Below are positions 1 to 64,000 of a DNA stretch of 64,000 bases, piece by piece. The notes below the pieces were generated by a model. It was not told the origin of the DNA, ran no database searches, and worked only from the letters and a program-made list of their open reading frames with translations. Position 1 is the first letter of the stretch. Each line of letters starts with the position of its first letter. A program made the position numbers and the translations under genes. Source of the stretch: Mesodorylaimus sp. YZB2_4 (lineage: Eukaryota > Nematoda > Enoplea > Dorylaimida > Dorylaimidae); NCBI GenBank assembly GCA_030248295.1, contig JASANH010001481.1:248001-312000 (forward strand), given 5' to 3'.

Positions 1-346
1 AAGTCAGCATAAACCTTCTATGTCTGAAACTCAGGTTTACGCAGTCCCTTTAGTTTTGTATCTCTCCATGCTATAGGCGTAAATCCATCCAGTCTTATGA
101 TCAGATCAGCTCGAAAGTTCCTCACTTCGAATTCAACGTGCGTAAAATGTAGTTTCAGATACGGCAAACTCCATTTGCCCAACAGGAAATGCCATATTCG
201 CACCCGGTGTGTGAAATATGGTTGCAGGCAAAGGGCTTTCATTTGCTGTTGACCTTTGATTTTGTTCTTTCTAATCGCTTTTTAATCTATTTGCTAATTC
301 TGCGAAACCCAAAAAGGTTTAAATCAGTTCGCGCCCTGACTTTCAG
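1..346. other. Left edge, probable intron of the large repeat gene
   Basis: No exon could be supported here. The stretch ends in a good acceptor (CTGACTTTCAG, ending at 346) that opens the first visible exon of the cassette array. The small open frames on both strands lack family features and look like chance. Confidence 0.5.
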
Positions 347-1672
347 GCTCCGTTCGACTTTTCCTCGACGACCAGGTCATCCATTTGGAGGAACCTATTC
401 AAGTGAAACCAGAAGAGACTGAACTGACCCTCAAATGCGAAAACTTAAAAAAAATCCCGATTGCCGTTTGTGCCGTGTCGGGAAAGAAAACAACGGTAGT
501 GGTCGCTGGAGAGCAATGTACAAATACTGGCATCAAATTTAAGATCGAGAAAAAGTCTTTTAAAGAAGGAGTAGGCGTCTACAAGCTGGTTTGCAATGCA
601 TCTGATAACGCTTTAAACGTGCAGTTATCGGCGCTGCTCGTCGTTGTGGGTAAGTTTTTTAGCTTGGCCTTCATCCCTTTTTAAAATGCACTTCTTGGCT
701 TTTTGAAGACTCAAAATTACTCGTAATGCATGGGGTGGAAAAAATGGTTGTATTTTGCCACAATGCAGGAGTTTAGCTTTTTAATTCGCGCACTAACTTC
801 ACTGAAATGTTTGGTTGAACGCGGGACATCGTGACTTCTTAAATTCTCTTTAAAATCACCCAAAGTCGACTAAAGTACCAGTCCAAAATACTGATGCATT
901 TTCAAGTTTTTGTGGTCTTAAGGTTTTTGGAGATCCAAAAACTATTGGGGTGTCTGTCCTGCCTCTGTTTCCTCAGTGCGCAGAGCTATGGAACAGGGAA
1001 AGGGCATCCCCATTCGTTCATGGGTCGTCAGGGAGTCCAGTACTCACCAGCGGCTGGTGACCCTTTATGGAAATCTATTGCTGGCAGCCAGTCTGCCTAT
1101 TCACTTGCTGATCTGGTGACAATGAGCCCGTGCTTGCCGGGGGGGGGGGGTGAATTCCCCCAACGAGCGATAATCCGTCTCTTCCACGAGCGGGATTCTA
1201 ACTCCATTTTCTATGACCTGAGTATGAACAGTATCACAGGACAGAGTATCTGTTTGGTTACAGATGTACCCCTGACAGTACGTTACTCAACTGAAGCAGC
1301 AGATGAAAAATCAGATAGCAATCCGGACTACTTTAAATTGAACGCATATCTGCATTGTTCAATCAAACTATCAAGTTTCTCCGACGGCTTTTTGATCAGA
1401 TATTCGTGGGTCAATAAGACTGATGAGACCATTACAGTAAGATGCATAGTTTCCAAGATATACTTTTTAATAAAATTTGATTTTTTAGTATGAGGGACAG
1501 ACGCACAATATTGGTTTAGACCGTGGTGAACATTTATGTCGCGTTCAGGTATCATATAAAACGTGTATTCCACATCGAGAATTTTCAGTCCAGCTCGAGA
1601 CCAAATTTGATGCTATTATCATTCCATCAGATGGAACTGGAGGTGCCGAGCAAAACATGATATTGAAAAAAG
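347..1672 (+). CDS. Unit 0 (partial): exons E1, A1, B1
   Basis: Exons are E1 347-649, A1 1264-1436 and B1 1489-1672 (660 nt, 220 codons). E1 carries the E signature ending GVYKLVC and a hydrophobic final strand. A1 has Cys, then RYSW. B1 has LDRGEHLCRV followed by YKTC-PHREF, so A1 plus B1 restore one Ig domain. The donors are GTAAGT, GTAAGA and GTAAAC. The C and D exons of this unit must lie to the left. The E1-A1 intron (650-1263) holds a run of G at about 1140 and nothing else I recognise. Confidence 0.85.
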
Positions 1673-4600
1673 GTAAACTGGTCATAATTTTCACTTTATT
1701 TTGTAATTCACACACAGCTAAACAGTCGACACATCGTCAGTTCTTTCTAGTGCGTCGCATGATAACACTCTGTTTTAATTTTCTAGTCGATTTAATATTT
1801 TACGATCGCTTTGGAGATCCCGTACAAGTTATTTACTCTGGCGGTCATGCTCGAATCAATTGCATAGCGCATGAATGCATTCCAGAAGAACATCTCATTT
1901 TGCAACTTGATGGAAAGAACACGATGGAGATGGAATGCGACCCCAGCAATAAAAGCGCCAGTTTCATAATCCCAAACGACGAATTTTCATTGTCTGGCAA
2001 ATACAGTTGTGCTTACGGCGTGGACATTGTCGAAGTGCCCAGAGTGCATGCTCGATTTTGTAAGTTTACTAGTCATGATCCAAAGGTTGAAATGTCAGAA
2101 TAGTCAGAATAGCCAAGTCCGCTGTTTGTACTGTTCTGTGGCCATTTTATATGTGTCGCTCAACATATAAGAAGGGTGCACCCACACTCGAATGGTCATT
2201 CTCATCTGCTCATCTTACGTGAAGACATCGTTTCTTTTGATCAGTGCCTTTAATTTCTGCTTTACATTTCAGGCCATCCTACCAGCGAACAATGCCGCAA
2301 ACTTGAAATGTCAGTTTCGTGCCCTGACAAGTTCTGCGTCGAAGTTCATGACCCAGATGAGGGTCATGCGAACATCCATGAATGCGAATATATTCCCTCC
2401 CAAAATCATAGCTGCCCTCCCAATCAGATGTCGAGTCAGATATATTGCCCCACAAATTTAACGAGTGTTTGCCATTCCATGCAAAGTGATTCTTATGCGA
2501 AGACTTCCGCCCAATACGCAGGCTCGAGTGCCACTTGTCCGGAAGGTACGCTCTTCAAATTACTCGGATCTTTCATTTTTTTATATGAAACTATTCTTAG
2601 CTGTTCCCGAAGCTTCTTATCAAGGCAAACCGCTATATTTTGGCGAGTACGTTCTGCTGAATAGCAACGAATCTGAACTCTCTATTAAATGTCCAGACTC
2701 TTACAAGGATCCTCTGGTGTGCATTTTGAAGGACGTCGATGGTAAAGTGGGCCAGCAGTCGGACGCTCCTTGCCCAAACTCGAAAATCAGCATTGTGCCT
2801 GATATCTTTGAAAACGGACCTGATTTTTATAAGTTAATTTGCAATGATGCTGCGAATGGGGTTCGAATGGAATATTACTTAGTTGTTGCAGGTAAAATTG
2901 AGTGTATTTTATTCTTGTAGTTTTTAAGTGCGGATTCATTTCATTCAAGTTTGACCATACTATCAAATTTTTTTTATTTGATCATATAATTATCATGTAG
3001 GCGGGAACGTCATGGCAAGGGCGGCTGATATCAGCTCAGAGAATTCTGTCTTTTATTCAGTTCTCCCTTAGTTTTTACGCTTAACATGCTAGTATACTGC
3101 AAACATGAATTTTATTTTGAGAAATCTCACTGCCAGCTTTTTTATGCTCCACAGCATTACGTCGACAAACGAGTTGCAAAATGTGTAAGGGAGCAAATTT
3201 TCATATTTTACCCCGTTCTTTCTGATTATCTTTGAATTTTTCCTGAAAAATTTCCAATCTTCACGAAAATTAATGGGTAATGTTAAATTTATAGGAAGAA
3301 CAATTTCGCAAAATATATTATTTCACCGTCCTGCGCACACTTTTCAGACAAGGGCATCGACATGTGATGCTGTGATATAGGCAGCGTAGGCAAGCGCGCG
3401 AAATATGAAATTTTTGCGCAGTATAATGTTTGAGTTTTATTCACCGTTTTTCTCACATTTGTTAAATAATGGCAAGTTGAGACTTATTTTAGAAGACAGG
3501 CGAACTAGCATCCAATAACAAAAAAATCAATTTTGTCCAACAGTTAAATTTAGGGTCATAAGTTTTTAATCCATGATTCGACTTTAGTGCTTAAATGGAC
3601 GGCTGTAAGCGAACCAAATAATGGACGTGTCATGTGTCTCTATGATCCACCTGGTCAAGAATTTATTGTTGACGTTGTCTGGGTGAAAGAAGGCGAGACT
3701 AAGCCGATAGCGGTATGGTTTTTTAATTCAGCCGAAAAATCCTCTTACTTGTTCTTATGTTTTAGACGGACAATATCCTTCTCTTGAAAGACCTTGAGAT
3801 TGGCAAGTACGAATGCCATATTAAGCTGCAGTACAGATCGTGCACTCCGTACCAAGTCATTGAATCTGTGTTCATTGAGAAATATGAGTACACCGGTGAT
3901 GTTCCACCACCTCCTGACCAAGGCTCATCAAGCGCAGCTACAACTACAACTACAATCACAACGACCACCCCAATGCCGTTGGGACTGAAAGGTAAGGCAT
4001 TGGCTGCACCACGCAAATCTCACCTGGGGGATTTTCGACTTTTACTGCAGGATAACTGGTTCTATTATTCCTTTTTTCTTTGGAATAATGTCTCACGTTA
4101 AATTGGTGGTAGGCCCCAAATCATGACAGCTAAATTTTGGCCGGACCATTTTTTAAAATCAGTTAAAACAGGTCGAAAAATACTGTAGGATTGCAAGTTC
4201 CCACTATTCCTGTTTCAAACTTCAGTGCTTGCAGACTTTGCTGTATAGACAAGCCTTGGATAGGAAAAACTCGGCACGATTCCGGTGGCCGGTGGGTCGG
4301 CAAACGCCTAACCCGCCTGCCTCGTGGACTGGTGGGTTAGGCGTCTGCCTCTCACGCCAGGTGCGCAGTTACGAGCTAGTGTTCGACTCGCGGGCCGGTA
4401 AATTATTTGTTGTAAAATGTGTCCCTTCACCCTCTAGTGCGCAAAAGCGTTTGGTGATGTGGTAAAACATGATGATTAGTAAAAAATGCACAAAATTTTG
4501 CGGATCCCAGACACGACAGCAATAAGGCTGAACTACTGAACGCTCGCCGTGGGCTGCGATTTCCTGTTGTCTTCTAGGTTTGACTTGATTGAAAGCTGTT

Positions 4601-7600
4601 TAGCTGAAAGCTGTTCTGGCATACCAACTTTGTTGCAATATCAAAATCAGGAGAGCTCGGCTACTACTGTCCGCCATTTCCATATTAGCTTTGATCAGGC
4701 AGTAATTCTCGAGATAGCGAGCTGGGAACTTCACTTGCTGTTTTGACCAAAGTATTGAGCGATGTATTTCAGGAAACAATTACTCAGGCAGGTTTTTTTT
4801 ACTCAGACAATTACTCAGGTTTTTACCGCAGGCAAGTTCAGCTGTTTGTAGCAAGCAAGTCAACCTAACCTGGAATGTCGTGTGGCGACTTTTGGGTTGG
4901 GGCAGTTAAACTAGACCCGATCAGGGGCCTAATTGCTGGGAGATTATTATATAAGCTCCAGATTCATATGTTTCATGTTTAAGTCTGTCTGCCAACATTT
5001 TTGCCGCGCCAAACAGTTTTTTACTGCATAAGGAGTAGTGAAACTGCTGCATGTTTCATCGATAACAAGCTTGGCTTGGCAGCAAACAGCAAAGTCTGAT
5101 GACCTGCTGTATCGCACTGCTACTGTATATTCCTTCCTACTGTATGTACCATAAGGCCTAATGAAAGTCGGGTGCACTTAGGCCTGCGGAAAAACGTTTT
5201 TCCGCCCTCGCCGTTTCTATCTAACGTTTCTCGAATTTTTTAGCGATCTAGTATGTTGATCGGTGAAGGAAAGCTCAAATAGGGCCTTCTTGACGCAGAA
5301 AGTTCAGATAAAGCATTCTTCCTAACAGGTCTGCTGGCAAACATGGAAGTGACATGAGGATGCCAATATTTTCTTCAGTACTGGTATTGATTATCAATAA
5401 ATTTGTGTGCCATTGCCCATACGATCTAAAAATTCAGACAGATCTACTGTACGAATTGTCCCTGAAGTCAATTCAGGTTATCGTTAAAAATTTCGCGAAA
5501 AATCGCCCAAAAGCGGTGGCACAGCGACTTTTGCCCACTCGCGCCCATCGCACGCCAGAGGAGGGGACCGACTGATTGTGAGTATTATTAGGCCCCGAAG
5601 GTTGAGCAGCAGGGTTTCAGGTTCATAAGATGGATTTTACTGGTTAAAATTTCCTTGTGCCATAACCTTTTTGAGGTTCTGTCTTGTAAATACCTGATGA
5701 TGGACAGGTCAGGTAGTATACATTTGGCTGGCTGTACACCTACGTAGACTGCATACCACGACCCTGCATCAAATTTGGTAGCATTCTGCTTCACCATTTC
5801 TTATCTCATGTCATTATGACTCTGTCATTTGATATTTTGCCAAATTTTACCGATATCGATTTCATTGATTTTTGCAGGGAGAGAAGTGATTGTTGACGCA
5901 TTCGACACTGTTGTGGAAGTGTTCTATGGAGATGGTCGAAGATATATCATTTGCGAAGTTGACATATGCGTCAGCACACATTCAGTCATGCACTTGATTG
6001 AAGATGGAACAGTGACGGCTGAGCAAACATGCGATAACCAGATCCTGGGCAGCATGGAATTCAAGGGGACTATATTCCAAACTTCCAAACGATTCGTCTC
6101 CACGATCCAGTGCAAATATTTGTACGAAACAGCTAATGTCGTCAATATTACGAAGGCTGGATTTTGTAAGTTTTTGGGTCAAAGTTTGGGAAAAAGGGGG
6201 TAATTTTGCGGGTGGTTTCATTCACGACAGCGAGGTCAAGAATTTGATTTAAAGGGAGAACCACAAGCTGTCCGGGCTATGCGCGCACCAACTTTGAGGA
6301 AAATCATTAGCGCCTGACTTTTAGGCCACGACCAAAGCATTGAATGCGAGAGGGAAACTGAGTGCGGAAAGGATAAATTTTGTGTGGTCGAATATGAAAA
6401 AGCGACGCGAAAGAGCAGCACAACGTCGTGTGCTTTGATTAGCAAAAATAAGGAATTCTGCCCGTCACGAATAAACCATGTTTGTTCAGCGGGATTGGAC
6501 AACTTGTGTCTCGCTATTCAGGCGGGACAATACGATACCTCGTTTATGGTGAATCTTGATCGAATGTGTCTGAGAGGTATAACTTTTTGACATGTCATCA
6601 CTAATGCTATTCTGTATAATGCCCCTTCATTTATAGTCTACTTGACTCTGCTGTCCAACGACAAGCCTGTCCTGTTGAACGAACCCATTCAGTACGTATC
6701 TGGCACAACACAACTGGCTCTGAAATGCCCTGATAATGCAGATGATGACAAAGTCAAGTGCACAGTGTTGACTATCAATGAAGAGAATGACATCGACGAA
6801 ATCACATGCAAGGCAGGAAAGAAAATGAGTCTGCAAATAAGCGATGACTTTTTCAAGGAGGGAATCGGTTTGTACAAATTGATGTGCACAGTGATCGAGT
6901 CAGGAGAGAATGAGGGAGCTGGAGTTGCAGCCTACTTGGTCGTACTTGGTAAGTTCCACCAGCGTACAAATCATGATTGCGCGTTCTTGCAGCATGCTGA
7001 AAACTTTCTAACCTCCCATTCACAGGGGTGAAACATTTTAAAAAACGACTGCTTGCATGATTTTTTTCATTTGAGCTCAAGCTAGTAGAAGTGAAGCAGA
7101 TTTTAGTCTTTTTCATCCTCAACTATTCACAAATGTTTGTGTTTTAATCTACAGTGATCAGGTCTTAGTGGTATCTGCCATGCTGTGCATAAACGCACGA
7201 GCGGCGAGCACGCCGCCAGATTTGCTGCTGGTAGCTTTCTCACATGTCAATTTGCAATAAGAAGTCACAGGCGCTAAATTAAAAAACGTGCTCATCTAGC
7301 TGCATTTATGGGCCACGTGCTGATATATAATGTGATGGGGTGCCATCAGTGGAAAAAGACCTCCCTTTATGATCTCTACACTTTTTAGACAGCCCGCTTC
7401 ATGTCTCGTATGAAACAAAATCCGCGCGCAAAGTTGTCACGCCGAATTCGCACAGTACGGTTGATGGTAAAACAGACCCTTCTGACCATGTTACGACTGA
7501 GGGTCTTCATCCAACAAATGCTACTGATACAGCGATTAATGGCACCGAAGTCAGTACTCAAGCTGCTCTCAATGAATCTCACAGTCACACGCTCTCACAG

Positions 7601-10600
7601 CCAGACTCCTCGGCAACATTCTCTCTGCCCGATGCTAGTCCTCCTGACGCTAGTGTGAGCGCTAAACGCCGTCTCCGACGAGCTGTGACAACGTTGTCGG
7701 CCTCTGATGGATCGACCGAGCCTCAGTCGCATAGTCCAAGCAAGGATACGGTGGATTTCATTCCTCACAGAGCCGCTAAGACCATTTCCATTGCAGAGTC
7801 ACCCTCTGGACCAGCTGACAGCTCCAATGATACAAGTCCTCAGTCCCCTGGTACAGGACCATCCTCTGGCGCGACCGACATCTTCATGAATACGAGTCCT
7901 CAAACCGTAGGTTCAGGGTCACCCACTGGCCCAAGCCACAACTCCAGTGATGCAGATTCTGGAACTACTGGCTCACAATCGACTGGTGAATACAACTCTG
8001 CTGATACAGGCTCTCAACAGACCACAACAGGCCAGCAACTCACCACTTCCAATGCTGGAGAGGAAGTCGCTGTTGACGCCTTCATTAAATGCTCAGTCAA
8101 AATAGCTCACCATAGCATCGACAAAGGTTTCAGTGTTACTTACAGTTGGATCTTACTGGAAAACGATACATCCAAGGTGACAGGCTTTTTTTTTGCACTT
8201 TGGTTTTTCTTCCTGCCTAGACTTGATTTTCAGGACCATCAACTGATAGGAATTGGAGAAGACCGTGGCATGTACCAGTGTAAAGCCAACGTGACCTACA
8301 AAACTTGCGCTCCCCATCGCACATTTAACAAAGAGCTGAGCATCACATTCAACGCAAGTCTTATCCCTGCAACAGAGATTAGAAAACCTGTGGCCGCTGT
8401 TGAGGGTAAACTTCTGCTGCAGTAATCCAGGCGTATTAATCCTTAGCGTATCCTTCTCTTCTAGGTTTTTACCAAATTTTTGACGAATTTGATGATGTCA
8501 CTGACCTGTTATTCCCTGGAGGCAAGACTTCGTTAGTATGCGTGGTGTCTGAATGCACAGCTGGCCAGCAGATTGTGCTTCGTCAAGTTAGCAGCAATGT
8601 TGTGCACCAAGAAGGTTGTAAAGTCGACGGTCCAGTTAACATAACAGTCAACATTTCAAATAAGGATGTGGCGCTGGACGGTTACATTTGCGAGTATAAC
8701 TCAAAGACAGCGCCAATCCAGCTTCCTTATGTGAAATTCTGTAAGTACTGTAACGGGTTTTTTTCTCGGCTTTTTTATTGATTGGATGAAGCCCTACTGT
8801 ATGTATATTTACTTGTGGCAAGGCTGCTAGAGTCAAGATAATTATGCTCACATTGGATCTCGACGCAAGATCAAACTGATCAACACCAAACTTGTGATTC
8901 ATAAAGTGCTGCCTCGTGGCGAAGTTGTTCTTATCTGTGTTGTCGGCGTCTTTTTTTCTCTTTTTGGGAACGATGGATAAAATTTGGTTTAATTTCCCTT
9001 CAATTAGCGACCGGCATTCCCCACAGAAATACCGTAATCTTCAGTTTCAAATTCATCCAAATTTTCCAATCTTATCAGAAACTTGATTTTACTCACTTGC
9101 TTGCTGACTCGCCTTGCTGGCGAATCAGAGTGTACGAACTGGTTGTTGCATGGATACACTATAGGCGCATGTAGTGCATCTATGGGTTGTTGGCGCCAAA
9201 CTGGCGCTGCCTAGTCTACAGGCCACTTTTCTTTTCCTTCAGGCGACCACATAAGCCCAGAATGTCAGTCTCCCGCCAGCTGCTCGAATGACAGCGAGTC
9301 GTGTCTAGTCATCTACGATCCAAATTCGAAGCAGCTCGAGACAAAGAAGTGTGCTCACGTGCCCGAGGGTGAGCAATACTGCCCGCAAGATCAGGAATAC
9401 AAGGCCGGCTTGATTTACTGCCCAAGCGGAATAAACAGCACATGCGCCGCATACCAAACTGATTCCTTCCGGCAAATCACTGCTCGATACTCTTCTCACG
9501 ATTTTAGTTGTCCTGTAGCGCCAAAACGTAAGGAGTGGTTTTTCCAATAGCTTTTTAATCTTTTCCATTCTCTAATCCAAGCATGTTCCAGGCCCCGAGA
9601 ACATAAGTTACCAAGGCACTGTGATGTATCATCGTGAATATTTTGGACTGGAGAAAAATGAGCCTACCATAAGCGTATCATGCGGACGAGGATCACGTTT
9701 CCATAAGCAATCGTTCCGGTGCGTTCTGCTAGCCGAAGGTGGGACTAGATTCCAAGAATTTCGGGTGTCTTACTGTAATCTGAATGTGAGATTGGCAGTA
9801 AATGAGAGAATTTTCGATCAACCTGGCCTCTACAAATTGCGCTGCTTTTTGGATACAAGTCCAAGCGATGTGCACTTGGCCAACCACATTGTAATAACTG
9901 GTAAGAATTATAATTGAGAGAGCTAAACGGAGTGATTGATTGCATGATTTTTTTAGAAAGTCAAATCCAATTCAAACATGGCGCAGATGGCGAGGTTAGA
10001 TGTCATCCAAGAGGAATGGGTGCTGATGCGCGGTTCATAAAGACAGTACATTGGACAAGAGAGAGCGATGGAGTACAAGTCGGGGTAAGAACAATCCTAA
10101 TCACCCCATCCTGAGGTTGTTGACATGTGCGTGGTAAAGCTGGTTCATCTGAGCATTCTGAGTAATTTTATCAATGAGCAATATGAAGAAATCAGTTCGA
10201 CTTCGTATTGGTCGCTGCCCAGGCCAAAATAATTGGGTTTATAATTAGGTCAGTCATTAGTACAGTAATGTCACCGAGAGAGCAATCCGTCATGTCGCAG
10301 CATGAGTTAAGCTTAACTTATTAGACACATATGATCAAAAAATCAGTTTTGTGGTAAAACTGATCTCTGACATATATGTCTGATCAGTCGCTTTGCATAA
10401 GCATCCATTCGCCATCAGCTGAAATACTGGATTTATCAGCCATCAGTGATTATTTTGATTAGCAGTCGATTGCGATATATGCTGATTCGTGCTTATACAG
10501 GTCGATCGATCGATCGATCGAATATCGACAGACTAAAGCTGGATAGATCAATATCGATATAGGTGGGTAGTTTGATAAATATCGGTGGTATCGATATCGA

Positions 10601-13600
10601 TCAGTGCCATCCAAACCAACATTGGTTTGCCACTAAATTAATGCTGTCATTGGACGAACACATCCACGCTTTGCACAGTTTTCGTTTTAAGAACGGAGAA
10701 AAACTGATGAAAGAAGATCTCGTGCTTGGTGACACCTACGTGTGCCATGCTGTCATCACTTACAAATCGTGTACTCCCCACAAATTATTCTCAACAAATA
10801 TAACAGCCAACTACATCCATTTGACCACAACCGCTGGTCCCTCGACTACCTTCGGCGTACCGATAGACTCCACGACAACTGACGGAGGGACAACCACACG
10901 TCCAGAAAGGAAAGGACTGTCAGGTAAGCTCTGAAATGGCAACAGCAGACTCATTGTAGTTTGCGCAGGAGCACTTGTAACTGTTATCACTAAAAAATTG
11001 GAGCGCTGCAAATATGCCTGGCAGAGAATGCGACCTACAGAAGGCAAGAAAACTCCAATTGGAGTAAGACGCCTCGCAAATAGTTGTGGCTGAAACATCA
11101 ACCCGATGGGTGTTGACGTCTCGCAACCAGTGGAGAGTATCGATTATATCTATTCTCTCCAATGTGCCAGGTCCGCCAGGCAGTGAGGTCACTAGCGCTG
11201 AGCAAAATTCACAAAGGTTTTTAAAAACTCCAAGAGGCTCTGGTCGTGGCCTAGTGGTTGAGGCGTCTGCCTCTCACGCTGGGTGCGCACTTACAGGAGT
11301 TCGACTCCCGCCTAGTTAAAATATGATTGTCAAATATGTGTTCCTTAGCCCTCGAGTGCGCTGTTTGGTGCTTGGCTAGGGATAAAGTATGGCATGATCC
11401 CATCGCATCGACTGCTCGCTCCTTGACCATGTCTTGTCTGGACGCCAATCTTTCGATAAGACGGTCTTAGGAACCCCCGGCTCATAAGGTTGGCGCGCCC
11501 ACCAGTGTACGTTCGACTGGCGGCCTGGTAATGTGTCCCTCCCCTCAAGCGCATCTGCGTTTGGTGTTGTGGTAAGACAGGATCAGGATTTAACCTCAGA
11601 GTCTTTCGATCAGGGTGAGTCTGGGAGGCAGGGCATGGGTCAAAGTGAAGATTCACAAAAGGAAATGTCACATCCCTGTTTGGCTTTCATGTTTCAGATG
11701 GACATTATAAACAGTGTCATTATGTCGTCATTCATTTTTTTAGGCTACATCCGTTTCTATGACCAATTTGGCGATCTCACCCATATGCCAGTGGCCCAAG
11801 GAAAACAAGAAATTGTCTGTCTTGTGGAGTGCATGTCCGGCGGATCAATCACCCTGAAAGCCGTTCCGGAGCTCAACGGCATGTTATGGGAGGAACCTTG
11901 TGATAGCGCTTTTGGTGGAGCAATATTCAAAAATCTTGAGAAGGCGCAAGAAGCTTACGTCGCCAGTTATTTCGATCATTATGTTTGCGAGTACGACAAA
12001 TTAACACAATCCATCGAAATGCCGAAAATGCGCTTTTGTAAGCGATACGTACTTTTCTATTTGCTGCTCTGCCAGGGGTCCTTTTTGCGACTTGGAGTCG
12101 CATGCGACCGTTTTGCGACGGCAACGAAAGCGGTTGCGCAGTTGCGCACCACTACGCCATCTTTAGCCAATGCCTGAAACAATCTGATATCAGCCCATAT
12201 CAGATTTTTATATATCTGGGATAATTCTAGAAGTAACTTTATTCATTTATCTTTCCTTTTTAGGTAGCGACACGAGCGTGCAATGCACGGATGAAAGTTG
12301 GTGCGATAATTACGATTTCTGCGTGATTGCACCACAGCCGCAGAATGGACGCGATAAAACTGAATATAATAAATGCGCTAAAATAACTGATTATCCGCGA
12401 GACCAGTTATGTCCGAGCCATAACGTGGATATGAACTCAAAATTATGCCCTCGTGGTGAAACGACGCTCTGCGAAATGCTTTCTGCAACTTCGTACGCCT
12501 TGGTAGAACACTTTTATACGGACAAGGATTGCCCAGCTGAGAAGTGTATGTTTCTGTTTTTTTCCCGAGCTCCCGCTGGCTGAGCACTCGACGATCCTTT
12601 GAGGATTAACCAGCCCAAGCATAAAGTACTGTGCTAATTACAGGTCCGTTTTAGACACGGAAACGATGCTGTACGAGAACCAACTGGTCTACTATCACGA
12701 GACCATTCTGTATTTGAACAAACCCGGCAGAGAGCGCTTGGGCCTCTTGTGCCCAGTTGGATCGCCAGGTTACGGAATGGATGTTGAATGTGTGATAAAA
12801 AACACAAGTGGCGACGTTGTTAAACAGCTCAAATCAAAATGCCTGGTCAAAGTTGACTTTCCAATTTCTCTTCCTTCAATCGGCTCTTCTCTTCTCAAAG
12901 TTGTCTGCACATTCAACCCACGGAAGCCAGTCTCGAGATTGGCTGCCTATATGGCTGTGCTGAGTAAGTGCAGTTCGTGCTTCCTCCTTTGTCGCTAGTT
13001 TTGGAGTGATAAGCTTGAAGTGGTCTGACCAGAACAATATATCCTTGCAAAGTTCAATAAGTCCTTTGTAATTTTGATAAGCCATCATAAACATGATATT
13101 TTCCTGCCCCAGTCCCAACAGATCATAAGGATGCGCCTTCGAATTGAACCAAATCAGCACCTTTATGCAATCCGCAATAACTCAAACCTTGCCGATATGA
13201 CCACTTCCGCCTATCTCATCAGTTTATCACCACTTTTATCATATTTTATCCTTTATCACTGTGCTTGATAAATGATGCAAGACTAATAAAAATTTACGGG
13301 ATTGATAAGGCTGCACGCAGGGGACTGTAAGATACCAAATGTAAATGGGAAATCTTATCATTAGTCGAATGCCTGCATACAGTCATGCTGGTACCAACCT
13401 GGCAATCAAAAGCGCCTGAATTAAGCTGCAGTTAAGCATTCATTTTGTGCAAAAATACAAACAGCATCCAGATGACCTAACCAGCTTGCGATTCAAACCG
13501 TATAGCCAAATGTAACATGGAGGACATGGCCTGACCGAGAAACGGCGCGTTTGAAACAAGATTTGAACACTTTTCGAAAATAGTTGAAGAACAGCAGAAC

Positions 13601-16600
13601 TAGTGGTTGTAGAGTCCGATTAGGATTAGTGACAAGAAAGAGAAAACAGTTGCGAAGTTAGACATGATAAAGGAGTGCTTTTTGATATTTTTGCTAAAAT
13701 CTGCCTTTAGAGGAAAGATACATAGCTTTTATGCGCAGGTCAACAACGATTTTATAAAACAAGCTAGCTTGAGTGCAGGTCATTTGACATCCTTACAAGT
13801 GATGCACCATCCTATCCGTACATCAAAGCGAAATGGCCGTCCTAAACTGGGAAATACTCGATGTACGTGGTAGTAAAAGTGACTTGGATTACGGAGGTAC
13901 ATGCTGAAATATCTGCCACACGCAAGCTCAGAAATAATCGTTTATTTTCTCTTCAATCTTGTTTCGAAGTTTTTAAACGAAACTAGCTCTGGTTTTCATC
14001 TTCCAGGCAAATTTCCACTTACATTCGGTTTTTATAGCATCATTTCATCACTGTTTTTTTTAAATTTTTTTTTCCTGCTTGGATATGAGTTTAGATAAGC
14101 AAGAAGTCAGTCAGTTCAGGCGTGTGACATCCACCTACCAGGTGCTTGACGCGATCCACGGATGGCCCCTTAGCAACTCTTCGACAAAAACCAGGTTCTC
14201 TCTTGCGGTAAACAACAACTTTCAAATCCTCTAAAACTCCATATCCATATCTTTTTATCGATATCTTTGACGTAAAAAGATGTAATATGGATATGGATAT
14301 CCATATCAACAGCAGGTGAAGTACAGTATGTGGATGTCACCACTTCTCATCCACATTTGCAGAGGCGCTGGTCACTGCGTGCCATGTATGGATATGTTGA
14401 AGACGGCGCACTTGCAAAGCTTCCCGCCTTTTTTTAATTTAAAGTTCTGGCGGTAAAATACATCTGTGTTTTTTGCTACACATGGTTTAAAGTTATTTTT
14501 CCCTTTTTCGCTAAAACTGTTGGTTGAGAAACCTGCTTTCGACAATTTACTCGTTTCCTCAAAATGTCGTCTTTGGCATAAGGGGTTCCTTCTCTCTCTC
14601 CCCCCCCCCCCCCAACCACTCTAATTGCTTATAAATACGCCTGCTCATGCTGCATAGCACTCTTATCTTATCGCCCCTTCGATTTCAGTACCAGCTTCGA
14701 TTCGCCTCCGAAAAATGACTGACGAGGAAATTGCTGAAGCAAAACAGAAAAATCGGGCTTTTGATAAACCGGAATACACAACGGGAGTAATTTGCCGAGT
14801 GACACCGGAAGTAGTGGAAGCTCCGTTTACACAGAGGATCGAAATTGAAAAATTAGCGGTTGGAAAACAGAAGGGCGAAATACATGCAGTATGTTTGTGG
14901 AATATTTTTTCTGTTAGCCGTGCAAATCGCATAAACCCTACTCATCGTCCTCAGGCATCACATCTCCGACCCCCGAGATGGATGCGAATACGAAATTGCT
15001 CTGTCCTACCAGGTTTTTCCACCTTCGAGCTATGAATACCGGCAATCATAATATTCTGCTCCCTTTAAACCCAACCCTAATTTTACCTTTTTTTAAATTG
15101 CCGCCTTTCAAGAAAATCGGGTGCGTGTGTAATGCACGGCTAACAGAAGAGTGCAAGCCCGAACTTTTCTTAGAAGTATACACTACGGCCAATTCGTTGC
15201 AGGGACACATTCTTCTGCTGACTGAGGCTGATGAGGCATTCGAGTACAGGTGTTTGGTTACAATGTCGTACAAGACGTGCTCGCCGTATGATTTTTACAA
15301 CCACACTTCTTCAGCTTTCTTCAGTTTTACTGCAACGATACCAACTGGATCCACCGAGACGCAGATGACAACGACGCAGAGTGGTTTCTGGATGAAAGGT
15401 GAGGCACTTACCTTATCTTTGTTTGATAAGACTGATATGCACTTTGTGAGTGCTTCGCGATAAAAATGTCTCATATGGGTCCGCCAAATGTAAGTATCGA
15501 AGTAATTGGGAAGTGATTATGATGTTTGATAAGGGCATGATGTCTACTATACTGCCGTAGGGTTGCGTGCGGATATGCCAAAGTGCAGTGATAAGGGTTC
15601 ACCAGGTCAAAAAGGGTGATGACGGACCCCTAATCAGGACCAGCCTGATGTCGATGATAAGTATCTCTTCGGTGCATGAGAAAAAGTGCTGTACCTACTG
15701 TATATCCAGTAAGGGCCAGCTCAATGCTGAGGGATAAGGGTGTTTAGTAGGGATCTGACCACTGATAAGAGTGCCCGGTGTTGGTCGTCTAGCCGATGAT
15801 ATTGGTGTAGGGGATGGGATCCCACAGTTAGTTCTACCGGCTGGGTGGGCCAAACTTTCTTATCATGGCTTCCTGTCGCCTTATCAGTAGCAGTCATCAA
15901 GTAGGTTTAATGATCAAAATATCAACCTGCAGGTAACCTCTCGGGACTGGGACGTGCTCCAAGTTTCTGCCACTTCCCACAGTTTAAAAACTTGTTACCG
16001 TATCAGTACTTTATCAGTGCTGTCTTATCACAAATCTTGTCTCTTTTACAGCTTACGAACTCAATATCGACCGATTCGGTGACCCAACTGATTTGTTCTA
16101 CGCTCAAAACAAAAAACTTATTTATTGCGAATTGAGCGAGTGCCAGCATAACGTCATGATAACTTTTGTTCAGGACGGGTACATCGTCGAGAGCATACCA
16201 TGTGCCCAGGGTGACCGCCAGAATGATAGAGTTGTGTTCGAGTTCGATCCAAATTCATATTCGAATTGGAGCGAGTCATCAAATGGATTCCATCAATACG
16301 AATGTCGATACGGCATTATACACACCGAATACGTCTTACCCTCAACCATCACTTTCTGTGAGTATTGCTAGGACATGTCCTAATAAGGCCTTAATTTGGC
16401 GACTGAAGGAACAAATGTGCAACAAAATTTTTCAATTCTTCAACCAGTTTTAATTCTGCTTGACCCTTTAATCAAAAATATTCAGCGGATCCATCTTTTA
16501 GGTTAGGAAAACCCCATTTGAATTTCGCGCGCTTCTTATAACATTGTGACGCGGAGACGGCACAATGCCTCCACGCGTCGCGTGCGCGTTTTAAAAAACC

Positions 16601-19600
16601 GACTGCAAAAAATAATGCAAAAGCTTTTAGAATGTGCCTTAAACTGCAAATTGCGCAGTAAATTGAGGATTAAATATTGCGCCTATTTAGGTGAAAAAAT
16701 TCAAAATTAAGACACCTTACCAATAACCAAAAAAACAACTTTTTGAGTTCTTTTGCATCTTGAAACATCCATCAAGGATTGTCATCGGCAGAAAATCCTT
16801 TACCTTTGGAATCTGTGCCATTCATCCGCTCACTTTTTCCAAAAATTTTGAAATGTCATACTAGTTAATCGACGGCGTGGGTGTAAATTTTTGTGTTTCT
16901 ATAACTAAAAGAGCCTAATGCGCCAAAGTGTAAATAATTTGTGTCTACAGTAAAAAACTGCCAAATCCTGTTGGTTGCCAGACACTGTTCGAATGGACTG
17001 CATTTTGAATTTGTACAGTTAGTAAAGCAGCTCAGTCAGAAGTTTCATGGTGACACCATGAAGTCAATTTTTCCAGGCAATGATTCAAGCCCTGAATGCA
17101 AATTTTCTCGATGCGAGAGCGAACAATTCTGCATTGTTGATCACATCGCCAAAACCACAAAGGACTGTTCGAAACCACAGTCATCCCAATGCCTATCATA
17201 TGGTCAGGACGACAGCTCGTTTAAGTCCACGTTTTGCCCGATTGGAACTAAATCACTTTGCGAAGCAGTCAGTAAAACGTTTGCTGGAGCCAGGTCTGAA
17301 CATCTCAGGGTGCAGGATGGATGCCAAGGTAAGATGTGTCGGGCTGGCAGTCTGATTTACAGTAGACTAAGCTTGGAATAAGAACATCGCTGACTTCGTC
17401 TGTGCGAGGTGGTCGAAAACATGGCGGGAATATTTTAATTTTGGCTTTTGGAAAGTTGAAGTTCGGAAAGGATCATTACGAGAGATATGAAGAAATTGAA
17501 ATAACTGCATTCATAAGTAACACTATGCATGATCTTTTGATCAGCCACTTGACAAAACTAAGCACCCAGTATCCCTGATCCGCGTTGGACTGTTTAACTT
17601 TTCCGATGGTTTTTTCATTTCTCACCAGCTAAAAAGCATAGACCACTTCAATCATTCAAGACATGTCCTAAATTTTAGGCTATTATAAGTCCTACACTAT
17701 ATTGATCCCCATAAGTTTGACGTCCTGGTGATGATTGCACCGCCAAAACACAAACCAAGGCAGCTGAATGTCATGTTTGAAAAAATCACTGCACTTCAAC
17801 TTTTTTTGGCGACTTACCCATTAGTAATTCAGACAAGCACAGATTCTTGCACAAAATCTCCACTCCGAGCCAGGTTCAAAATGATCTATACGAGGTATTT
17901 TAGCTTATGAACAACTGAGTTACGCGAGTATTGATCGAAACTATCAGGATTATGTTGAATTGATTCGAAATGATCGAACAGCCGTCATCAAATGTCCCCA
18001 AGGCTCGCCTGGCCATCAAAAACCCATCAAATGCCACGCCAAACGAGTTGGTGGCGAAGAATTGTGGTCGTGGCCATCTACGGAGCTGCAGTGCGCAGAG
18101 GAGACCAGCATTGAATTGCCGGACATTTCTGATCACCTGGAACTAGTCAAACTCGTCTGCAACATAAATGACGAAGGCTCGGGTGAACCCATCACAAGAC
18201 TGGCTGCTCATCTTGTCGCCCTTGGTATGCCTGTCATGCGTGGAAGATAAGGGGCCATCCATAAAGGTCGATCGCAGCCTGGGGGGCTAGCATAAAGTGG
18301 TCAGCTGCGGTTGGGAAGGAAGAGGGTTTAGGGGCCAATGGTCGACCCCAGCCTGGGGGGGGGGGGGGGGGGGGTCTAGCATAAAGTGGTCAGCTGCGGT
18401 TGGGAAGGAAGAGGGTTTAGGGGCCAATGGTCGACCCCAGCCTGGGGGTGGGGGGGGGGGGCTACCATAAAGTGGTCAGCTGCGGTTGGGAAGGAAGAGG
18501 GTTTAGGGGCCAATGGTCGACCCCAGCCTGGGGGTGGGGGGGGGGGGGCTAGCATATAGTGGTCAGCTGCGGGTGGGAAGGAACAGGGATTAGGCGCCAA
18601 TGGTCGACCCCAGCCTGGGGGTGGGGGGCTAGCATAAAGTGGTCAGCTGCGGTTGGGAAGGAAGAGGGTTTAGGGGCCAATGGTCGACCCCAGCCTGGGG
18701 GTGGGGGGGGCTAGCATAAAGTGGTCAGCTGCGGTTGGGAAGGAAGAGGGTTTAGGGGCCAATATGGTCGACGGCAGCAAGTTTTTGAATTTTTGATGAC
18801 AAAAACACCTTTTTATATTCGCAAGTAGTGCGCGCTCGAACCTTAAAAACTTTTTGTCTTCTTTTCTTAATTATTATCTTGTTCAAAAAGTCATAAAAAA
18901 GGTGTCAGAAATTTCTCGGGTCGGGTTGGGTCGGCTTTGGGTTTTGGATTTTAGGTCTCGGGTACACTTTTCTTAGCCGATGTCGGACCTGGGTTGGGAG
19001 GCGATGGCTCAGTTGGTTAAGGCGTTGATCTCGCATCGAGTGGGTCAGCAACCCTGACTTGGGAGGCCGAGGTTCTATTCCGACGGAGGACGGTAGTAGC
19101 TTGTCGCTGGCCTTGGACACCTGGCTCTGGGCGACTCCCCCGCTACTGCCAAATTGCGGACACCCACTCAAGGAGTACAGAATTGGGAAACTGCTCCTAG
19201 AACACCAGGCGGGTAGGTCCCTCCTTCTTATCCAGTATGCCCTCGTGTGGAGGTGCTCCTTGAAGATGTCAGAGGAAACCTGCAGTGAGAGCTGGTCACC
19301 TCACAGCCCCGCTTATCATATCATGACTGCTGGCCAGCTACAGTAATAGGCGAAACGGGTTGAAAGTCCCGTTAAGAACTGGCGCGGCGCGGCGCAACCC
19401 ACAAAACTTTTTAAAAAATATGGGAAAAAGTTGTGGGGAATGTTCGTAGAGGCCTTTACAAAAAAAAATCCATTCCATGAATAAAAAAAACACCTTCGTA
19501 GAAGAAGGCACCTTGTCAAGCTCAAAAAGCATAAGATGGAACATTTTACAAAAGTACGTTGGAAAAGTTCCGGACGGCGCCTAAGGCGGGCCTGCGTAGT

Positions 19601-20836
19601 CGTAGTTACACTTTACATGCAGGTTTAATGCCCAGTAGCCCCACTCTTTTTGTGACTTTTAGCCAAGTTTATTCTTCAGCAGGGAAAGGATGGATCCTGG
19701 GTAGGATTCAGTTTTTGTTTCGCAGGTTTGATCTTTGAAGTTTCGATTGGGGTTCGAACCCTCGGGCAGCCAAATTTTTTAGGCTTTTTAGATTATAGCA
19801 AAGTGCTGTTTCTAGACGGATTCCTGAACATAACTGCGAGTGTTGATAGTCAAACTAACAAGAAAACATTGTCTTGTTTCTTCGATCCACCACCAACGAG
19901 TGATTTCTCAGTTACATATCAGTGGACTGCGAAAGATGACAAGACACCACTGGCAGTAAGCGCATGTTTCTCTGCACTTTTTAGCGGGCTCCAGTCCAGT
20001 TTATATTCAGGCTGGCAACAAGCTGGAGGTGGAAGCTAGTGATACTGCTAGCTATGAGTGCCATGCCAGCGTTCTCTTCAAAACGTGTTCGCCGTTCAGA
20101 GAATTCTCGAGAGAGCAAAAGCAGTTGTATGAATACGGTACCATTATTACAAGACCAACGCCATCCCCGACACCTGGTGACAGTAAGACACCTTTTTCCT
20201 GGCGAGGATGACAGCCTTAGATCAGCCAAAACAGCTGCTGCCAGGGAATTTTGTTTATCGTCTAATCTGGTGATAAACAGTGCTGATCATGGATGCTGCA
20301 CAGGCTGTATCACTGCTGTGCTTATGTGGCCACACCGTTATCGCACCTGTGATAAGGGACGGTATCAGTCACGTGATACTGATGATAAGGGACGGTGTCG
20401 CAAATCCCATTCAGATGATAAGGGCGGTATCACATGCTGTGCCACTGTTGTGCTGAAGTAACTACATCCTATTATACCCTATGATAAGGCGCGGTATCCC
20501 CCATTGGATATTTAAGGTGATAAGGAACGGTATCGCATACGTGGCACAGATGATCAGGGTGGTATCATCCATGGAATAGAGAAGATAAGGGGCAGTATCG
20601 CGTACGTGAAAAATCCTTATCCAGCCCTTATCACTACCATTGTGCAGTCGCCTTCGAAGAAATGCCGCACCGAATCCCTGTTTCAGCCTCAACAAGCCCA
20701 GTTTCGCCAGGAAGAGTGTCAACAAGTCCAACAACCCGAGGTCCACCTCCGGACCCACCTGTCACAGAAACATCTCCACCACCACATGGTGAAGGAGGGC
20801 ACTCATCCCCTGGGGCTCGAGCCACGCACTTCTTTG
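347..20836 (+). CDS. Giant tandem Ig/Cys-rich cassette protein (partial, 29 exons in window)
   Basis: This is one large gene built from a repeated five-exon unit, C-D-E-A-B. Exons C and E each look Ig-like, with paired cysteines and a late Tyr-x-Cys or Tyr-Lys-Leu-x-Cys strand. Exon D is an eight-cysteine module. Exons A and B together form an Ig domain: Cys, then Trp in A, then a D-x-G-x-Y-x-C type strand in B. All 29 exons join in frame with constant phases (E to A 1, A to B 0, B to C 1, C to D 1, D to E 1) and total 7,575 nt (2,525 codons). N-glycosylation sequons and cysteines point to an extracellular protein. The start codon and signal peptide are left of the window. The product is probably a cell-surface or secreted adhesion or recognition protein. 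A single-unit relative with a transmembrane helix lies at 52.9-58.6 kb. Alternatively it is several genes, but I see no signal-peptide or membrane exon between units. Confidence 0.85.
1787..3991 (+). CDS. Unit 1: exons C1, D1, E2, A2, B2
   Basis: Exons are C1 1787-2059, D1 2273-2545, E2 2601-2891, A2 3588-3712 and B2 3766-3991 (396 codons). C1 begins with FYDRFGDP and closes with KYSCAY and a terminal RFC. D1 shows the typical eight-cysteine spacing with YCP before the sixth cysteine. E2 has FYKLIC. A2 is short, with a Cys and VVW. B2 has LEIGKYECHIKLQY and then a Thr-rich tail of about 20 residues before the junction to the next C exon. C1 has an alternative acceptor at 1750, but that would add an unrelated stretch. 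Intron 2892-3587 contains nothing I recognise. Confidence 0.87.
3992..5877. other. Intron B2-C2 (1.9 kb) with a SINE-like insertion
   Basis: No exon of the cassette type is seen in this stretch. It contains a tRNA-like element around 4290-4465, listed separately. The remainder is unrecognised, AT-rich sequence with short repeats of the type AGGCCTAA. Confidence 0.6.
4290..4465 (+). mobile_element. tRNA-derived SINE-like element, family 1
   Basis: A box A-like stretch (TGGTGGGTTAGGCG) is followed by GTCTGCCTCTCACGC and a box B-like GTGTTCGACTCGCG, then a tail with AATGTGTCCCTT and GTTTGGTGATGTGGTAA. Head and tail recur at 11235-11400 and the tail at 11520-11585, so this is a dispersed family. 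It does not fold as a functional tRNA, because the acceptor stem does not pair. Confidence 0.6.
5878..8405 (+). CDS. Unit 2: exons C2, D2, E3, A3 (mucin-like), B3
   Basis: Exons are C2 5878-6165, D2 6325-6576, E3 6637-6948, A3 7389-8176 and B3 8234-8405 (604 codons, the longest unit). C2, D2 and E3 are ordinary; E3 has GLYKLMC. A3 is 788 nt instead of the usual 125-200 because about 200 residues rich in Ser, Thr, Pro and Gly precede the Ig half. These include roughly 21-residue repeats of the SPQSPGTGPSS type. A basic site KRRLRR, which fits furin-type proteases, lies near the start of that region. The Ig half of A3 (CSVKIAHH, then YSW) and B3 (DRGMYQCKANVTYKTC-PH) are intact. Confidence 0.87.
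8465..10923 (+). CDS. Unit 3: exons C3, D3, E4, A4, B4
   Basis: Exons are C3 8465-8740, D3 9243-9527, E4 9592-9900, A4 9957-10084 and B4 10692-10923 (410 codons). C3 starts GFYQIFDEFDD and contains DGYICEY. D3 has the eight cysteines with YCPSG. E4 has GLYKLRC. A4 contains a Cys and VHW. B4 uses an AAG acceptor (TTTTAAG) at 10691; it has GDTYVCHAVITYKSC-PH and a Thr-rich tail. Intron 10085-10691 contains GATCGATC iterations at about 10503-10520 and repeated TATCGATA motifs; intron 8741-9242 holds nothing recognised. Confidence 0.85.
11089..11170 (-). repeat. Fragment of dispersed SINE-like family 2
   Basis: Read on the minus strand this matches the 3' part of the element at 37564-37780: a CTGGCGG, GAGA-TCGATA-CTCTCC, GAGACGTCAACC core. 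It also carries the widely dispersed GCTGAAACATCAACCC motif at its end. It lies in the B4-C4 intron. Confidence 0.5.
11235..11400 (+). mobile_element. tRNA-derived SINE-like element, family 1
   Basis: This has a very clear box A (GTGGCCTAGTGGTTGAGG) and box B (GAGTTCGACTCCC), spaced as in a tRNA with a variable arm. Then comes a tail with TGTGTTCC-TTAGCCCTCGAGTGCGC and GTTTGGTG. The flanking arms do not pair, so it is a tRNA-like head and not a tRNA gene. A second partial copy of the tail lies at about 11468-11585. Both lie in the B4-C4 intron. Confidence 0.65.
11744..15398 (+). CDS. Unit 4: exons C4, D4, E5, A5, B5
   Basis: Exons are C4 11744-12037, D4 12264-12545, E5 12655-12963, A5 14689-14888 and B5 15203-15398 (427 codons). 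C4 has FYDQFGD and HYVCEY. For D4 I chose the downstream donor GTATGT (after 12545) because it keeps phase 1. In E5 the usual YKL strand reads LLKVVC. A5 keeps its Cys, but the usual Trp of the Ig C strand is not visible, making it the most divergent A exon. B5 has EAFEYRCLVTMSYKTC-P. The E5-A5 intron is long (12964-14688) and contains several TGATAAG-like motifs at 13040-13360 and a C run at about 14600. Confidence 0.82.
12964..14688. other. Long intron E5-A5
   Basis: No cassette exon is found here. Between about 13040 and 13360 there are several GATAAG or CTTATC motifs. A pair of near-palindromic GGATATGGATATCC-type stretches lies at about 14240-14310, and a C homopolymer at about 14600-14613. 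I see no gene. Confidence 0.55.
15399..16051. promoter_or_regulatory. Intron B5-C5 with a cluster of GATAAG motifs
   Basis: About ten GATAAG or CTTATC hexamers fall within 650 nt, for example near 15427, 15520, 15589, 15653, 15733, 15763, 15861, 15877 and 16001-16030. In nematodes the intestinal GATA factors ELT-2 and ELT-7 bind TGATAA-type sites, so an intronic enhancer is possible. The spacing is irregular, so a decayed tandem repeat is the main alternative. Confidence 0.35.
16052..20182 (+). CDS. Unit 5: exons C5, D5, E6, A6, B6
   Basis: Exons are C5 16052-16357, D5 17077-17328, E6 17904-18224, A6 19792-19955 and B6 20011-20182 (405 codons). C5 has IDRFGDPTDLFY and FHQYECRY. D5 has the cysteine spacing with FCPIG. 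E6 has ELVKLVC. A6 keeps Cys and YQW. B6 has ASYECHASVLFKTC-PFREF and a short TPSPTPG tail. For A6 I use the second of two overlapping acceptors, at 19791, which preserves phase 1; for B6 the acceptor at 20010 restores the Ig frame. Introns 16358-17076 and 17329-17903 hold nothing recognised. Confidence 0.85.
18267..18773. repeat. G-rich minisatellite, about six copies of an 80-95 bp unit
   Basis: Six copies of GTGGTCAGCTGCGG occur at about 18297, 18388, 18472, 18560, 18638 and 18720. Each is followed by GAAGGAAGAGGGTTTAG, GGTCGACCCCAGCCTGG, a G run of variable length and GCTAGCATAAA. Units are nearly identical, so the array is recent. The G runs cause the length differences. It lies in intron E6-A6 of the large gene. 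Confidence 0.95.
19001..19330 (+). mobile_element. tRNA-derived SINE-like element, family 2
   Basis: Box A GATGGCTCAGTTGGTTAAGG and a box B-like GAGGTTCTATTCCG lie about 60 nt apart, followed by an unrelated body. The head resembles the element at 37564. A second, isolated perfect box B (GGGGTTCGAACCC) sits at 19749-19762, just upstream of exon A6. Both are inside intron E6-A6. Confidence 0.55.
20183..20647. repeat. Intronic degenerate tandem repeat with GATAAGGG-CGGTATC core
   Basis: The intron between B6 and the stalk exon contains about seven copies of a 40-60 bp degenerate unit with the core GATAAGG-(G/A)-CGGTATC, at about 20350, 20382, 20415, 20481, 20520, 20552 and 20584. Each holds a GATA-type site plus an inverted TATC. 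It could be a repeat, an intronic enhancer, or both. Confidence 0.75.
20648..20836 (+). CDS. Stalk exon of the cassette gene (Pro/Ser/Thr-rich)
   Basis: Phase 1 in and phase 1 out, 63 codons. It begins AFEEMPHRIP and continues with Ser, Pro, Thr and Gly-rich sequence (VSPGRVSTSPTTRGPPPD and similar) with no cysteine. It sits exactly where the single-unit gene at 52.9-58.6 kb has its Gly/Ser/Pro linker exon, between the last B exon and the membrane exon. The acceptor is TTGTGCAG and the donor GTAAGA. I read it as an O-glycosylated stalk near the membrane. Confidence 0.7.
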
Positions 20837-21085
20837 GTAAGATCATGTTCTGCCCTGAGTCTGTGCCACAGAAAGCGGGTAGGGGTATGTTCCAGTGCAT
20901 ATAGACCTGAAGATAGAGATAGGACTACCCTCTCCGTTATCGGTAAGAGCATGTGCACGTACTTACATACTACACTGTTGCATCCGCCTGCGGTGACAGG
21001 TAGCAAAAAGCTGTTTGACAGAAGAGAGAGATGGATTGCCAGTGGCAAAGATGAGTTAGCCCTACCTTCCCCCCCCTGCATTTAG

Positions 21086-21281
21086 TGGTCGCTGTAGGCC
21101 TGTGTCTGCCTCTTCCATTGCTACCGCTCTCTCTACCCGCTTTCTGTGGCACGAGTGCCGAACCCGTTTATTTCTCACTTTTCCATTTCCAGCCTTCCAG
21201 TACATCTGCTCCGCTATATCGGTGCTGGCCATGGAATTTTTCCTGAAGTGCGTGATGGCCGCGGCCAGTGGTCATTTCTAG
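21086..21281 (+). CDS. Candidate terminal exon(s) of the cassette gene, unresolved
   Basis: Two overlapping phase-1 exons would each end the protein with a hydrophobic segment. One starts at 21086 after CTGCATTTAG, encodes VVAVGLCLPLPLLPLSLPAF and stops at 21246. The other starts at 21193 after a stronger acceptor (TTCCATTTCCAG), encodes YICSAISVLAMEFFLKCVM and stops at 21281. In the related single-unit gene the exon after the stalk is a transmembrane helix, so a membrane anchor is expected here. I cannot choose between them, and both could be spurious if the real exon lies further right. Confidence 0.3.
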
Positions 21282-23687
21282 ATTCGATGGATGACCTGTC
21301 ATGATTTTAAGCAAAAAACAGCTGATTTTTTGGCGCTTTATCAGTGATTTTTCGCATATTTTTATCAAATGTCTTTTTGAACTTGTAATTAGTACTGTAT
21401 AGTGATAAGGTCTGATTTCATTGATGTCGCTTGACAGAGTCATGCAATTTCTGAATCACTTGTGAGGCGACTATTATTTTTTGGCAGTGTAGTTCATTGC
21501 TGTGATTAGTGATTTGTATCAATACTGTGACTATGCAGTGATAATTGTTAGTTTTGCTGTGTTCGCCTCGTTGCTACCCGACCTACAATCACATGTAATG
21601 TTTCTATCACTAATCTGATGCTTGTTCTAAATATATGCTTTTGAATTTTAAATGAGGGGTTAGAATTTTGAATTCCCGCGCTTGATGTTTAAGCGCAGCT
21701 TTTTATATCAAAACTACTCGGTAAGTTTGAGTGCGCGGTCCAGCTGGCCGTAGCGCAGATTTCTTTGTCTCGCCATTGACCGATGCGAGACATGTTTTGT
21801 TAGGGGCAATGCCTTATAAGGGGAGTCAATAGATTAGATGCTATCAATATTACCAGCTGTTATGGTTTGCTTGAAGCAATGTCGGAAAGTTTTAGGATAC
21901 ACGGTTGGCGAGTATTGCAATTTTAATTGCATTTCTTTCCTTTTACGTTTAGCTTTTAGTGTTCTATAAGTCGGCCTCGATGAATAGCGAATAGGAAAAA
22001 ATTGATCAAGTTCCTTTTTTTCCTGTGACGGATTGACTTGGAACGTGGGTTTTTCGTTTTTTTAGCCGAATAGCTCGAAGGACAGCGTTTATTGCGAGGC
22101 CGAGGCTAGTGGCAAGAGTAAGGTATAGAAAGGATATTTTTCAAAACGGAATGCATCTTTTGACTTCCGTATATTAGTAGGGGAGGAATATGAAAGAAGC
22201 TGAGCGGGCGAAGACGAAGAATAGTCTTTTTCCGAGTGGAAGGATGTGGTGTATACGTGCGCGCGCGAATACTACCTAGGCTCGGCGACTCGGTGGCAGC
22301 TGTCCGAACGAGGACCCGAAAGCTAGTATTAGAAAGAAAAGCGGACGGGTGCCTTTCCTTGCTACATGATCGATTCGTTTCGTCCGTTGCCGTGGCAGCA
22401 TTCTAAACGTAGCCGTCTTCGCTTGGTCGGATTCTTTTGTGTGCCAAGTGTGTCCGCTGCTGTCCGATGGGTTGTGTAGTAGCGATCGACAAGGCTCAGC
22501 CTGCTCCTCGTCCTCTACGTATGCCTTCCATACATGGTCATACGCACAGTCTATACAATTGTACGCGTCCGGGGTTAACGTGCAAGGGGTACGCGTCAAT
22601 AGGGGGAACGCGTAGACCAACAACCAAGGCCGTACACCAAACCTACGATTGGGCGTCTAGAAATGGCCAGGAAGCAGCTCTCAGAATCCCACTGCGCGCC
22701 CCTATCCTCCTTTGTGTATTGACTGGATGAACCATCATCGTCGATCCCATTTCATCCAGTTTTTAATTGCGGAAGCTTTCTTTTCTTTCGAGCACGTTAG
22801 CTAAATTTCTCAAATGTTAGTTCCATTAGTTTTTACCAAATGTTCCACTTTTGTACCGTGCTGTGAGAGGAGAATTTGAACCACGCTCGACTTACTTTTC
22901 ATAACATGAGAGAAAGCGCGTGATTTTGAGCCAGTGACTGGCCTGGTAATTATAAATATCGTGTTCCCGAGCGCATCTGCTTATAATATTCCGCATCGAT
23001 AGATTCACACATTTTTCGACAGTGCACGCGCTGAATTACAAGCTTTAGCTTCTTTTTTTAGGTGCCGCTCGTATTACGCCTCGACTAGTCTGGTCATCGT
23101 TGGTTTTGACATTCGACATTTTTCGTGTCTTTCGTTCCAAATCTTGCATTCCCTTCCCAAAGGGCTAATAAGTGCTCAAGCAGTGGAAAAGTACAGCCAA
23201 GTGGCTTGAGCCTATTTTTCGTCGCCTATTACATTTCACCGTTTCGTTTTGACGACAATCAATTTTTGTAACTGTGAAAGCGGCGTGTCGACGGAGGACG
23301 AGAATCGGCTTTAAGCTTTTTCTTTTCTTTTTCTCTTCGTCAACGTTTACTTAACTCGACATCGATTGACCATAAGACGGCGTCGTCCCGTCTCGTCTCG
23401 ATTTGATCCTTTCGTTTTCTTTGCGACCCGACGAAAAGGCTAAAGCCAAATCCGACATAACAACATCGCCCCAAAAATCCCGTTCCACTGTCGGCTGATG
23501 AAGGCCGTCAAAACCCTCATGAATTTGAACATTTCGCCTAGCTTTATTTCTTCTTTTCCAGTCTTCCGCGATGATAATTATCAATCGCTAATTCATTCCA
23601 ATTTTTATCACGGATCTGTCGATGCTTTATTAATCGCATCTTTTTCATCGTCGACAAGGAAAGGTGACATTTTGGGAGCGAAGAATA
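21282..23687. other. Intergenic: end of cassette gene to DYRK start codon
   Basis: I find no protein-family signal here. The last part (about 23000-23687) is pyrimidine-rich and presumably holds the 5' untranslated region and promoter of the kinase. Two TTTATCAGTGAT or GTGATAAGG motifs occur at 21340-21410. The longer open frames near 22276-22730 resemble nothing known. Confidence 0.45.
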
Positions 23688-26600
23688 ATGCAAATGCCGT
23701 CTTCGTCCATGTTGGAATTAGTCGTTTTATCATCGCCGATTTCAACGACAATAAATTCTGTTAACGGTAATGTTAATTATTTATGTCGGAATCATAATCA
23801 TTTTCAACATAATCATAATAATTGCACAAATTCAGGTAGCAAAAATAGTCAATCGATTGAAAATTGGTTATTTGATCGAGAAAATTCCTTTATTAACTGT
23901 GAAACGAATCGAATCGAATCGATCGATTCAAATAATAGTTGGAATTTGTACAAATCACAACGGATGGAACATTCGCAGTACGGATTAGATTCACAACATC
24001 ATCATCATCGTAGGAATAATATTCGTAATCAACAATCGGCTGGTGGTACACCGAACGATACGTCCTCATTTTTACCACCGCTAAGGAATAGTCAAACTGT
24101 TGGCGGTGGTTTATCGAGAAATACGACAGGTCACGCGACGACGACAGCCTCGAACGGACAAGCAATGTCGGCTGTGGTTGGCAACAATGGCGATGGAATG
24201 ATCGTTTATCCAACATTGGTCAGCGGCAGTAATAAATTAGGCGCCTCGATTAATACGTTGAATTCGACGAACGATGTGGCCAATAGTCGACGCGCATCGA
24301 AATCGGCATCGGCCGAAAGTCTGACCAGCGCTAGCGAAGATAGTCAAGGTTCTGGTACGAATACGGGGACGACGGGCGGCGATGGCGGGACGAGTAAGAA
24401 TAGCGACGCATCGGCCGTCAGTACGAGCGGTGGTGGATCAAGAGCGATTAGTGGAGCGACGGCGGCCAAAATCAAAGCTTTGACACCTGAAGAAGCTGTA
24501 AAATTATATAATACAAAATTGAGCTCATTCGAAATGACCGAAGTTTATAGTTATCCGCAAATTTTTTTCGTTGGTCACGCGGCGAAAAAACGTAGCGGCG
24601 CGTGGGGAGCGGCGAATAATCACGGGTACGATGATGAGAATGGATCGTATTTGCTGGTACCGCACGATCATGTGGCTTATCGATACGAAATATTGAAAGT
24701 GATCGGAAAAGGAAGTTTCGGTCAAGTAATTAAAGCATATGATCATCGTACGCAACAATATGTAGCGTTGAAATTAGTTAGAAACGAGAAACGATTTCAT
24801 CGTCAAGCCGAAGAAGAGATTCGAATTTTAGATCATTTACGACGACAAGATAAAGAAAATTCGGCCAATATAATACATATGTTGGATTATTTTACGTTCC
24901 GATCGCACAAATGTATAACATTCGAATTATTATCAATTAATTTATACGAATTAATTAAGAAGAACAAATTTCAAGGATTTAGTTTACATTTGGTGCGTAA
25001 ATTCGCCTACAGCATATTGCAATGTTTGGATTTGCTTTATAAAAATCGATTAATTCATTGCGATTTGAAACCGGAAAATATTCTGCTCAAACAACAAGGA
25101 CGTAGCGGTATAAAAGTAATCGATTTTGGTAGTAGTTGTTTCGAGAATCAACGTATTTATACTTATATACAATCGAGATTTTATCGAGCGGCCGAAGTCA
25201 TATTGGGATGCAAATATGGAATGCCGATCGATATGTGGTCGTTCGGATGTATATTGGCCGAATTGCACACGGGATATCCATTGTTGCCGGGCGAAGATGA
25301 GGGTGATCAATTGGCGTTGATGATCGAATTATTGGGTATGCCACCCGCAAAATTATTAGAATCGTCGAAACGTGCGAGAAATTTTATCAGTTCAAAAGGT
25401 TATCCGAGGTATTGCGTGGCGACACAAATGTCCGATGGCACGGTCGTATTGAGCGGCGGACGTTCGAGGCGTGGAAAATTACGCGGCCCACCTGGTAGTC
25501 GTGATTGGTTAACGGCATTGAAAGGATGCGCGGACGAGGCGTTTATCGACTTTATTAAACGTTGCCTTGAATGGGATCCCGACTCCAGAATGACACCGCC
25601 ACAAGCCTTGAAACATACTTGGCTGAGGAGAAGATTGCCCAAGTAAGTCATTTTTTTTAGATTTTTGTATCCAGAATGAGGCTTTTGAGGGGTGAAAATT
25701 GGAGATTGCTAGTGTTTGACAGGGCGTGGATTGCGATTGCGGATTCTTTAAGGATGCGCGATTTGCAGCATATATATGGCACGTTTGAGAGGTGAAGGGA
25801 ATCCTAGAGACGCGGGTTCGAATCCCGCTGGGGATAAAGTTTTTGTGTCCTAAATCGTAACTCTTTTGTCTCAGAACTTCATGAGTTCTAACTTAATGTG
25901 CTTGGCTCTGGCTCGGATCTAAGTTTAGTTGGCTAGCCGATGAACAGGGGGCTTGGAAGGATGGCTTGTCCGTCCAGACATAACGTGACTGTTCGACGAG
26001 GCTGCTTGGCAACCGTTTCAAACATGTGCGCACGACTGGGCTCGCGCAGGGTTAAACATAATGCCCGGGCTGCGAATGACCTTTCTTCGAAATAAGCTAT
26101 TTATCACGTGTTGTTTGATGGACAGACGCAGATGGGTTATCTTTGACCTGGGTGTTGTAAAATGATAGAAACTTTGTATTTTCCGCAAGTTTTTTTTAAA
26201 AAAACCTTGATGGGTGGCATGATTTGACATGAAATGCGAAGCGTGGATGTTAATTATATGGTGGGGATAAATTATTAAAACTGCATCTTCCTTGTCGTGC
26301 ATGTGCTGGCTGATGGGTGAGTTAGCCAACGCTAGAACATAACATGGCTGTGGGCAGATTTTCTTTTCTTGCCTGTCGGTCAAGTAATCCAGCCATAATT
26401 GAGAAAAGAATGGATGAGCTTTTGTTGCTGAGTGGGGGTGGACGATATTGTGTGAAAAAGTGAAGATAGAAAACTAAAATATGAGATTTCTTTTGAATAA
26501 GATTTTAAAACATACTTTTTTGGGTTAGAATTTGAAATTTTTTGGCAAAAATTTAAAGTGACAGGGATATTTGTCGGAAACATTTTCATATAAGGTAGCA

Positions 26601-28092
26601 GCGTAGTGTGGGCACCATATTGCAAATAGAACTTCTGGCTGGTGTTCAATTCTGTCCTATTCCATTTCTTTTTGGTTTTTAATATATTTTTTACGCAAGT
26701 CTTCATATTTTATTTTCATTGGAAAGCAGTATGGCAGGATTTGGTTGTGCCTTAATATTTACTCCGCACACACACAGCTGAATGAAATGTGGCGACTCGC
26801 ATAGGTCCTATGTTATGGACCAGTTCACAGGACTCTTACAACGCAAAATTTCAATTTCCTGCTGTCCGCACTTCACTTTACAGCGTGCGTGTGTGAGAAA
26901 CGATGGCCTGAAACAGTTTTTACTAATAAAAAGAAGAAAACGATGAATTCAAGTCATAAACTGAAAATTATTAATCAAAAACAAAAATTTCCTAGAAGTT
27001 CACTGGCGTGGAAATAATTAACGTTCTATTGAAAACTGTCATAAGCGACTTGCAGCGGGAAATTCAAATTTTCGTTTAAATGGAACTTGTCAAATGTGCG
27101 TATGCAGGTGTCGCAGTGCAGTGCATAGCTGAAGTGGGAGTAGCTTTAGAATGTGTGAAGAAGTAAAAGCAGACATTAACTTTATTTGGGCAAACTGATT
27201 GAAGACTGCAATTTTTAGAAGTTTTTTAAATTTCGCAAGCTGTGATGTGCGCTTGTGATAACTGATCAAAATTTTGAATTTCAGGGCTCATAAAAACTTG
27301 TAGTGGAGTCTGAGAAAATGGGGATTTTGGATCCAAAATTAGGAAAACTGAGAAGCTGTATTTTTAAAGGTTTCAAATTTTGAATTACCTGGTTTTTTCA
27401 GGATCTGTTGAAATACAGTATGTGCAGTAGTGCTGAGACAGTGTGAAAATAATCAGGAGAAAAATTTTGGTTTTGTCTGGAAAACTTAGGAAATGACAAA
27501 AAATCATTATCCTCGCCTTGAATGAATCTTGAATTATGCTTTCGGGGTGAATTCAAGGCTGGAAATCCTGGAATATTTAGCAAGTCCTAGAAGCATCGGG
27601 AAGACCTGGGAAAATCAAAAATTTATTGCCAAAATCATGGAAAACTGAGATGTTGCAATTTGATGTTTCAAATTTCGAATTACCCGCCCTTTCTGTGTTC
27701 CTTCTGATCATGCTGGAATTTAGCGAATCAGTTGAAAATGACGAACTGTAGTAGTCGTAGGACTGTGTAAAAATAATCAGCGGGAAAAAATCGTGTTTTT
27801 GTCTAGAAAACATGGAAAAATGAAGGAAAATCTTTTTACTCGCTTTGCATTTATGAATCAGGCTTTGACAAATGGTTGTTTCAGGCCTCCAGAAACGGCC
27901 AGCGTGACGCCGAGCTCATCGTCCTCAGGCTATTTATTATCGGATCGACTTCGAATGCGGGCCAACGGGGCGGCGGTGGGTAGTGATCAGCAATCGATGA
28001 TGAACAGCGGAAGTAGTATGGTGACCGATAGTAGTTGGGGAGGTGGTGCTGGAGAAACGAATGGCTCACGTACCAAATTACCCATTATTTGA
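23688..28092 (+). CDS. DYRK2: Class II DYRK protein kinase (DYRK2 / MBK-2 type)
   Basis: Dual-specificity tyrosine-phosphorylation-regulated kinase, which autophosphorylates on tyrosine and then phosphorylates Ser/Thr substrates; nematode MBK-2 acts at the oocyte-to-embryo transition. There are two exons, 23688-25642 and 27885-28092 (720 aa). The acceptor at 27884 restores Lys and ends the protein in SRTKLPII. The N-terminal 270 residues are low-complexity (Asn, Ser, Gly). Then comes the class II NAPA region ([18 protein letters not shown]), followed by the kinase: GKGSFGQV, Lys362, HCDLKPEN with Asp459, DFGSSC with Asp479, and activation-loop YTY. The APE motif reads A501-A502-E503, so its proline is replaced. 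I chose the ATG at 23688 because the frame extends upstream only through a GTG; an upstream coding exon is possible. Confidence 0.95.
25643..27884. other. DYRK intron (2.2 kb)
   Basis: A single large intron with donor GTAAGT and acceptor TTGTTTCAG. It contains an isolated box B-like GGGTTCGAATCCC at about 25807 without a convincing box A. A repeated phrase about AAAATCATGGAAAACTGAGA-type sequence and AGGAAAAATTTT occurs at 27300-27840. No gene is seen. Confidence 0.7.
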
Positions 28093-29555
28093 AAGCAAAT
28101 TATGGATCTCTGATGTGGCGATCGATAATGGAAGGAAAATTCATTGAAGTTTTATTCTTGGAAAACGAAAATTCGGAGGCCCAATAGATTTGTTGTGGGC
28201 TTAGGTAAGAGAATATCACATTATTCTTGGAATTTTAAAACCACGAGCCTTCTTTTTCGTAAATCTTTTGATTATTGCTTGAAAATTTGTGTATGTTTGT
28301 TTAAAATACGTGTAAGTTAGACGACTTTTTTTTAAGCTGCTACTTTTTTTGCTCTGATCTGTTGGAGTTTTGTTTATGTTCTCAGTTACATAAGGGGATG
28401 TACTTTACTTAGTAATTTTATTCTTTGTTTTATAATAGGATGATCTGGTTGGGTGTAGGAGGAGAATTTGGGTTTGGTGGGTCTCTGATTCGATTTTCTT
28501 TCTTTTTCTCGTCCGTGATGACCGATTTGTGCAAGTGTAAATTTTTCATTTTAAAAGTATGTAGGAAATGTTTTTCCCAGTTTTTATCTCTGCTACTTAG
28601 ATTCATCATTTTTTCGGTTTCAACGCAGCTAAGAAATTGCAGACACCATTTTACATGATAATTTGCATTTTGTAAAATGCTGGATGCCATTCTGGGAAAA
28701 AAGAGATTTCTTAAAGCAATTGCTTTTTTTGTTTCTGCTTAAAAAACATGCCAAAGTTCCGGTTTGTTTTTAGTTTGGCAAAAAATTTTTTATCTGATGT
28801 TTTACCATTTCCTCAAAAAAACTGCCCACTTATGATTTTTCTGTTACAGAGAAGAGGTTTTATTTGATTTTTTTACGTTGATGAAATCTGATGTTTTTCA
28901 TGCCAGTCAGCAACTGAATGGCAAATTCAGCTTCAGCTCATGTCATCGTTCCGATTTTTGAGTGTTAGAGTTTTCGAAATTCCTACATTCTTGTAAATAA
29001 GTTTGTCCGACTCGAAAATGTAATTTTTTGTAAGGTGAAAGGAAATTGAGATTTGACGGTTTTTCTCGCACTACGCCTTTTTTTCCTTGATGAAGGCAAT
29101 TTTGTGCAGTTTTTTTGTAGCTGCTCACGCGATCTCGTGTTTTTTCGTTTTTCGAGTTCAATGACCAGCTTTGTAAGGAAATGTAAATTGGGAATGTGAA
29201 AAGGAAGGCAGCAGATTTCGTTTGAAAAAGTAAGATCAATGGTTCAGGTGGTTTTTTCTGCGCTGAGATAAAGCAGTTTTCCAATTTTCACTTGGTAGGG
29301 TACGTTTGAGACTTTTTTCTCACAGTTATGATAGGCAATAAGCTGGATCGGGCTTATGACTAAGAAAATACCTTTTTCGAATGTAAATTGGGTAGGAATA
29401 TAATGTTTTTTTAACTAGAATCGATTCTCTCGCAGGGTCTGTGCGAATGAAAAATTTGCAGTTACAATCGTTTCGTGCGAACTTGGCGTGTTTTTGAATC
29501 GAAAAAAGGTGTGGAAAAGATGTAAAAATTTAAAAGTTGTGGTGAAAATTTGAAA

Positions 29556-30120
29556 AGTGAACTGATTTATCAGTTGTCATTTCTTATGTATTTTATCATG
29601 TTCTCTAAGAGAAAAAACGTGTGTGCGAGTTATCTGATTTTTGTTTTTTCATCGTTAGCGTAATTCTATAGGCTGATGCACAGTCACGTGACCGTCGCGT
29701 TCGCAGATGACACTTTCAAAAAAGCGCGAATTTTTAAAAATTCGCGTTTAAAGGAAAGACCTACTTTTGATTTTCGACACGCATGAAAAGACAGTAAAGC
29801 ACAAATAATCATGTTTTTGAAGTTCCTGCCGAAAAGTGACTGTCATGGGAAAATTCACAGCTATAGCGGAGGCTTGATTGAAAAGAAATGTGACAAAGAG
29901 AAATATTGAATTGGATAGCGGGGCATTGAGGAGGGAGGACACGCCCACGTGTTGCCCTCAGCTGATGCCCCTCCTGCGCTAATCAATAAGTTTCCAGGGC
30001 ACTGGAGACCATGAAACAGTTGGAACGAGATTGCACGAGGATGTCGGGCGGTGGGGGTGGTTTCAATTAAATATATGCTAATCCAGTGCAAATCGAATCA
30101 CAAGCACTCAAGGACTTTTA
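29556..30120 (+). repeat. Dispersed repeat R1, copy 1
   Basis: It matches 41907-42456 in the same orientation over about 550 bp. Shared landmarks are TCAGTTGTCATTT, GTCACGTGACCGTCGCGTTC, AGATGACACTTTCAAAAA, GAAATATTGAA and AATCACAAGCACTCAAGG. The copies differ by many substitutions and small indels. It includes a perfect 22-nt palindrome (CGCGAATTTTTAAAAATTCGCG, ends written as CGCGAATTTTT plus its complement) at about 29734. Coding content is absent. Confidence 0.8.
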
Positions 30121-30976
30121 GGAGATGGGGACCCAGCACCGACCGATATATCGGTTGATAATTGCATTATCTGTTATCGGCCGATATCGATAATTACCCC
30201 TGCCAATAATGTAGATTTCTCAGTCAGAAAGAGTTTTGGGCGAATTCAAGGTCTGCTAAGAGTGAAAGCTACACATTCAGTGCCAAAGAGTGCATTTCCT
30301 AAGAAAAGTCTGGGGCATCACTACTTCTCTGACCGACCAACACTAGTCTAAACGAAAAAGGGTTTATACAAACACGCTGGAAATGATTTTCCCTGATTTT
30401 TCTAGGTTTACCAGAAAAGAATTTGATTTTTCTGTGATTGCTTTAACGCTGTCGCAGCACTAATTACTAAACCAATTTTAACTGATTTACAGCGTGATTA
30501 CCCTTCCTTCACTGAACCGACTCGAAAAATCTGATGGATCTGATTGAAATTCGACTTTCTTGCGAATGTTCATCCTCAGAAAAGGCGGATGATACAAAAC
30601 TTGAAACCTCAAAATTCAACTTTTCACAGCATTCCCTGATTTTGGTACGAAATCCCCTTTTTCCTGCATTTTTCAGCTTTTCCCACCCTGCAAAATTCAA
30701 ATTACCCGCCAAATATTTAAAGTATCAGACGATTTTAAATTATCGGTTATCGGTTGTCGGCCGATAACTGATAATTGCCTTATCAGTCAGACGTGGATGG
30801 GGACTGGTCACATATGCTGGCACATGGAGCACATGCACCTGGCAGAATGTATGCCACAATGGCAGGTCGATGGATGTCGCTATCAGCATTATTAGTTGGA
30901 CTCTCCTGTGGATTGTCGTGACGTGAGGCTTGGCTGCGGGGTTGTGCCACCAGCGCACGCGGATATACAGAGTGAG

Positions 30977-31877
30977 TATTAAGAGAGGGTTTCTGAGAGA
31001 CCCGACTCAGGGCTGGCCAGTCAAATTTTTTGACCCCTCTTTTTATGTGCTCTATCGAAAGTACTCACAAAACTGATTGTCTTGGCGGAAGTGAATTTTT
31101 TTTTAAATGCCTATATATGGAATTAAAGCATTTTAAAGGTCAAAAAGAGTCACTTTTAGTCAAAAAAATTATAGCTTGCTTAGTTTTGGGTCTAAAAATA
31201 TTTGAAGAATACAAGAATGACCGCCTAAAACTGTTTTTCAAATTACTCTAGCTTTAACCGTTCATGGGATATTCAACAAAAACCACACGTGATCAGCCGT
31301 GATCAGTCACATGATCGATTATGGGCAAATTATTAAAACAGTTTAACCATGTTTTTTTCACTGAAATAGTAGCCTAGGGCCACTAAATCACGAAACAGCT
31401 CGAAATTTTACCCTACGACCGTACATTATTGTGCACATGTTGGATAACTGAACCCCATTTAGGCAATTTTACCCAGAACTGATCGATAATTTTAGCTGTT
31501 GATCAGATGGGCTGATCAGTAATAGCCTACCTTGTAGCCCTTGAGGAGAGCTTTCAAATGCTTTTTTTCGCGTTAAAATTCGTTAATTTTTACCCGAGAT
31601 ATTGAAGAACACTCCATTTCGGGAAGAGGCGCCCGCAGCACGCATTTCGAATTCCCCGCCCGCGCGCCGCTTACGACATATGAACGGCACGCGAGTGGGA
31701 AAATCAAAAAGTGCGTACTGCGCGCACCTCCTCCCGAATTTGAGTGTTCTTCAATATCTCGGGTAAAAATTAGTTTTGTGAGTACTTTCGGTAGAGCACA
31801 TAAAAAGAGGGGTCAAAAAATTTGACTGTCCAAGCATATTCCATATGGATCGAGTCTCTCAGAAACCCTCTCTCAAG
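30977..31877. mobile_element. Fold-back element with roughly 100-bp terminal inverted repeats
   Basis: The left arm (30977-31075) and right arm (31777-31877) are inverted copies; both carry AGAGAGGGTTTCTGAGAGA, TTTTTTGACCCCTCTTTTTA and GAAAGTACTCACAAAAC. A second nested inverted pair lies inside, at about 31573-31600 and 31742-31772 (AGTGTTCTTCAATATCTCGG and its complement). No transposase is present, so it looks non-autonomous. Confidence 0.85.
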
Positions 31878-32085
31878 TTCTCGGCCTTAATTTCTTAACG
31901 AGATTGCACTAAAACAGGAATTCTGCTCAGGGCGTCAGATACATCATTCGAATCTCTAGAATTTTCTCTACGAGATAGGTGCATTTTAAAGCTAAAAGGC
32001 TGTCTTATTTCAGACTTTTTTAGACTCAAAACACGTAAAATGAGGGGCCCAGCCACTGCTGGCCCATTTATCAATGCTTTTTATA

Positions 32086-32230
32086 GACGACAAAATTTAC
32101 CTGCATCTGTGATGGTTTGGGCTGAAGTCTGCGCAACTGGCAAGACCCCATTGGTTTTCATAATCGAGGAGTGAATATCAAAGTGAAAGTGCGCTGGGAA
32201 TTAATTTTCAAAGCTGCAGTCGAAAAACAG
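32086..32230 (+). pseudogene. Tc1/mariner transposase remnant
   Basis: The translation runs LPASVMVWAEVCATGKTPL in one frame, then GVNIKVKVRWELI in the next after a frameshift. This is the catalytic-core phrase of Tc1-type DDE transposases (ASVMVWGG, GKTPLVFI, GVKIN-x-x-VY). Stop codons and the shift show it is dead. Only a short part of the gene is left. Confidence 0.75.
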
Positions 32231-34013
32231 GCGAAAATTCACCTACACAAGACTGGGCACCCACGCCTGGAGTCAATAGCACAGTGAGCCTTCGCCGTGA
32301 GTTCTTTTTTTAAATTTTTTTGGGCAGGGTCAGGAAATAATGGAGTCAGGCAATCCCTGATGAATTGGCAACATGAAAAGAATATCTCGCTTGAATTACT
32401 TTAAAATATAAAATAATTAACCAGCCAGTTTTTTCAATGCCAGTAATATCAGATACAGCCACAGCCAACTGTTTCCACGTCCGTTTTTTGATACTTTTAT
32501 TCTTACAACGGCATGCTGCGGATTATAATTGTGGCCGATTTCTCACCTCTTCGATCATGGGGTAAACCCATCTATGTATCATCGATATTATCCAAACGCT
32601 TTGCCATTTCGATGCATTTGCGTTTGCCTTTGCGATTGCTTTGCCTTTGCGATTTTAAATGCTTTTAACTCTTGGGATTTGGCTATTTTCTTAAAAAATC
32701 AAAATAATTCAAAAAATTTGCTGGCCACTGCTGACATGTTGGCCAAGTGGGCCCGATATTTTGCAGAGAACTTTTTTTTGCACCTAGCAACGAAGTACAA
32801 TTTTTAGTTTTGTCATTATCGTGGTGGCGATGCTACCTTGTTAGTGGCACATGGAATGTGGGTGTTTATTCTAATTTTTTGGTGATTTAATGAATAAATC
32901 ATGAGACTTTAAAAGAATTTAATTGATGCACGAAAAAAAACTCTAAATGCTATCCTTTGCGAGAAGCAATAAGCAAGCTGGGCTCGCTCATCTGCTCACA
33001 TCAAAAGTATACATTGTATTGTATACTGCACCCCTTTGTGTGTGTATACTTTGCGTATTTTTCTGGAATGTGTATGCATATTGTATGCTCAAGTAGTTCC
33101 AGAATTTCAATGTATAAGTACACAAAGTTTGTGTGTGTACACGTTGTACACAACCACCCCCCCCCCATTGATACCCCTGACTGTGCGCCTGGGATTCCTC
33201 ACCCAGTCAGGCATAGACAGTTCAGGAGCAATCGTATGTCATTGTTAGCAAACCAATGAGTCGGTCGGGTGCGTCAAACCCTCGCCCCGCGCGGGCCATG
33301 GCGAGTAGAGAAGAAATAGTGATTTTCCCCAGCTGATAGCCCAACCCCTCGGGATGATGTTTCAGACTGGCCTTGCTTCAGTTGGGGTTCTAGTCTGTCG
33401 CGTTCTCACCCACGTCCGCCGATCGGAGGTGTGCAACAAAACCCTGGATCAGGTCGGTTCATGTAATTCAGCAAGATCACCACACGATTAGCAGCTTAAA
33501 AAACCTTTTTTTTCAAACTTCAGTTTTTGCATTTGTAAAGCCTTGCATTGGAGAGAAGAGCACAACATGATTGGTGAGAATGCTGTCTTTGACAAAATCA
33601 TCTTTACAAAATCAAGTCGCAACATGTAACCACTAAACAATTGGGTGGGTGGGTGCCGCAGGGAACTTACTTACTCCGAAAAACTTTGAAACAGCTGGCA
33701 GTCTAATCGAACGACTGGTGAAACATCAACCTCAGAGGTTCACGGCGTTCCACTTGCGCCAATCGATGGGCACACTGCGGTCTTTGAGCACATGTTACAT
33801 GCTGAGCGTTAGACCAAACTTCCCAAGATATCCTGTTATATACAGTATATACTCCGACCAAAAAACCAAAGTTTTACTATACCAAATACTAATGGGCCCT
33901 GGCCTAATAAGTTAGATAAGTAACCTGTTACTCCACAACCAAAAAATAGAAATTTAAAAACCAAAACCACCTCTGCCCTTTTTATCGTCACTTCCGCTTC
34001 TCCAATCTTCCTA

Positions 34014-35569
34014 CTAATCACACTGCCCGCACGATCGACGACATTGGGTGCGAGTTTGTTCTTGATTGCATCCACCGGCGAGAGCTTGAGTGCCACATTC
34101 GGCTGTTTGGTCCGTGCAAGTCGAGCAGTACATGCGTTTCAATTGGAGTATATCGTTGGGAGTCAATGTGTTGCCGCCCATCTTGGGATTCTCAGCTTTC
34201 AATGCTTTCATGGTGGGCAAGCCCCCTTCTTTAGCGGCGGCGCCATTTGCGTAGTGCATTATCGATTGATAGTCGTACGGAGCCCCATAGGACGTGGTGC
34301 CATCTTGTATTTTAAATTGATCAGCATAGTCAGGGTGGATATTCTTCCACAAAATCTCGACGTATTGGTTCCGATCCGTGCGTGATTGCTCATGGCCGCC
34401 GCCCAGTGAGTGAATGGTTTCGTGGATGACTGTGCCCCTTAACGCATCGTCAACGCAGGTTTCGTCTTTTTCTGCTTCAATACCTATCACGTTTATGCCA
34501 ACATGCCCCAAATTTGACACACCACCACAACCACCGCCGCGTACTTGGTACTGGATTTGTGAGCCAGTCTTGAGGGGAGCATCGTCCTTCTGGAAACGAA
34601 TGCAGGGCACAGCTTGCGTCATTAAATCTAGCGCTTCGTCGAAATTTTTCTGTTGCACTGGGGTCAAAACTGTGGTGTTGACCCAGTACCGGATTGGCAT
34701 TTTCCATAATGAATCAGGTTCCTGCTCCAAATGAAGCGAAGCAGCACGCTTCGCCCTGCCCTGTATTTGGTCGATCATAGCTTGAGCTTGTTCTTTCGTC
34801 AAAATTATATCGCCCTCAAAAAGACCGTCGTCAGCGGGCGGAATTTCAGGGATCCCCATTTCGGCGTGGATGAGAGTTTTCAGTTCTTGGACCTTTTCAA
34901 GCAGTTCTTCAACTCTTTGTCCCGCCTCCTCCTCATCCAGGCCTTCTTCGAATTCCAGTTCATCCACCAACAATTCCTTAACTTCGTTTCTTTTCTTCTT
35001 GAACTTCTCAGCATTGGCGTCGCATCCTCCTGGTTCATTTTTGCAGTTTTCCTGAAAAAGAAAGTCCACCACTTACTCCTTGTTTTTTCTTTCACATGGA
35101 CTTTGCTTTATTATAAAAATCGACTTTTTCGTTGCCAGCTACACTTCCTGATCATGGTTCCTGCTGCTTTCACAGTAAAGTCCCTTGGCGCTTTCACATT
35201 TTTAAATTCACATTTTTAAATGTGAAAGCGCCAAGGGCTTTCCTATTTAACACAGTTTTCACATTTTTGAAGCTACACATGCTGCGCAGCACTTACTAGT
35301 ATTTCAGGGCAAGCAATTTTTTCCAACCCCTAATTTTTAAATTTCTAGACTGCACACATATTCTAGCGTCGAGGGGCCAGGCCCGCTGACTGCAACATCC
35401 GGCAGACTGAGAATCAGCGAAAACGAACAAAATATTCAAGAGCACTTACTAGCAGAATTTGTTTGATCTCGTCAGTGATACCATACTCGCTTCTAAATCT
35501 GAGTCTTTGACTGTTCGTCAAATACGATTGGGCCAATAACAAGCAGCCGATGACAACAGCAAGACGCAT
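34014..35569 (-). CDS. Astacin-family zinc metalloprotease with C-terminal ShKT domain
   Basis: Secreted M12A metalloprotease of 385 aa in two exons (35569-35450 and 35051-34014). Exon 1 encodes a signal peptide (MRLAVVIGCLLLAQS). An acidic, coiled-coil-prone propeptide follows, ending in the furin-like site RAKR at about residues 139-142. The catalytic domain has HETIHSLGGGH (zinc ligands His250, His254, His260; Glu251 general base), SRTDR, and the Met-turn SIMHY with Tyr307. The last 35 residues are a six-cysteine ShKT domain ending CGQCD, a combination common in nematode NAS proteins. The substrate cannot be told from sequence; such enzymes act in cuticle, digestion or matrix processing. 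The intron (35052-35449) contains a hairpin. Confidence 0.96.
35177..35239. repeat. Inverted repeat in astacin intron
   Basis: Two arms, CCCTTGGCGCTTTCACATTT and its complement AAATGTGAAAGCGCCAAGGG, are separated by a short AT-rich loop. This gives a stable hairpin. It is probably the remnant of a small fold-back element. Confidence 0.85.
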
Positions 35570-35730
35570 TCCGCTGACTTGAATCTGAAAAGAGTCAACG
35601 AATCCTAAGAGACACCAGGAGCAGACATCACATTTTACTTTGTGGCTTTCAGCTGAAGACTCCCGAAATGCAAGCACAGAAGCTAGTGGTGGTTGTGAGG
35701 GACCCACAGTCTCCAGTATCAGAGGCGAAT

Positions 35731-37563
35731 AAATCAGAGCACTCCAGAGCACTTAACAAAGGCTTATGGTCTTGCTGACCCGCTTATCAGTGATCGAATT
35801 CTCAGATACGTTGTTGAGAAAATTTGAGGACGGGCGCCAGCCACGTGAATAAAGAATTAGTCAAGGCAAGTTTCTTCCCGATGACTCTATTTTTTGTTCT
35901 CCGTCACACAAAATTCAGTCATTTTGTCCACGATAGGCTGGATAAGTCTAGATTGCAGAGGATACTTTCCCCTACAACCTTCAACGCAGAACCCAGTCGC
36001 AGGAGCCATAGGCAGTGACCCGTCTCTGGTACTGCAGTGCCTGTGACTACAGGATTCATAGTCGGTCACTCCCTTGTCCTTTGCAACGGGCGCGTTTGTG
36101 CAAAATTCGCGTAGTCGCTGGTTTCAAGCGATTTTTCTCCAAATTTTTGAGTGATAACCTAAGCTGATGTCGGCGGCAGTTTTTCAGGGTAAGTGCGCTT
36201 TATCAAACAGATATAATTTCGAGGCATGATTTTTGTTTTTATTAAAGATTTTCACTGATCTTTTGTGATTAAGCGAAAAAAATTGTTATTAACTTAAATA
36301 AAAGCAGTGAAAACAAAACAAAGAAAACCACTCGATTAAGCGCATTTTTCTCTACAAAATTGTCGCTGACATAAACCCTCAGTAACACTAAAGATTTCAA
36401 GAAAAATTAGCCGAAAGAGGCGAAGGCGCAAAAACGCATTTCGACAGGCGTGTGTGCGCCTGACTATAATTACAATGGGTCCTAATACATTTGGGTCCGT
36501 GCCATTGAAAGGAGTGACTTGTGGCTTTTACATCACCTAGTTCTGCCGACTTGGTCCCTGCTGAAACATCACCCCGACGGGTGACGCTCGTAGCTGCCTG
36601 CTGTATTCAAAGGCTCGATTGCCAGTCGAGACTCTACATCAAGAGAGGCGAGTACAAAAATGGTGGCTATGCAGGGCGCGGGGCTCTGCTGGTCGTCTTT
36701 AACACAAAATTTTAGTCACTTACCAATGGAACCAATCGACGGAGTTTCAATGACGAAATGGAGGTGCACATGGTGACTGCGACAGAACCTGGTATTTATA
36801 CTTTTTTGACCGGAAGCTTGTCGTCAATCATTCGGACTCGTAAAAAGACAGCAATTGATCAGCAAATGGCAGCTCGATGGAGAGGAGGCCCAAAATAGAA
36901 TCTCTGCTAGAATTCGTTGAACGCTTTTGAATTATCAACAAGCATGAATTCGAATTTATGGCTCACTTTCCTAGCTCGGTATTATAGCCTGTTATGCTCG
37001 ACGCTTTCGAATAGGACCATTATCATCAGTCAGCAGCAGCGACGGACGCTCGGTCGAGTGGGTACAACGTTTGCCGACTCGCTTATTTCAGTTTTCCAGT
37101 CAAGCAGAAGCTCTATCACCCTCCTCGTTTGGAGAGGGCCTATGCTGAGCATGTTATCGAAACAGGCTATGATCATGGAATGCTGACGATGCTTTTTCCT
37201 GCTGTTCGTAAAAGCTCATTGGTCAATCGCAGCAATCAGCTATCGCCGCTCTCTAGTTTCATCATTTTAGTGGAGCGGAAACGTTCTGTCAAACTTTGAT
37301 CGTTCTGGAAACCAGATTCGCTGCCCACATAACTATTTTGTTCTCAGTTTTGCCTATCTCTGCATTGGGCCAGTAAGTATGTACAGGCAAAGCAAGGTTG
37401 CCTCATTTTGTGTTCACTTGCCCAGTTCGCTGGCGCGGTCTTTTTCTGACAATGTATAGGTAACCCTGGGGGTGGTGGGGGTAGGTATGCTCAGGTACTA
37501 TGGCAGGGGTGACGCTGGACTACGTTCATGCACATTTTTGGTCTGAGATAGCAACTGAAGGAA
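35731..37563 (+). repeat. Long direct repeat R2, copy 1
   Basis: About 1.8 kb, matching 40182-41592 in the same orientation. Shared landmarks are GAATTAGTCAAGGCAAGTTTC, ACAACCTTCAACGCAGA, CTGAAACATCACCC-GACGGGTG, CAGTTTCAATGA, AGCTCATT-GTCAATCGCAGCAAT and TTCACTTGCCCAGTTC. The copies differ by many substitutions and indels. Together they bracket the SWIM/YqaJ pseudogene. No intact frame is present. Confidence 0.8.
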
Positions 37564-37780
37564 TTCAAGGGCCGCGGCGACTCAGTTGGTTAGGCTTTGG
37601 TCCCGCAAAGCTTGTGTAACCAGCATTCCTGGCGGTTGGGAGATCGATACCTCCCCTGGTCGGGAGACGTCAACCTCTCTGGTTGATCTTCGAAGGCAGG
37701 CATGGTCGCGAGACTTGCCTCCCTGTAGTCAGAGTTTTTGCCAAAGACACGTCGTCTCGACTATCCATCGCTTGCGGTTA
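37564..37780 (+). mobile_element. tRNA-derived SINE-like element, family 2 (most complete copy)
   Basis: Box A-like GCGACTCAGTTGGTTAGG and box B-like GAGATCGATACCTCC are followed by GGTCGGGAGACGTCAACC and GCAAGTCTCGCGACC-type body (here GGTCGCGAGACTTGCC). The body recurs inverted at 45530-45690 and as fragments at 11089-11170 and 51950-52060. It sits exactly at the end of direct repeat R2 copy 1. Confidence 0.65.
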
Positions 37781-38404
37781 GTGTTCGCGCCCGTTTTCTG
37801 ATATGAAAACTTGTTTCCTGTCTCATTCCGCAATGGACAAAAAATGTAAGGGGTGCGCAAAGTAAATAAAAGCGGATTGTTGGCACCTTGGTTTCACCAA
37901 ATACCTGTGGGATTAATCTTCGTTCTCGTTCATGAGTTTTACTAAGCCTCTTTTATATGAGTTCTTGAAAGAAATTTGAGAAAAATCAGTTGTTATACGG
38001 TCGGTATATGTGGAAATGGCTTCGAATGTTGCCAGAGGTTATGGATGTCTGAATGTTCTAGGGGCTACTTAGAGGAGCTGGAGGGCACAAATGGTCATCT
38101 GGTCTTTTTAGACGAATTTGATACAATGATGTGCGCTCAATTGAACGAGTACATTTCGCAACGACTGTTTAGTGGGCAGAGTTATTCAAAGGATTACAAA
38201 AAGCGCGCCTCGCAACGAAGCATGACCTGGTATCGAGTTTGGTGTTTGGTGTTTGGTGAACAAGGAAACGGTAAGCTCAGCCTCAGAAGCTCAGTGTAAC
38301 TTCAGGAATAGGCCCTCTGAACGGCATAAGTGTTCTGCATGGGTATTATGTATTGTATATGTATATTAACACGCTATATGTGTCAGCTAGTAAGGTTAAT
38401 ATTT

Positions 38405-39450
38405 GATTTCAAGCGGAAAATACGAGCCTGTCGCTGCGTTGTCCTGCCGGACTAGGCGAGCATGTTCACACGCAGCTTCCTCCTGTTCTTTGCATGGATT
38501 CTGGACCTGCAGGGCCTAACGAAGCCGTCGGCAACGGGTGAGCTGCTGGTGGCTTAATATAACAACGACAGTAAGTTGCAATGCTGCTAGAGGGCTCTTT
38601 TAAAATACATCAATAAATTTTTTAGAAACTAGCAGAGGGCAGTCGAGTCAAAGATGCAAATGTTGGTCAAGTTTGCAAGTAGGAAGTGCGGACGGAAATT
38701 CTGCTCGACCAGACTGGAGTCCAGCGAGCACATGTCTCGGGAACAGCAGAAACCGAAGTGGTCCAGTCACGATGTGCGACCATCGCTTGGCCAAAATATT
38801 TCGACTCGAAGCGGATGCAGGCGTTGGCGGGGCAAGCGAACCAAGACCAATGGTCGCAACAGTGCAAGTGGACTCTCACCTGACGATCGAATCACATATG
38901 GCAATCAATGTACGTATTTGCCCATCATCCCAGTCTCAGAAATGTATGCATTCTCTGGCCGCGATTCAATGGGGGAGAAAAAACGAAGAGGAGGCTGTCC
39001 AAGCTTACATCAGATTGACGACAGAAAACGGCTGGCATCAAAATATCGTCGTGCGAAAAGCGGGTCTGAAAATACCATCAGGCAAAGGTCACATTGGTGC
39101 ATCAGTTGATCGTATTTTTACGTGTTCGTGCTGCCCTGGAGAAGGAAATATCCTCGAAATTTAATGCCCGTACAAACTTCGCGCGAAGTCAATCACCGAC
39201 ACCGCCGCCATAGACTCGCTCCCATATTTACAACGCGATGCACTTGGAAAAGTCAAGCTGAAACAGGATTGGACCTACCATACTCAGATAAAAATGCAAA
39301 ATGGGTATTTGGAAATTGCATCGCGCTGAGCTTCTTCTGAACACGCAGTTGGGTGACCGCGTCGGAGAACCTCAATACCTTCGTTCTGTACGTGTTGATT
39401 TTGATAAGAATTGTTGGGAATTTTCGAAGTGCACAATTGACTTGCCTGCA
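38405..39450 (+). pseudogene. SWIM zinc finger plus YqaJ-type nuclease, decayed transposon protein
   Basis: At 38405-38545 the overlapping frames contain a broken SWIM motif (ACRC, CPAGLGEH, then CSHAAS). At 38640-39340 a YqaJ recombinase/exonuclease domain follows: SLAAIQWGRKNEEEAVQAY, GHIGASVDRIFTCSCC, GNILEI-stop-CPYKLR, and YHTQIKMQ. The family pattern is WGRxNE, GASPDG, LEIKCPY and QxQ, so the invariant Lys of EIKCP has become TAA. Several frame changes and a second stop confirm a pseudogene. Such SWIM-YqaJ proteins are common in animal DNA transposons. An open frame at 37976-38299 may be its N-terminal part, but I cannot confirm that. Confidence 0.75.
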
Positions 39451-40181
39451 TGGCTGCTAGGTATTTGGTTTCGATAGCAGATGATTAGGAGTAGGTACAG
39501 GAATCGTTGACTTGTACATCACAGCACAAAAATTCTATTTGAGATAATTTGAACGCAGAAAAAAATAATCAGCAGAAATAATGACAAGACCAGCAAAAAC
39601 ATCCAGTCCAGTCACATTTTCACACTAGGTGGGATCATCTTTACAATAGCTGAGAAAATTAAGCTAACATCATCCATCAGATGCAACATGTGTTTGTGTC
39701 ACAGTTGAGCTTGCATCTCCCGCGTAGGTATCATATAGTGTAGTGTGCGGTATTGTAAGGCTTGCTCGCCAGGGCTACGGCTAGAGCAGGCGACCGGTGC
39801 GACGTAGGAGAACCGTAATATAATGCTCGTCTAGTGCGGCTGGTCTCGAGATTGCTCTTCTCCACACGCGGTCACGTCGGACAGCACGTGGCATTTTGAG
39901 ACGCACCGTTTTCAGATGGCGGTGTGTGGAAATGGGCCACACTCTGACAAGCAAGTGCATCACCTTGTTCTCTATCACTATGCACTGGTCTTGGACTTTT
40001 GCTGTATCCAGTTCCAAAGCCAATTAAACTTCTTTCTTGACCCGTTTGAGTGGTGACGACGGATGGTTCGGCCATTTAAATTTGGACGGTACTGCTGTTT
40101 TTGGTGCGAGACTGTCGTTAGTGGCTACTAGAGTTAAACGGGCGGAAACTGAAAAGATACTGTCTCAAGTCTCAAAGGCAA

Positions 40182-41592
40182 ATTAAAAGAGCACTCTAGC
40201 GCTCTTAACATAGGCACTTAGGGTCTGGCCGATCCAGTTGTCAGAGATCGGACTCTGAGATATGTTATTCAGAAAATTTGAGGGGACGCCAGCCACCTGA
40301 ACAGAGAATTAGTCAAGGCAAGTTTCTTCAAGTTTATGTTAATTTTTTATTGGCTTCACCCAAAATTGTGTTTTGGAAATTAGTCGCCCTATTTCAAGAT
40401 AGGCTGTGTAGCTCTACAGTGCAGTGGATAGTCCCTACAACCTTCAACGCAGACCACAGTCGCAGACATCAACCCGTCTCTGGTGCTGTGCCTTGACTGT
40501 GACTGAAGGATTCAGAGAATACGTCTGGGCCAGTATCACTGAAGGAAGTGACTGGTGGAGCTTTTCCACCACGCTAAAGATCTTTCGACTTCGTCCGTTG
40601 CTGAAACATCACCCTGACGGGTGACGTTCTTAGCTACCAGCTCCATTCAAAGTACCAATGCCAGTCGAGCCTCTACATCGAGAAAGTCGGGCACACAAGT
40701 TGATGGCGATGCAGGGTGCGGGGCCCCGCTGGTCGCCGTGAGCACAATTCCAGTCACTTATCAATCGAACCGATCGATGCAGTTTCAATGAAGAAATAGA
40801 GGTGTAGTGACTGTCTGGATGGAGACCCGGTATTTAAACTTTTTCTGACAAGATCGTCAAACATCATGGCTCGTAAAATTATTGCAGTTAATCGGCAAAT
40901 GTCAGCTCGCTAGACCGAAGGCCTGCAATAGAATCTCTGCAGGAATTTGTCGAATGCTTTCCTAGCGTCAAGCACGAGTTTGAATTTGGGGCTCATATTC
41001 GTAGTTCGTTATTGCCTGTTATGTTCGATGCTCACGAAGAGGCTCATTATCATTAGTCGACTGCAGCGATGGACGATCGGTCAAGTGAGTGTGCCGCTAC
41101 GCTGATTTCAGTTTTCCAGCGAAGCAGAATCTCCATCCATCACCTGTAATCGTTCTGGGAGCGCCTAAGCTGAGCATGTTATCGAAACCGGGCTACGATC
41201 ACGGAATTCTAACGATGCTCTACCTGCTGTTTGTAAAAGCTCATTAGTCAATCGCAGCAATTAGCCATCGCCGCTCTCTAGTTTCAGTTTTATAGCTGAG
41301 GAAAAACGTTTGGTCCAACTTTGATCGTTTCAGAAACCAGATTTCTGCTGCATTATTATTCTCTTTGCAGTCTTTCATATTTCTGCACGGGGCTAGTATG
41401 TACAGGCAAAGCGAGATTGGCTCATTTCGTGTTCACTTGCCCAGTTCTGGCGGGGGGGGGGGATAAAGCGGGGCTTCACAATGCGAGCCTGTTCCATGGG
41501 GGGAGGAGCAGTTTGTGATTCGCTTAGGTACTGTGGAAGGTGACGCAGGGCTGCCTTAATCCATTTTTCAGAGTAGCAATGAAGGAATAGGG
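40182..41592 (+). repeat. Long direct repeat R2, copy 2
   Basis: The partner of 35731-37563 in the same orientation, shorter by about 400 bp because of deletions. A run of G at about 41452-41461 marks a place where the copies diverge. Confidence 0.8.
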
Positions 41593-41906
41593 CTTTGAAG
41601 GAAGGAACTAAGCTCTGAGCCTAAACTACACGTGCAACCATTTTGGAAATAGGCGTCATTAAAGGCTGAGCTAAAAACACCATCCGCTTTCAAGTCGTCG
41701 AGGTACAAATGAGACTATTAGGACGGCTCTGACCATGAAGCGAATTTGGTGCTGATAATTACCAAAGGAGTCGAACGTTTCCCGATCAACTTTGATTAAT
41801 TCAAAGGTGTGCATGGTTCTCTACGATTGCGGGCCCCCTCCTTGTCAGACCCGGTTTACTGTTACATCGATTTTTACTTGACACCGTCGCCAATAGGGAA
41901 AAAAAA

Positions 41907-42456
41907 AGGGACCTGATCAGTTGTCATTTTCTTATCATGTTCTCAAAGAGCATGTGTGCGAGAAACTTGCTGTCTTTTTCAACCTGATCAGTGGCATCAT
42001 TCTATTGGCTGCTGCCAGTAGTCACGTGACCGTCGCGTTCTTCAGCTACTAATGAGAATTTCGCTAGATGACACTTTCAAAAAGGCGCGAATGTAAAAAA
42101 GTGATTTGAAATTTAGGTGGTGCGAAAAGGACAGATCCGCTTTTTTTATTCTGACATGCATTTTAAAGGACAGTTTATAGCACAAGAATTATGTATTTGT
42201 TAAAAGTTTTCCAGTTTTTCGAAATTCCAGCCAAAAACAACTGTCATGGGAAAACTCACAGCCATAGTCAAGGCCTGACTGAAAGGAAATGTGGCAAAGA
42301 GAAATATTGAACTAGAGGAATTTGCATAGCGAGGCATTGAGGAGGCAGGAAACGCCCACGTGTTACCCTCAGTTGATGCCCCTCCTGGATTAGGGTGGTT
42401 TGAATTAAATATACGATAACCCAGTGCAAATAGAATCACAAGCACTCAAGGTGGAT
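41907..42456 (+). repeat. Dispersed repeat R1, copy 2
   Basis: The partner of 29556-30120 (GTCACGTGACCGTCGCGTTC, AGATGACACTTTCAAAAA, CACAAGCACTCAAGG). It lies just right of repeat R2 copy 2. Confidence 0.8.
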
Positions 42457-42729
42457 AAGTACGGGAAATGATAAAATGTGGAAAAACCATAAAAACCAAA
42501 TGTATGGGAAAGTACCTGGCAGTTATAACGTACTCTGCTACTTCAATGGGTCCCGCTAGCAACCTCTTTTGTGGTGTGACGCGACGTGATGCCTGACTAA
42601 CCTGGACCAGGTGCTGTAACAGATACAGCCAGGTTAGTAGGCTAAAAAAGGTACAATCTTCTCTATGTTCCTCTTCGTTACGACATCATTGAACGAGGGT
42701 GAAGGAACACATTACACAAAATGATTTAC

Positions 42730-42815
42730 CCGGGTGGGAGTCGAACACTCGCTGCTGACTGCGCAAAAAAGATGCCTAATTACCTTACCCATAAGGGCAC
42801 GCAGGAGCTGCGTCC
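42730..42815 (-). mobile_element. tRNA-like SINE head
   Basis: On the minus strand, box A-like TATGGGTAAGGTAATTAGG is followed by box B GTGTTCGACTCCCACCC. The distance fits a tRNA-like promoter, but the acceptor arms do not pair. The sequence between 42816 and 43563 holds no recognised feature. Confidence 0.5.
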
Positions 42816-43563
42816 TCGAACCAGGTCCCAGATGTAATGCGTATTCGAAGCTTAAAGTTCAGAATGTTTTCTAATCTAAATTCGTTTGCGAGGGAACATA
42901 TTCAAGAGGAGAGTTTTAAATAAAAAAAAATGATCAGGCTACAGTAATTTCGCTCACACCAGTTGCGATAGATATAATTTGCTGACGTGCGATGTCTTAT
43001 CGTCAGTTCCGCCTTAGCTAGACTCGCCATCGACTCAGACCTATAGAAAGGAAGGTCCTCAAGCGGCCCGGGCCTTCGGTCATGCAACGGCCTCATTAAT
43101 TGAACTGTAAGCTGGATTTGTGTATCTTACTGTCACAGGATCTGCACACTCAAAAAAATGCGCGGACATCAGATCGCAAGAGTTTTAAAACGCTGGGCCC
43201 AAAGACCATGTGCTCTTGCATAGTTTTATCGCTGACCCTAAGCCGAAAACTGCGTTTTGGGGATGGGTTCAAAAAATATCTACAACCGAAAACCACTCTG
43301 CGTAAAAACCCAACAAAATGGATCGGGTTTTGGGACCCAATGTTGGACCTTGGCAGGAACAGGAATCAAATGAAACAGTCACGACTCCCACAGCACTTTT
43401 CACCGCCAGAAGGACGCCGGTCCTCAGCACCACTAGAAGCGAACATCGAGCAAGTACCTCCTACGTGGGACAGAAACGAGCATGAGACGAAACGGAGAAA
43501 CTAGTATAACTGAAAAAACCATGCCACATTTGGTGTGATTCAGCATTTTCTGCTTTCCTTTTC

Positions 43564-44942
43564 TCAATTCTGCTTCATCGGCTTTGGACTCGGTTTCATG
43601 GACTGAGGACCAGCTTTCGTCGACTTTGGGCTTGGCTTCATCGACGTGCTGCCGGGTTTCTTCGACTGCATCACCTTGCTTCCACCGATCGTCATGTCGG
43701 CCATTACGCTAGTTTGAGCACTTTTCCCACGCGCGCTGATGACAGCGTCACCGCCTTTGCTTTGCTCGACAGACGCTGTAGTCATTTTCTTCATTATTTC
43801 TTCGTCAGCTGCCTTCTTTTTCTTCATCATTTCTTCCTGTTTCTTAGCTGCGGATTTCTTCTTAACCAAGACAACTGCGGCTGTGACCACGATGACCAGG
43901 GTGATTACAACCACAGCGACGATCACTCCGATGAACACTGTGTTCACGCCCTTCTTCTCAGCGTCAGTAATCTTTAGTTTTTCATCTTTGCGACCTGTGC
44001 TCATTAGTGTGGTGGTGGTCGTTGTGCAAGGATCGCATTCAATGCGGCAATTTTCCATCCCAGGCGGGGGGCTGGCTGGGCTCCTCTCGATTTTGATGCC
44101 GCAGACGCTTGTGCAGTTGGGCTCTTGTTTCCGAGGCCAGCGTTGATTGCACTCCTCGCAGTCCTCGTCCGTGCGCGACACGATGTCACTGGGGACCACG
44201 CTCTGGCACTTGACATTGCCATCGTCGAAGTAGTCTGGCTGGATCGATCTCGGGCGCAGGCCAGGCTTGCACGTCTTCCCTCCTCTGTCCTCGAATTGAC
44301 AGATCGTGCACAAGTCTTGGGTGATCAGATCGTTGAACTTCCAGGCTTCTTCGACGGTGCTGTCGTACAGAGCGTCGTATGAGACAGCCTTGCTCCTCTT
44401 CAGAGAAAATGTTTCAAGGAAGTTTTTTGAGAGCTGCGTGGCATTGAAGTATGTTGTGTAGACGAAACAGCCCAATTCACGGACATGGCGGACTCCTTGT
44501 AATATTCGTGTTTCGAAGGCTATTACTAGTTCTTCGAAGAAAATAAAAATCAGCTTTGCTCGTTACTTGTTGCTAAAATCGAACACAGCCTGTCGCAAAT
44601 ATTGTAGTACGATGCCGGGTTTGTGGGAATGTTCACGTTGATAAGGTGGAAAATCGTTGATGAAAGCCTGATACTTGCTGATATCGCCAGAAAGATTGAA
44701 CCAAACCTTCGGCTTTGTTGCAGATACTTGTACCAATGTCTCCTGCCGCATCGATTATGACTACTTTGACTTTGTTCTCGCCCCAAGTCGATGCAGTCTG
44801 GCAAGCGGGAGAACGTGACCTTGACGCCAGGATACGAGGCTTCATACAATGGAGTTTGGAGGATGAACGCAATGTCCATCTTGCCACTGAGCTTTTCGAT
44901 GATGGACGCTAAACTGAGAGGGGAGATGGCGAGGACCAACAT
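43564..44942 (-). CDS. VWA-like single-pass membrane protein with Lys-rich tail (frame disrupted)
   Basis: The last exon (stop at 43564, open from about 44500) encodes the end of a von Willebrand factor A-like domain (RILQGVRHVRELGCFVYTTYF). A Cys-rich spacer of about ten cysteines follows, then a short Thr run, a transmembrane helix (VFIGVIVAVVVITLVIVVTA) and a cytoplasmic tail rich in Lys, Met and Ser with KPSPK-type repeats. Upstream, 44942-44570 encodes a short signal peptide (MLVLAISPLSLA) and VWA parts: MDIAFILQTPLYE, then ENKVKVVIIDAAGD, then FNLSGDISKYQAFINDF and KPGIVLQYLRQAVFDF. These three parts lie in three reading frames with no intron-sized gap between them. The MIDAS motif DxSxS is not visible. 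Either the gene is decaying or the assembly has single-base errors. Confidence 0.68.
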
Positions 44943-45279
44943 CGAGGTAATCAGACAAGGCAAAGAGGACGAGTTGACTTTGGCTATTTACACACTCGAT
45001 TTTGAGCTTTGGGAATTATTGCACGGTTTGAATGGTTAACGGAATGACTCGACAAATGAATTTGTGAGGAGATGATTAGGAAAACGCAGCGCGATGGGAA
45101 GAGCGAGAGAAAACTTGACCGCATACGAGAATACCGCGTTTACAGATTAGCATGCTTGAAAGATCGACTAAACACTGCAATATTCCGCACAGGTGCTTTC
45201 CATTTCGGCTTGGTTTGCCAGAAAGTTGTCGAGGTAGCAATGTTCAGCGCAGGCTCTGCATTTTTCATTGTCATCGCAT

Positions 45280-45490
45280 CGACTGTCTCCTCGTTCGGCT
45301 TCCATCTCGCCACTCGGAGCACCTCGACGGTACAGAGTGAGTTACCCGCGGCTGGGCGTGCAAGGTCAGCGAGGGTTTGTGATTCGAGAACCGACCTCCA
45401 TCGCCGGGGATTGAACCTGGACCCAGCCACTTGCTACCAAGCAATTCGTAGAGACAAATGCCGACCGCTGCACCACCGCGACCATGCGGC
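45280..45490 (-). mobile_element. tRNA-like SINE, related to 59105-59330
   Basis: On the minus strand, box A CGGTGGTGCAGCGGTCGG and box B CAGGTTCAATCCCCGG are well spaced. The adjacent block 45280-45400 (CTCCTCGTTCGGCTTCC, GCCACTCGGAGCACCTC, GGTCAGCGAGGGTT) is shared with 59105-59220. There it has the same orientation but is joined to an oppositely oriented tRNA-like head. Confidence 0.65.
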
Positions 45491-45529
45491 TGTACTCTTG
45501 CTTCGTGCTGTAACTAGTGTACCCAGGCG

Positions 45530-45690
45530 GCGGGAGAGAGCAGAGACCGAAGTCTCTTAGGCAAAACCTCCGACTGGAGAAAGGCAAGTCTCGCGACTAT
45601 ACCTGCCCTAAAAACCTCAACCAGAAAGGTTGACGTCTCCCAGCAAGGGGAGGTATCGATCTCCCGACCGCCAGGAATGCTGCTTATAGT
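45530..45690 (-). mobile_element. SINE-like family 2 body, inverted copy
   Basis: The reverse complement of the body of 37564-37780. It shares GGCAAGTCTCGCGAC, AGGTTGACGTCTCCC and GAGGTATCGATCTCCC-ACCGCCAGGAATGCTG. The region from 45691 to 46246 holds no recognised feature before the RUNDC1 start. Confidence 0.7.
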
Positions 45691-46246
45691 GCGAGCTTGC
45701 TTGGCAGGCAAAGCCTGATTGATTTTGCTTTGATCCAGAAAAAAGTGCACTGTGTTGGGCCTGCTTCACTGCAGGTGAACTTGTGTGCCTCCGATGATCA
45801 GGCAAGGGCTGGAAATCATTTCTTTCTGTACTTTCAGTCATCATCTAACTTCATCATGAAACCCGCTAGCCGAACTGAGGACTGTCACCAAGTAGCTACC
45901 AAAAAATTTTAATGCGCTTACTGCATATATCATTTTCACTTCAGCAAATCACGCAGCTCACGCGTCAGCGCCGAGTTAAGCCACAACTTAAGTCCCGCGT
46001 TTTATTTTAAGTTCTGCTGCCTTGCATTTTGAAATGGTCCAACATTGATGTGCGCGATTGCGCCAGCCGGCTGTTCGGTGTTCCAGTGTAGTGTAGGTAG
46101 CAGTCGTCGTCGTGGATGGTTGGCTGGCTGGATTCAACTTATCGTCAATATAGTAAAATCAAAATCAGTCGTTGATTCTAGTAAAATTTTTCTTTTTTCA
46201 CGCTTGGTTTTAATTCTATTGTTTTCTATCAATTAATGCTTTAAAA

Positions 46247-49200
46247 ATGATGCAAGAAATTAGTTTGAACATTGGAGCTGGTGATCGCAGCGACGAAGAC
46301 GAAACTTCTGGCCCACCGACTGAACGATGGGCTCCTTTGGGGGCGCCGTCTTCCGGAGAAAAATCACCTACCAGGATCGATAAAAGGTTTTTTAAACTTG
46401 TAATTGTTTAATTTTTAATGCTTATCTGACTTTTTAGGTCCGAATCGGCCTTCGATATTGAACGCATGCGGCAACTGGAAGAAGAACAGGAACAATTGAA
46501 CTCCTCACTTCTAGCATTGACCACTCATTTTGCCCAAGTCCAATTTCGATTACAACAGATCTGCAAGGCTTCGTCGGCTGAAAAAGAAGTATGTAGGGAA
46601 GTCGTGTCAATTTCTTGGGTGACATACCTGAACAATCTCGTTTACGCTCTGTCCGACAATTTGACTTATGTGTTTTTATCAGTTCATGTGACGCGAGAAT
46701 GTAGGTTCGCGTTTTCTTCAGGTTTTACTGAAAGAACTCGAAGAATTCGCTTTTCGTGGCTGCCCCGATTTTAGCGAAGTGAAGAAAATACAAAGACAGC
46801 GTTGTAGTGCCGAGGTAAAATTTTTAATGTAGACTTGAGTGGCCTCATTTTTAATTTTTTCTTTTTCAGGAGGACATGTCTACACCAGAGCATGAAGAAC
46901 TAATAAAACAGCAGCGATCGAAGCAAGTACAACTTATTGGTCAGTTGAAAGAGCAACTGGAAGATCTGGAACGATTCGCGTATTTGGTAAGTTGGGCTTG
47001 GAAAAATAGTCAATTTTTTGGTTTTTGCTTTTCGATACATATAGATCAAAAGGCCCCTTCTTATAATAATTTCTGACTGGCACTGTCGACATGAAATTCC
47101 TTGCTGTGTTTTTTCATGCCTTACTGAAATTAAGTAGTTTTAGACTGGCGATAGTGGCTTACCATCCAGCGAGATTATGGCGAAACAGCAAGTTGTAATC
47201 GATCATTTACGGGAGCGCATGAATTTAGATTTACACCAATTTGATAAATTAACACCGCAAGAATTGCAATATCACGTGGACGACGCATTGAAAAGAGTAA
47301 GCCATTTCGGTTTTTTACTTTCCTTGTTTCTTATGTTTTATTTTTAGCTGATCAAACCAATGAAGATGAAAGACCAAATTGTGGAGCAGCTTCGAACTCA
47401 AGTCACTGATTTGGAACGGTATATCGAATTTTTGCAAGCCGACGGCGCTGGCAGTGGTGGAGCGGGTGCGAATCGAGGTGTGTGTTGTTGTAATGAAACG
47501 GGCTCGAATAAGTCCACTTGCCCCGTCCATGGCGTAGCGACTAATAAACAGAAATCATTCGGCTACAATCGCGAAGTAAGGTTTGAATTTTTTGTGCGTA
47601 TTATGATTGAGAATATATTTTTTTAAGGATAAACCTCATCATAATGGTCCGCTAACTCAAACTGTAACCTTTCTACAACTGTATATTTTGACTTATTTGG
47701 GCTGTCAAGGGCGGAAATTTCATAAGAATCAATTGAAACGTACGGCGATGGGTAATCATTGGGGGTAAGTCACTTTTTTAAAAACTGATAAGAACGGAAT
47801 TCAAATTAGTTTTTTTTTTAGAGATTTACGCGCCGCTTTGGAAGTCGCTATCAAAAATACGGTGGAAATGATCGAGCAGTATAAAACGGACGAAACGCCA
47901 GCTGTATTGAATACATGTCAAGGCGATGAGGAAGAAGAGGCAGAGGTATGATATTGAAAAAAACTTAGCAAGTTCATTCCAAACAAAACTTGTCCCGTCT
48001 GGGAGTCGAACTCGCTTGTTCTAGGCTGGTTTTCATGGCAGTTCCTCCAGTAGAGTTTAGAACTGCGGCATGAAATCACAGGCACTAGTCTGGGCCTCAT
48101 GTGACACCACGGTGTCCGTGCAGGCAACTGCTGACATGGAGGGTCAGAAATCAAGATGTCTTGTTGCGGCTTTGTTTACACAGCTCATTTTTTAGGATGT
48201 GTTTCGAGCTTGCCCAGAAGAAGTTGTGTCCGTTGTGCGTAAGCAGCTATGCCCGGCGTTGCGCGATTTGCTGCAGCATGGATTGTTAAATCCAGTAAGT
48301 AATTTTGGGGTGGTGCTAGGATGACCACGACCTTAAAGAATTAGCTGTCTTTGGTGGCCTTGGTCGATTCAGTGCTGTTCCTTTTGAATGTGCCGACTAA
48401 TCTCGGAGTTGTCCTTTTAGGGTCATTCGTCGAGTAGTGTAGTGGCATTGGGTTGTTTTCCGACGCGTGCGCACAAAGTACAAGCCGATCAAAATGTGCA
48501 CGCTTGGGATGTGATTGTGAAATACTACGATATGAAGGTAAGCGAGTGCATTAAAAATTAGTCAGCTAGAATGTGATTTATCTATTCTTGTAGCACGGGA
48601 AAGAATATAGTGAAGCGCCAGTGAGAAAGTTATCGCAAAGCTTTAATTTGGACAGTATAGGCGGCAAGGCGATTACGTCGAAACAGGTTGGTTTTGGTTA
48701 TCGCGGGACAAAGAAAGGGTTGCCTTCAACTCGAGACCAGCCCTACCAGACCTTTACACGCGCTTGTTGCTGTGCCATGAGTCTTGACCATACCTTCTAC
48801 ATGTATTTCTCCCTACTTGTACGAATATACCTTGCACAGTAGCTAGCACACGAGTGGGTTCGAATCCCAGTCAAGGCTCATGTTTTGTGATACATTTCTG
48901 AATGATAATGGTCTTATTTTAGATTTTGCTGTCGACGATCGATAATGTGATTATTTCTCACACAAAACTGAAGAGAAGTCAAGACGCTATGTTCAAGGCG
49001 TTCGTATGTGCTGCACTAAAGTAAGCGTGGGAGGCGGGTTTGGATAAGTGGAGGGGTGACATGTGCATGAATCGGTATTTCAGTCACAAGAAGCTGGTGG
49101 CCTGGTTAAGAATGATCCTGCGAACGAGGGAAATCGTGGACGAACATTACGCACCATGGAGCTATGTTGCTCGGACGGGTGAGCGAGTGAGAAATGTTTG

Positions 49201-49618
49201 GGACAGGCGCTAATCCTGGGGTCTTATTGCGTAGAATGACTGGGTGGAGAGATTGGGGGCCAGTGTGGGCTACACTAGCTTCTGGTAGGCTTCTCGGTGT
49301 ACCCGTTTTGTGTGGGCGAGGTGATCCCATGCCCCCATTTTTATGGCAAACCCTCACTGAGGTGCACGAGAGGCGCCCTCTGGCGCTCCAGCGTTTCAGG
49401 GGCTTACATTGATTTTTAAAGGATTAGTGCGCACATGCGCCCAAGTTCAATGTCACCCAATTGGGAGAGTACATGTGTCAGAGAAATGGGTAACCACCTT
49501 TTCCATTTCAGGCTTCGATGACGCTTGTGGCTCGTTGGAGAAACTGAACAAGTACTCGTTTTGCTTGCCCTACGACTTGGCTGTTCGCCAGTTCAATAAT
49601 ATCAAGGACGCATTCTAG
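46247..49618 (+). CDS. RUNDC1: RUN domain-containing protein 1 orthologue
   Basis: 583 aa in 14 exons: 46247-46386, 46438-46588, 46722-46814, 46870-46986, 47144-47296, 47348-47575, 47628-47764, 47822-47945, 48196-48294, 48421-48537, 48594-48686, 48923-49020, 49084-49178 and 49512-49618. All junctions keep frame. It matches vertebrate RUNDC1 end to end: RWAPLGA near the N-terminus, coiled-coil region with LLALTTHFAQVQFRLQQI and LLKELEEFAFRGCP, QLKEQLEDLERFAY, EQLRTQVTDLERYIEF and a Cys-rich linker. A C-terminal RUN domain follows (KYYDMKHGKEY, RKLSQSF, and the family ending DLAVRQ-NNIKDAF). RUN domains usually bind small GTPases; the function of RUNDC1 is poorly known. Exon 7 uses an AAG acceptor and exon 11 a weak donor, GTTGGT. 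Confidence 0.97.
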
Positions 49619-50359
49619 TCGAAATAAGTACGCGTAGGTGATTGGAAGCAGGGACGGTGCCGGCTGGATCGGTGAGAGAAATGGCTCGGACAAGCTTACA
49701 TTCCTTTTTGAAGTGATTTTGCAATTTGGTGATTGAAGAACAGATTTATATTTCTGGGTGGGAAGCATTCCATATATGGCCGAAATGGGTGGATATAGCT
49801 TTATGTCTGTGAAGTGAAGGGCTTTTGCTTCTGGTCTCTTTTCACTGGTTGTGCCGTGGTTACAGTGAATGTTGCTTTGAATGTGAAAGACTGATAGTGG
49901 GCTATCAGTTGGATCAAAACGAGGTTTCGAGGTCGTGCTTTTGAGGAATAGAAGTATACGCATGTGGCCTGGCCCCTCAGGCTGATGTTTCAGTTCCATG
50001 TGCAGTCCAAATTGGCTCCAGTTAACGTGCCAGGATATAGCACTGAGCCAGTAGGGTTACTCAGATCGCGAACTGGCAATGTCATCAAATAAGTGCCGCT
50101 AAAACTTTTTGGGTGATGTCTAAAACAATAATGTGGCTCTTCTGACAATTGACCCAACGTATGGAGCTGGCAGCGTTACCCGTCAGAATGATGTTTCAGC
50201 AGGAAGCGCTGGGAGATTAAGGTGGTCACCCTGGGTTTTCGACATGGCGCAAAGCACAGCTGGTCAATTTGTCTCCCCTTGATGAATTGATGCTTTTGCT
50301 TTCATCCCCCTCGATCGAGTCAAGCTCGGGCACATACAGAAAGCAAGGCTGGTCGACAG

Positions 50360-50460
50360 AAACAATGCCCTGGTGCACTGGTTCAGCCTCCTTCAGTCCA
50401 GATTGCTCGATCAGCAACTGGCGTTATACTGGTTCGATTCCCGATACAAGGAACCGGTTT
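50360..50460 (+). mobile_element. tRNA-like SINE head
   Basis: Box A CTGGTGCACTGGTTCAGCC and box B ACTGGTTCGATTCCCG are separated by about 50 nt as in tRNA-derived promoters. The arms do not make a tRNA acceptor stem. Confidence 0.5.
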
Positions 50461-52733
50461 GTAGCACGCGCCCACCACCTAGGTCGGTATAAGGAGATAG
50501 TCACTAGAGTCTGGACGCCCTCCTCTCGCGATGGTTTAGAGGATGCCACGGGGAGTTTACGCACTCGTGGTGGTATGGGCTAGCGGAGCCGACTGTGCCT
50601 CGGTGTGCTCACTGTCGGCTCCAGGCACGTGTTACAGAGCTGCCAACGTGCCTTCCAGAATGTTTCGAGATGCGAGCACCCACCACCTTCGTCCACTGTC
50701 ACGATCAGTCTCGCCTGACTCAAGACACCCGAGCCAGGCTGGACGAATCCCAAGGCAGCGAGGCCTCGCACCGAGCTCAACACAAACAAGGGAAGGGAAT
50801 TGTAGTAGTTGAGGTTATGGGAAACGTCAGCCTGGTCGAGTCCCACTTGTGCCTGTCGACAGGCGCATTGCCGGGTCACAGAGTGCAGGGAGGGACCAAC
50901 CAGAGACAGTCGCAGTCTGTGTGTGAAATCCTCGGCCATCCTAGGGCGAGGATGGGCCAGTGGATGGCCTTAGCCACAGGAGCGAAACCACGACACCTCG
51001 TGCACGGTTCATTATTCCAACCGCACATAAGGCCAGTTTGGACTCACGATCAGAGAGCTGTCGCATGTAGTGCAAGGTATTAGAGGAAAGGTTAGGGTTG
51101 GAATGTTCCTTGGGTAGGGAAGATCAGGGTGGCGTGAGAAGATCGTTGTTTGGACTAGGTTGGAATAGCATGCCAGTCTGCTGTACTTAATGGCGCGAAC
51201 TTATGAGGAGTGTTCGAGTAAAGCTCTGATCCGAACGGTCGTCCTCAATAGTCCTCTGATTACACGCACGTGTCTGTCCTGAGGGAGGTTGTGATGGTCC
51301 TGATTCTGATGGACCAGGGACTCAATACCAGTCGCCGCCTGATGGTTGCAAACCATACCAGTCAGTCACTCGACCTAGGAGGCAGACCAGCTCCTTGAAT
51401 AAGTCAACTGCTAAGGTACCCACGCCTATTACACTCCTCTCCTTGAAAGAAGCGTGGCCCCACACTTCTTCTAAGACCAGTAGAGACCTGACTTATTCAC
51501 CACTGTTTGTGTCCTATCGATTCCACTATGGTCTCAGATTCCAACTGCATCAGCGCACCATTGGTGAGCACCAATTCATACATGAATCGGCGCTCATTCA
51601 TCACCTGTAGCTGCTCCGTAGGCACCCCCCCCGGCAACAATGTGGTGTAATCGGTTTCAGGGTGACATCTAACATCCCCTAGACAAACTCACCTATTCTC
51701 AGAGCCCCTCATCCCAAAACCAGGAGGTTCCAAAAACCAAACCCGGCACAGCGAACTCCATAAAAGTGGCCCAGCGAACCAAGGCAGACGCGGCATGCGA
51801 CTCTTCGACAGTCCTAGTGGCCTACAAGGAAGGCATACGGGAGGCAACGAGCGATCATCAGTCATCACGAGGCGTTGCATCTTCAGTGACCACGCCAACG
51901 AAGGCTGCAAGAAAAAAGAACCAAGGCTTGTCTTGCGACAATACCTGCGGCTGAAACATCAACAAGACGGGTTTGCCGTTTGCCAGCCAGGGGAGATCGA
52001 TTACTCTCCCATGGCCAACCCTTTACCAGGGGGAACCGTTTGGAGGAGATCAACGCGGATTTCCATGGCCGTGCCTTGGTTTGATGGCTAGACAGCAAAG
52101 CGGCCGCAAGTTCGAATGGGCAGAGTCCACAAAATTTCGAAAATCTTATCTTAATAGTCACGCTTCTTCTCAAAAAAATTAAATATTCGAAATCACATTT
52201 TTCCCCAAAAACCTGCAGTATCCTACGATATTCACATCCACAAAAAAGTGATCTTACATACGTTAGCTAACACAAAAAAACCAAAAATCTTAAGCCTAAA
52301 ACCAAAAAGGCAAAACAGCCGAAAAAAATCTGAATTCCGAAAAAAAACTAAAGCAATAAAACTGTCCATAAAACCAAAACATTCTTTTTCTCGAAAAAAC
52401 CTGAACTTTATTCACTTGTTTTCTTTCTTCACGCTGATTCCTTTCGCTTTTATGGCCAACCTGGCCTTTTCCGCTACTTTATCGGCTGAAAAAAAAGTCT
52501 ATGAACGACAAAACAAAAAGGATTCTTTTACCTGGGCCTTTCATGAGATCGCATTGCAAGTTCTGAATCGCAGTCTTACGCTTAAAAGTAACACCTAAAA
52601 ATAATAGAAACTGGAGCAGTCGCAGTCTCAATCAAACCTCAAACACGACTACTCTTAGCGATATTTCCCGATTTCTTCTCCAATACAGTTCCGCCTGAAA
52701 AAAATTCACAATTCATATTCACAAAACTACTGA

Positions 52734-52739
52734 TTTATT
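52734..52739 (-). terminator. Candidate polyadenylation signal AATAAA
   Basis: On the minus strand AATAAA lies about 165 nt after the stop of the longer reading of the pseudophosphatase receptor (52905), and about 300 nt after the alternative stop (53038). Confidence 0.4.
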
Positions 52740-52904
52740 TTGCCTACCCTTCACTTCTTTTTTCAGCATCGATAATAGGGGGGTCCTGTGGGACAAAGAG
52801 CCCAGTTTCCTCTGGGGAACAGCTTGGAACGACTGAGAAGCATAAACACGCGCTCTTGACAAACCCTATGCTAGAGCAAGGTCTAAAACCCCCCTTGTGT
52901 TCTG

Positions 52905-55900
52905 CTAGCGTTCCCACTCCGTTGCGGTGACCTCCCTGAACTTCAAAAATGGGCCTGATACTGAAATATTACCCGGCGCTTCCGTGTCAGAATTCCTCTT
53001 CAATTTTTGGGACTCGATTTTCAGCGCCTTCGAGGCTACACTTTTCTTTGAATTAGACCAAATGTTTTTCTTCCATTTTGGGACTGAAAGCAAACGATGG
53101 TAAAGAGTTAATAAACAAACCCTCCAGCCTAATTCACCCGCAGCTTTCTTCGTCACAAGCTTTCCATCAAATGTGATAGCTACCAGCTTCCCTGAAAAAC
53201 ATAAGTTCACACAAAATCAAATGAAAACACTTATCCACTTACGACGATCCCTTTTAGCCCTCGTGCGGTTAGTGCAACACTGTTCGACAGCCGTGGCATA
53301 CGTGTCTAATAATTTGTTGACATGCAAAATTGGTTGATCTCCCATCACCTTCGCCTCCGGACTCAAAGTTTCCATATGATTGAGTCGAACGTACTGAAAT
53401 GGAGATCTATATGAGGCCCACACAGCCACCTTGAATCAGACCAACCTTAAGGACTCCAATCGGTTGCAGATAACCACTCGTCGTCCACACTTGGCGAGAC
53501 AAATAAGTGGCTCCGACCACGGCCGATGAGCCAACACCGTTACTGCAATAGAATCCAACACCATTGTATCTTTCCTTAGATCGAGTGTGCATTTCGCCGA
53601 GACTGTCGATGATTCCAATGGCGCCCATAATACTCTCGACGTCGGGCGTTTCGCTTGGAATGTAGCCCGCACTCACCTGCAAAAAAGGGACATGCCTCGA
53701 CTCCAAATTCAAGAACGACTTCAGCACTCACCCTGAATTCGTACTCTACTTTTCTCTCAGATTTGCCACTTCTCGGATTTAAATGACGTTGGAGTTCCAC
53801 CTTCTCGAAAAATTTAACAAGCAGCTCAAGCTTGATACATTGACCCCTTTGCGGCGAAGCTTTTAGGCACTCCACAACATACTTGCCACTTCTAGGCAAT
53901 CGAAAAGTCAGGATTTCTCCGGCTTGAGTTGGGCAGAACGAAAACTCCCCACGAAACTTTTCGCAAAACAGGGGAACTCCGACCTAAAGTTTGGCCAACC
54001 TTAAAAGACGAACTCACAAAATTCAGTCTTACCTTGTCCAAATAGAGACTTTGATAGTAGGTGTAGGCCTCTGGCTCCGATTTCGGATACGCACCAAAGA
54101 CCACTGGATATACGTTCCAATCGTACATCCTGTTAGCAGCCAGTTTTATGTCGGCTATGCCGACCACCCTTCTCGCCACAAGTACTTGCAAGCAATTTCT
54201 TCCAAAAAAAACGGGTTCGTAGTTGGCGATTTCTTCCACTTGCTTCATTTCCTCATGCATTTGTTCAAATTCGGGCGCCATCGACTCTGCATTGTTTCGA
54301 TGATCATGCAAGGGAGCGAGCGTATCCTTTAGAGCAGCCTCAGTTCTGACCGCCCCTGTCTGGCATTTTGTGAATTTAGTTTGATCCTCAATAATTTCGG
54401 CTTTAGTCGCGTTTTCATCCCGATTTGGACGTTTCATGCGGAGATAGTAGTGCAAATATTCGGAATTGGTCATATATTTGTAATATCCTATAAAAGTTAT
54501 GAATTAATTATGCGATCAACAAGTCGAGGGACAAACTTACTCGATTTGTGAATACACATGCAGATGAACCAGGATATGACGAAGGAAAGACAGAACGGAA
54601 TGAGCAGAAACCACAAGAAGTTCGGATTGAAAGAAAAACCTGTCAGGACAAATCATTTGTAGTGCAAAGCGGTTATGATTCAGGCCGAGTTCGCACTGCG
54701 CTCGAAACCATCTTTCGACCCAAACTGAATAGGGTTCATTCAGGATCCCAGTTTATCAGGGTCATGATTCAGTCAATCCTGATTTGGGTCGGGATTGGTG
54801 CTGCAAATATAGGGGTCCCTGTAGTTGCGACGATGCTCTCTATAATGCGAGAAGGACAAAAAAGAATTTGAAGTTCTTTAATGGTTGAAGATGTGCCCTC
54901 CGACAGCTTAAGATAAATTTTTTGAATTCTTCACGCGAAGAAGTAATTTTGGTAGATTATGAACAAGAGTATCAAGTTCAACGAGGTCGATTAGATTGTG
55001 AGTTTTCACTTGCCACTTTTCGTTGAAGATTGACGCCCGTTAAGATATTCCTGATAATTTTGTGTTACCGAATAAAGTCTCCTGTTTTGGAGCACGACAT
55101 TCTAGGCCAGCATCCAAAACCTAGCGCTCGGCCAGAGGGGCGTCCGAATAAAATTTTAACATTAAAAATTGACAATTTTTCTAGCCTAGGGGGTCACGGG
55201 GGCTACCCCCCTCCTTCAGTTTCGGATGCTGCTCTAGGCTCACGTCACGACAGGCCTGGGCTGATCTCACAAGAGACTAGTCCGAGTTCTTGTACTGCCC
55301 GAAGCCTAGTAGGAAGGATTGTCCAGCAGAATATGGATCGGTAAGGCCTCAGTGGTTTCCACCCTCAGTACGGGTAGGGGCATCTACTACACGGGGCCCG
55401 CTCGAATCACTCATGTATAAAGCCAGAAAACATCTACGAACTGAGTTCCCTATGCCGACCAGCGAACACATCTCCACGACTGAATGGTTGTTCAAGAATA
55501 CACGAGTGGGTAACAGAATTAGACAGGGCTGCTTACGACCTAGTAGCTGGCGCTGACCGTACTAGTCGATGTTCTGAGACGGACTGACGGACTAGGGGAA
55601 CCTAGCCCGAAGCGAGGCAGGCGGGCATACCTAGAACCAGTACCAAATGTCGCGAACGCGAGCGAAGATCAAGGATGTCATAGCCTAAGAATGCTAGTGA
55701 TGTAAATTGAGAATGTGAAGGTGGTGATAGAAGATTCTAGAGATCGTGAAAGTGTCGTTTCCTACGTATCTAGTGCGCAGTCGTTCTCAAGCGTGTCATC
55801 GAAATATACTGTATTTAAATCAAATCACCGTGTGACCCTGCTGTAGAGCAATACGGCGCGGAGTGTCGTCGATTGTTTGCGCTGCGCAAACAATCGACGA

Positions 55901-58609
55901 CACTAACGATAAGACAACCTGTTTTGGCAGATCTGATCTATTGCCAGAGATGGCAGGGCACGAGGAAGTGATTCACGCGTTGGAAACACGTGCTGTGCGG
56001 ACAGGCGAAGGAGGAGCACTAACAGAAAACGGTGCGAGTTACAGCCAGATTCCTACGACAGTCCGCCGGGCCGCCCCTCCCAAGGGTGCCTGCAACTGCT
56101 CTGCGCGATACACTAGCCTGGCAGCGGGTCGAATGCACCCACTTCTTAGACGCTGGCAAACGGTTCTACTGTCGATGGCACGGCAAAGAACAAAGTCAAC
56201 ACTGAAGGATCCTTTTCTGGGCACAGCAATGCACGGCCATGCCTCAGCAGTCTCAGTGTCATTAGCAAGAACCAGGCAGACTCGTTCCAGAAAGGTCGAA
56301 ACCTGGTTTCGTGCGTTGCGAATCTGGACTCGAAACCGAGTATCGATCCCCAGCATCAGTCTGGGTCCATACCAGATTTAAAAATCACTAAACCACCAAT
56401 TGGACCCTTACCAGACGCAGTCGTCGATATTCCTGTGCCGTTCGTCGCGCCGCCGTCGCCACCTGGAAGAGTTCCGTCCGGAGACGGACTCGACCCAGAA
56501 CCTGAAAAATATTATTCAGTTATGAACAACGAAGCCATCCCTAGGCTTCAACTGACTTACCATTCGGATTGAAAATGGCGTCGAATGCTTCGGATACGAA
56601 AGTTCTTAAGGCATTTCCACCGCCGTAGTAGAAGCTTATAATGACTTCGCAGACAACTTTTCCCGATTTTTGCAGAAGCAAAGTCGGTCCATGCTAAAAC
56701 GAACAAAATGCGCGAGGAATTTCAAAATGTTATTGAGCGTATACCCCGGCTATCTCTCCATCTATGGTCCATCTGTACTTGATACCGAAACCAGGCGGCA
56801 CGAAATAACTCAGCTTGCACCGCAGGCTCACCAAGTTGCCTTGGACGTCATGGACTGGGTCGATCGAGACAACCAAGTCTTCTACAATGTGAAGAGTATT
56901 ACTAAAGATGTCAAGTGTTTCAAACCGACTCACTGATCACGACGAGGATGTGAGAAAGTACGGCCGAAACGACTCCATTTTTGATATACTCGCAAACCAC
57001 GAGAAGAATGGCTGTCATGGCCAATATTACTTCTAAGAATTTGAAAAGTGAGCCGCCCTGCTTTGTGTCATTCCATTGCTTGTCTAAAGTAGACCCATTG
57101 GCATGTTTGACAGAGCAGGTCTGTTTAGAGCCGGCGAGTTCGCCTTGAAATTGCAAACTGGAGAACCACTCCGTCGAAGTTCCGTCGCTCAAAATCGGCG
57201 AGTTATAACGGCGCTTTGTTTCGTCGTTAGGTGGAATATGCGCTGACGGAACTTGATAGTCCTCTAAAAAAATACCTTCAACGGGCTGGCAATAGAAGGA
57301 TGAGGAATAACTCACTCGGACACTCTGTTCCTTTGAATCGCGCAGTTGGATCGCTTTTCGAAGCAAAGAGTTCGCAGTATTTCCTAGCTCCACCGGGACA
57401 ATAGATCCACTTTCGAAATGCAACCAAGTCATCGCACAATCCTTTTTCAAGGCTCTTACATGGAAAGCGTTCTACTACTTGGTTGTTGTTGTCGAATTTA
57501 TAGTAGCAAACGCCGTCCGGACAATGTTCTGGTATTTCTGTTTCGTTGGTCGGACCTGAAACGGAAAGAAAGTTTGAAAGAGTCAGTCGAATCACGAATG
57601 AACTTCAGATGGATATCGATTCGTCAAAACACAGATTAGGACTCCTAATTGAATATCTAAAGCAAAATTTATAAAATCGTATCGCTTACTCTTACTGTAA
57701 TACGATTATACACAAAATTTTCGAAGGCATCCTTCGAAAATTTTATGTAATTAGACAATATTGGCACCGAAGTTTAAAAATCTCGCAACACTTCTTACGG
57801 TCAGCCACCCCCACCGACTTGTGGCCACGACTGTCCATCTCGAAGAAAAAACTACTTACAAATAGCGAAAGGAACTTTGATGCTGGTGTGCGACCTCTTG
57901 CCTTTGTACTCGGCGAAAAGGTCTGCTGACAGCAATTCATTAGTAATCGTCATTTTGAAAACCACTTGTTTTTTGTCGGGATCGCAGCTTTCATTTGCCA
58001 CCACGCGGCTCCTGGTCATGTCGACGATTTGATAGAACGTGGCATTGCTGCACGGATTGTCGTCAGGATCGACTGTAATTTTCAGAGTTTCATGCAAAAT
58101 CGGTACGTCGGATTCATGGCCAAAAAAATCGTAGAATCCAGATTGTTCGAATTCGATTTCTAGCCAAACAAGGTTGCAATGAAATATTTCTCAGGTTTTT
58201 TTCAAAAAATCGGCTTACTTGGAGTATACACTGCTTCAGCTTGACGTTTCTTGGTCTTCTTGACTTTAGGTGGAATTATGATGTCGTTGAGTTTGACGTT
58301 TCGTTGACGAGTGCCCCCAACGTAATCGAAACCTAAAAACGCGACTTTGTTGAATTCGAAGTCTCGATAAAAACAATCAAGGCGCTAGCGATCATGGTAA
58401 AATACTGCAAACCTTTGAATACGCTTTCGAATTCCTCAATCTTCTTCCACAGTTCTTCGAGTGTTTTTTCTGAAGCAAAAAACATCGCAGGCATTTTTTA
58501 AAACGAATTAAAAATTTTCTCGCTCACTCCGATTCTCATCAGCCAAAGTGGGCACAATAAATAGCATTAGAACCAAAAAAATAAAACGACTACTCTTCGA
58601 GACCATCAT
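52905..58609 (-). CDS. Receptor-type pseudo-tyrosine-phosphatase with one Ig/Cys-rich unit
   Basis: Complete gene, 15 exons: 58609-58528, 58469-58413, 58332-58219, 58159-57860 (C), 57555-57316 (D), 57263-56934 (E), 56881-56745 (A), 56693-56561 (B), 56501-56412 (stalk), 54639-54541 (membrane), 54487-54033, 53983-53732, 53676-53446, 53393-53243 and 53191-52905. About 985 aa. It has signal peptide SRFIFLVLMLFIVPTLA, dibasic KKTKKR, one C-D-E-A-B unit in the same order and phases as the 0-21 kb array, a Gly/Ser linker, and helix FLWFLLIPFCLSFVISWFIC. Inside the cell is a PTP fold: NRMYDWNVYP, YYQSLYLDK, RKVEYEFR, GYIP, CSNGVGSS, LKYVRLNH. The P-loop Arg is Ser and the WPD loop is gone, so it is probably inactive and may act as a binding or decoy receptor. 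The 3' end is uncertain: a 37-nt intron after 53122 would give an earlier stop at 53038. Confidence 0.88.
54640..56411. other. 1.8-kb intron between stalk and membrane exons
   Basis: This is the only long intron of the receptor gene. It contains a perfect hairpin at 55863-55903. I found no further cassette exon in it. Confidence 0.6.
55863..55903. repeat. Perfect 20-bp-arm hairpin with one-nucleotide loop
   Basis: The arm GTGTCGTCGATTGTTTGCGC (55863-55882) is followed by a single T and the exact complement (55884-55903). Such a tight, mismatch-free palindrome may be a very young insertion, a fold-back terminus, or an assembly turn-around artefact. Confidence 0.9.
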
Positions 58610-58730
58610 TTTTTATAATATTTAGCGAGAAAAATTGAAATAAAACGCTAGAATTAATTACGTGATGGAAAAGGAAATGGATTGCCTTTTCGGCCGCACA
58701 CTATCGATTGGTTTTGTGTCCCGTCGGAAA

Positions 58731-58743
58731 TCGCGGATTGGCC
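58731..58743 (-). promoter_or_regulatory. CCAAT-box-like promoter element of the receptor gene
   Basis: On the minus strand GGCCAATCCGCGA lies about 120 nt upstream of the ATG at 58609. The same 13-mer occurs on the minus strand at 62553-62566 upstream of the decayed paralogue, which suggests the promoter was duplicated with the gene. A second ATTGG lies at about 58708. Confidence 0.5.
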
Positions 58744-59104
58744 AGTCAGAACTGGTTGGGCACGTTTGATGCTCAGGTACGAATTCACTGTTTATATCAC
58801 GCAAAATTAGCTTCAAATAGGTACTTTGTCTGAATCGCTGTCGAAACAGGAGAAAAAACAGAAAAAAACTTACGATTTGTGACAATGTTTTGTAATTCTT
58901 TTTCAAATTTTTGTGGGCTGAAGCTCATTCTTGTTTATAGCCGGCCAGCGGTCAAACCTTGTAAGCAAGGCTGTGCGGGGAGAGGCACACACAGCAGCGT
59001 CCCTCTGGGTGTCTCAACTGGGAGCACCTACACACGAGGACATCCTGGACAGGACACCGACTTCATCGAACGATGGCGGGTGGGCTTTTAACCCTGTCGG
59101 TGTT

Positions 59105-59330
59105 CGACCGTCGAGATTGTCTCCTCGTTTGGCTTCCGTCTCTCCACTCGGAGCACCTCTAGGGTACCGAATGAGTCACCCACGGCCTGGCGTGCAAAGT
59201 CAGCGAGGGTTCGTGGTTCGCAAACCGACCGCCGCTGCTGCAGCGGTTCGGCATTCGTCTCTTCGTATTGCTTGGGAGCGAGTGGCTGGACTCGGCCCGG
59301 GTTCGATCCCAGCTGATCTTGCTGTTGCCT
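59105..59330 (+). mobile_element. tRNA-like SINE with block shared with 45280-45400
   Basis: The block CTCCTCGTTTGGCTTCC, CCACTCGGAGCACCTC and GTCAGCGAGGGTTCG is shared with 45280-45400. It is followed by a tRNA-like head with box A CTGCTGCAGCGGTTCGG and box B CCCGGGTTCGATCCC. Another box B-like GCTCGATTCCCAC lies at about 59523, in an element that starts near 59480. Confidence 0.6.
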
Positions 59331-60011
59331 CTTCATCACTACTGCTGTCAGCCTGCGAACTATTATCTCCTGGAACGATGACTGAGCCAATATCTTCTGC
59401 TTCCTGTGGCGAGATATGAAATGATGGATCAGAGTGTACCTACCTAGCGTGCTCATGGCTATATATATATCCTTAGGCTGGGGACTTGGCTCGCTTCGTG
59501 ACTAGGGTGTTCGACTTACGTCAGCTCGATTCCCACTGGGGGTCTAGACTTAGCCAAGCCTAGAGGTCTGGTCAAAAACTGGACGGAGATTTTGCCCGAA
59601 AATGAACATTTTAATACAAAATAGCCGCAATCACGTTGCTGACCCCCCCCCCCCCCCGGCTCGAATGCTGCAGGATCTGATCCTGGTGTTAACTCCGCCT
59701 CCAGGTACTACCAGCCTTATTACTAAAGTGCCAGACAACGGTAAGGATCGGCAATTGATCCCGATTTCCGATCCCGACTTTTAGGCATCGGGGTTTTGCA
59801 GAAAGAATAAGGCAAACGCACGCTAGGCTGGAAGGTGCATTCTGTTTATCATAGCCTGCAGCAGCCTTTCGCCTGGCCAAGCGGTCACGGAGGCGAGCCT
59901 CCGTTTTCGATGCTGGAAGTGGTTGGGATAAGATGAGGTTTTGACGTATGTGATCATTTAGGTGTGGATAGGAAATGAGTAGAGTGCAAAGCACATCGGA
60001 GAAGCTTTTTA

Positions 60012-60329
60012 GGGCCGGTTTTCATGACATTTTCGAAATGTAGGAATGTTGATGAAGGCTTATCTTCAGGATGTCATATCTCACATTATCAGGATTTAGG
60101 ATTTAGAACATGCTATTGCGTAGATGATGGCGAAACTGGCCCCTGTTGGTGCTTAGGGAAATTTCCCCGCCATTTTTTAATTTCAAGAAGAAACTGCATA
60201 CATGGCTGGTTTTTTATCCGAAAATCACATTTGTTTGCAATAAATTGCTGTTTTTATGTGAATCTGTAAACTTAGGAGCAAAACTTTGCTTTTTTCATCC
60301 GGCTTTCCGGATGTCATGAAAACCGGCCC
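60012..60329. mobile_element. MITE, 318 bp, 19-bp perfect TIRs, TA target duplication
   Basis: The left end GGGCCGGTTTTCATGACAT and the right end are exact complements, and both ends are flanked by TA (60010-60011 and 60330-60331). No transposase frame is present. TA duplication and TIR length fit a non-autonomous Tc1/mariner element. Confidence 0.92.
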
Positions 60330-61012
60330 TAAAAACAAGCAACAACCGCAAACAACAAACACCGAAACAACCGAAACAAAAAACAACCGCACAAGCTCCG
60401 CCCTTCGACATCCTGGCCAGATTGCTGACGCCTGAAATGACACACTTTAAAGATAGACTAAAAGCTGTTCTGACAACATACCATCCCTTCATTTGGCATC
60501 TGATTTCTCTCGATGCCGATCAGTCTGAAATCGGAATCGAGTCAAGGGATAAACTGCCTGAGCCAGAGAGCTTTGTGTTGTACGCAGATTAGTCAAAAAG
60601 CAAGCCACGTGCTGCCTTTTGCGACCCAAGTCGTACTTGCCTGCATATCAGGAGAAAATTATGGTGGGGGGAAACGACACGGTGGGGGAAACATCGCATG
60701 TCTCAGTGAGTCGATTCCCCCAACAGACGAGGTGGGAGAATCGTCACAGGACCCAAATATCAACGGCCTGTCCACGGGCCGCAGCGCTACACCTACATAG
60801 AACTTACTGCTCACCGCGTCTTGCTTTCTCATGGATCCCACATTCATTGGATTGACGAAGGGCACATGTATGATGCACAGGGCGCATTTGTCGTCGGAGC
60901 ACGCGTGGTAGGTCTTCAGCGTGCATTTTCTCTAATCTCCCCCGTCGATCGTTATTTCTTTACCATCTCTGGTCGAAAGAAACTGGAAGAAATACTTGAG
61001 CTCCATACAACT

Positions 61013-61400
61013 TCATTCTGAAATCTGGGCCCTGAAGAGCTCGGATGCTGAGAACAAAAAACGCTTAGCCGGCTTTTCGTCAGGATTCACAGAGTGCGAA
61101 CGCTTCAATCTCAGTTTGGGGATATCCACCCAAATACAGAGGCTATCTCCGGTTGTCGGAGACTTGATGTTCAGGGGCACTTTGGCGAGGGTGCACTTAT
61201 AATCGATGACGCTGACGATCTTCGCGACCACCCTGTTCCGAGCGAAGACGGCCATTTCTACCTTCGGCTTGGATTTATCGCTGCTAAGAACAACAGCTAA
61301 ATCCAATTTGTAGTTCTTGATTCCACTCGCTTCGCTGAAGTCTTTCGCGTCGGCGCTGTTCCTCAGAATATTCCCTTCTTCGATCACTCTCTCGGCGCTG
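61013..61400 (-). pseudogene. Isolated Ig-like exon or remnant, related to the cassette family
   Basis: An open stretch of about 125 codons with YKLDLAVVLSSDKSK, RNRVVAKIVSVIDYKC and LCIWVDIPKL. The spacing of RVVA, the following Cys and the later strands weakly resembles the C exon of the receptor gene. No acceptor giving phase 1 is present, only an AAG acceptor in phase 0. It ends at a normal stop. It could be part of a decayed third copy or of a small separate gene. Confidence 0.4.
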
Positions 61401-61488
61401 TCCGCCTTTTAATGCTCAACTTTTGTCTCCATTAGGCGGTCATGAATGTGCCAGATTTCCGTGCCAACAGCGGCCGCAGGTCTGTGTT

Positions 61489-61674
61489 TTATGTACTCCG
61501 CATATTGAGCTTCCCGAGGTCTTTTTTTCTTCCCTGAAAAAGAGAACTTCTCGCAAGGATCTGGTCAGGGTCAAGAATCGCTTACTTCGCAAGAAGAATA
61601 GCTCAATCCGCAGATAATTGCGACTCCGAATAGGGTGACGAGCTCCGTCAACACGATTTCGCACACTGTCCATT
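61489..61674 (-). CDS. Possible two-exon C-terminus: membrane helix plus short basic tail
   Basis: Exon 61674-61586 (phase 1 in, phase 0 out) encodes WTVCEIVLTELVTLFGVAII, a likely transmembrane helix. Exon 61533-61489 (acceptor CTTTTTCAG) continues GRKKDLGKLNMRST and stops. It may be the end of the third cassette-family copy, but I cannot join it to an upstream exon in frame: the donor GTGAGT at 61773 leaves a stop in the needed phase. Confidence 0.4.
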
Positions 61675-61989
61675 CTAAAGAGATCAAAGGGGTTTATCTG
61701 GACAGATTTCAAAGCAAAGAAGCAATCTGACCTTTCTTCAGCTGTGGCGTCGCGGTTCTCGCCCTTAACTCACCCCCAGTTCACAACCCGTGCTGGTCTT
61801 TTTCGAAGATGACTGTGCCTGATCATGAGTCTGCAAGACCCAGTAACAAACTTAAACTTCGGGTCTAGTGTCTAGTGTCTTGTGTTTCTAGTCTGACACC
61901 CCTCCTAATTTTCCTAGCCAGCGAACCCCTTCTGTAGGGTGGACATCTGGGTGTCCAAATCTGAAAATCATGATCAAAACAAAATACTT

Positions 61990-62460
61990 TTCCCAAGTCT
62001 TGGACTCACCATCGCCGGGTTTTTGAGTACTTGACTTCGCTCAGCTCCGACGTGGCCCGTTCGATCCCAACTTTCATTCGCCACGACGCGGCCAGTTTTG
62101 CCATCGATCAGCTGAAAATGTCGGCTGAGATCTCCGAAGTTTCGATTTCAGACCGAGAGAATCGTAGTCCGGAATTCTTATTATCGATTTATAGCCAAAC
62201 TAAATTGAACACGAACTTTTTTTTTGCGTATGAAATGCAACTTACCTGGAGAACATCCGTTTCTTTTCAAGCTTTTGACTTTTCTTTATCCGCTTGGAGT
62301 CTTGACCTCACGCTCTCGTCGATGGGCAGGTTTTTTCGAATTTCGAATAAAGAAACGCGAACATGCCGAAATCGAAGCTAGAACTGTCTTACAGTTAGCT
62401 AGAAAAAAAAACGCTCAGGGGAGCTCCTAATACTTCGATTCTAAACAAGATAACCCCACA
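61990..62460 (-). pseudogene. Decayed paralogue of the receptor gene (5' half)
   Basis: The minus-strand sequence at 62050-62190 aligns with the C exon at 58159-57860: GLACTAC-type FYD region, FQLID-GKTGRVVANES versus FYQIVDMTRSRVVANES. The acceptor TTGGCTAG of the intact gene reads TTGGCTAT here, and the homologous frame has a stop and frame changes. A basic stretch at 62240-62330 corresponds to the KKTKKR exon. The upstream CCAAT region is also shared. Confidence 0.65.
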
Positions 62461-62718
62461 CTCTGTTGCACCAACTAGTAGAAGTGGAACTCACCCCAAT
62501 CATCCTCCGATTTCCACATTTCTAATTCAGCTTCGCCTCAACAGCGTGCAAGTCGCGGATTGGCCAGAAGGGGCTTGTCACTTTTGATTCGCATGTTTAA
62601 ATTAGCTGCTTATTCCCTAAAAAACACAAATTTACCCTGGGATCCCTGGGAATTCGCGTTTGAAGACTGCTTGGCGCGGTCAGTCAAAATTTTTGAGCCA
62701 ATGCAAGAATATACAGTA

Positions 62719-63203
62719 CAGTCGAGTCACTTATGGTCACACTGGATAATGTCACAGTCCGGTTATTATCACAGGCTTTAGAAGCCCCGAATTTATCCCC
62801 TATACTTTGTGTGTATTTTGAGTTCGCTTATTTTCACGCTGAATTCGGCCCAGTCCGCTTATTGTCACATAAATTTCTTGTCCAGGCGGGATAAGCATGG
62901 AAAAAGCGTCACATTTACAATCTTGGCAGTCTGAAACAAGTGCAAAATCGTCAAAAACTAGGATTTCTCAAGAGAAAACGCTTGCATGAAGGCGCATGAC
63001 CTTTACGCTTCAGCTTTGATCTGTCTGATCCTCAGGTTTGATTTCTTTGGTTACAAAAGCTTTGAAAATTATACGAAATGGCGATAACGCGCATAAAAGT
63101 AAAGTTTTGGCCATTTTAGAGTGTACTTCGGTTTTATTCACAGCCCGGATATTGTCACATTTTCTTCCCGTCCGGAGCTGGTGATATTAAGCGGACTCGA
63201 CTG
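62719..63203. mobile_element. MITE, 485 bp, TIR CAGTCGAGTC-CTTA, TA target duplication
   Basis: The left end CAGTCGAGTCACTTATGG and the right end (complement CAGTCGAGTCCGCTTA) form imperfect TIRs, flanked by TA at 62717-62718 and 63204-63205. Internal repeats of the type TTATTGTCACA occur five or more times. TIR sequence and TA duplication suggest a Tc1/mariner or pogo-like non-autonomous element. Confidence 0.9.
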
Positions 63204-63205
63204 TA

Positions 63206-64000
63206 TAAAACATTTTCTTGGGGGGGAGGGGGTCTAGTTAGACTTCACCACATCATTAGCCCTCTCAGCCTTGCACGACAGCGCATGCAAGGCTTGCTTT
63301 TTACTTCGTGGTGCGCTGACGTTCATGGTCAAGGCTCTTTTATACTTCGTCTGGGATGAGGCGGATTTCTCGAAAACCCAGGCGGGGGCTACACAAGATC
63401 CGAGACGCGGGGCAAGTATGAAGTGACTTCTGGGGCGCCCCAGCTCCAGACCACTGTTTTACCACATCACAAAGCGTAAAGTATGCGCATAGTCAGCGTG
63501 AGGCGGAGACTTCTCAAAACCGAGTCTCTTTGCTCCCCTGCCTGCAGACAGGGACGGCAGCGTAAAGTCTGGTTAAGCCCAAAGAATAGTTCTATGCGAT
63601 GCGTCAAATAAGCGTGCGATGCGACATTTTGGGTCAACTGACAATGTAAAAAGGTGCCTAAAACGTCGCATCGCAAGCTTATTTGACGCATCGCATCGAA
63701 CTACAGTATACTTCCAGCTTTACTGCGGCAGTTTATGGGGCATATTAGCCTTAATGCAGATATGCTGTTCGCGGCCCCTGTTTGCAGTATCAAATGGCAG
63801 CTGTGCGATGCCTGCGCTAGAAGTTAGTTCTTCCTTTTGTACGATTAATGTTACAAGTGGAGTTATTCTTTTTGTGCACTTTTTAGGGGGTTTTGAGGGC
63901 GCCACTTAATGAATTTTGATAATTTTTGATGCTAGCATATCGTACCTGTCAACCAATGATCCTATCAAACGATTTTGCCAGATAATGGTGGATTATGGAG
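63206..64000. other. Right edge, no gene recognised
   Basis: Apart from the fold-back element, I see a short hairpin (GCCTTGCA and TGCAAGGC) at about 63268-63298 and two related phrases GAGGCGGA-TTCTC-AAAACC at 63360 and 63503. No coding region is supported. Confidence 0.5.
63588..63703. mobile_element. Short fold-back MITE, 116 bp, about 36-bp arms
   Basis: AGTTCTATGCGATGCGTCAA and the following AATAAGCGTGCGATGCGAC are repeated inverted at 63664-63703 with few mismatches. Only about 40 nt separate the arms. No TSD could be fixed with confidence. Confidence 0.85.

Follow-up and report, generated by a model that had tools for sequence, protein, structure and literature searches.

The window analysed here is 64,000 nucleotides of contig C97 of Mesodorylaimus sp. 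YZB2_4 (contig positions 248001-312000, in an assembly of 145 Mb and 1,067 contigs; window position 1 is contig position 248001). It opens in the middle of a giant gene on the plus strand, here called gene 2, which is modelled with 48 exons encoding 3,996 residues. Gene 2 runs from contig position 233476 (window position -14524, that is, 14.5 kb before the window) to about 269281, and its predicted product begins with a signal-peptide-like sequence, continues through nine cassettes of about 400 residues each (one of about 600) and ends in a Ser/Thr/Pro tail. Each cassette is assembled from five exon classes in the order C-D-E-A-B. A tandem neighbour upstream, gene 1 (contig 202969 to about 229840), holds five cassettes behind its own signal-peptide-like start. 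Gene 3, on the minus strand at window positions 56412-58609, consists of one cassette with a probable signal-peptide exon and a linker.

Exon structure of gene 2

Between window positions 347 and 20182 lie 28 cassette exons of gene 2 (6 E, 6 A, 6 B, 5 C and 5 D), ordered as E-A-B followed by five complete C-D-E-A-B rounds. All 28 are preceded by AG and followed by GT, and in the splice model they join into one open frame. The window enters the gene in cassette 4, of which it holds exon E (347-649; a predicted Ig-like sandwich with four cysteines, phase 1-1), exon A (1264-1436; the first half of the Ig domain AB, phase 1-0) and exon B (1489-1672; the second half, with a YKTC motif, phase 0-1). 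Cassette 5 comprises C (1787-2059; Ig-like, with four cysteines and a weak Pfam Ig match below the cut-off), D (2273-2545; eight cysteines), E (2601-2891), A (3588-3712) and B, which carries a Ser/Thr/Pro hinge (3766-3991). Cassette 6 has its C, D and E exons at 5878-6165, 6325-6576 and 6637-6948, then an A exon with a long Ser/Thr-rich insert ahead of the Ig half (7389-8176) and B at 8234-8405. Cassette 7 consists of C (8465-8740), D (9243-9527), E (9592-9900), A (9957-10084) and a B exon with hinge (10692-10923), whose acceptor is one of several in phase. The exons of cassette 8 lie at 11744-12037 (C), 12264-12545 (D), 12655-12963 (E), 14689-14888 (A) and 15203-15398 (B), and those of cassette 9 at 16052-16357 (C), 17077-17328 (D), 17904-18224 (E, acceptor placed by eye), 19792-19955 (A, acceptor one of several in phase) and 20011-20182 (B).

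A Ser/Thr/Pro-rich linker exon of phase 1-1 (20648-20836) follows. A possible last exon at 21193-21281 would supply a hydrophobic C-terminus and a stop codon; other in-phase acceptors exist, so that the 3' boundary of the gene beyond 20836 is tentative and the product may be secreted or membrane-anchored. Introns of gene 2 range from 52 to 3,414 bases. The E-A intron of cassette 9 contains an 87-base minisatellite (18281-18772; 5.8 copies with G tracts), and the last predicted intron a 20-base perfect inverted repeat with arms 250 bases apart (20863-21152), possibly a small mobile element. The gene 2 protein has 44 N-glycosylation motifs.

Exon phases are uniform over the 70 cassette exons of genes 1 and 2: C, D and E are 1-1, A is 1-0 and B is 0-1. 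Within the window, splice sites were listed in all phases; upstream, the borders were picked using the phase rule, which in part builds the agreement in. The reading frame stays open through the 25 cassette exons of gene 1 and the 45 of gene 2. Openness of all 70 exons in the coding frame is likewise by construction, since exons were located via open frames; more telling is that the alternative frames are open in no more than 3 and 2 of these exons. A held-out comparison used profiles built from the window alone. In 50 kb of upstream DNA they recovered 38 of 42 exons in the same order (C 9/9, D 9/9, E 8/8, B 8/8 and A 4/8); the remaining four upstream A exons were positioned by eye and by phase. 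In 20 dinucleotide shuffles of contig positions 202900-269400, no class reached 22 bits or more, the best chance scores being 9.3-14.1 bits. Some held-out A matches (14.8, 17.0 and 19.2 bits) fall below 22 bits yet exceed the best A chance score of 10.3. This yardstick belongs to the window-only profiles; larger profiles yielded the scores given below for gene 3 and other contigs.

The sequence-only reading of this DNA had described 29 exons (the linker ending at 20836 being the 29th) in five classes with a fixed C-D-E-A-B order, and the AG/GT borders, the single frame and the held-out recovery all uphold it. Its claim of one giant multi-unit gene is also supported, but it covered about half of that gene.

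Domain identity and cysteine layout

By profile, exons A and B together encode an immunoglobulin domain. Both Ig cysteines are invariant in the AB units of all 14 cassettes of genes 1 and 2, and the tryptophan is present in 12, a pattern that fits the B-strand Cys, C-strand Trp and F-strand Y-x-C of an Ig sandwich. An AB profile matched 30 PDB entries, all Ig proteins by name (best E 0.0011); in Pfam, the six of 14 AB sequences scanned matched no family at E<=0.5. Exon C appears weakly Ig-like. Among all 14 copies scanned against Pfam, two matched Ig_2 (best E 2.4e-5) and one each matched ig, Ig_3 and Ig_C19orf38, and the C profile found four weak PDB matches at E 0.45-0.77, Ig receptors by name.

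The other two modules were modelled from cassette 7 of gene 2. AlphaFold prediction on single modules had been proposed together with the sequence-only reading, and it succeeded in part. The AF2 model of E has a pLDDT of 90.8 and folds nine strands into a beta-sandwich, and that of D is of low confidence (pLDDT 49.5), too poor for a fold search. Foldseek matches of the E model were scattered among Ig, FN3 and MG sandwiches, with no PDB match at E<=0.001, and 13 of the 14 E exons, scanned against Pfam, matched no Ig family at E<=0.1. We therefore describe E as a predicted Ig-like beta-sandwich. D was weighed as a possible member of Ly-6/uPAR or other known eight-cysteine modules; none of the 14 copies scanned found a Pfam family better than E 0.017, and profile comparison with the PDB gave no credible match. 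The modules show no significant homology to one another in profile comparisons of C with E, AB with C or AB with E. Searches of the PDB with a whole-cassette profile, of NCBIfam with four cassettes and of phage records returned nothing, and contig C97 was not among the matches listed for an I-set search of the genome. No recognised enzyme domain, and nothing credible beyond weak Ig similarity, was found in the exons scanned.

Cysteines are laid out almost invariantly. Twelve of the 14 cassettes hold 20, distributed as four in C, one at the C/D junction, eight in D, four in E, one in A and two in B; the junction cysteine, created by the joining of the two exons, is present in all 14. Cassette 5 of gene 1 has 24 cysteines (two extra in C and two in D) and cassette 3 of gene 2 has 22 (two extra in D). 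The Ig and eight-cysteine modules reported earlier are thus recovered as AB, by profile, and as D, by count, and the cysteine signature described for each class is borne out by the 20-cysteine layout.

Family copies, neighbours and duplication history

Genes 1 and 2 lie in tandem. The search for starts was confined to contig positions 198001-209400 and 229700-233760, the fronts of the two genes. Signal-peptide-like exons precede the first cassettes at 202969 and 233476; together with the one-to-one pairing of cassettes between the genes (below), they led us to reject a single gene spanning the whole array at contig 203-269 kb. For the two regions checked, this bears on the earlier proviso that the units might prove to be separate genes. 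The last exon of gene 1 is provisional, since its modelled acceptor is not AG and its frame reads into stop codons.

Gene 3 has AG/GT borders and phases that agree with those of genes 1 and 2. Read along the minus strand, it comprises the probable signal-peptide exon (58528-58609), C (57860-58159; profile score 20.0 bits), D (57316-57555; 15.6 bits, seven of eight cysteines kept), E (56934-57242, with a start at 57242 or 57263; 7.8 bits, unconvincing alone), A (56745-56881) and B (56561-56693), both recognised by eye, and a Ser/Thr/Gly-rich linker exon (56412-56501). Counted on predicted peptides, 14 of the 20 cysteines survive in gene 3. C and E are each short of two, D is missing its first cysteine and B its second, that of the YKTC motif. 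Because the D and B cysteines are the only unpaired losses, this one gene suggests a disulfide between the first cysteine of D and the YKTC cysteine in the last AB strand. A transmembrane (TM) protein with a Cys-rich region and a Thr-rich stretch (window 43567-44562, minus strand) was considered as a candidate 3' terminus of gene 3 and rejected, as a 50% identical paralogue about 140 kb off (contig 150872-152485, minus strand) has the same tail.

Further copies were sought genome-wide with the exon B pattern YK[T/S]C-x-P. It has 16 matches. Genes 1 and 2, with 14 B exons, account for eight; the reversed control has 11, so a match to the pattern by itself proves little. Seven of the eight sites outside genes 1 and 2 were inspected, that on contig C887 being left out. 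At two sites on contig C115, profiles identified E at 38.9 and 30.2 bits, A at 10.9 and 13.8 bits, and B at 30.7 and 26.4 bits; a C module (16.6 bits) comes after one of these sites. Contig C279 has E at 33.9 bits and A at 19.0 bits, a B recognised by eye only and then a long Thr-rich stretch; contig C17 has B at 49.9 bits; and contig C2 has a borderline match at 16.6 bits. The sites on contigs C73 and C169 showed no cassette module by profile. By these matches the family would be present on at least four contigs, with at least three such genes on contig C97.

Several other genes lie near the array. Downstream of gene 2, a 670-residue frame on the plus strand (window 23634-25643) encodes a protein kinase domain (Pfam E 4.6e-55), DYRK-like by eye. 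Two protease genes of astacin-plus-ShK type, 56% identical and both on the minus strand, flank the gene 1 and gene 2 pair (window 34017-35072 and contig 199155-199949). Just upstream of the TM protein, the frame at 44553-44987 resembles, by eye, a von Willebrand A domain in degenerate form; it matches no Pfam family. TTAGGC repeats and Srab chemoreceptors mark nematodes. Contig C97 carries an Srab chemoreceptor (E 2.8e-14), and a genome search for four units of TTAGGC gave 1,893 matches, compared with 1 for the reversed control; both findings fit a nematode origin. Two TTAGGC blocks on contig C15 (246076-246784 and 506545-506994) are some 260 kb apart; at least one is therefore interstitial. 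The SL1 leader had no match with up to two mismatches.

Cassette history was reconstructed from a tree of the 14 cassettes of genes 1 and 2 over 398 columns, after removal of columns in which gaps outnumbered residues and of the N-terminal stretches of long A exons. The tree pairs cassettes 1-5 of gene 1 with cassettes 1, 6, 7, 8 and 9 of gene 2, each with a support of 100, and genes 1 and 2 are therefore tandem duplicates. Gene 2 cassettes 2, 4 and 6 group with gene 1 cassette 2 (support 93), and the gene 2 trio 3, 5 and 7 joins cassette 3 of gene 1 (support 73). The central part of gene 2 would thus have grown through duplication of blocks of two cassettes and ten exons, or else gene 1 would have lost such blocks. 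Ser/Thr/Pro-rich ends occur on cassettes 3, 5 and 7 and not on 2, 4 and 6, so that each two-cassette block ends in a hinge; the ends are shorter in cassettes 8 and 9. Hinges are not confined to block ends, since the long Ser/Thr-rich insert of cassette 6 sits between E and AB. Positional pairs between the two genes are 34-46% identical, and cassettes within one gene 19-32%. The old tandem duplication of very divergent cassettes, already proposed from the sequence, is supported by the tree and by these identities, with the cassette pair as the apparent unit of growth. Between paired cassettes, differences at the first, second and third codon positions amount to 0.455, 0.363 and 0.621 per site (1,958 codons), a pattern of protein-level constraint on average.

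Nature of the product and of the family

Structure and history are supported by the sequence, from which we infer the function. On balance, the gene 2 product is probably a secreted or membrane-anchored, disulfide-locked rod with a multivalent role in adhesion or recognition outside the cell. Behind the signal peptide, nine cassettes of four domains each, C (Ig-like), D (eight cysteines), E (Ig-like sandwich) and AB (Ig), would lead into the Ser/Thr/Pro tail. The disulfide-locked four-domain units would stack into an extracellular rod that can flex at Ser/Thr/Pro hinges, one behind each two-cassette block. Such a rod could mediate multivalent adhesion or recognition in the matrix or on the surface, and cassette number would set its length and its number of binding sites. 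A matrix, surface or immune role had also been suggested by the sequence-only reading, and it has the same inferential standing here.

The product might instead be a purely structural component of matrix or cuticle, with length as the selected trait. The rod-like multi-domain plan, the even cysteine count per cassette, the hinges and the growth in whole two-cassette blocks would all suit such a protein. However, a within-gene identity of 19-32% is unusual for a simple structural repeat, and RGD, the sole matrix-binding motif searched, has a single occurrence in gene 1 and none in gene 2; we consider this alternative rather unlikely. A family of immune or non-self recognition receptors, in which duplication, changes in cassette number and divergence make binding surfaces, is a doubtful candidate. 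It would account for a multigene family with nine, five and one cassettes and for positional pairs that have kept no more than 34-46% identity, and the symmetric phase-1 exons would permit skipping of whole domains. Nevertheless, coding positions are on average conserved rather than diversified, and window-only profiles found no second copy of any exon class in the introns at E <0.5, hence no sign of Dscam-like exon choice. That the array is decaying or mis-joined rather than a working gene is very improbable: the minisatellite and inverted repeat in the introns towards the 3' end of gene 2, together with the six missing cysteines of gene 3, would fit, but the frame is open through 45 and 25 cassette exons, codon positions show constraint and the upstream copies keep the cysteine layout.

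Comparison with known systems places the adhesion or recognition rod among several partial likenesses. CEACAM and complement receptor 1 likewise duplicate multi-domain blocks and are multivalent surface or secreted proteins, whereas the block here joins an Ig domain, an eight-cysteine domain, an Ig-like sandwich and a further Ig domain, with 20 cysteines, in an invertebrate. Hemicentin and DIG-1 combine Ig domains with other known modules. They too are giant nematode proteins, secreted and Ig-rich; in contrast, the present proteins follow a strict four-domain cassette order, and the exons scanned here contain nothing credible beyond weak Ig. Dscam is similarly long, Ig-rich and extracellular with many symmetric exons, and a Dscam-like arrangement of alternative exons was rejected on the intron search described above. 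E is 11% identical to the MG2 domain of complement C3 (residues 129-225), and the sandwich arrangement is likely the sole shared feature. Membership of E in the complement C3 and alpha-2-macroglobulin (TEP) family was rejected, as the GCGEQ thioester motif is absent from genes 1 and 2. A large protein collection queried with the gene 1 protein yielded 3,298 candidates, limited to proteins of about 1,143-3,637 residues sharing five-residue words with the query, and none at E<=0.01.

On a slight coverage of literature and homologues, these appear to be undescribed giant extracellular proteins of a nematode. A bolder and tentative proposal, which we hold to be unlikely in its full form, is a lineage-restricted nematode family with a new 20-cysteine, four-domain superdomain, a new D fold, a D-to-AB disulfide, a two-cassette unit of evolution and a cassette number that tunes the valency of surface recognition. 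D is in any case a domain recognised by no library used here. The nine-, five- and one-cassette genes on one contig record growth by block duplication at a near-fixed number of cysteines, so that both the pattern of disulfides and what cassette number does can be tested directly.
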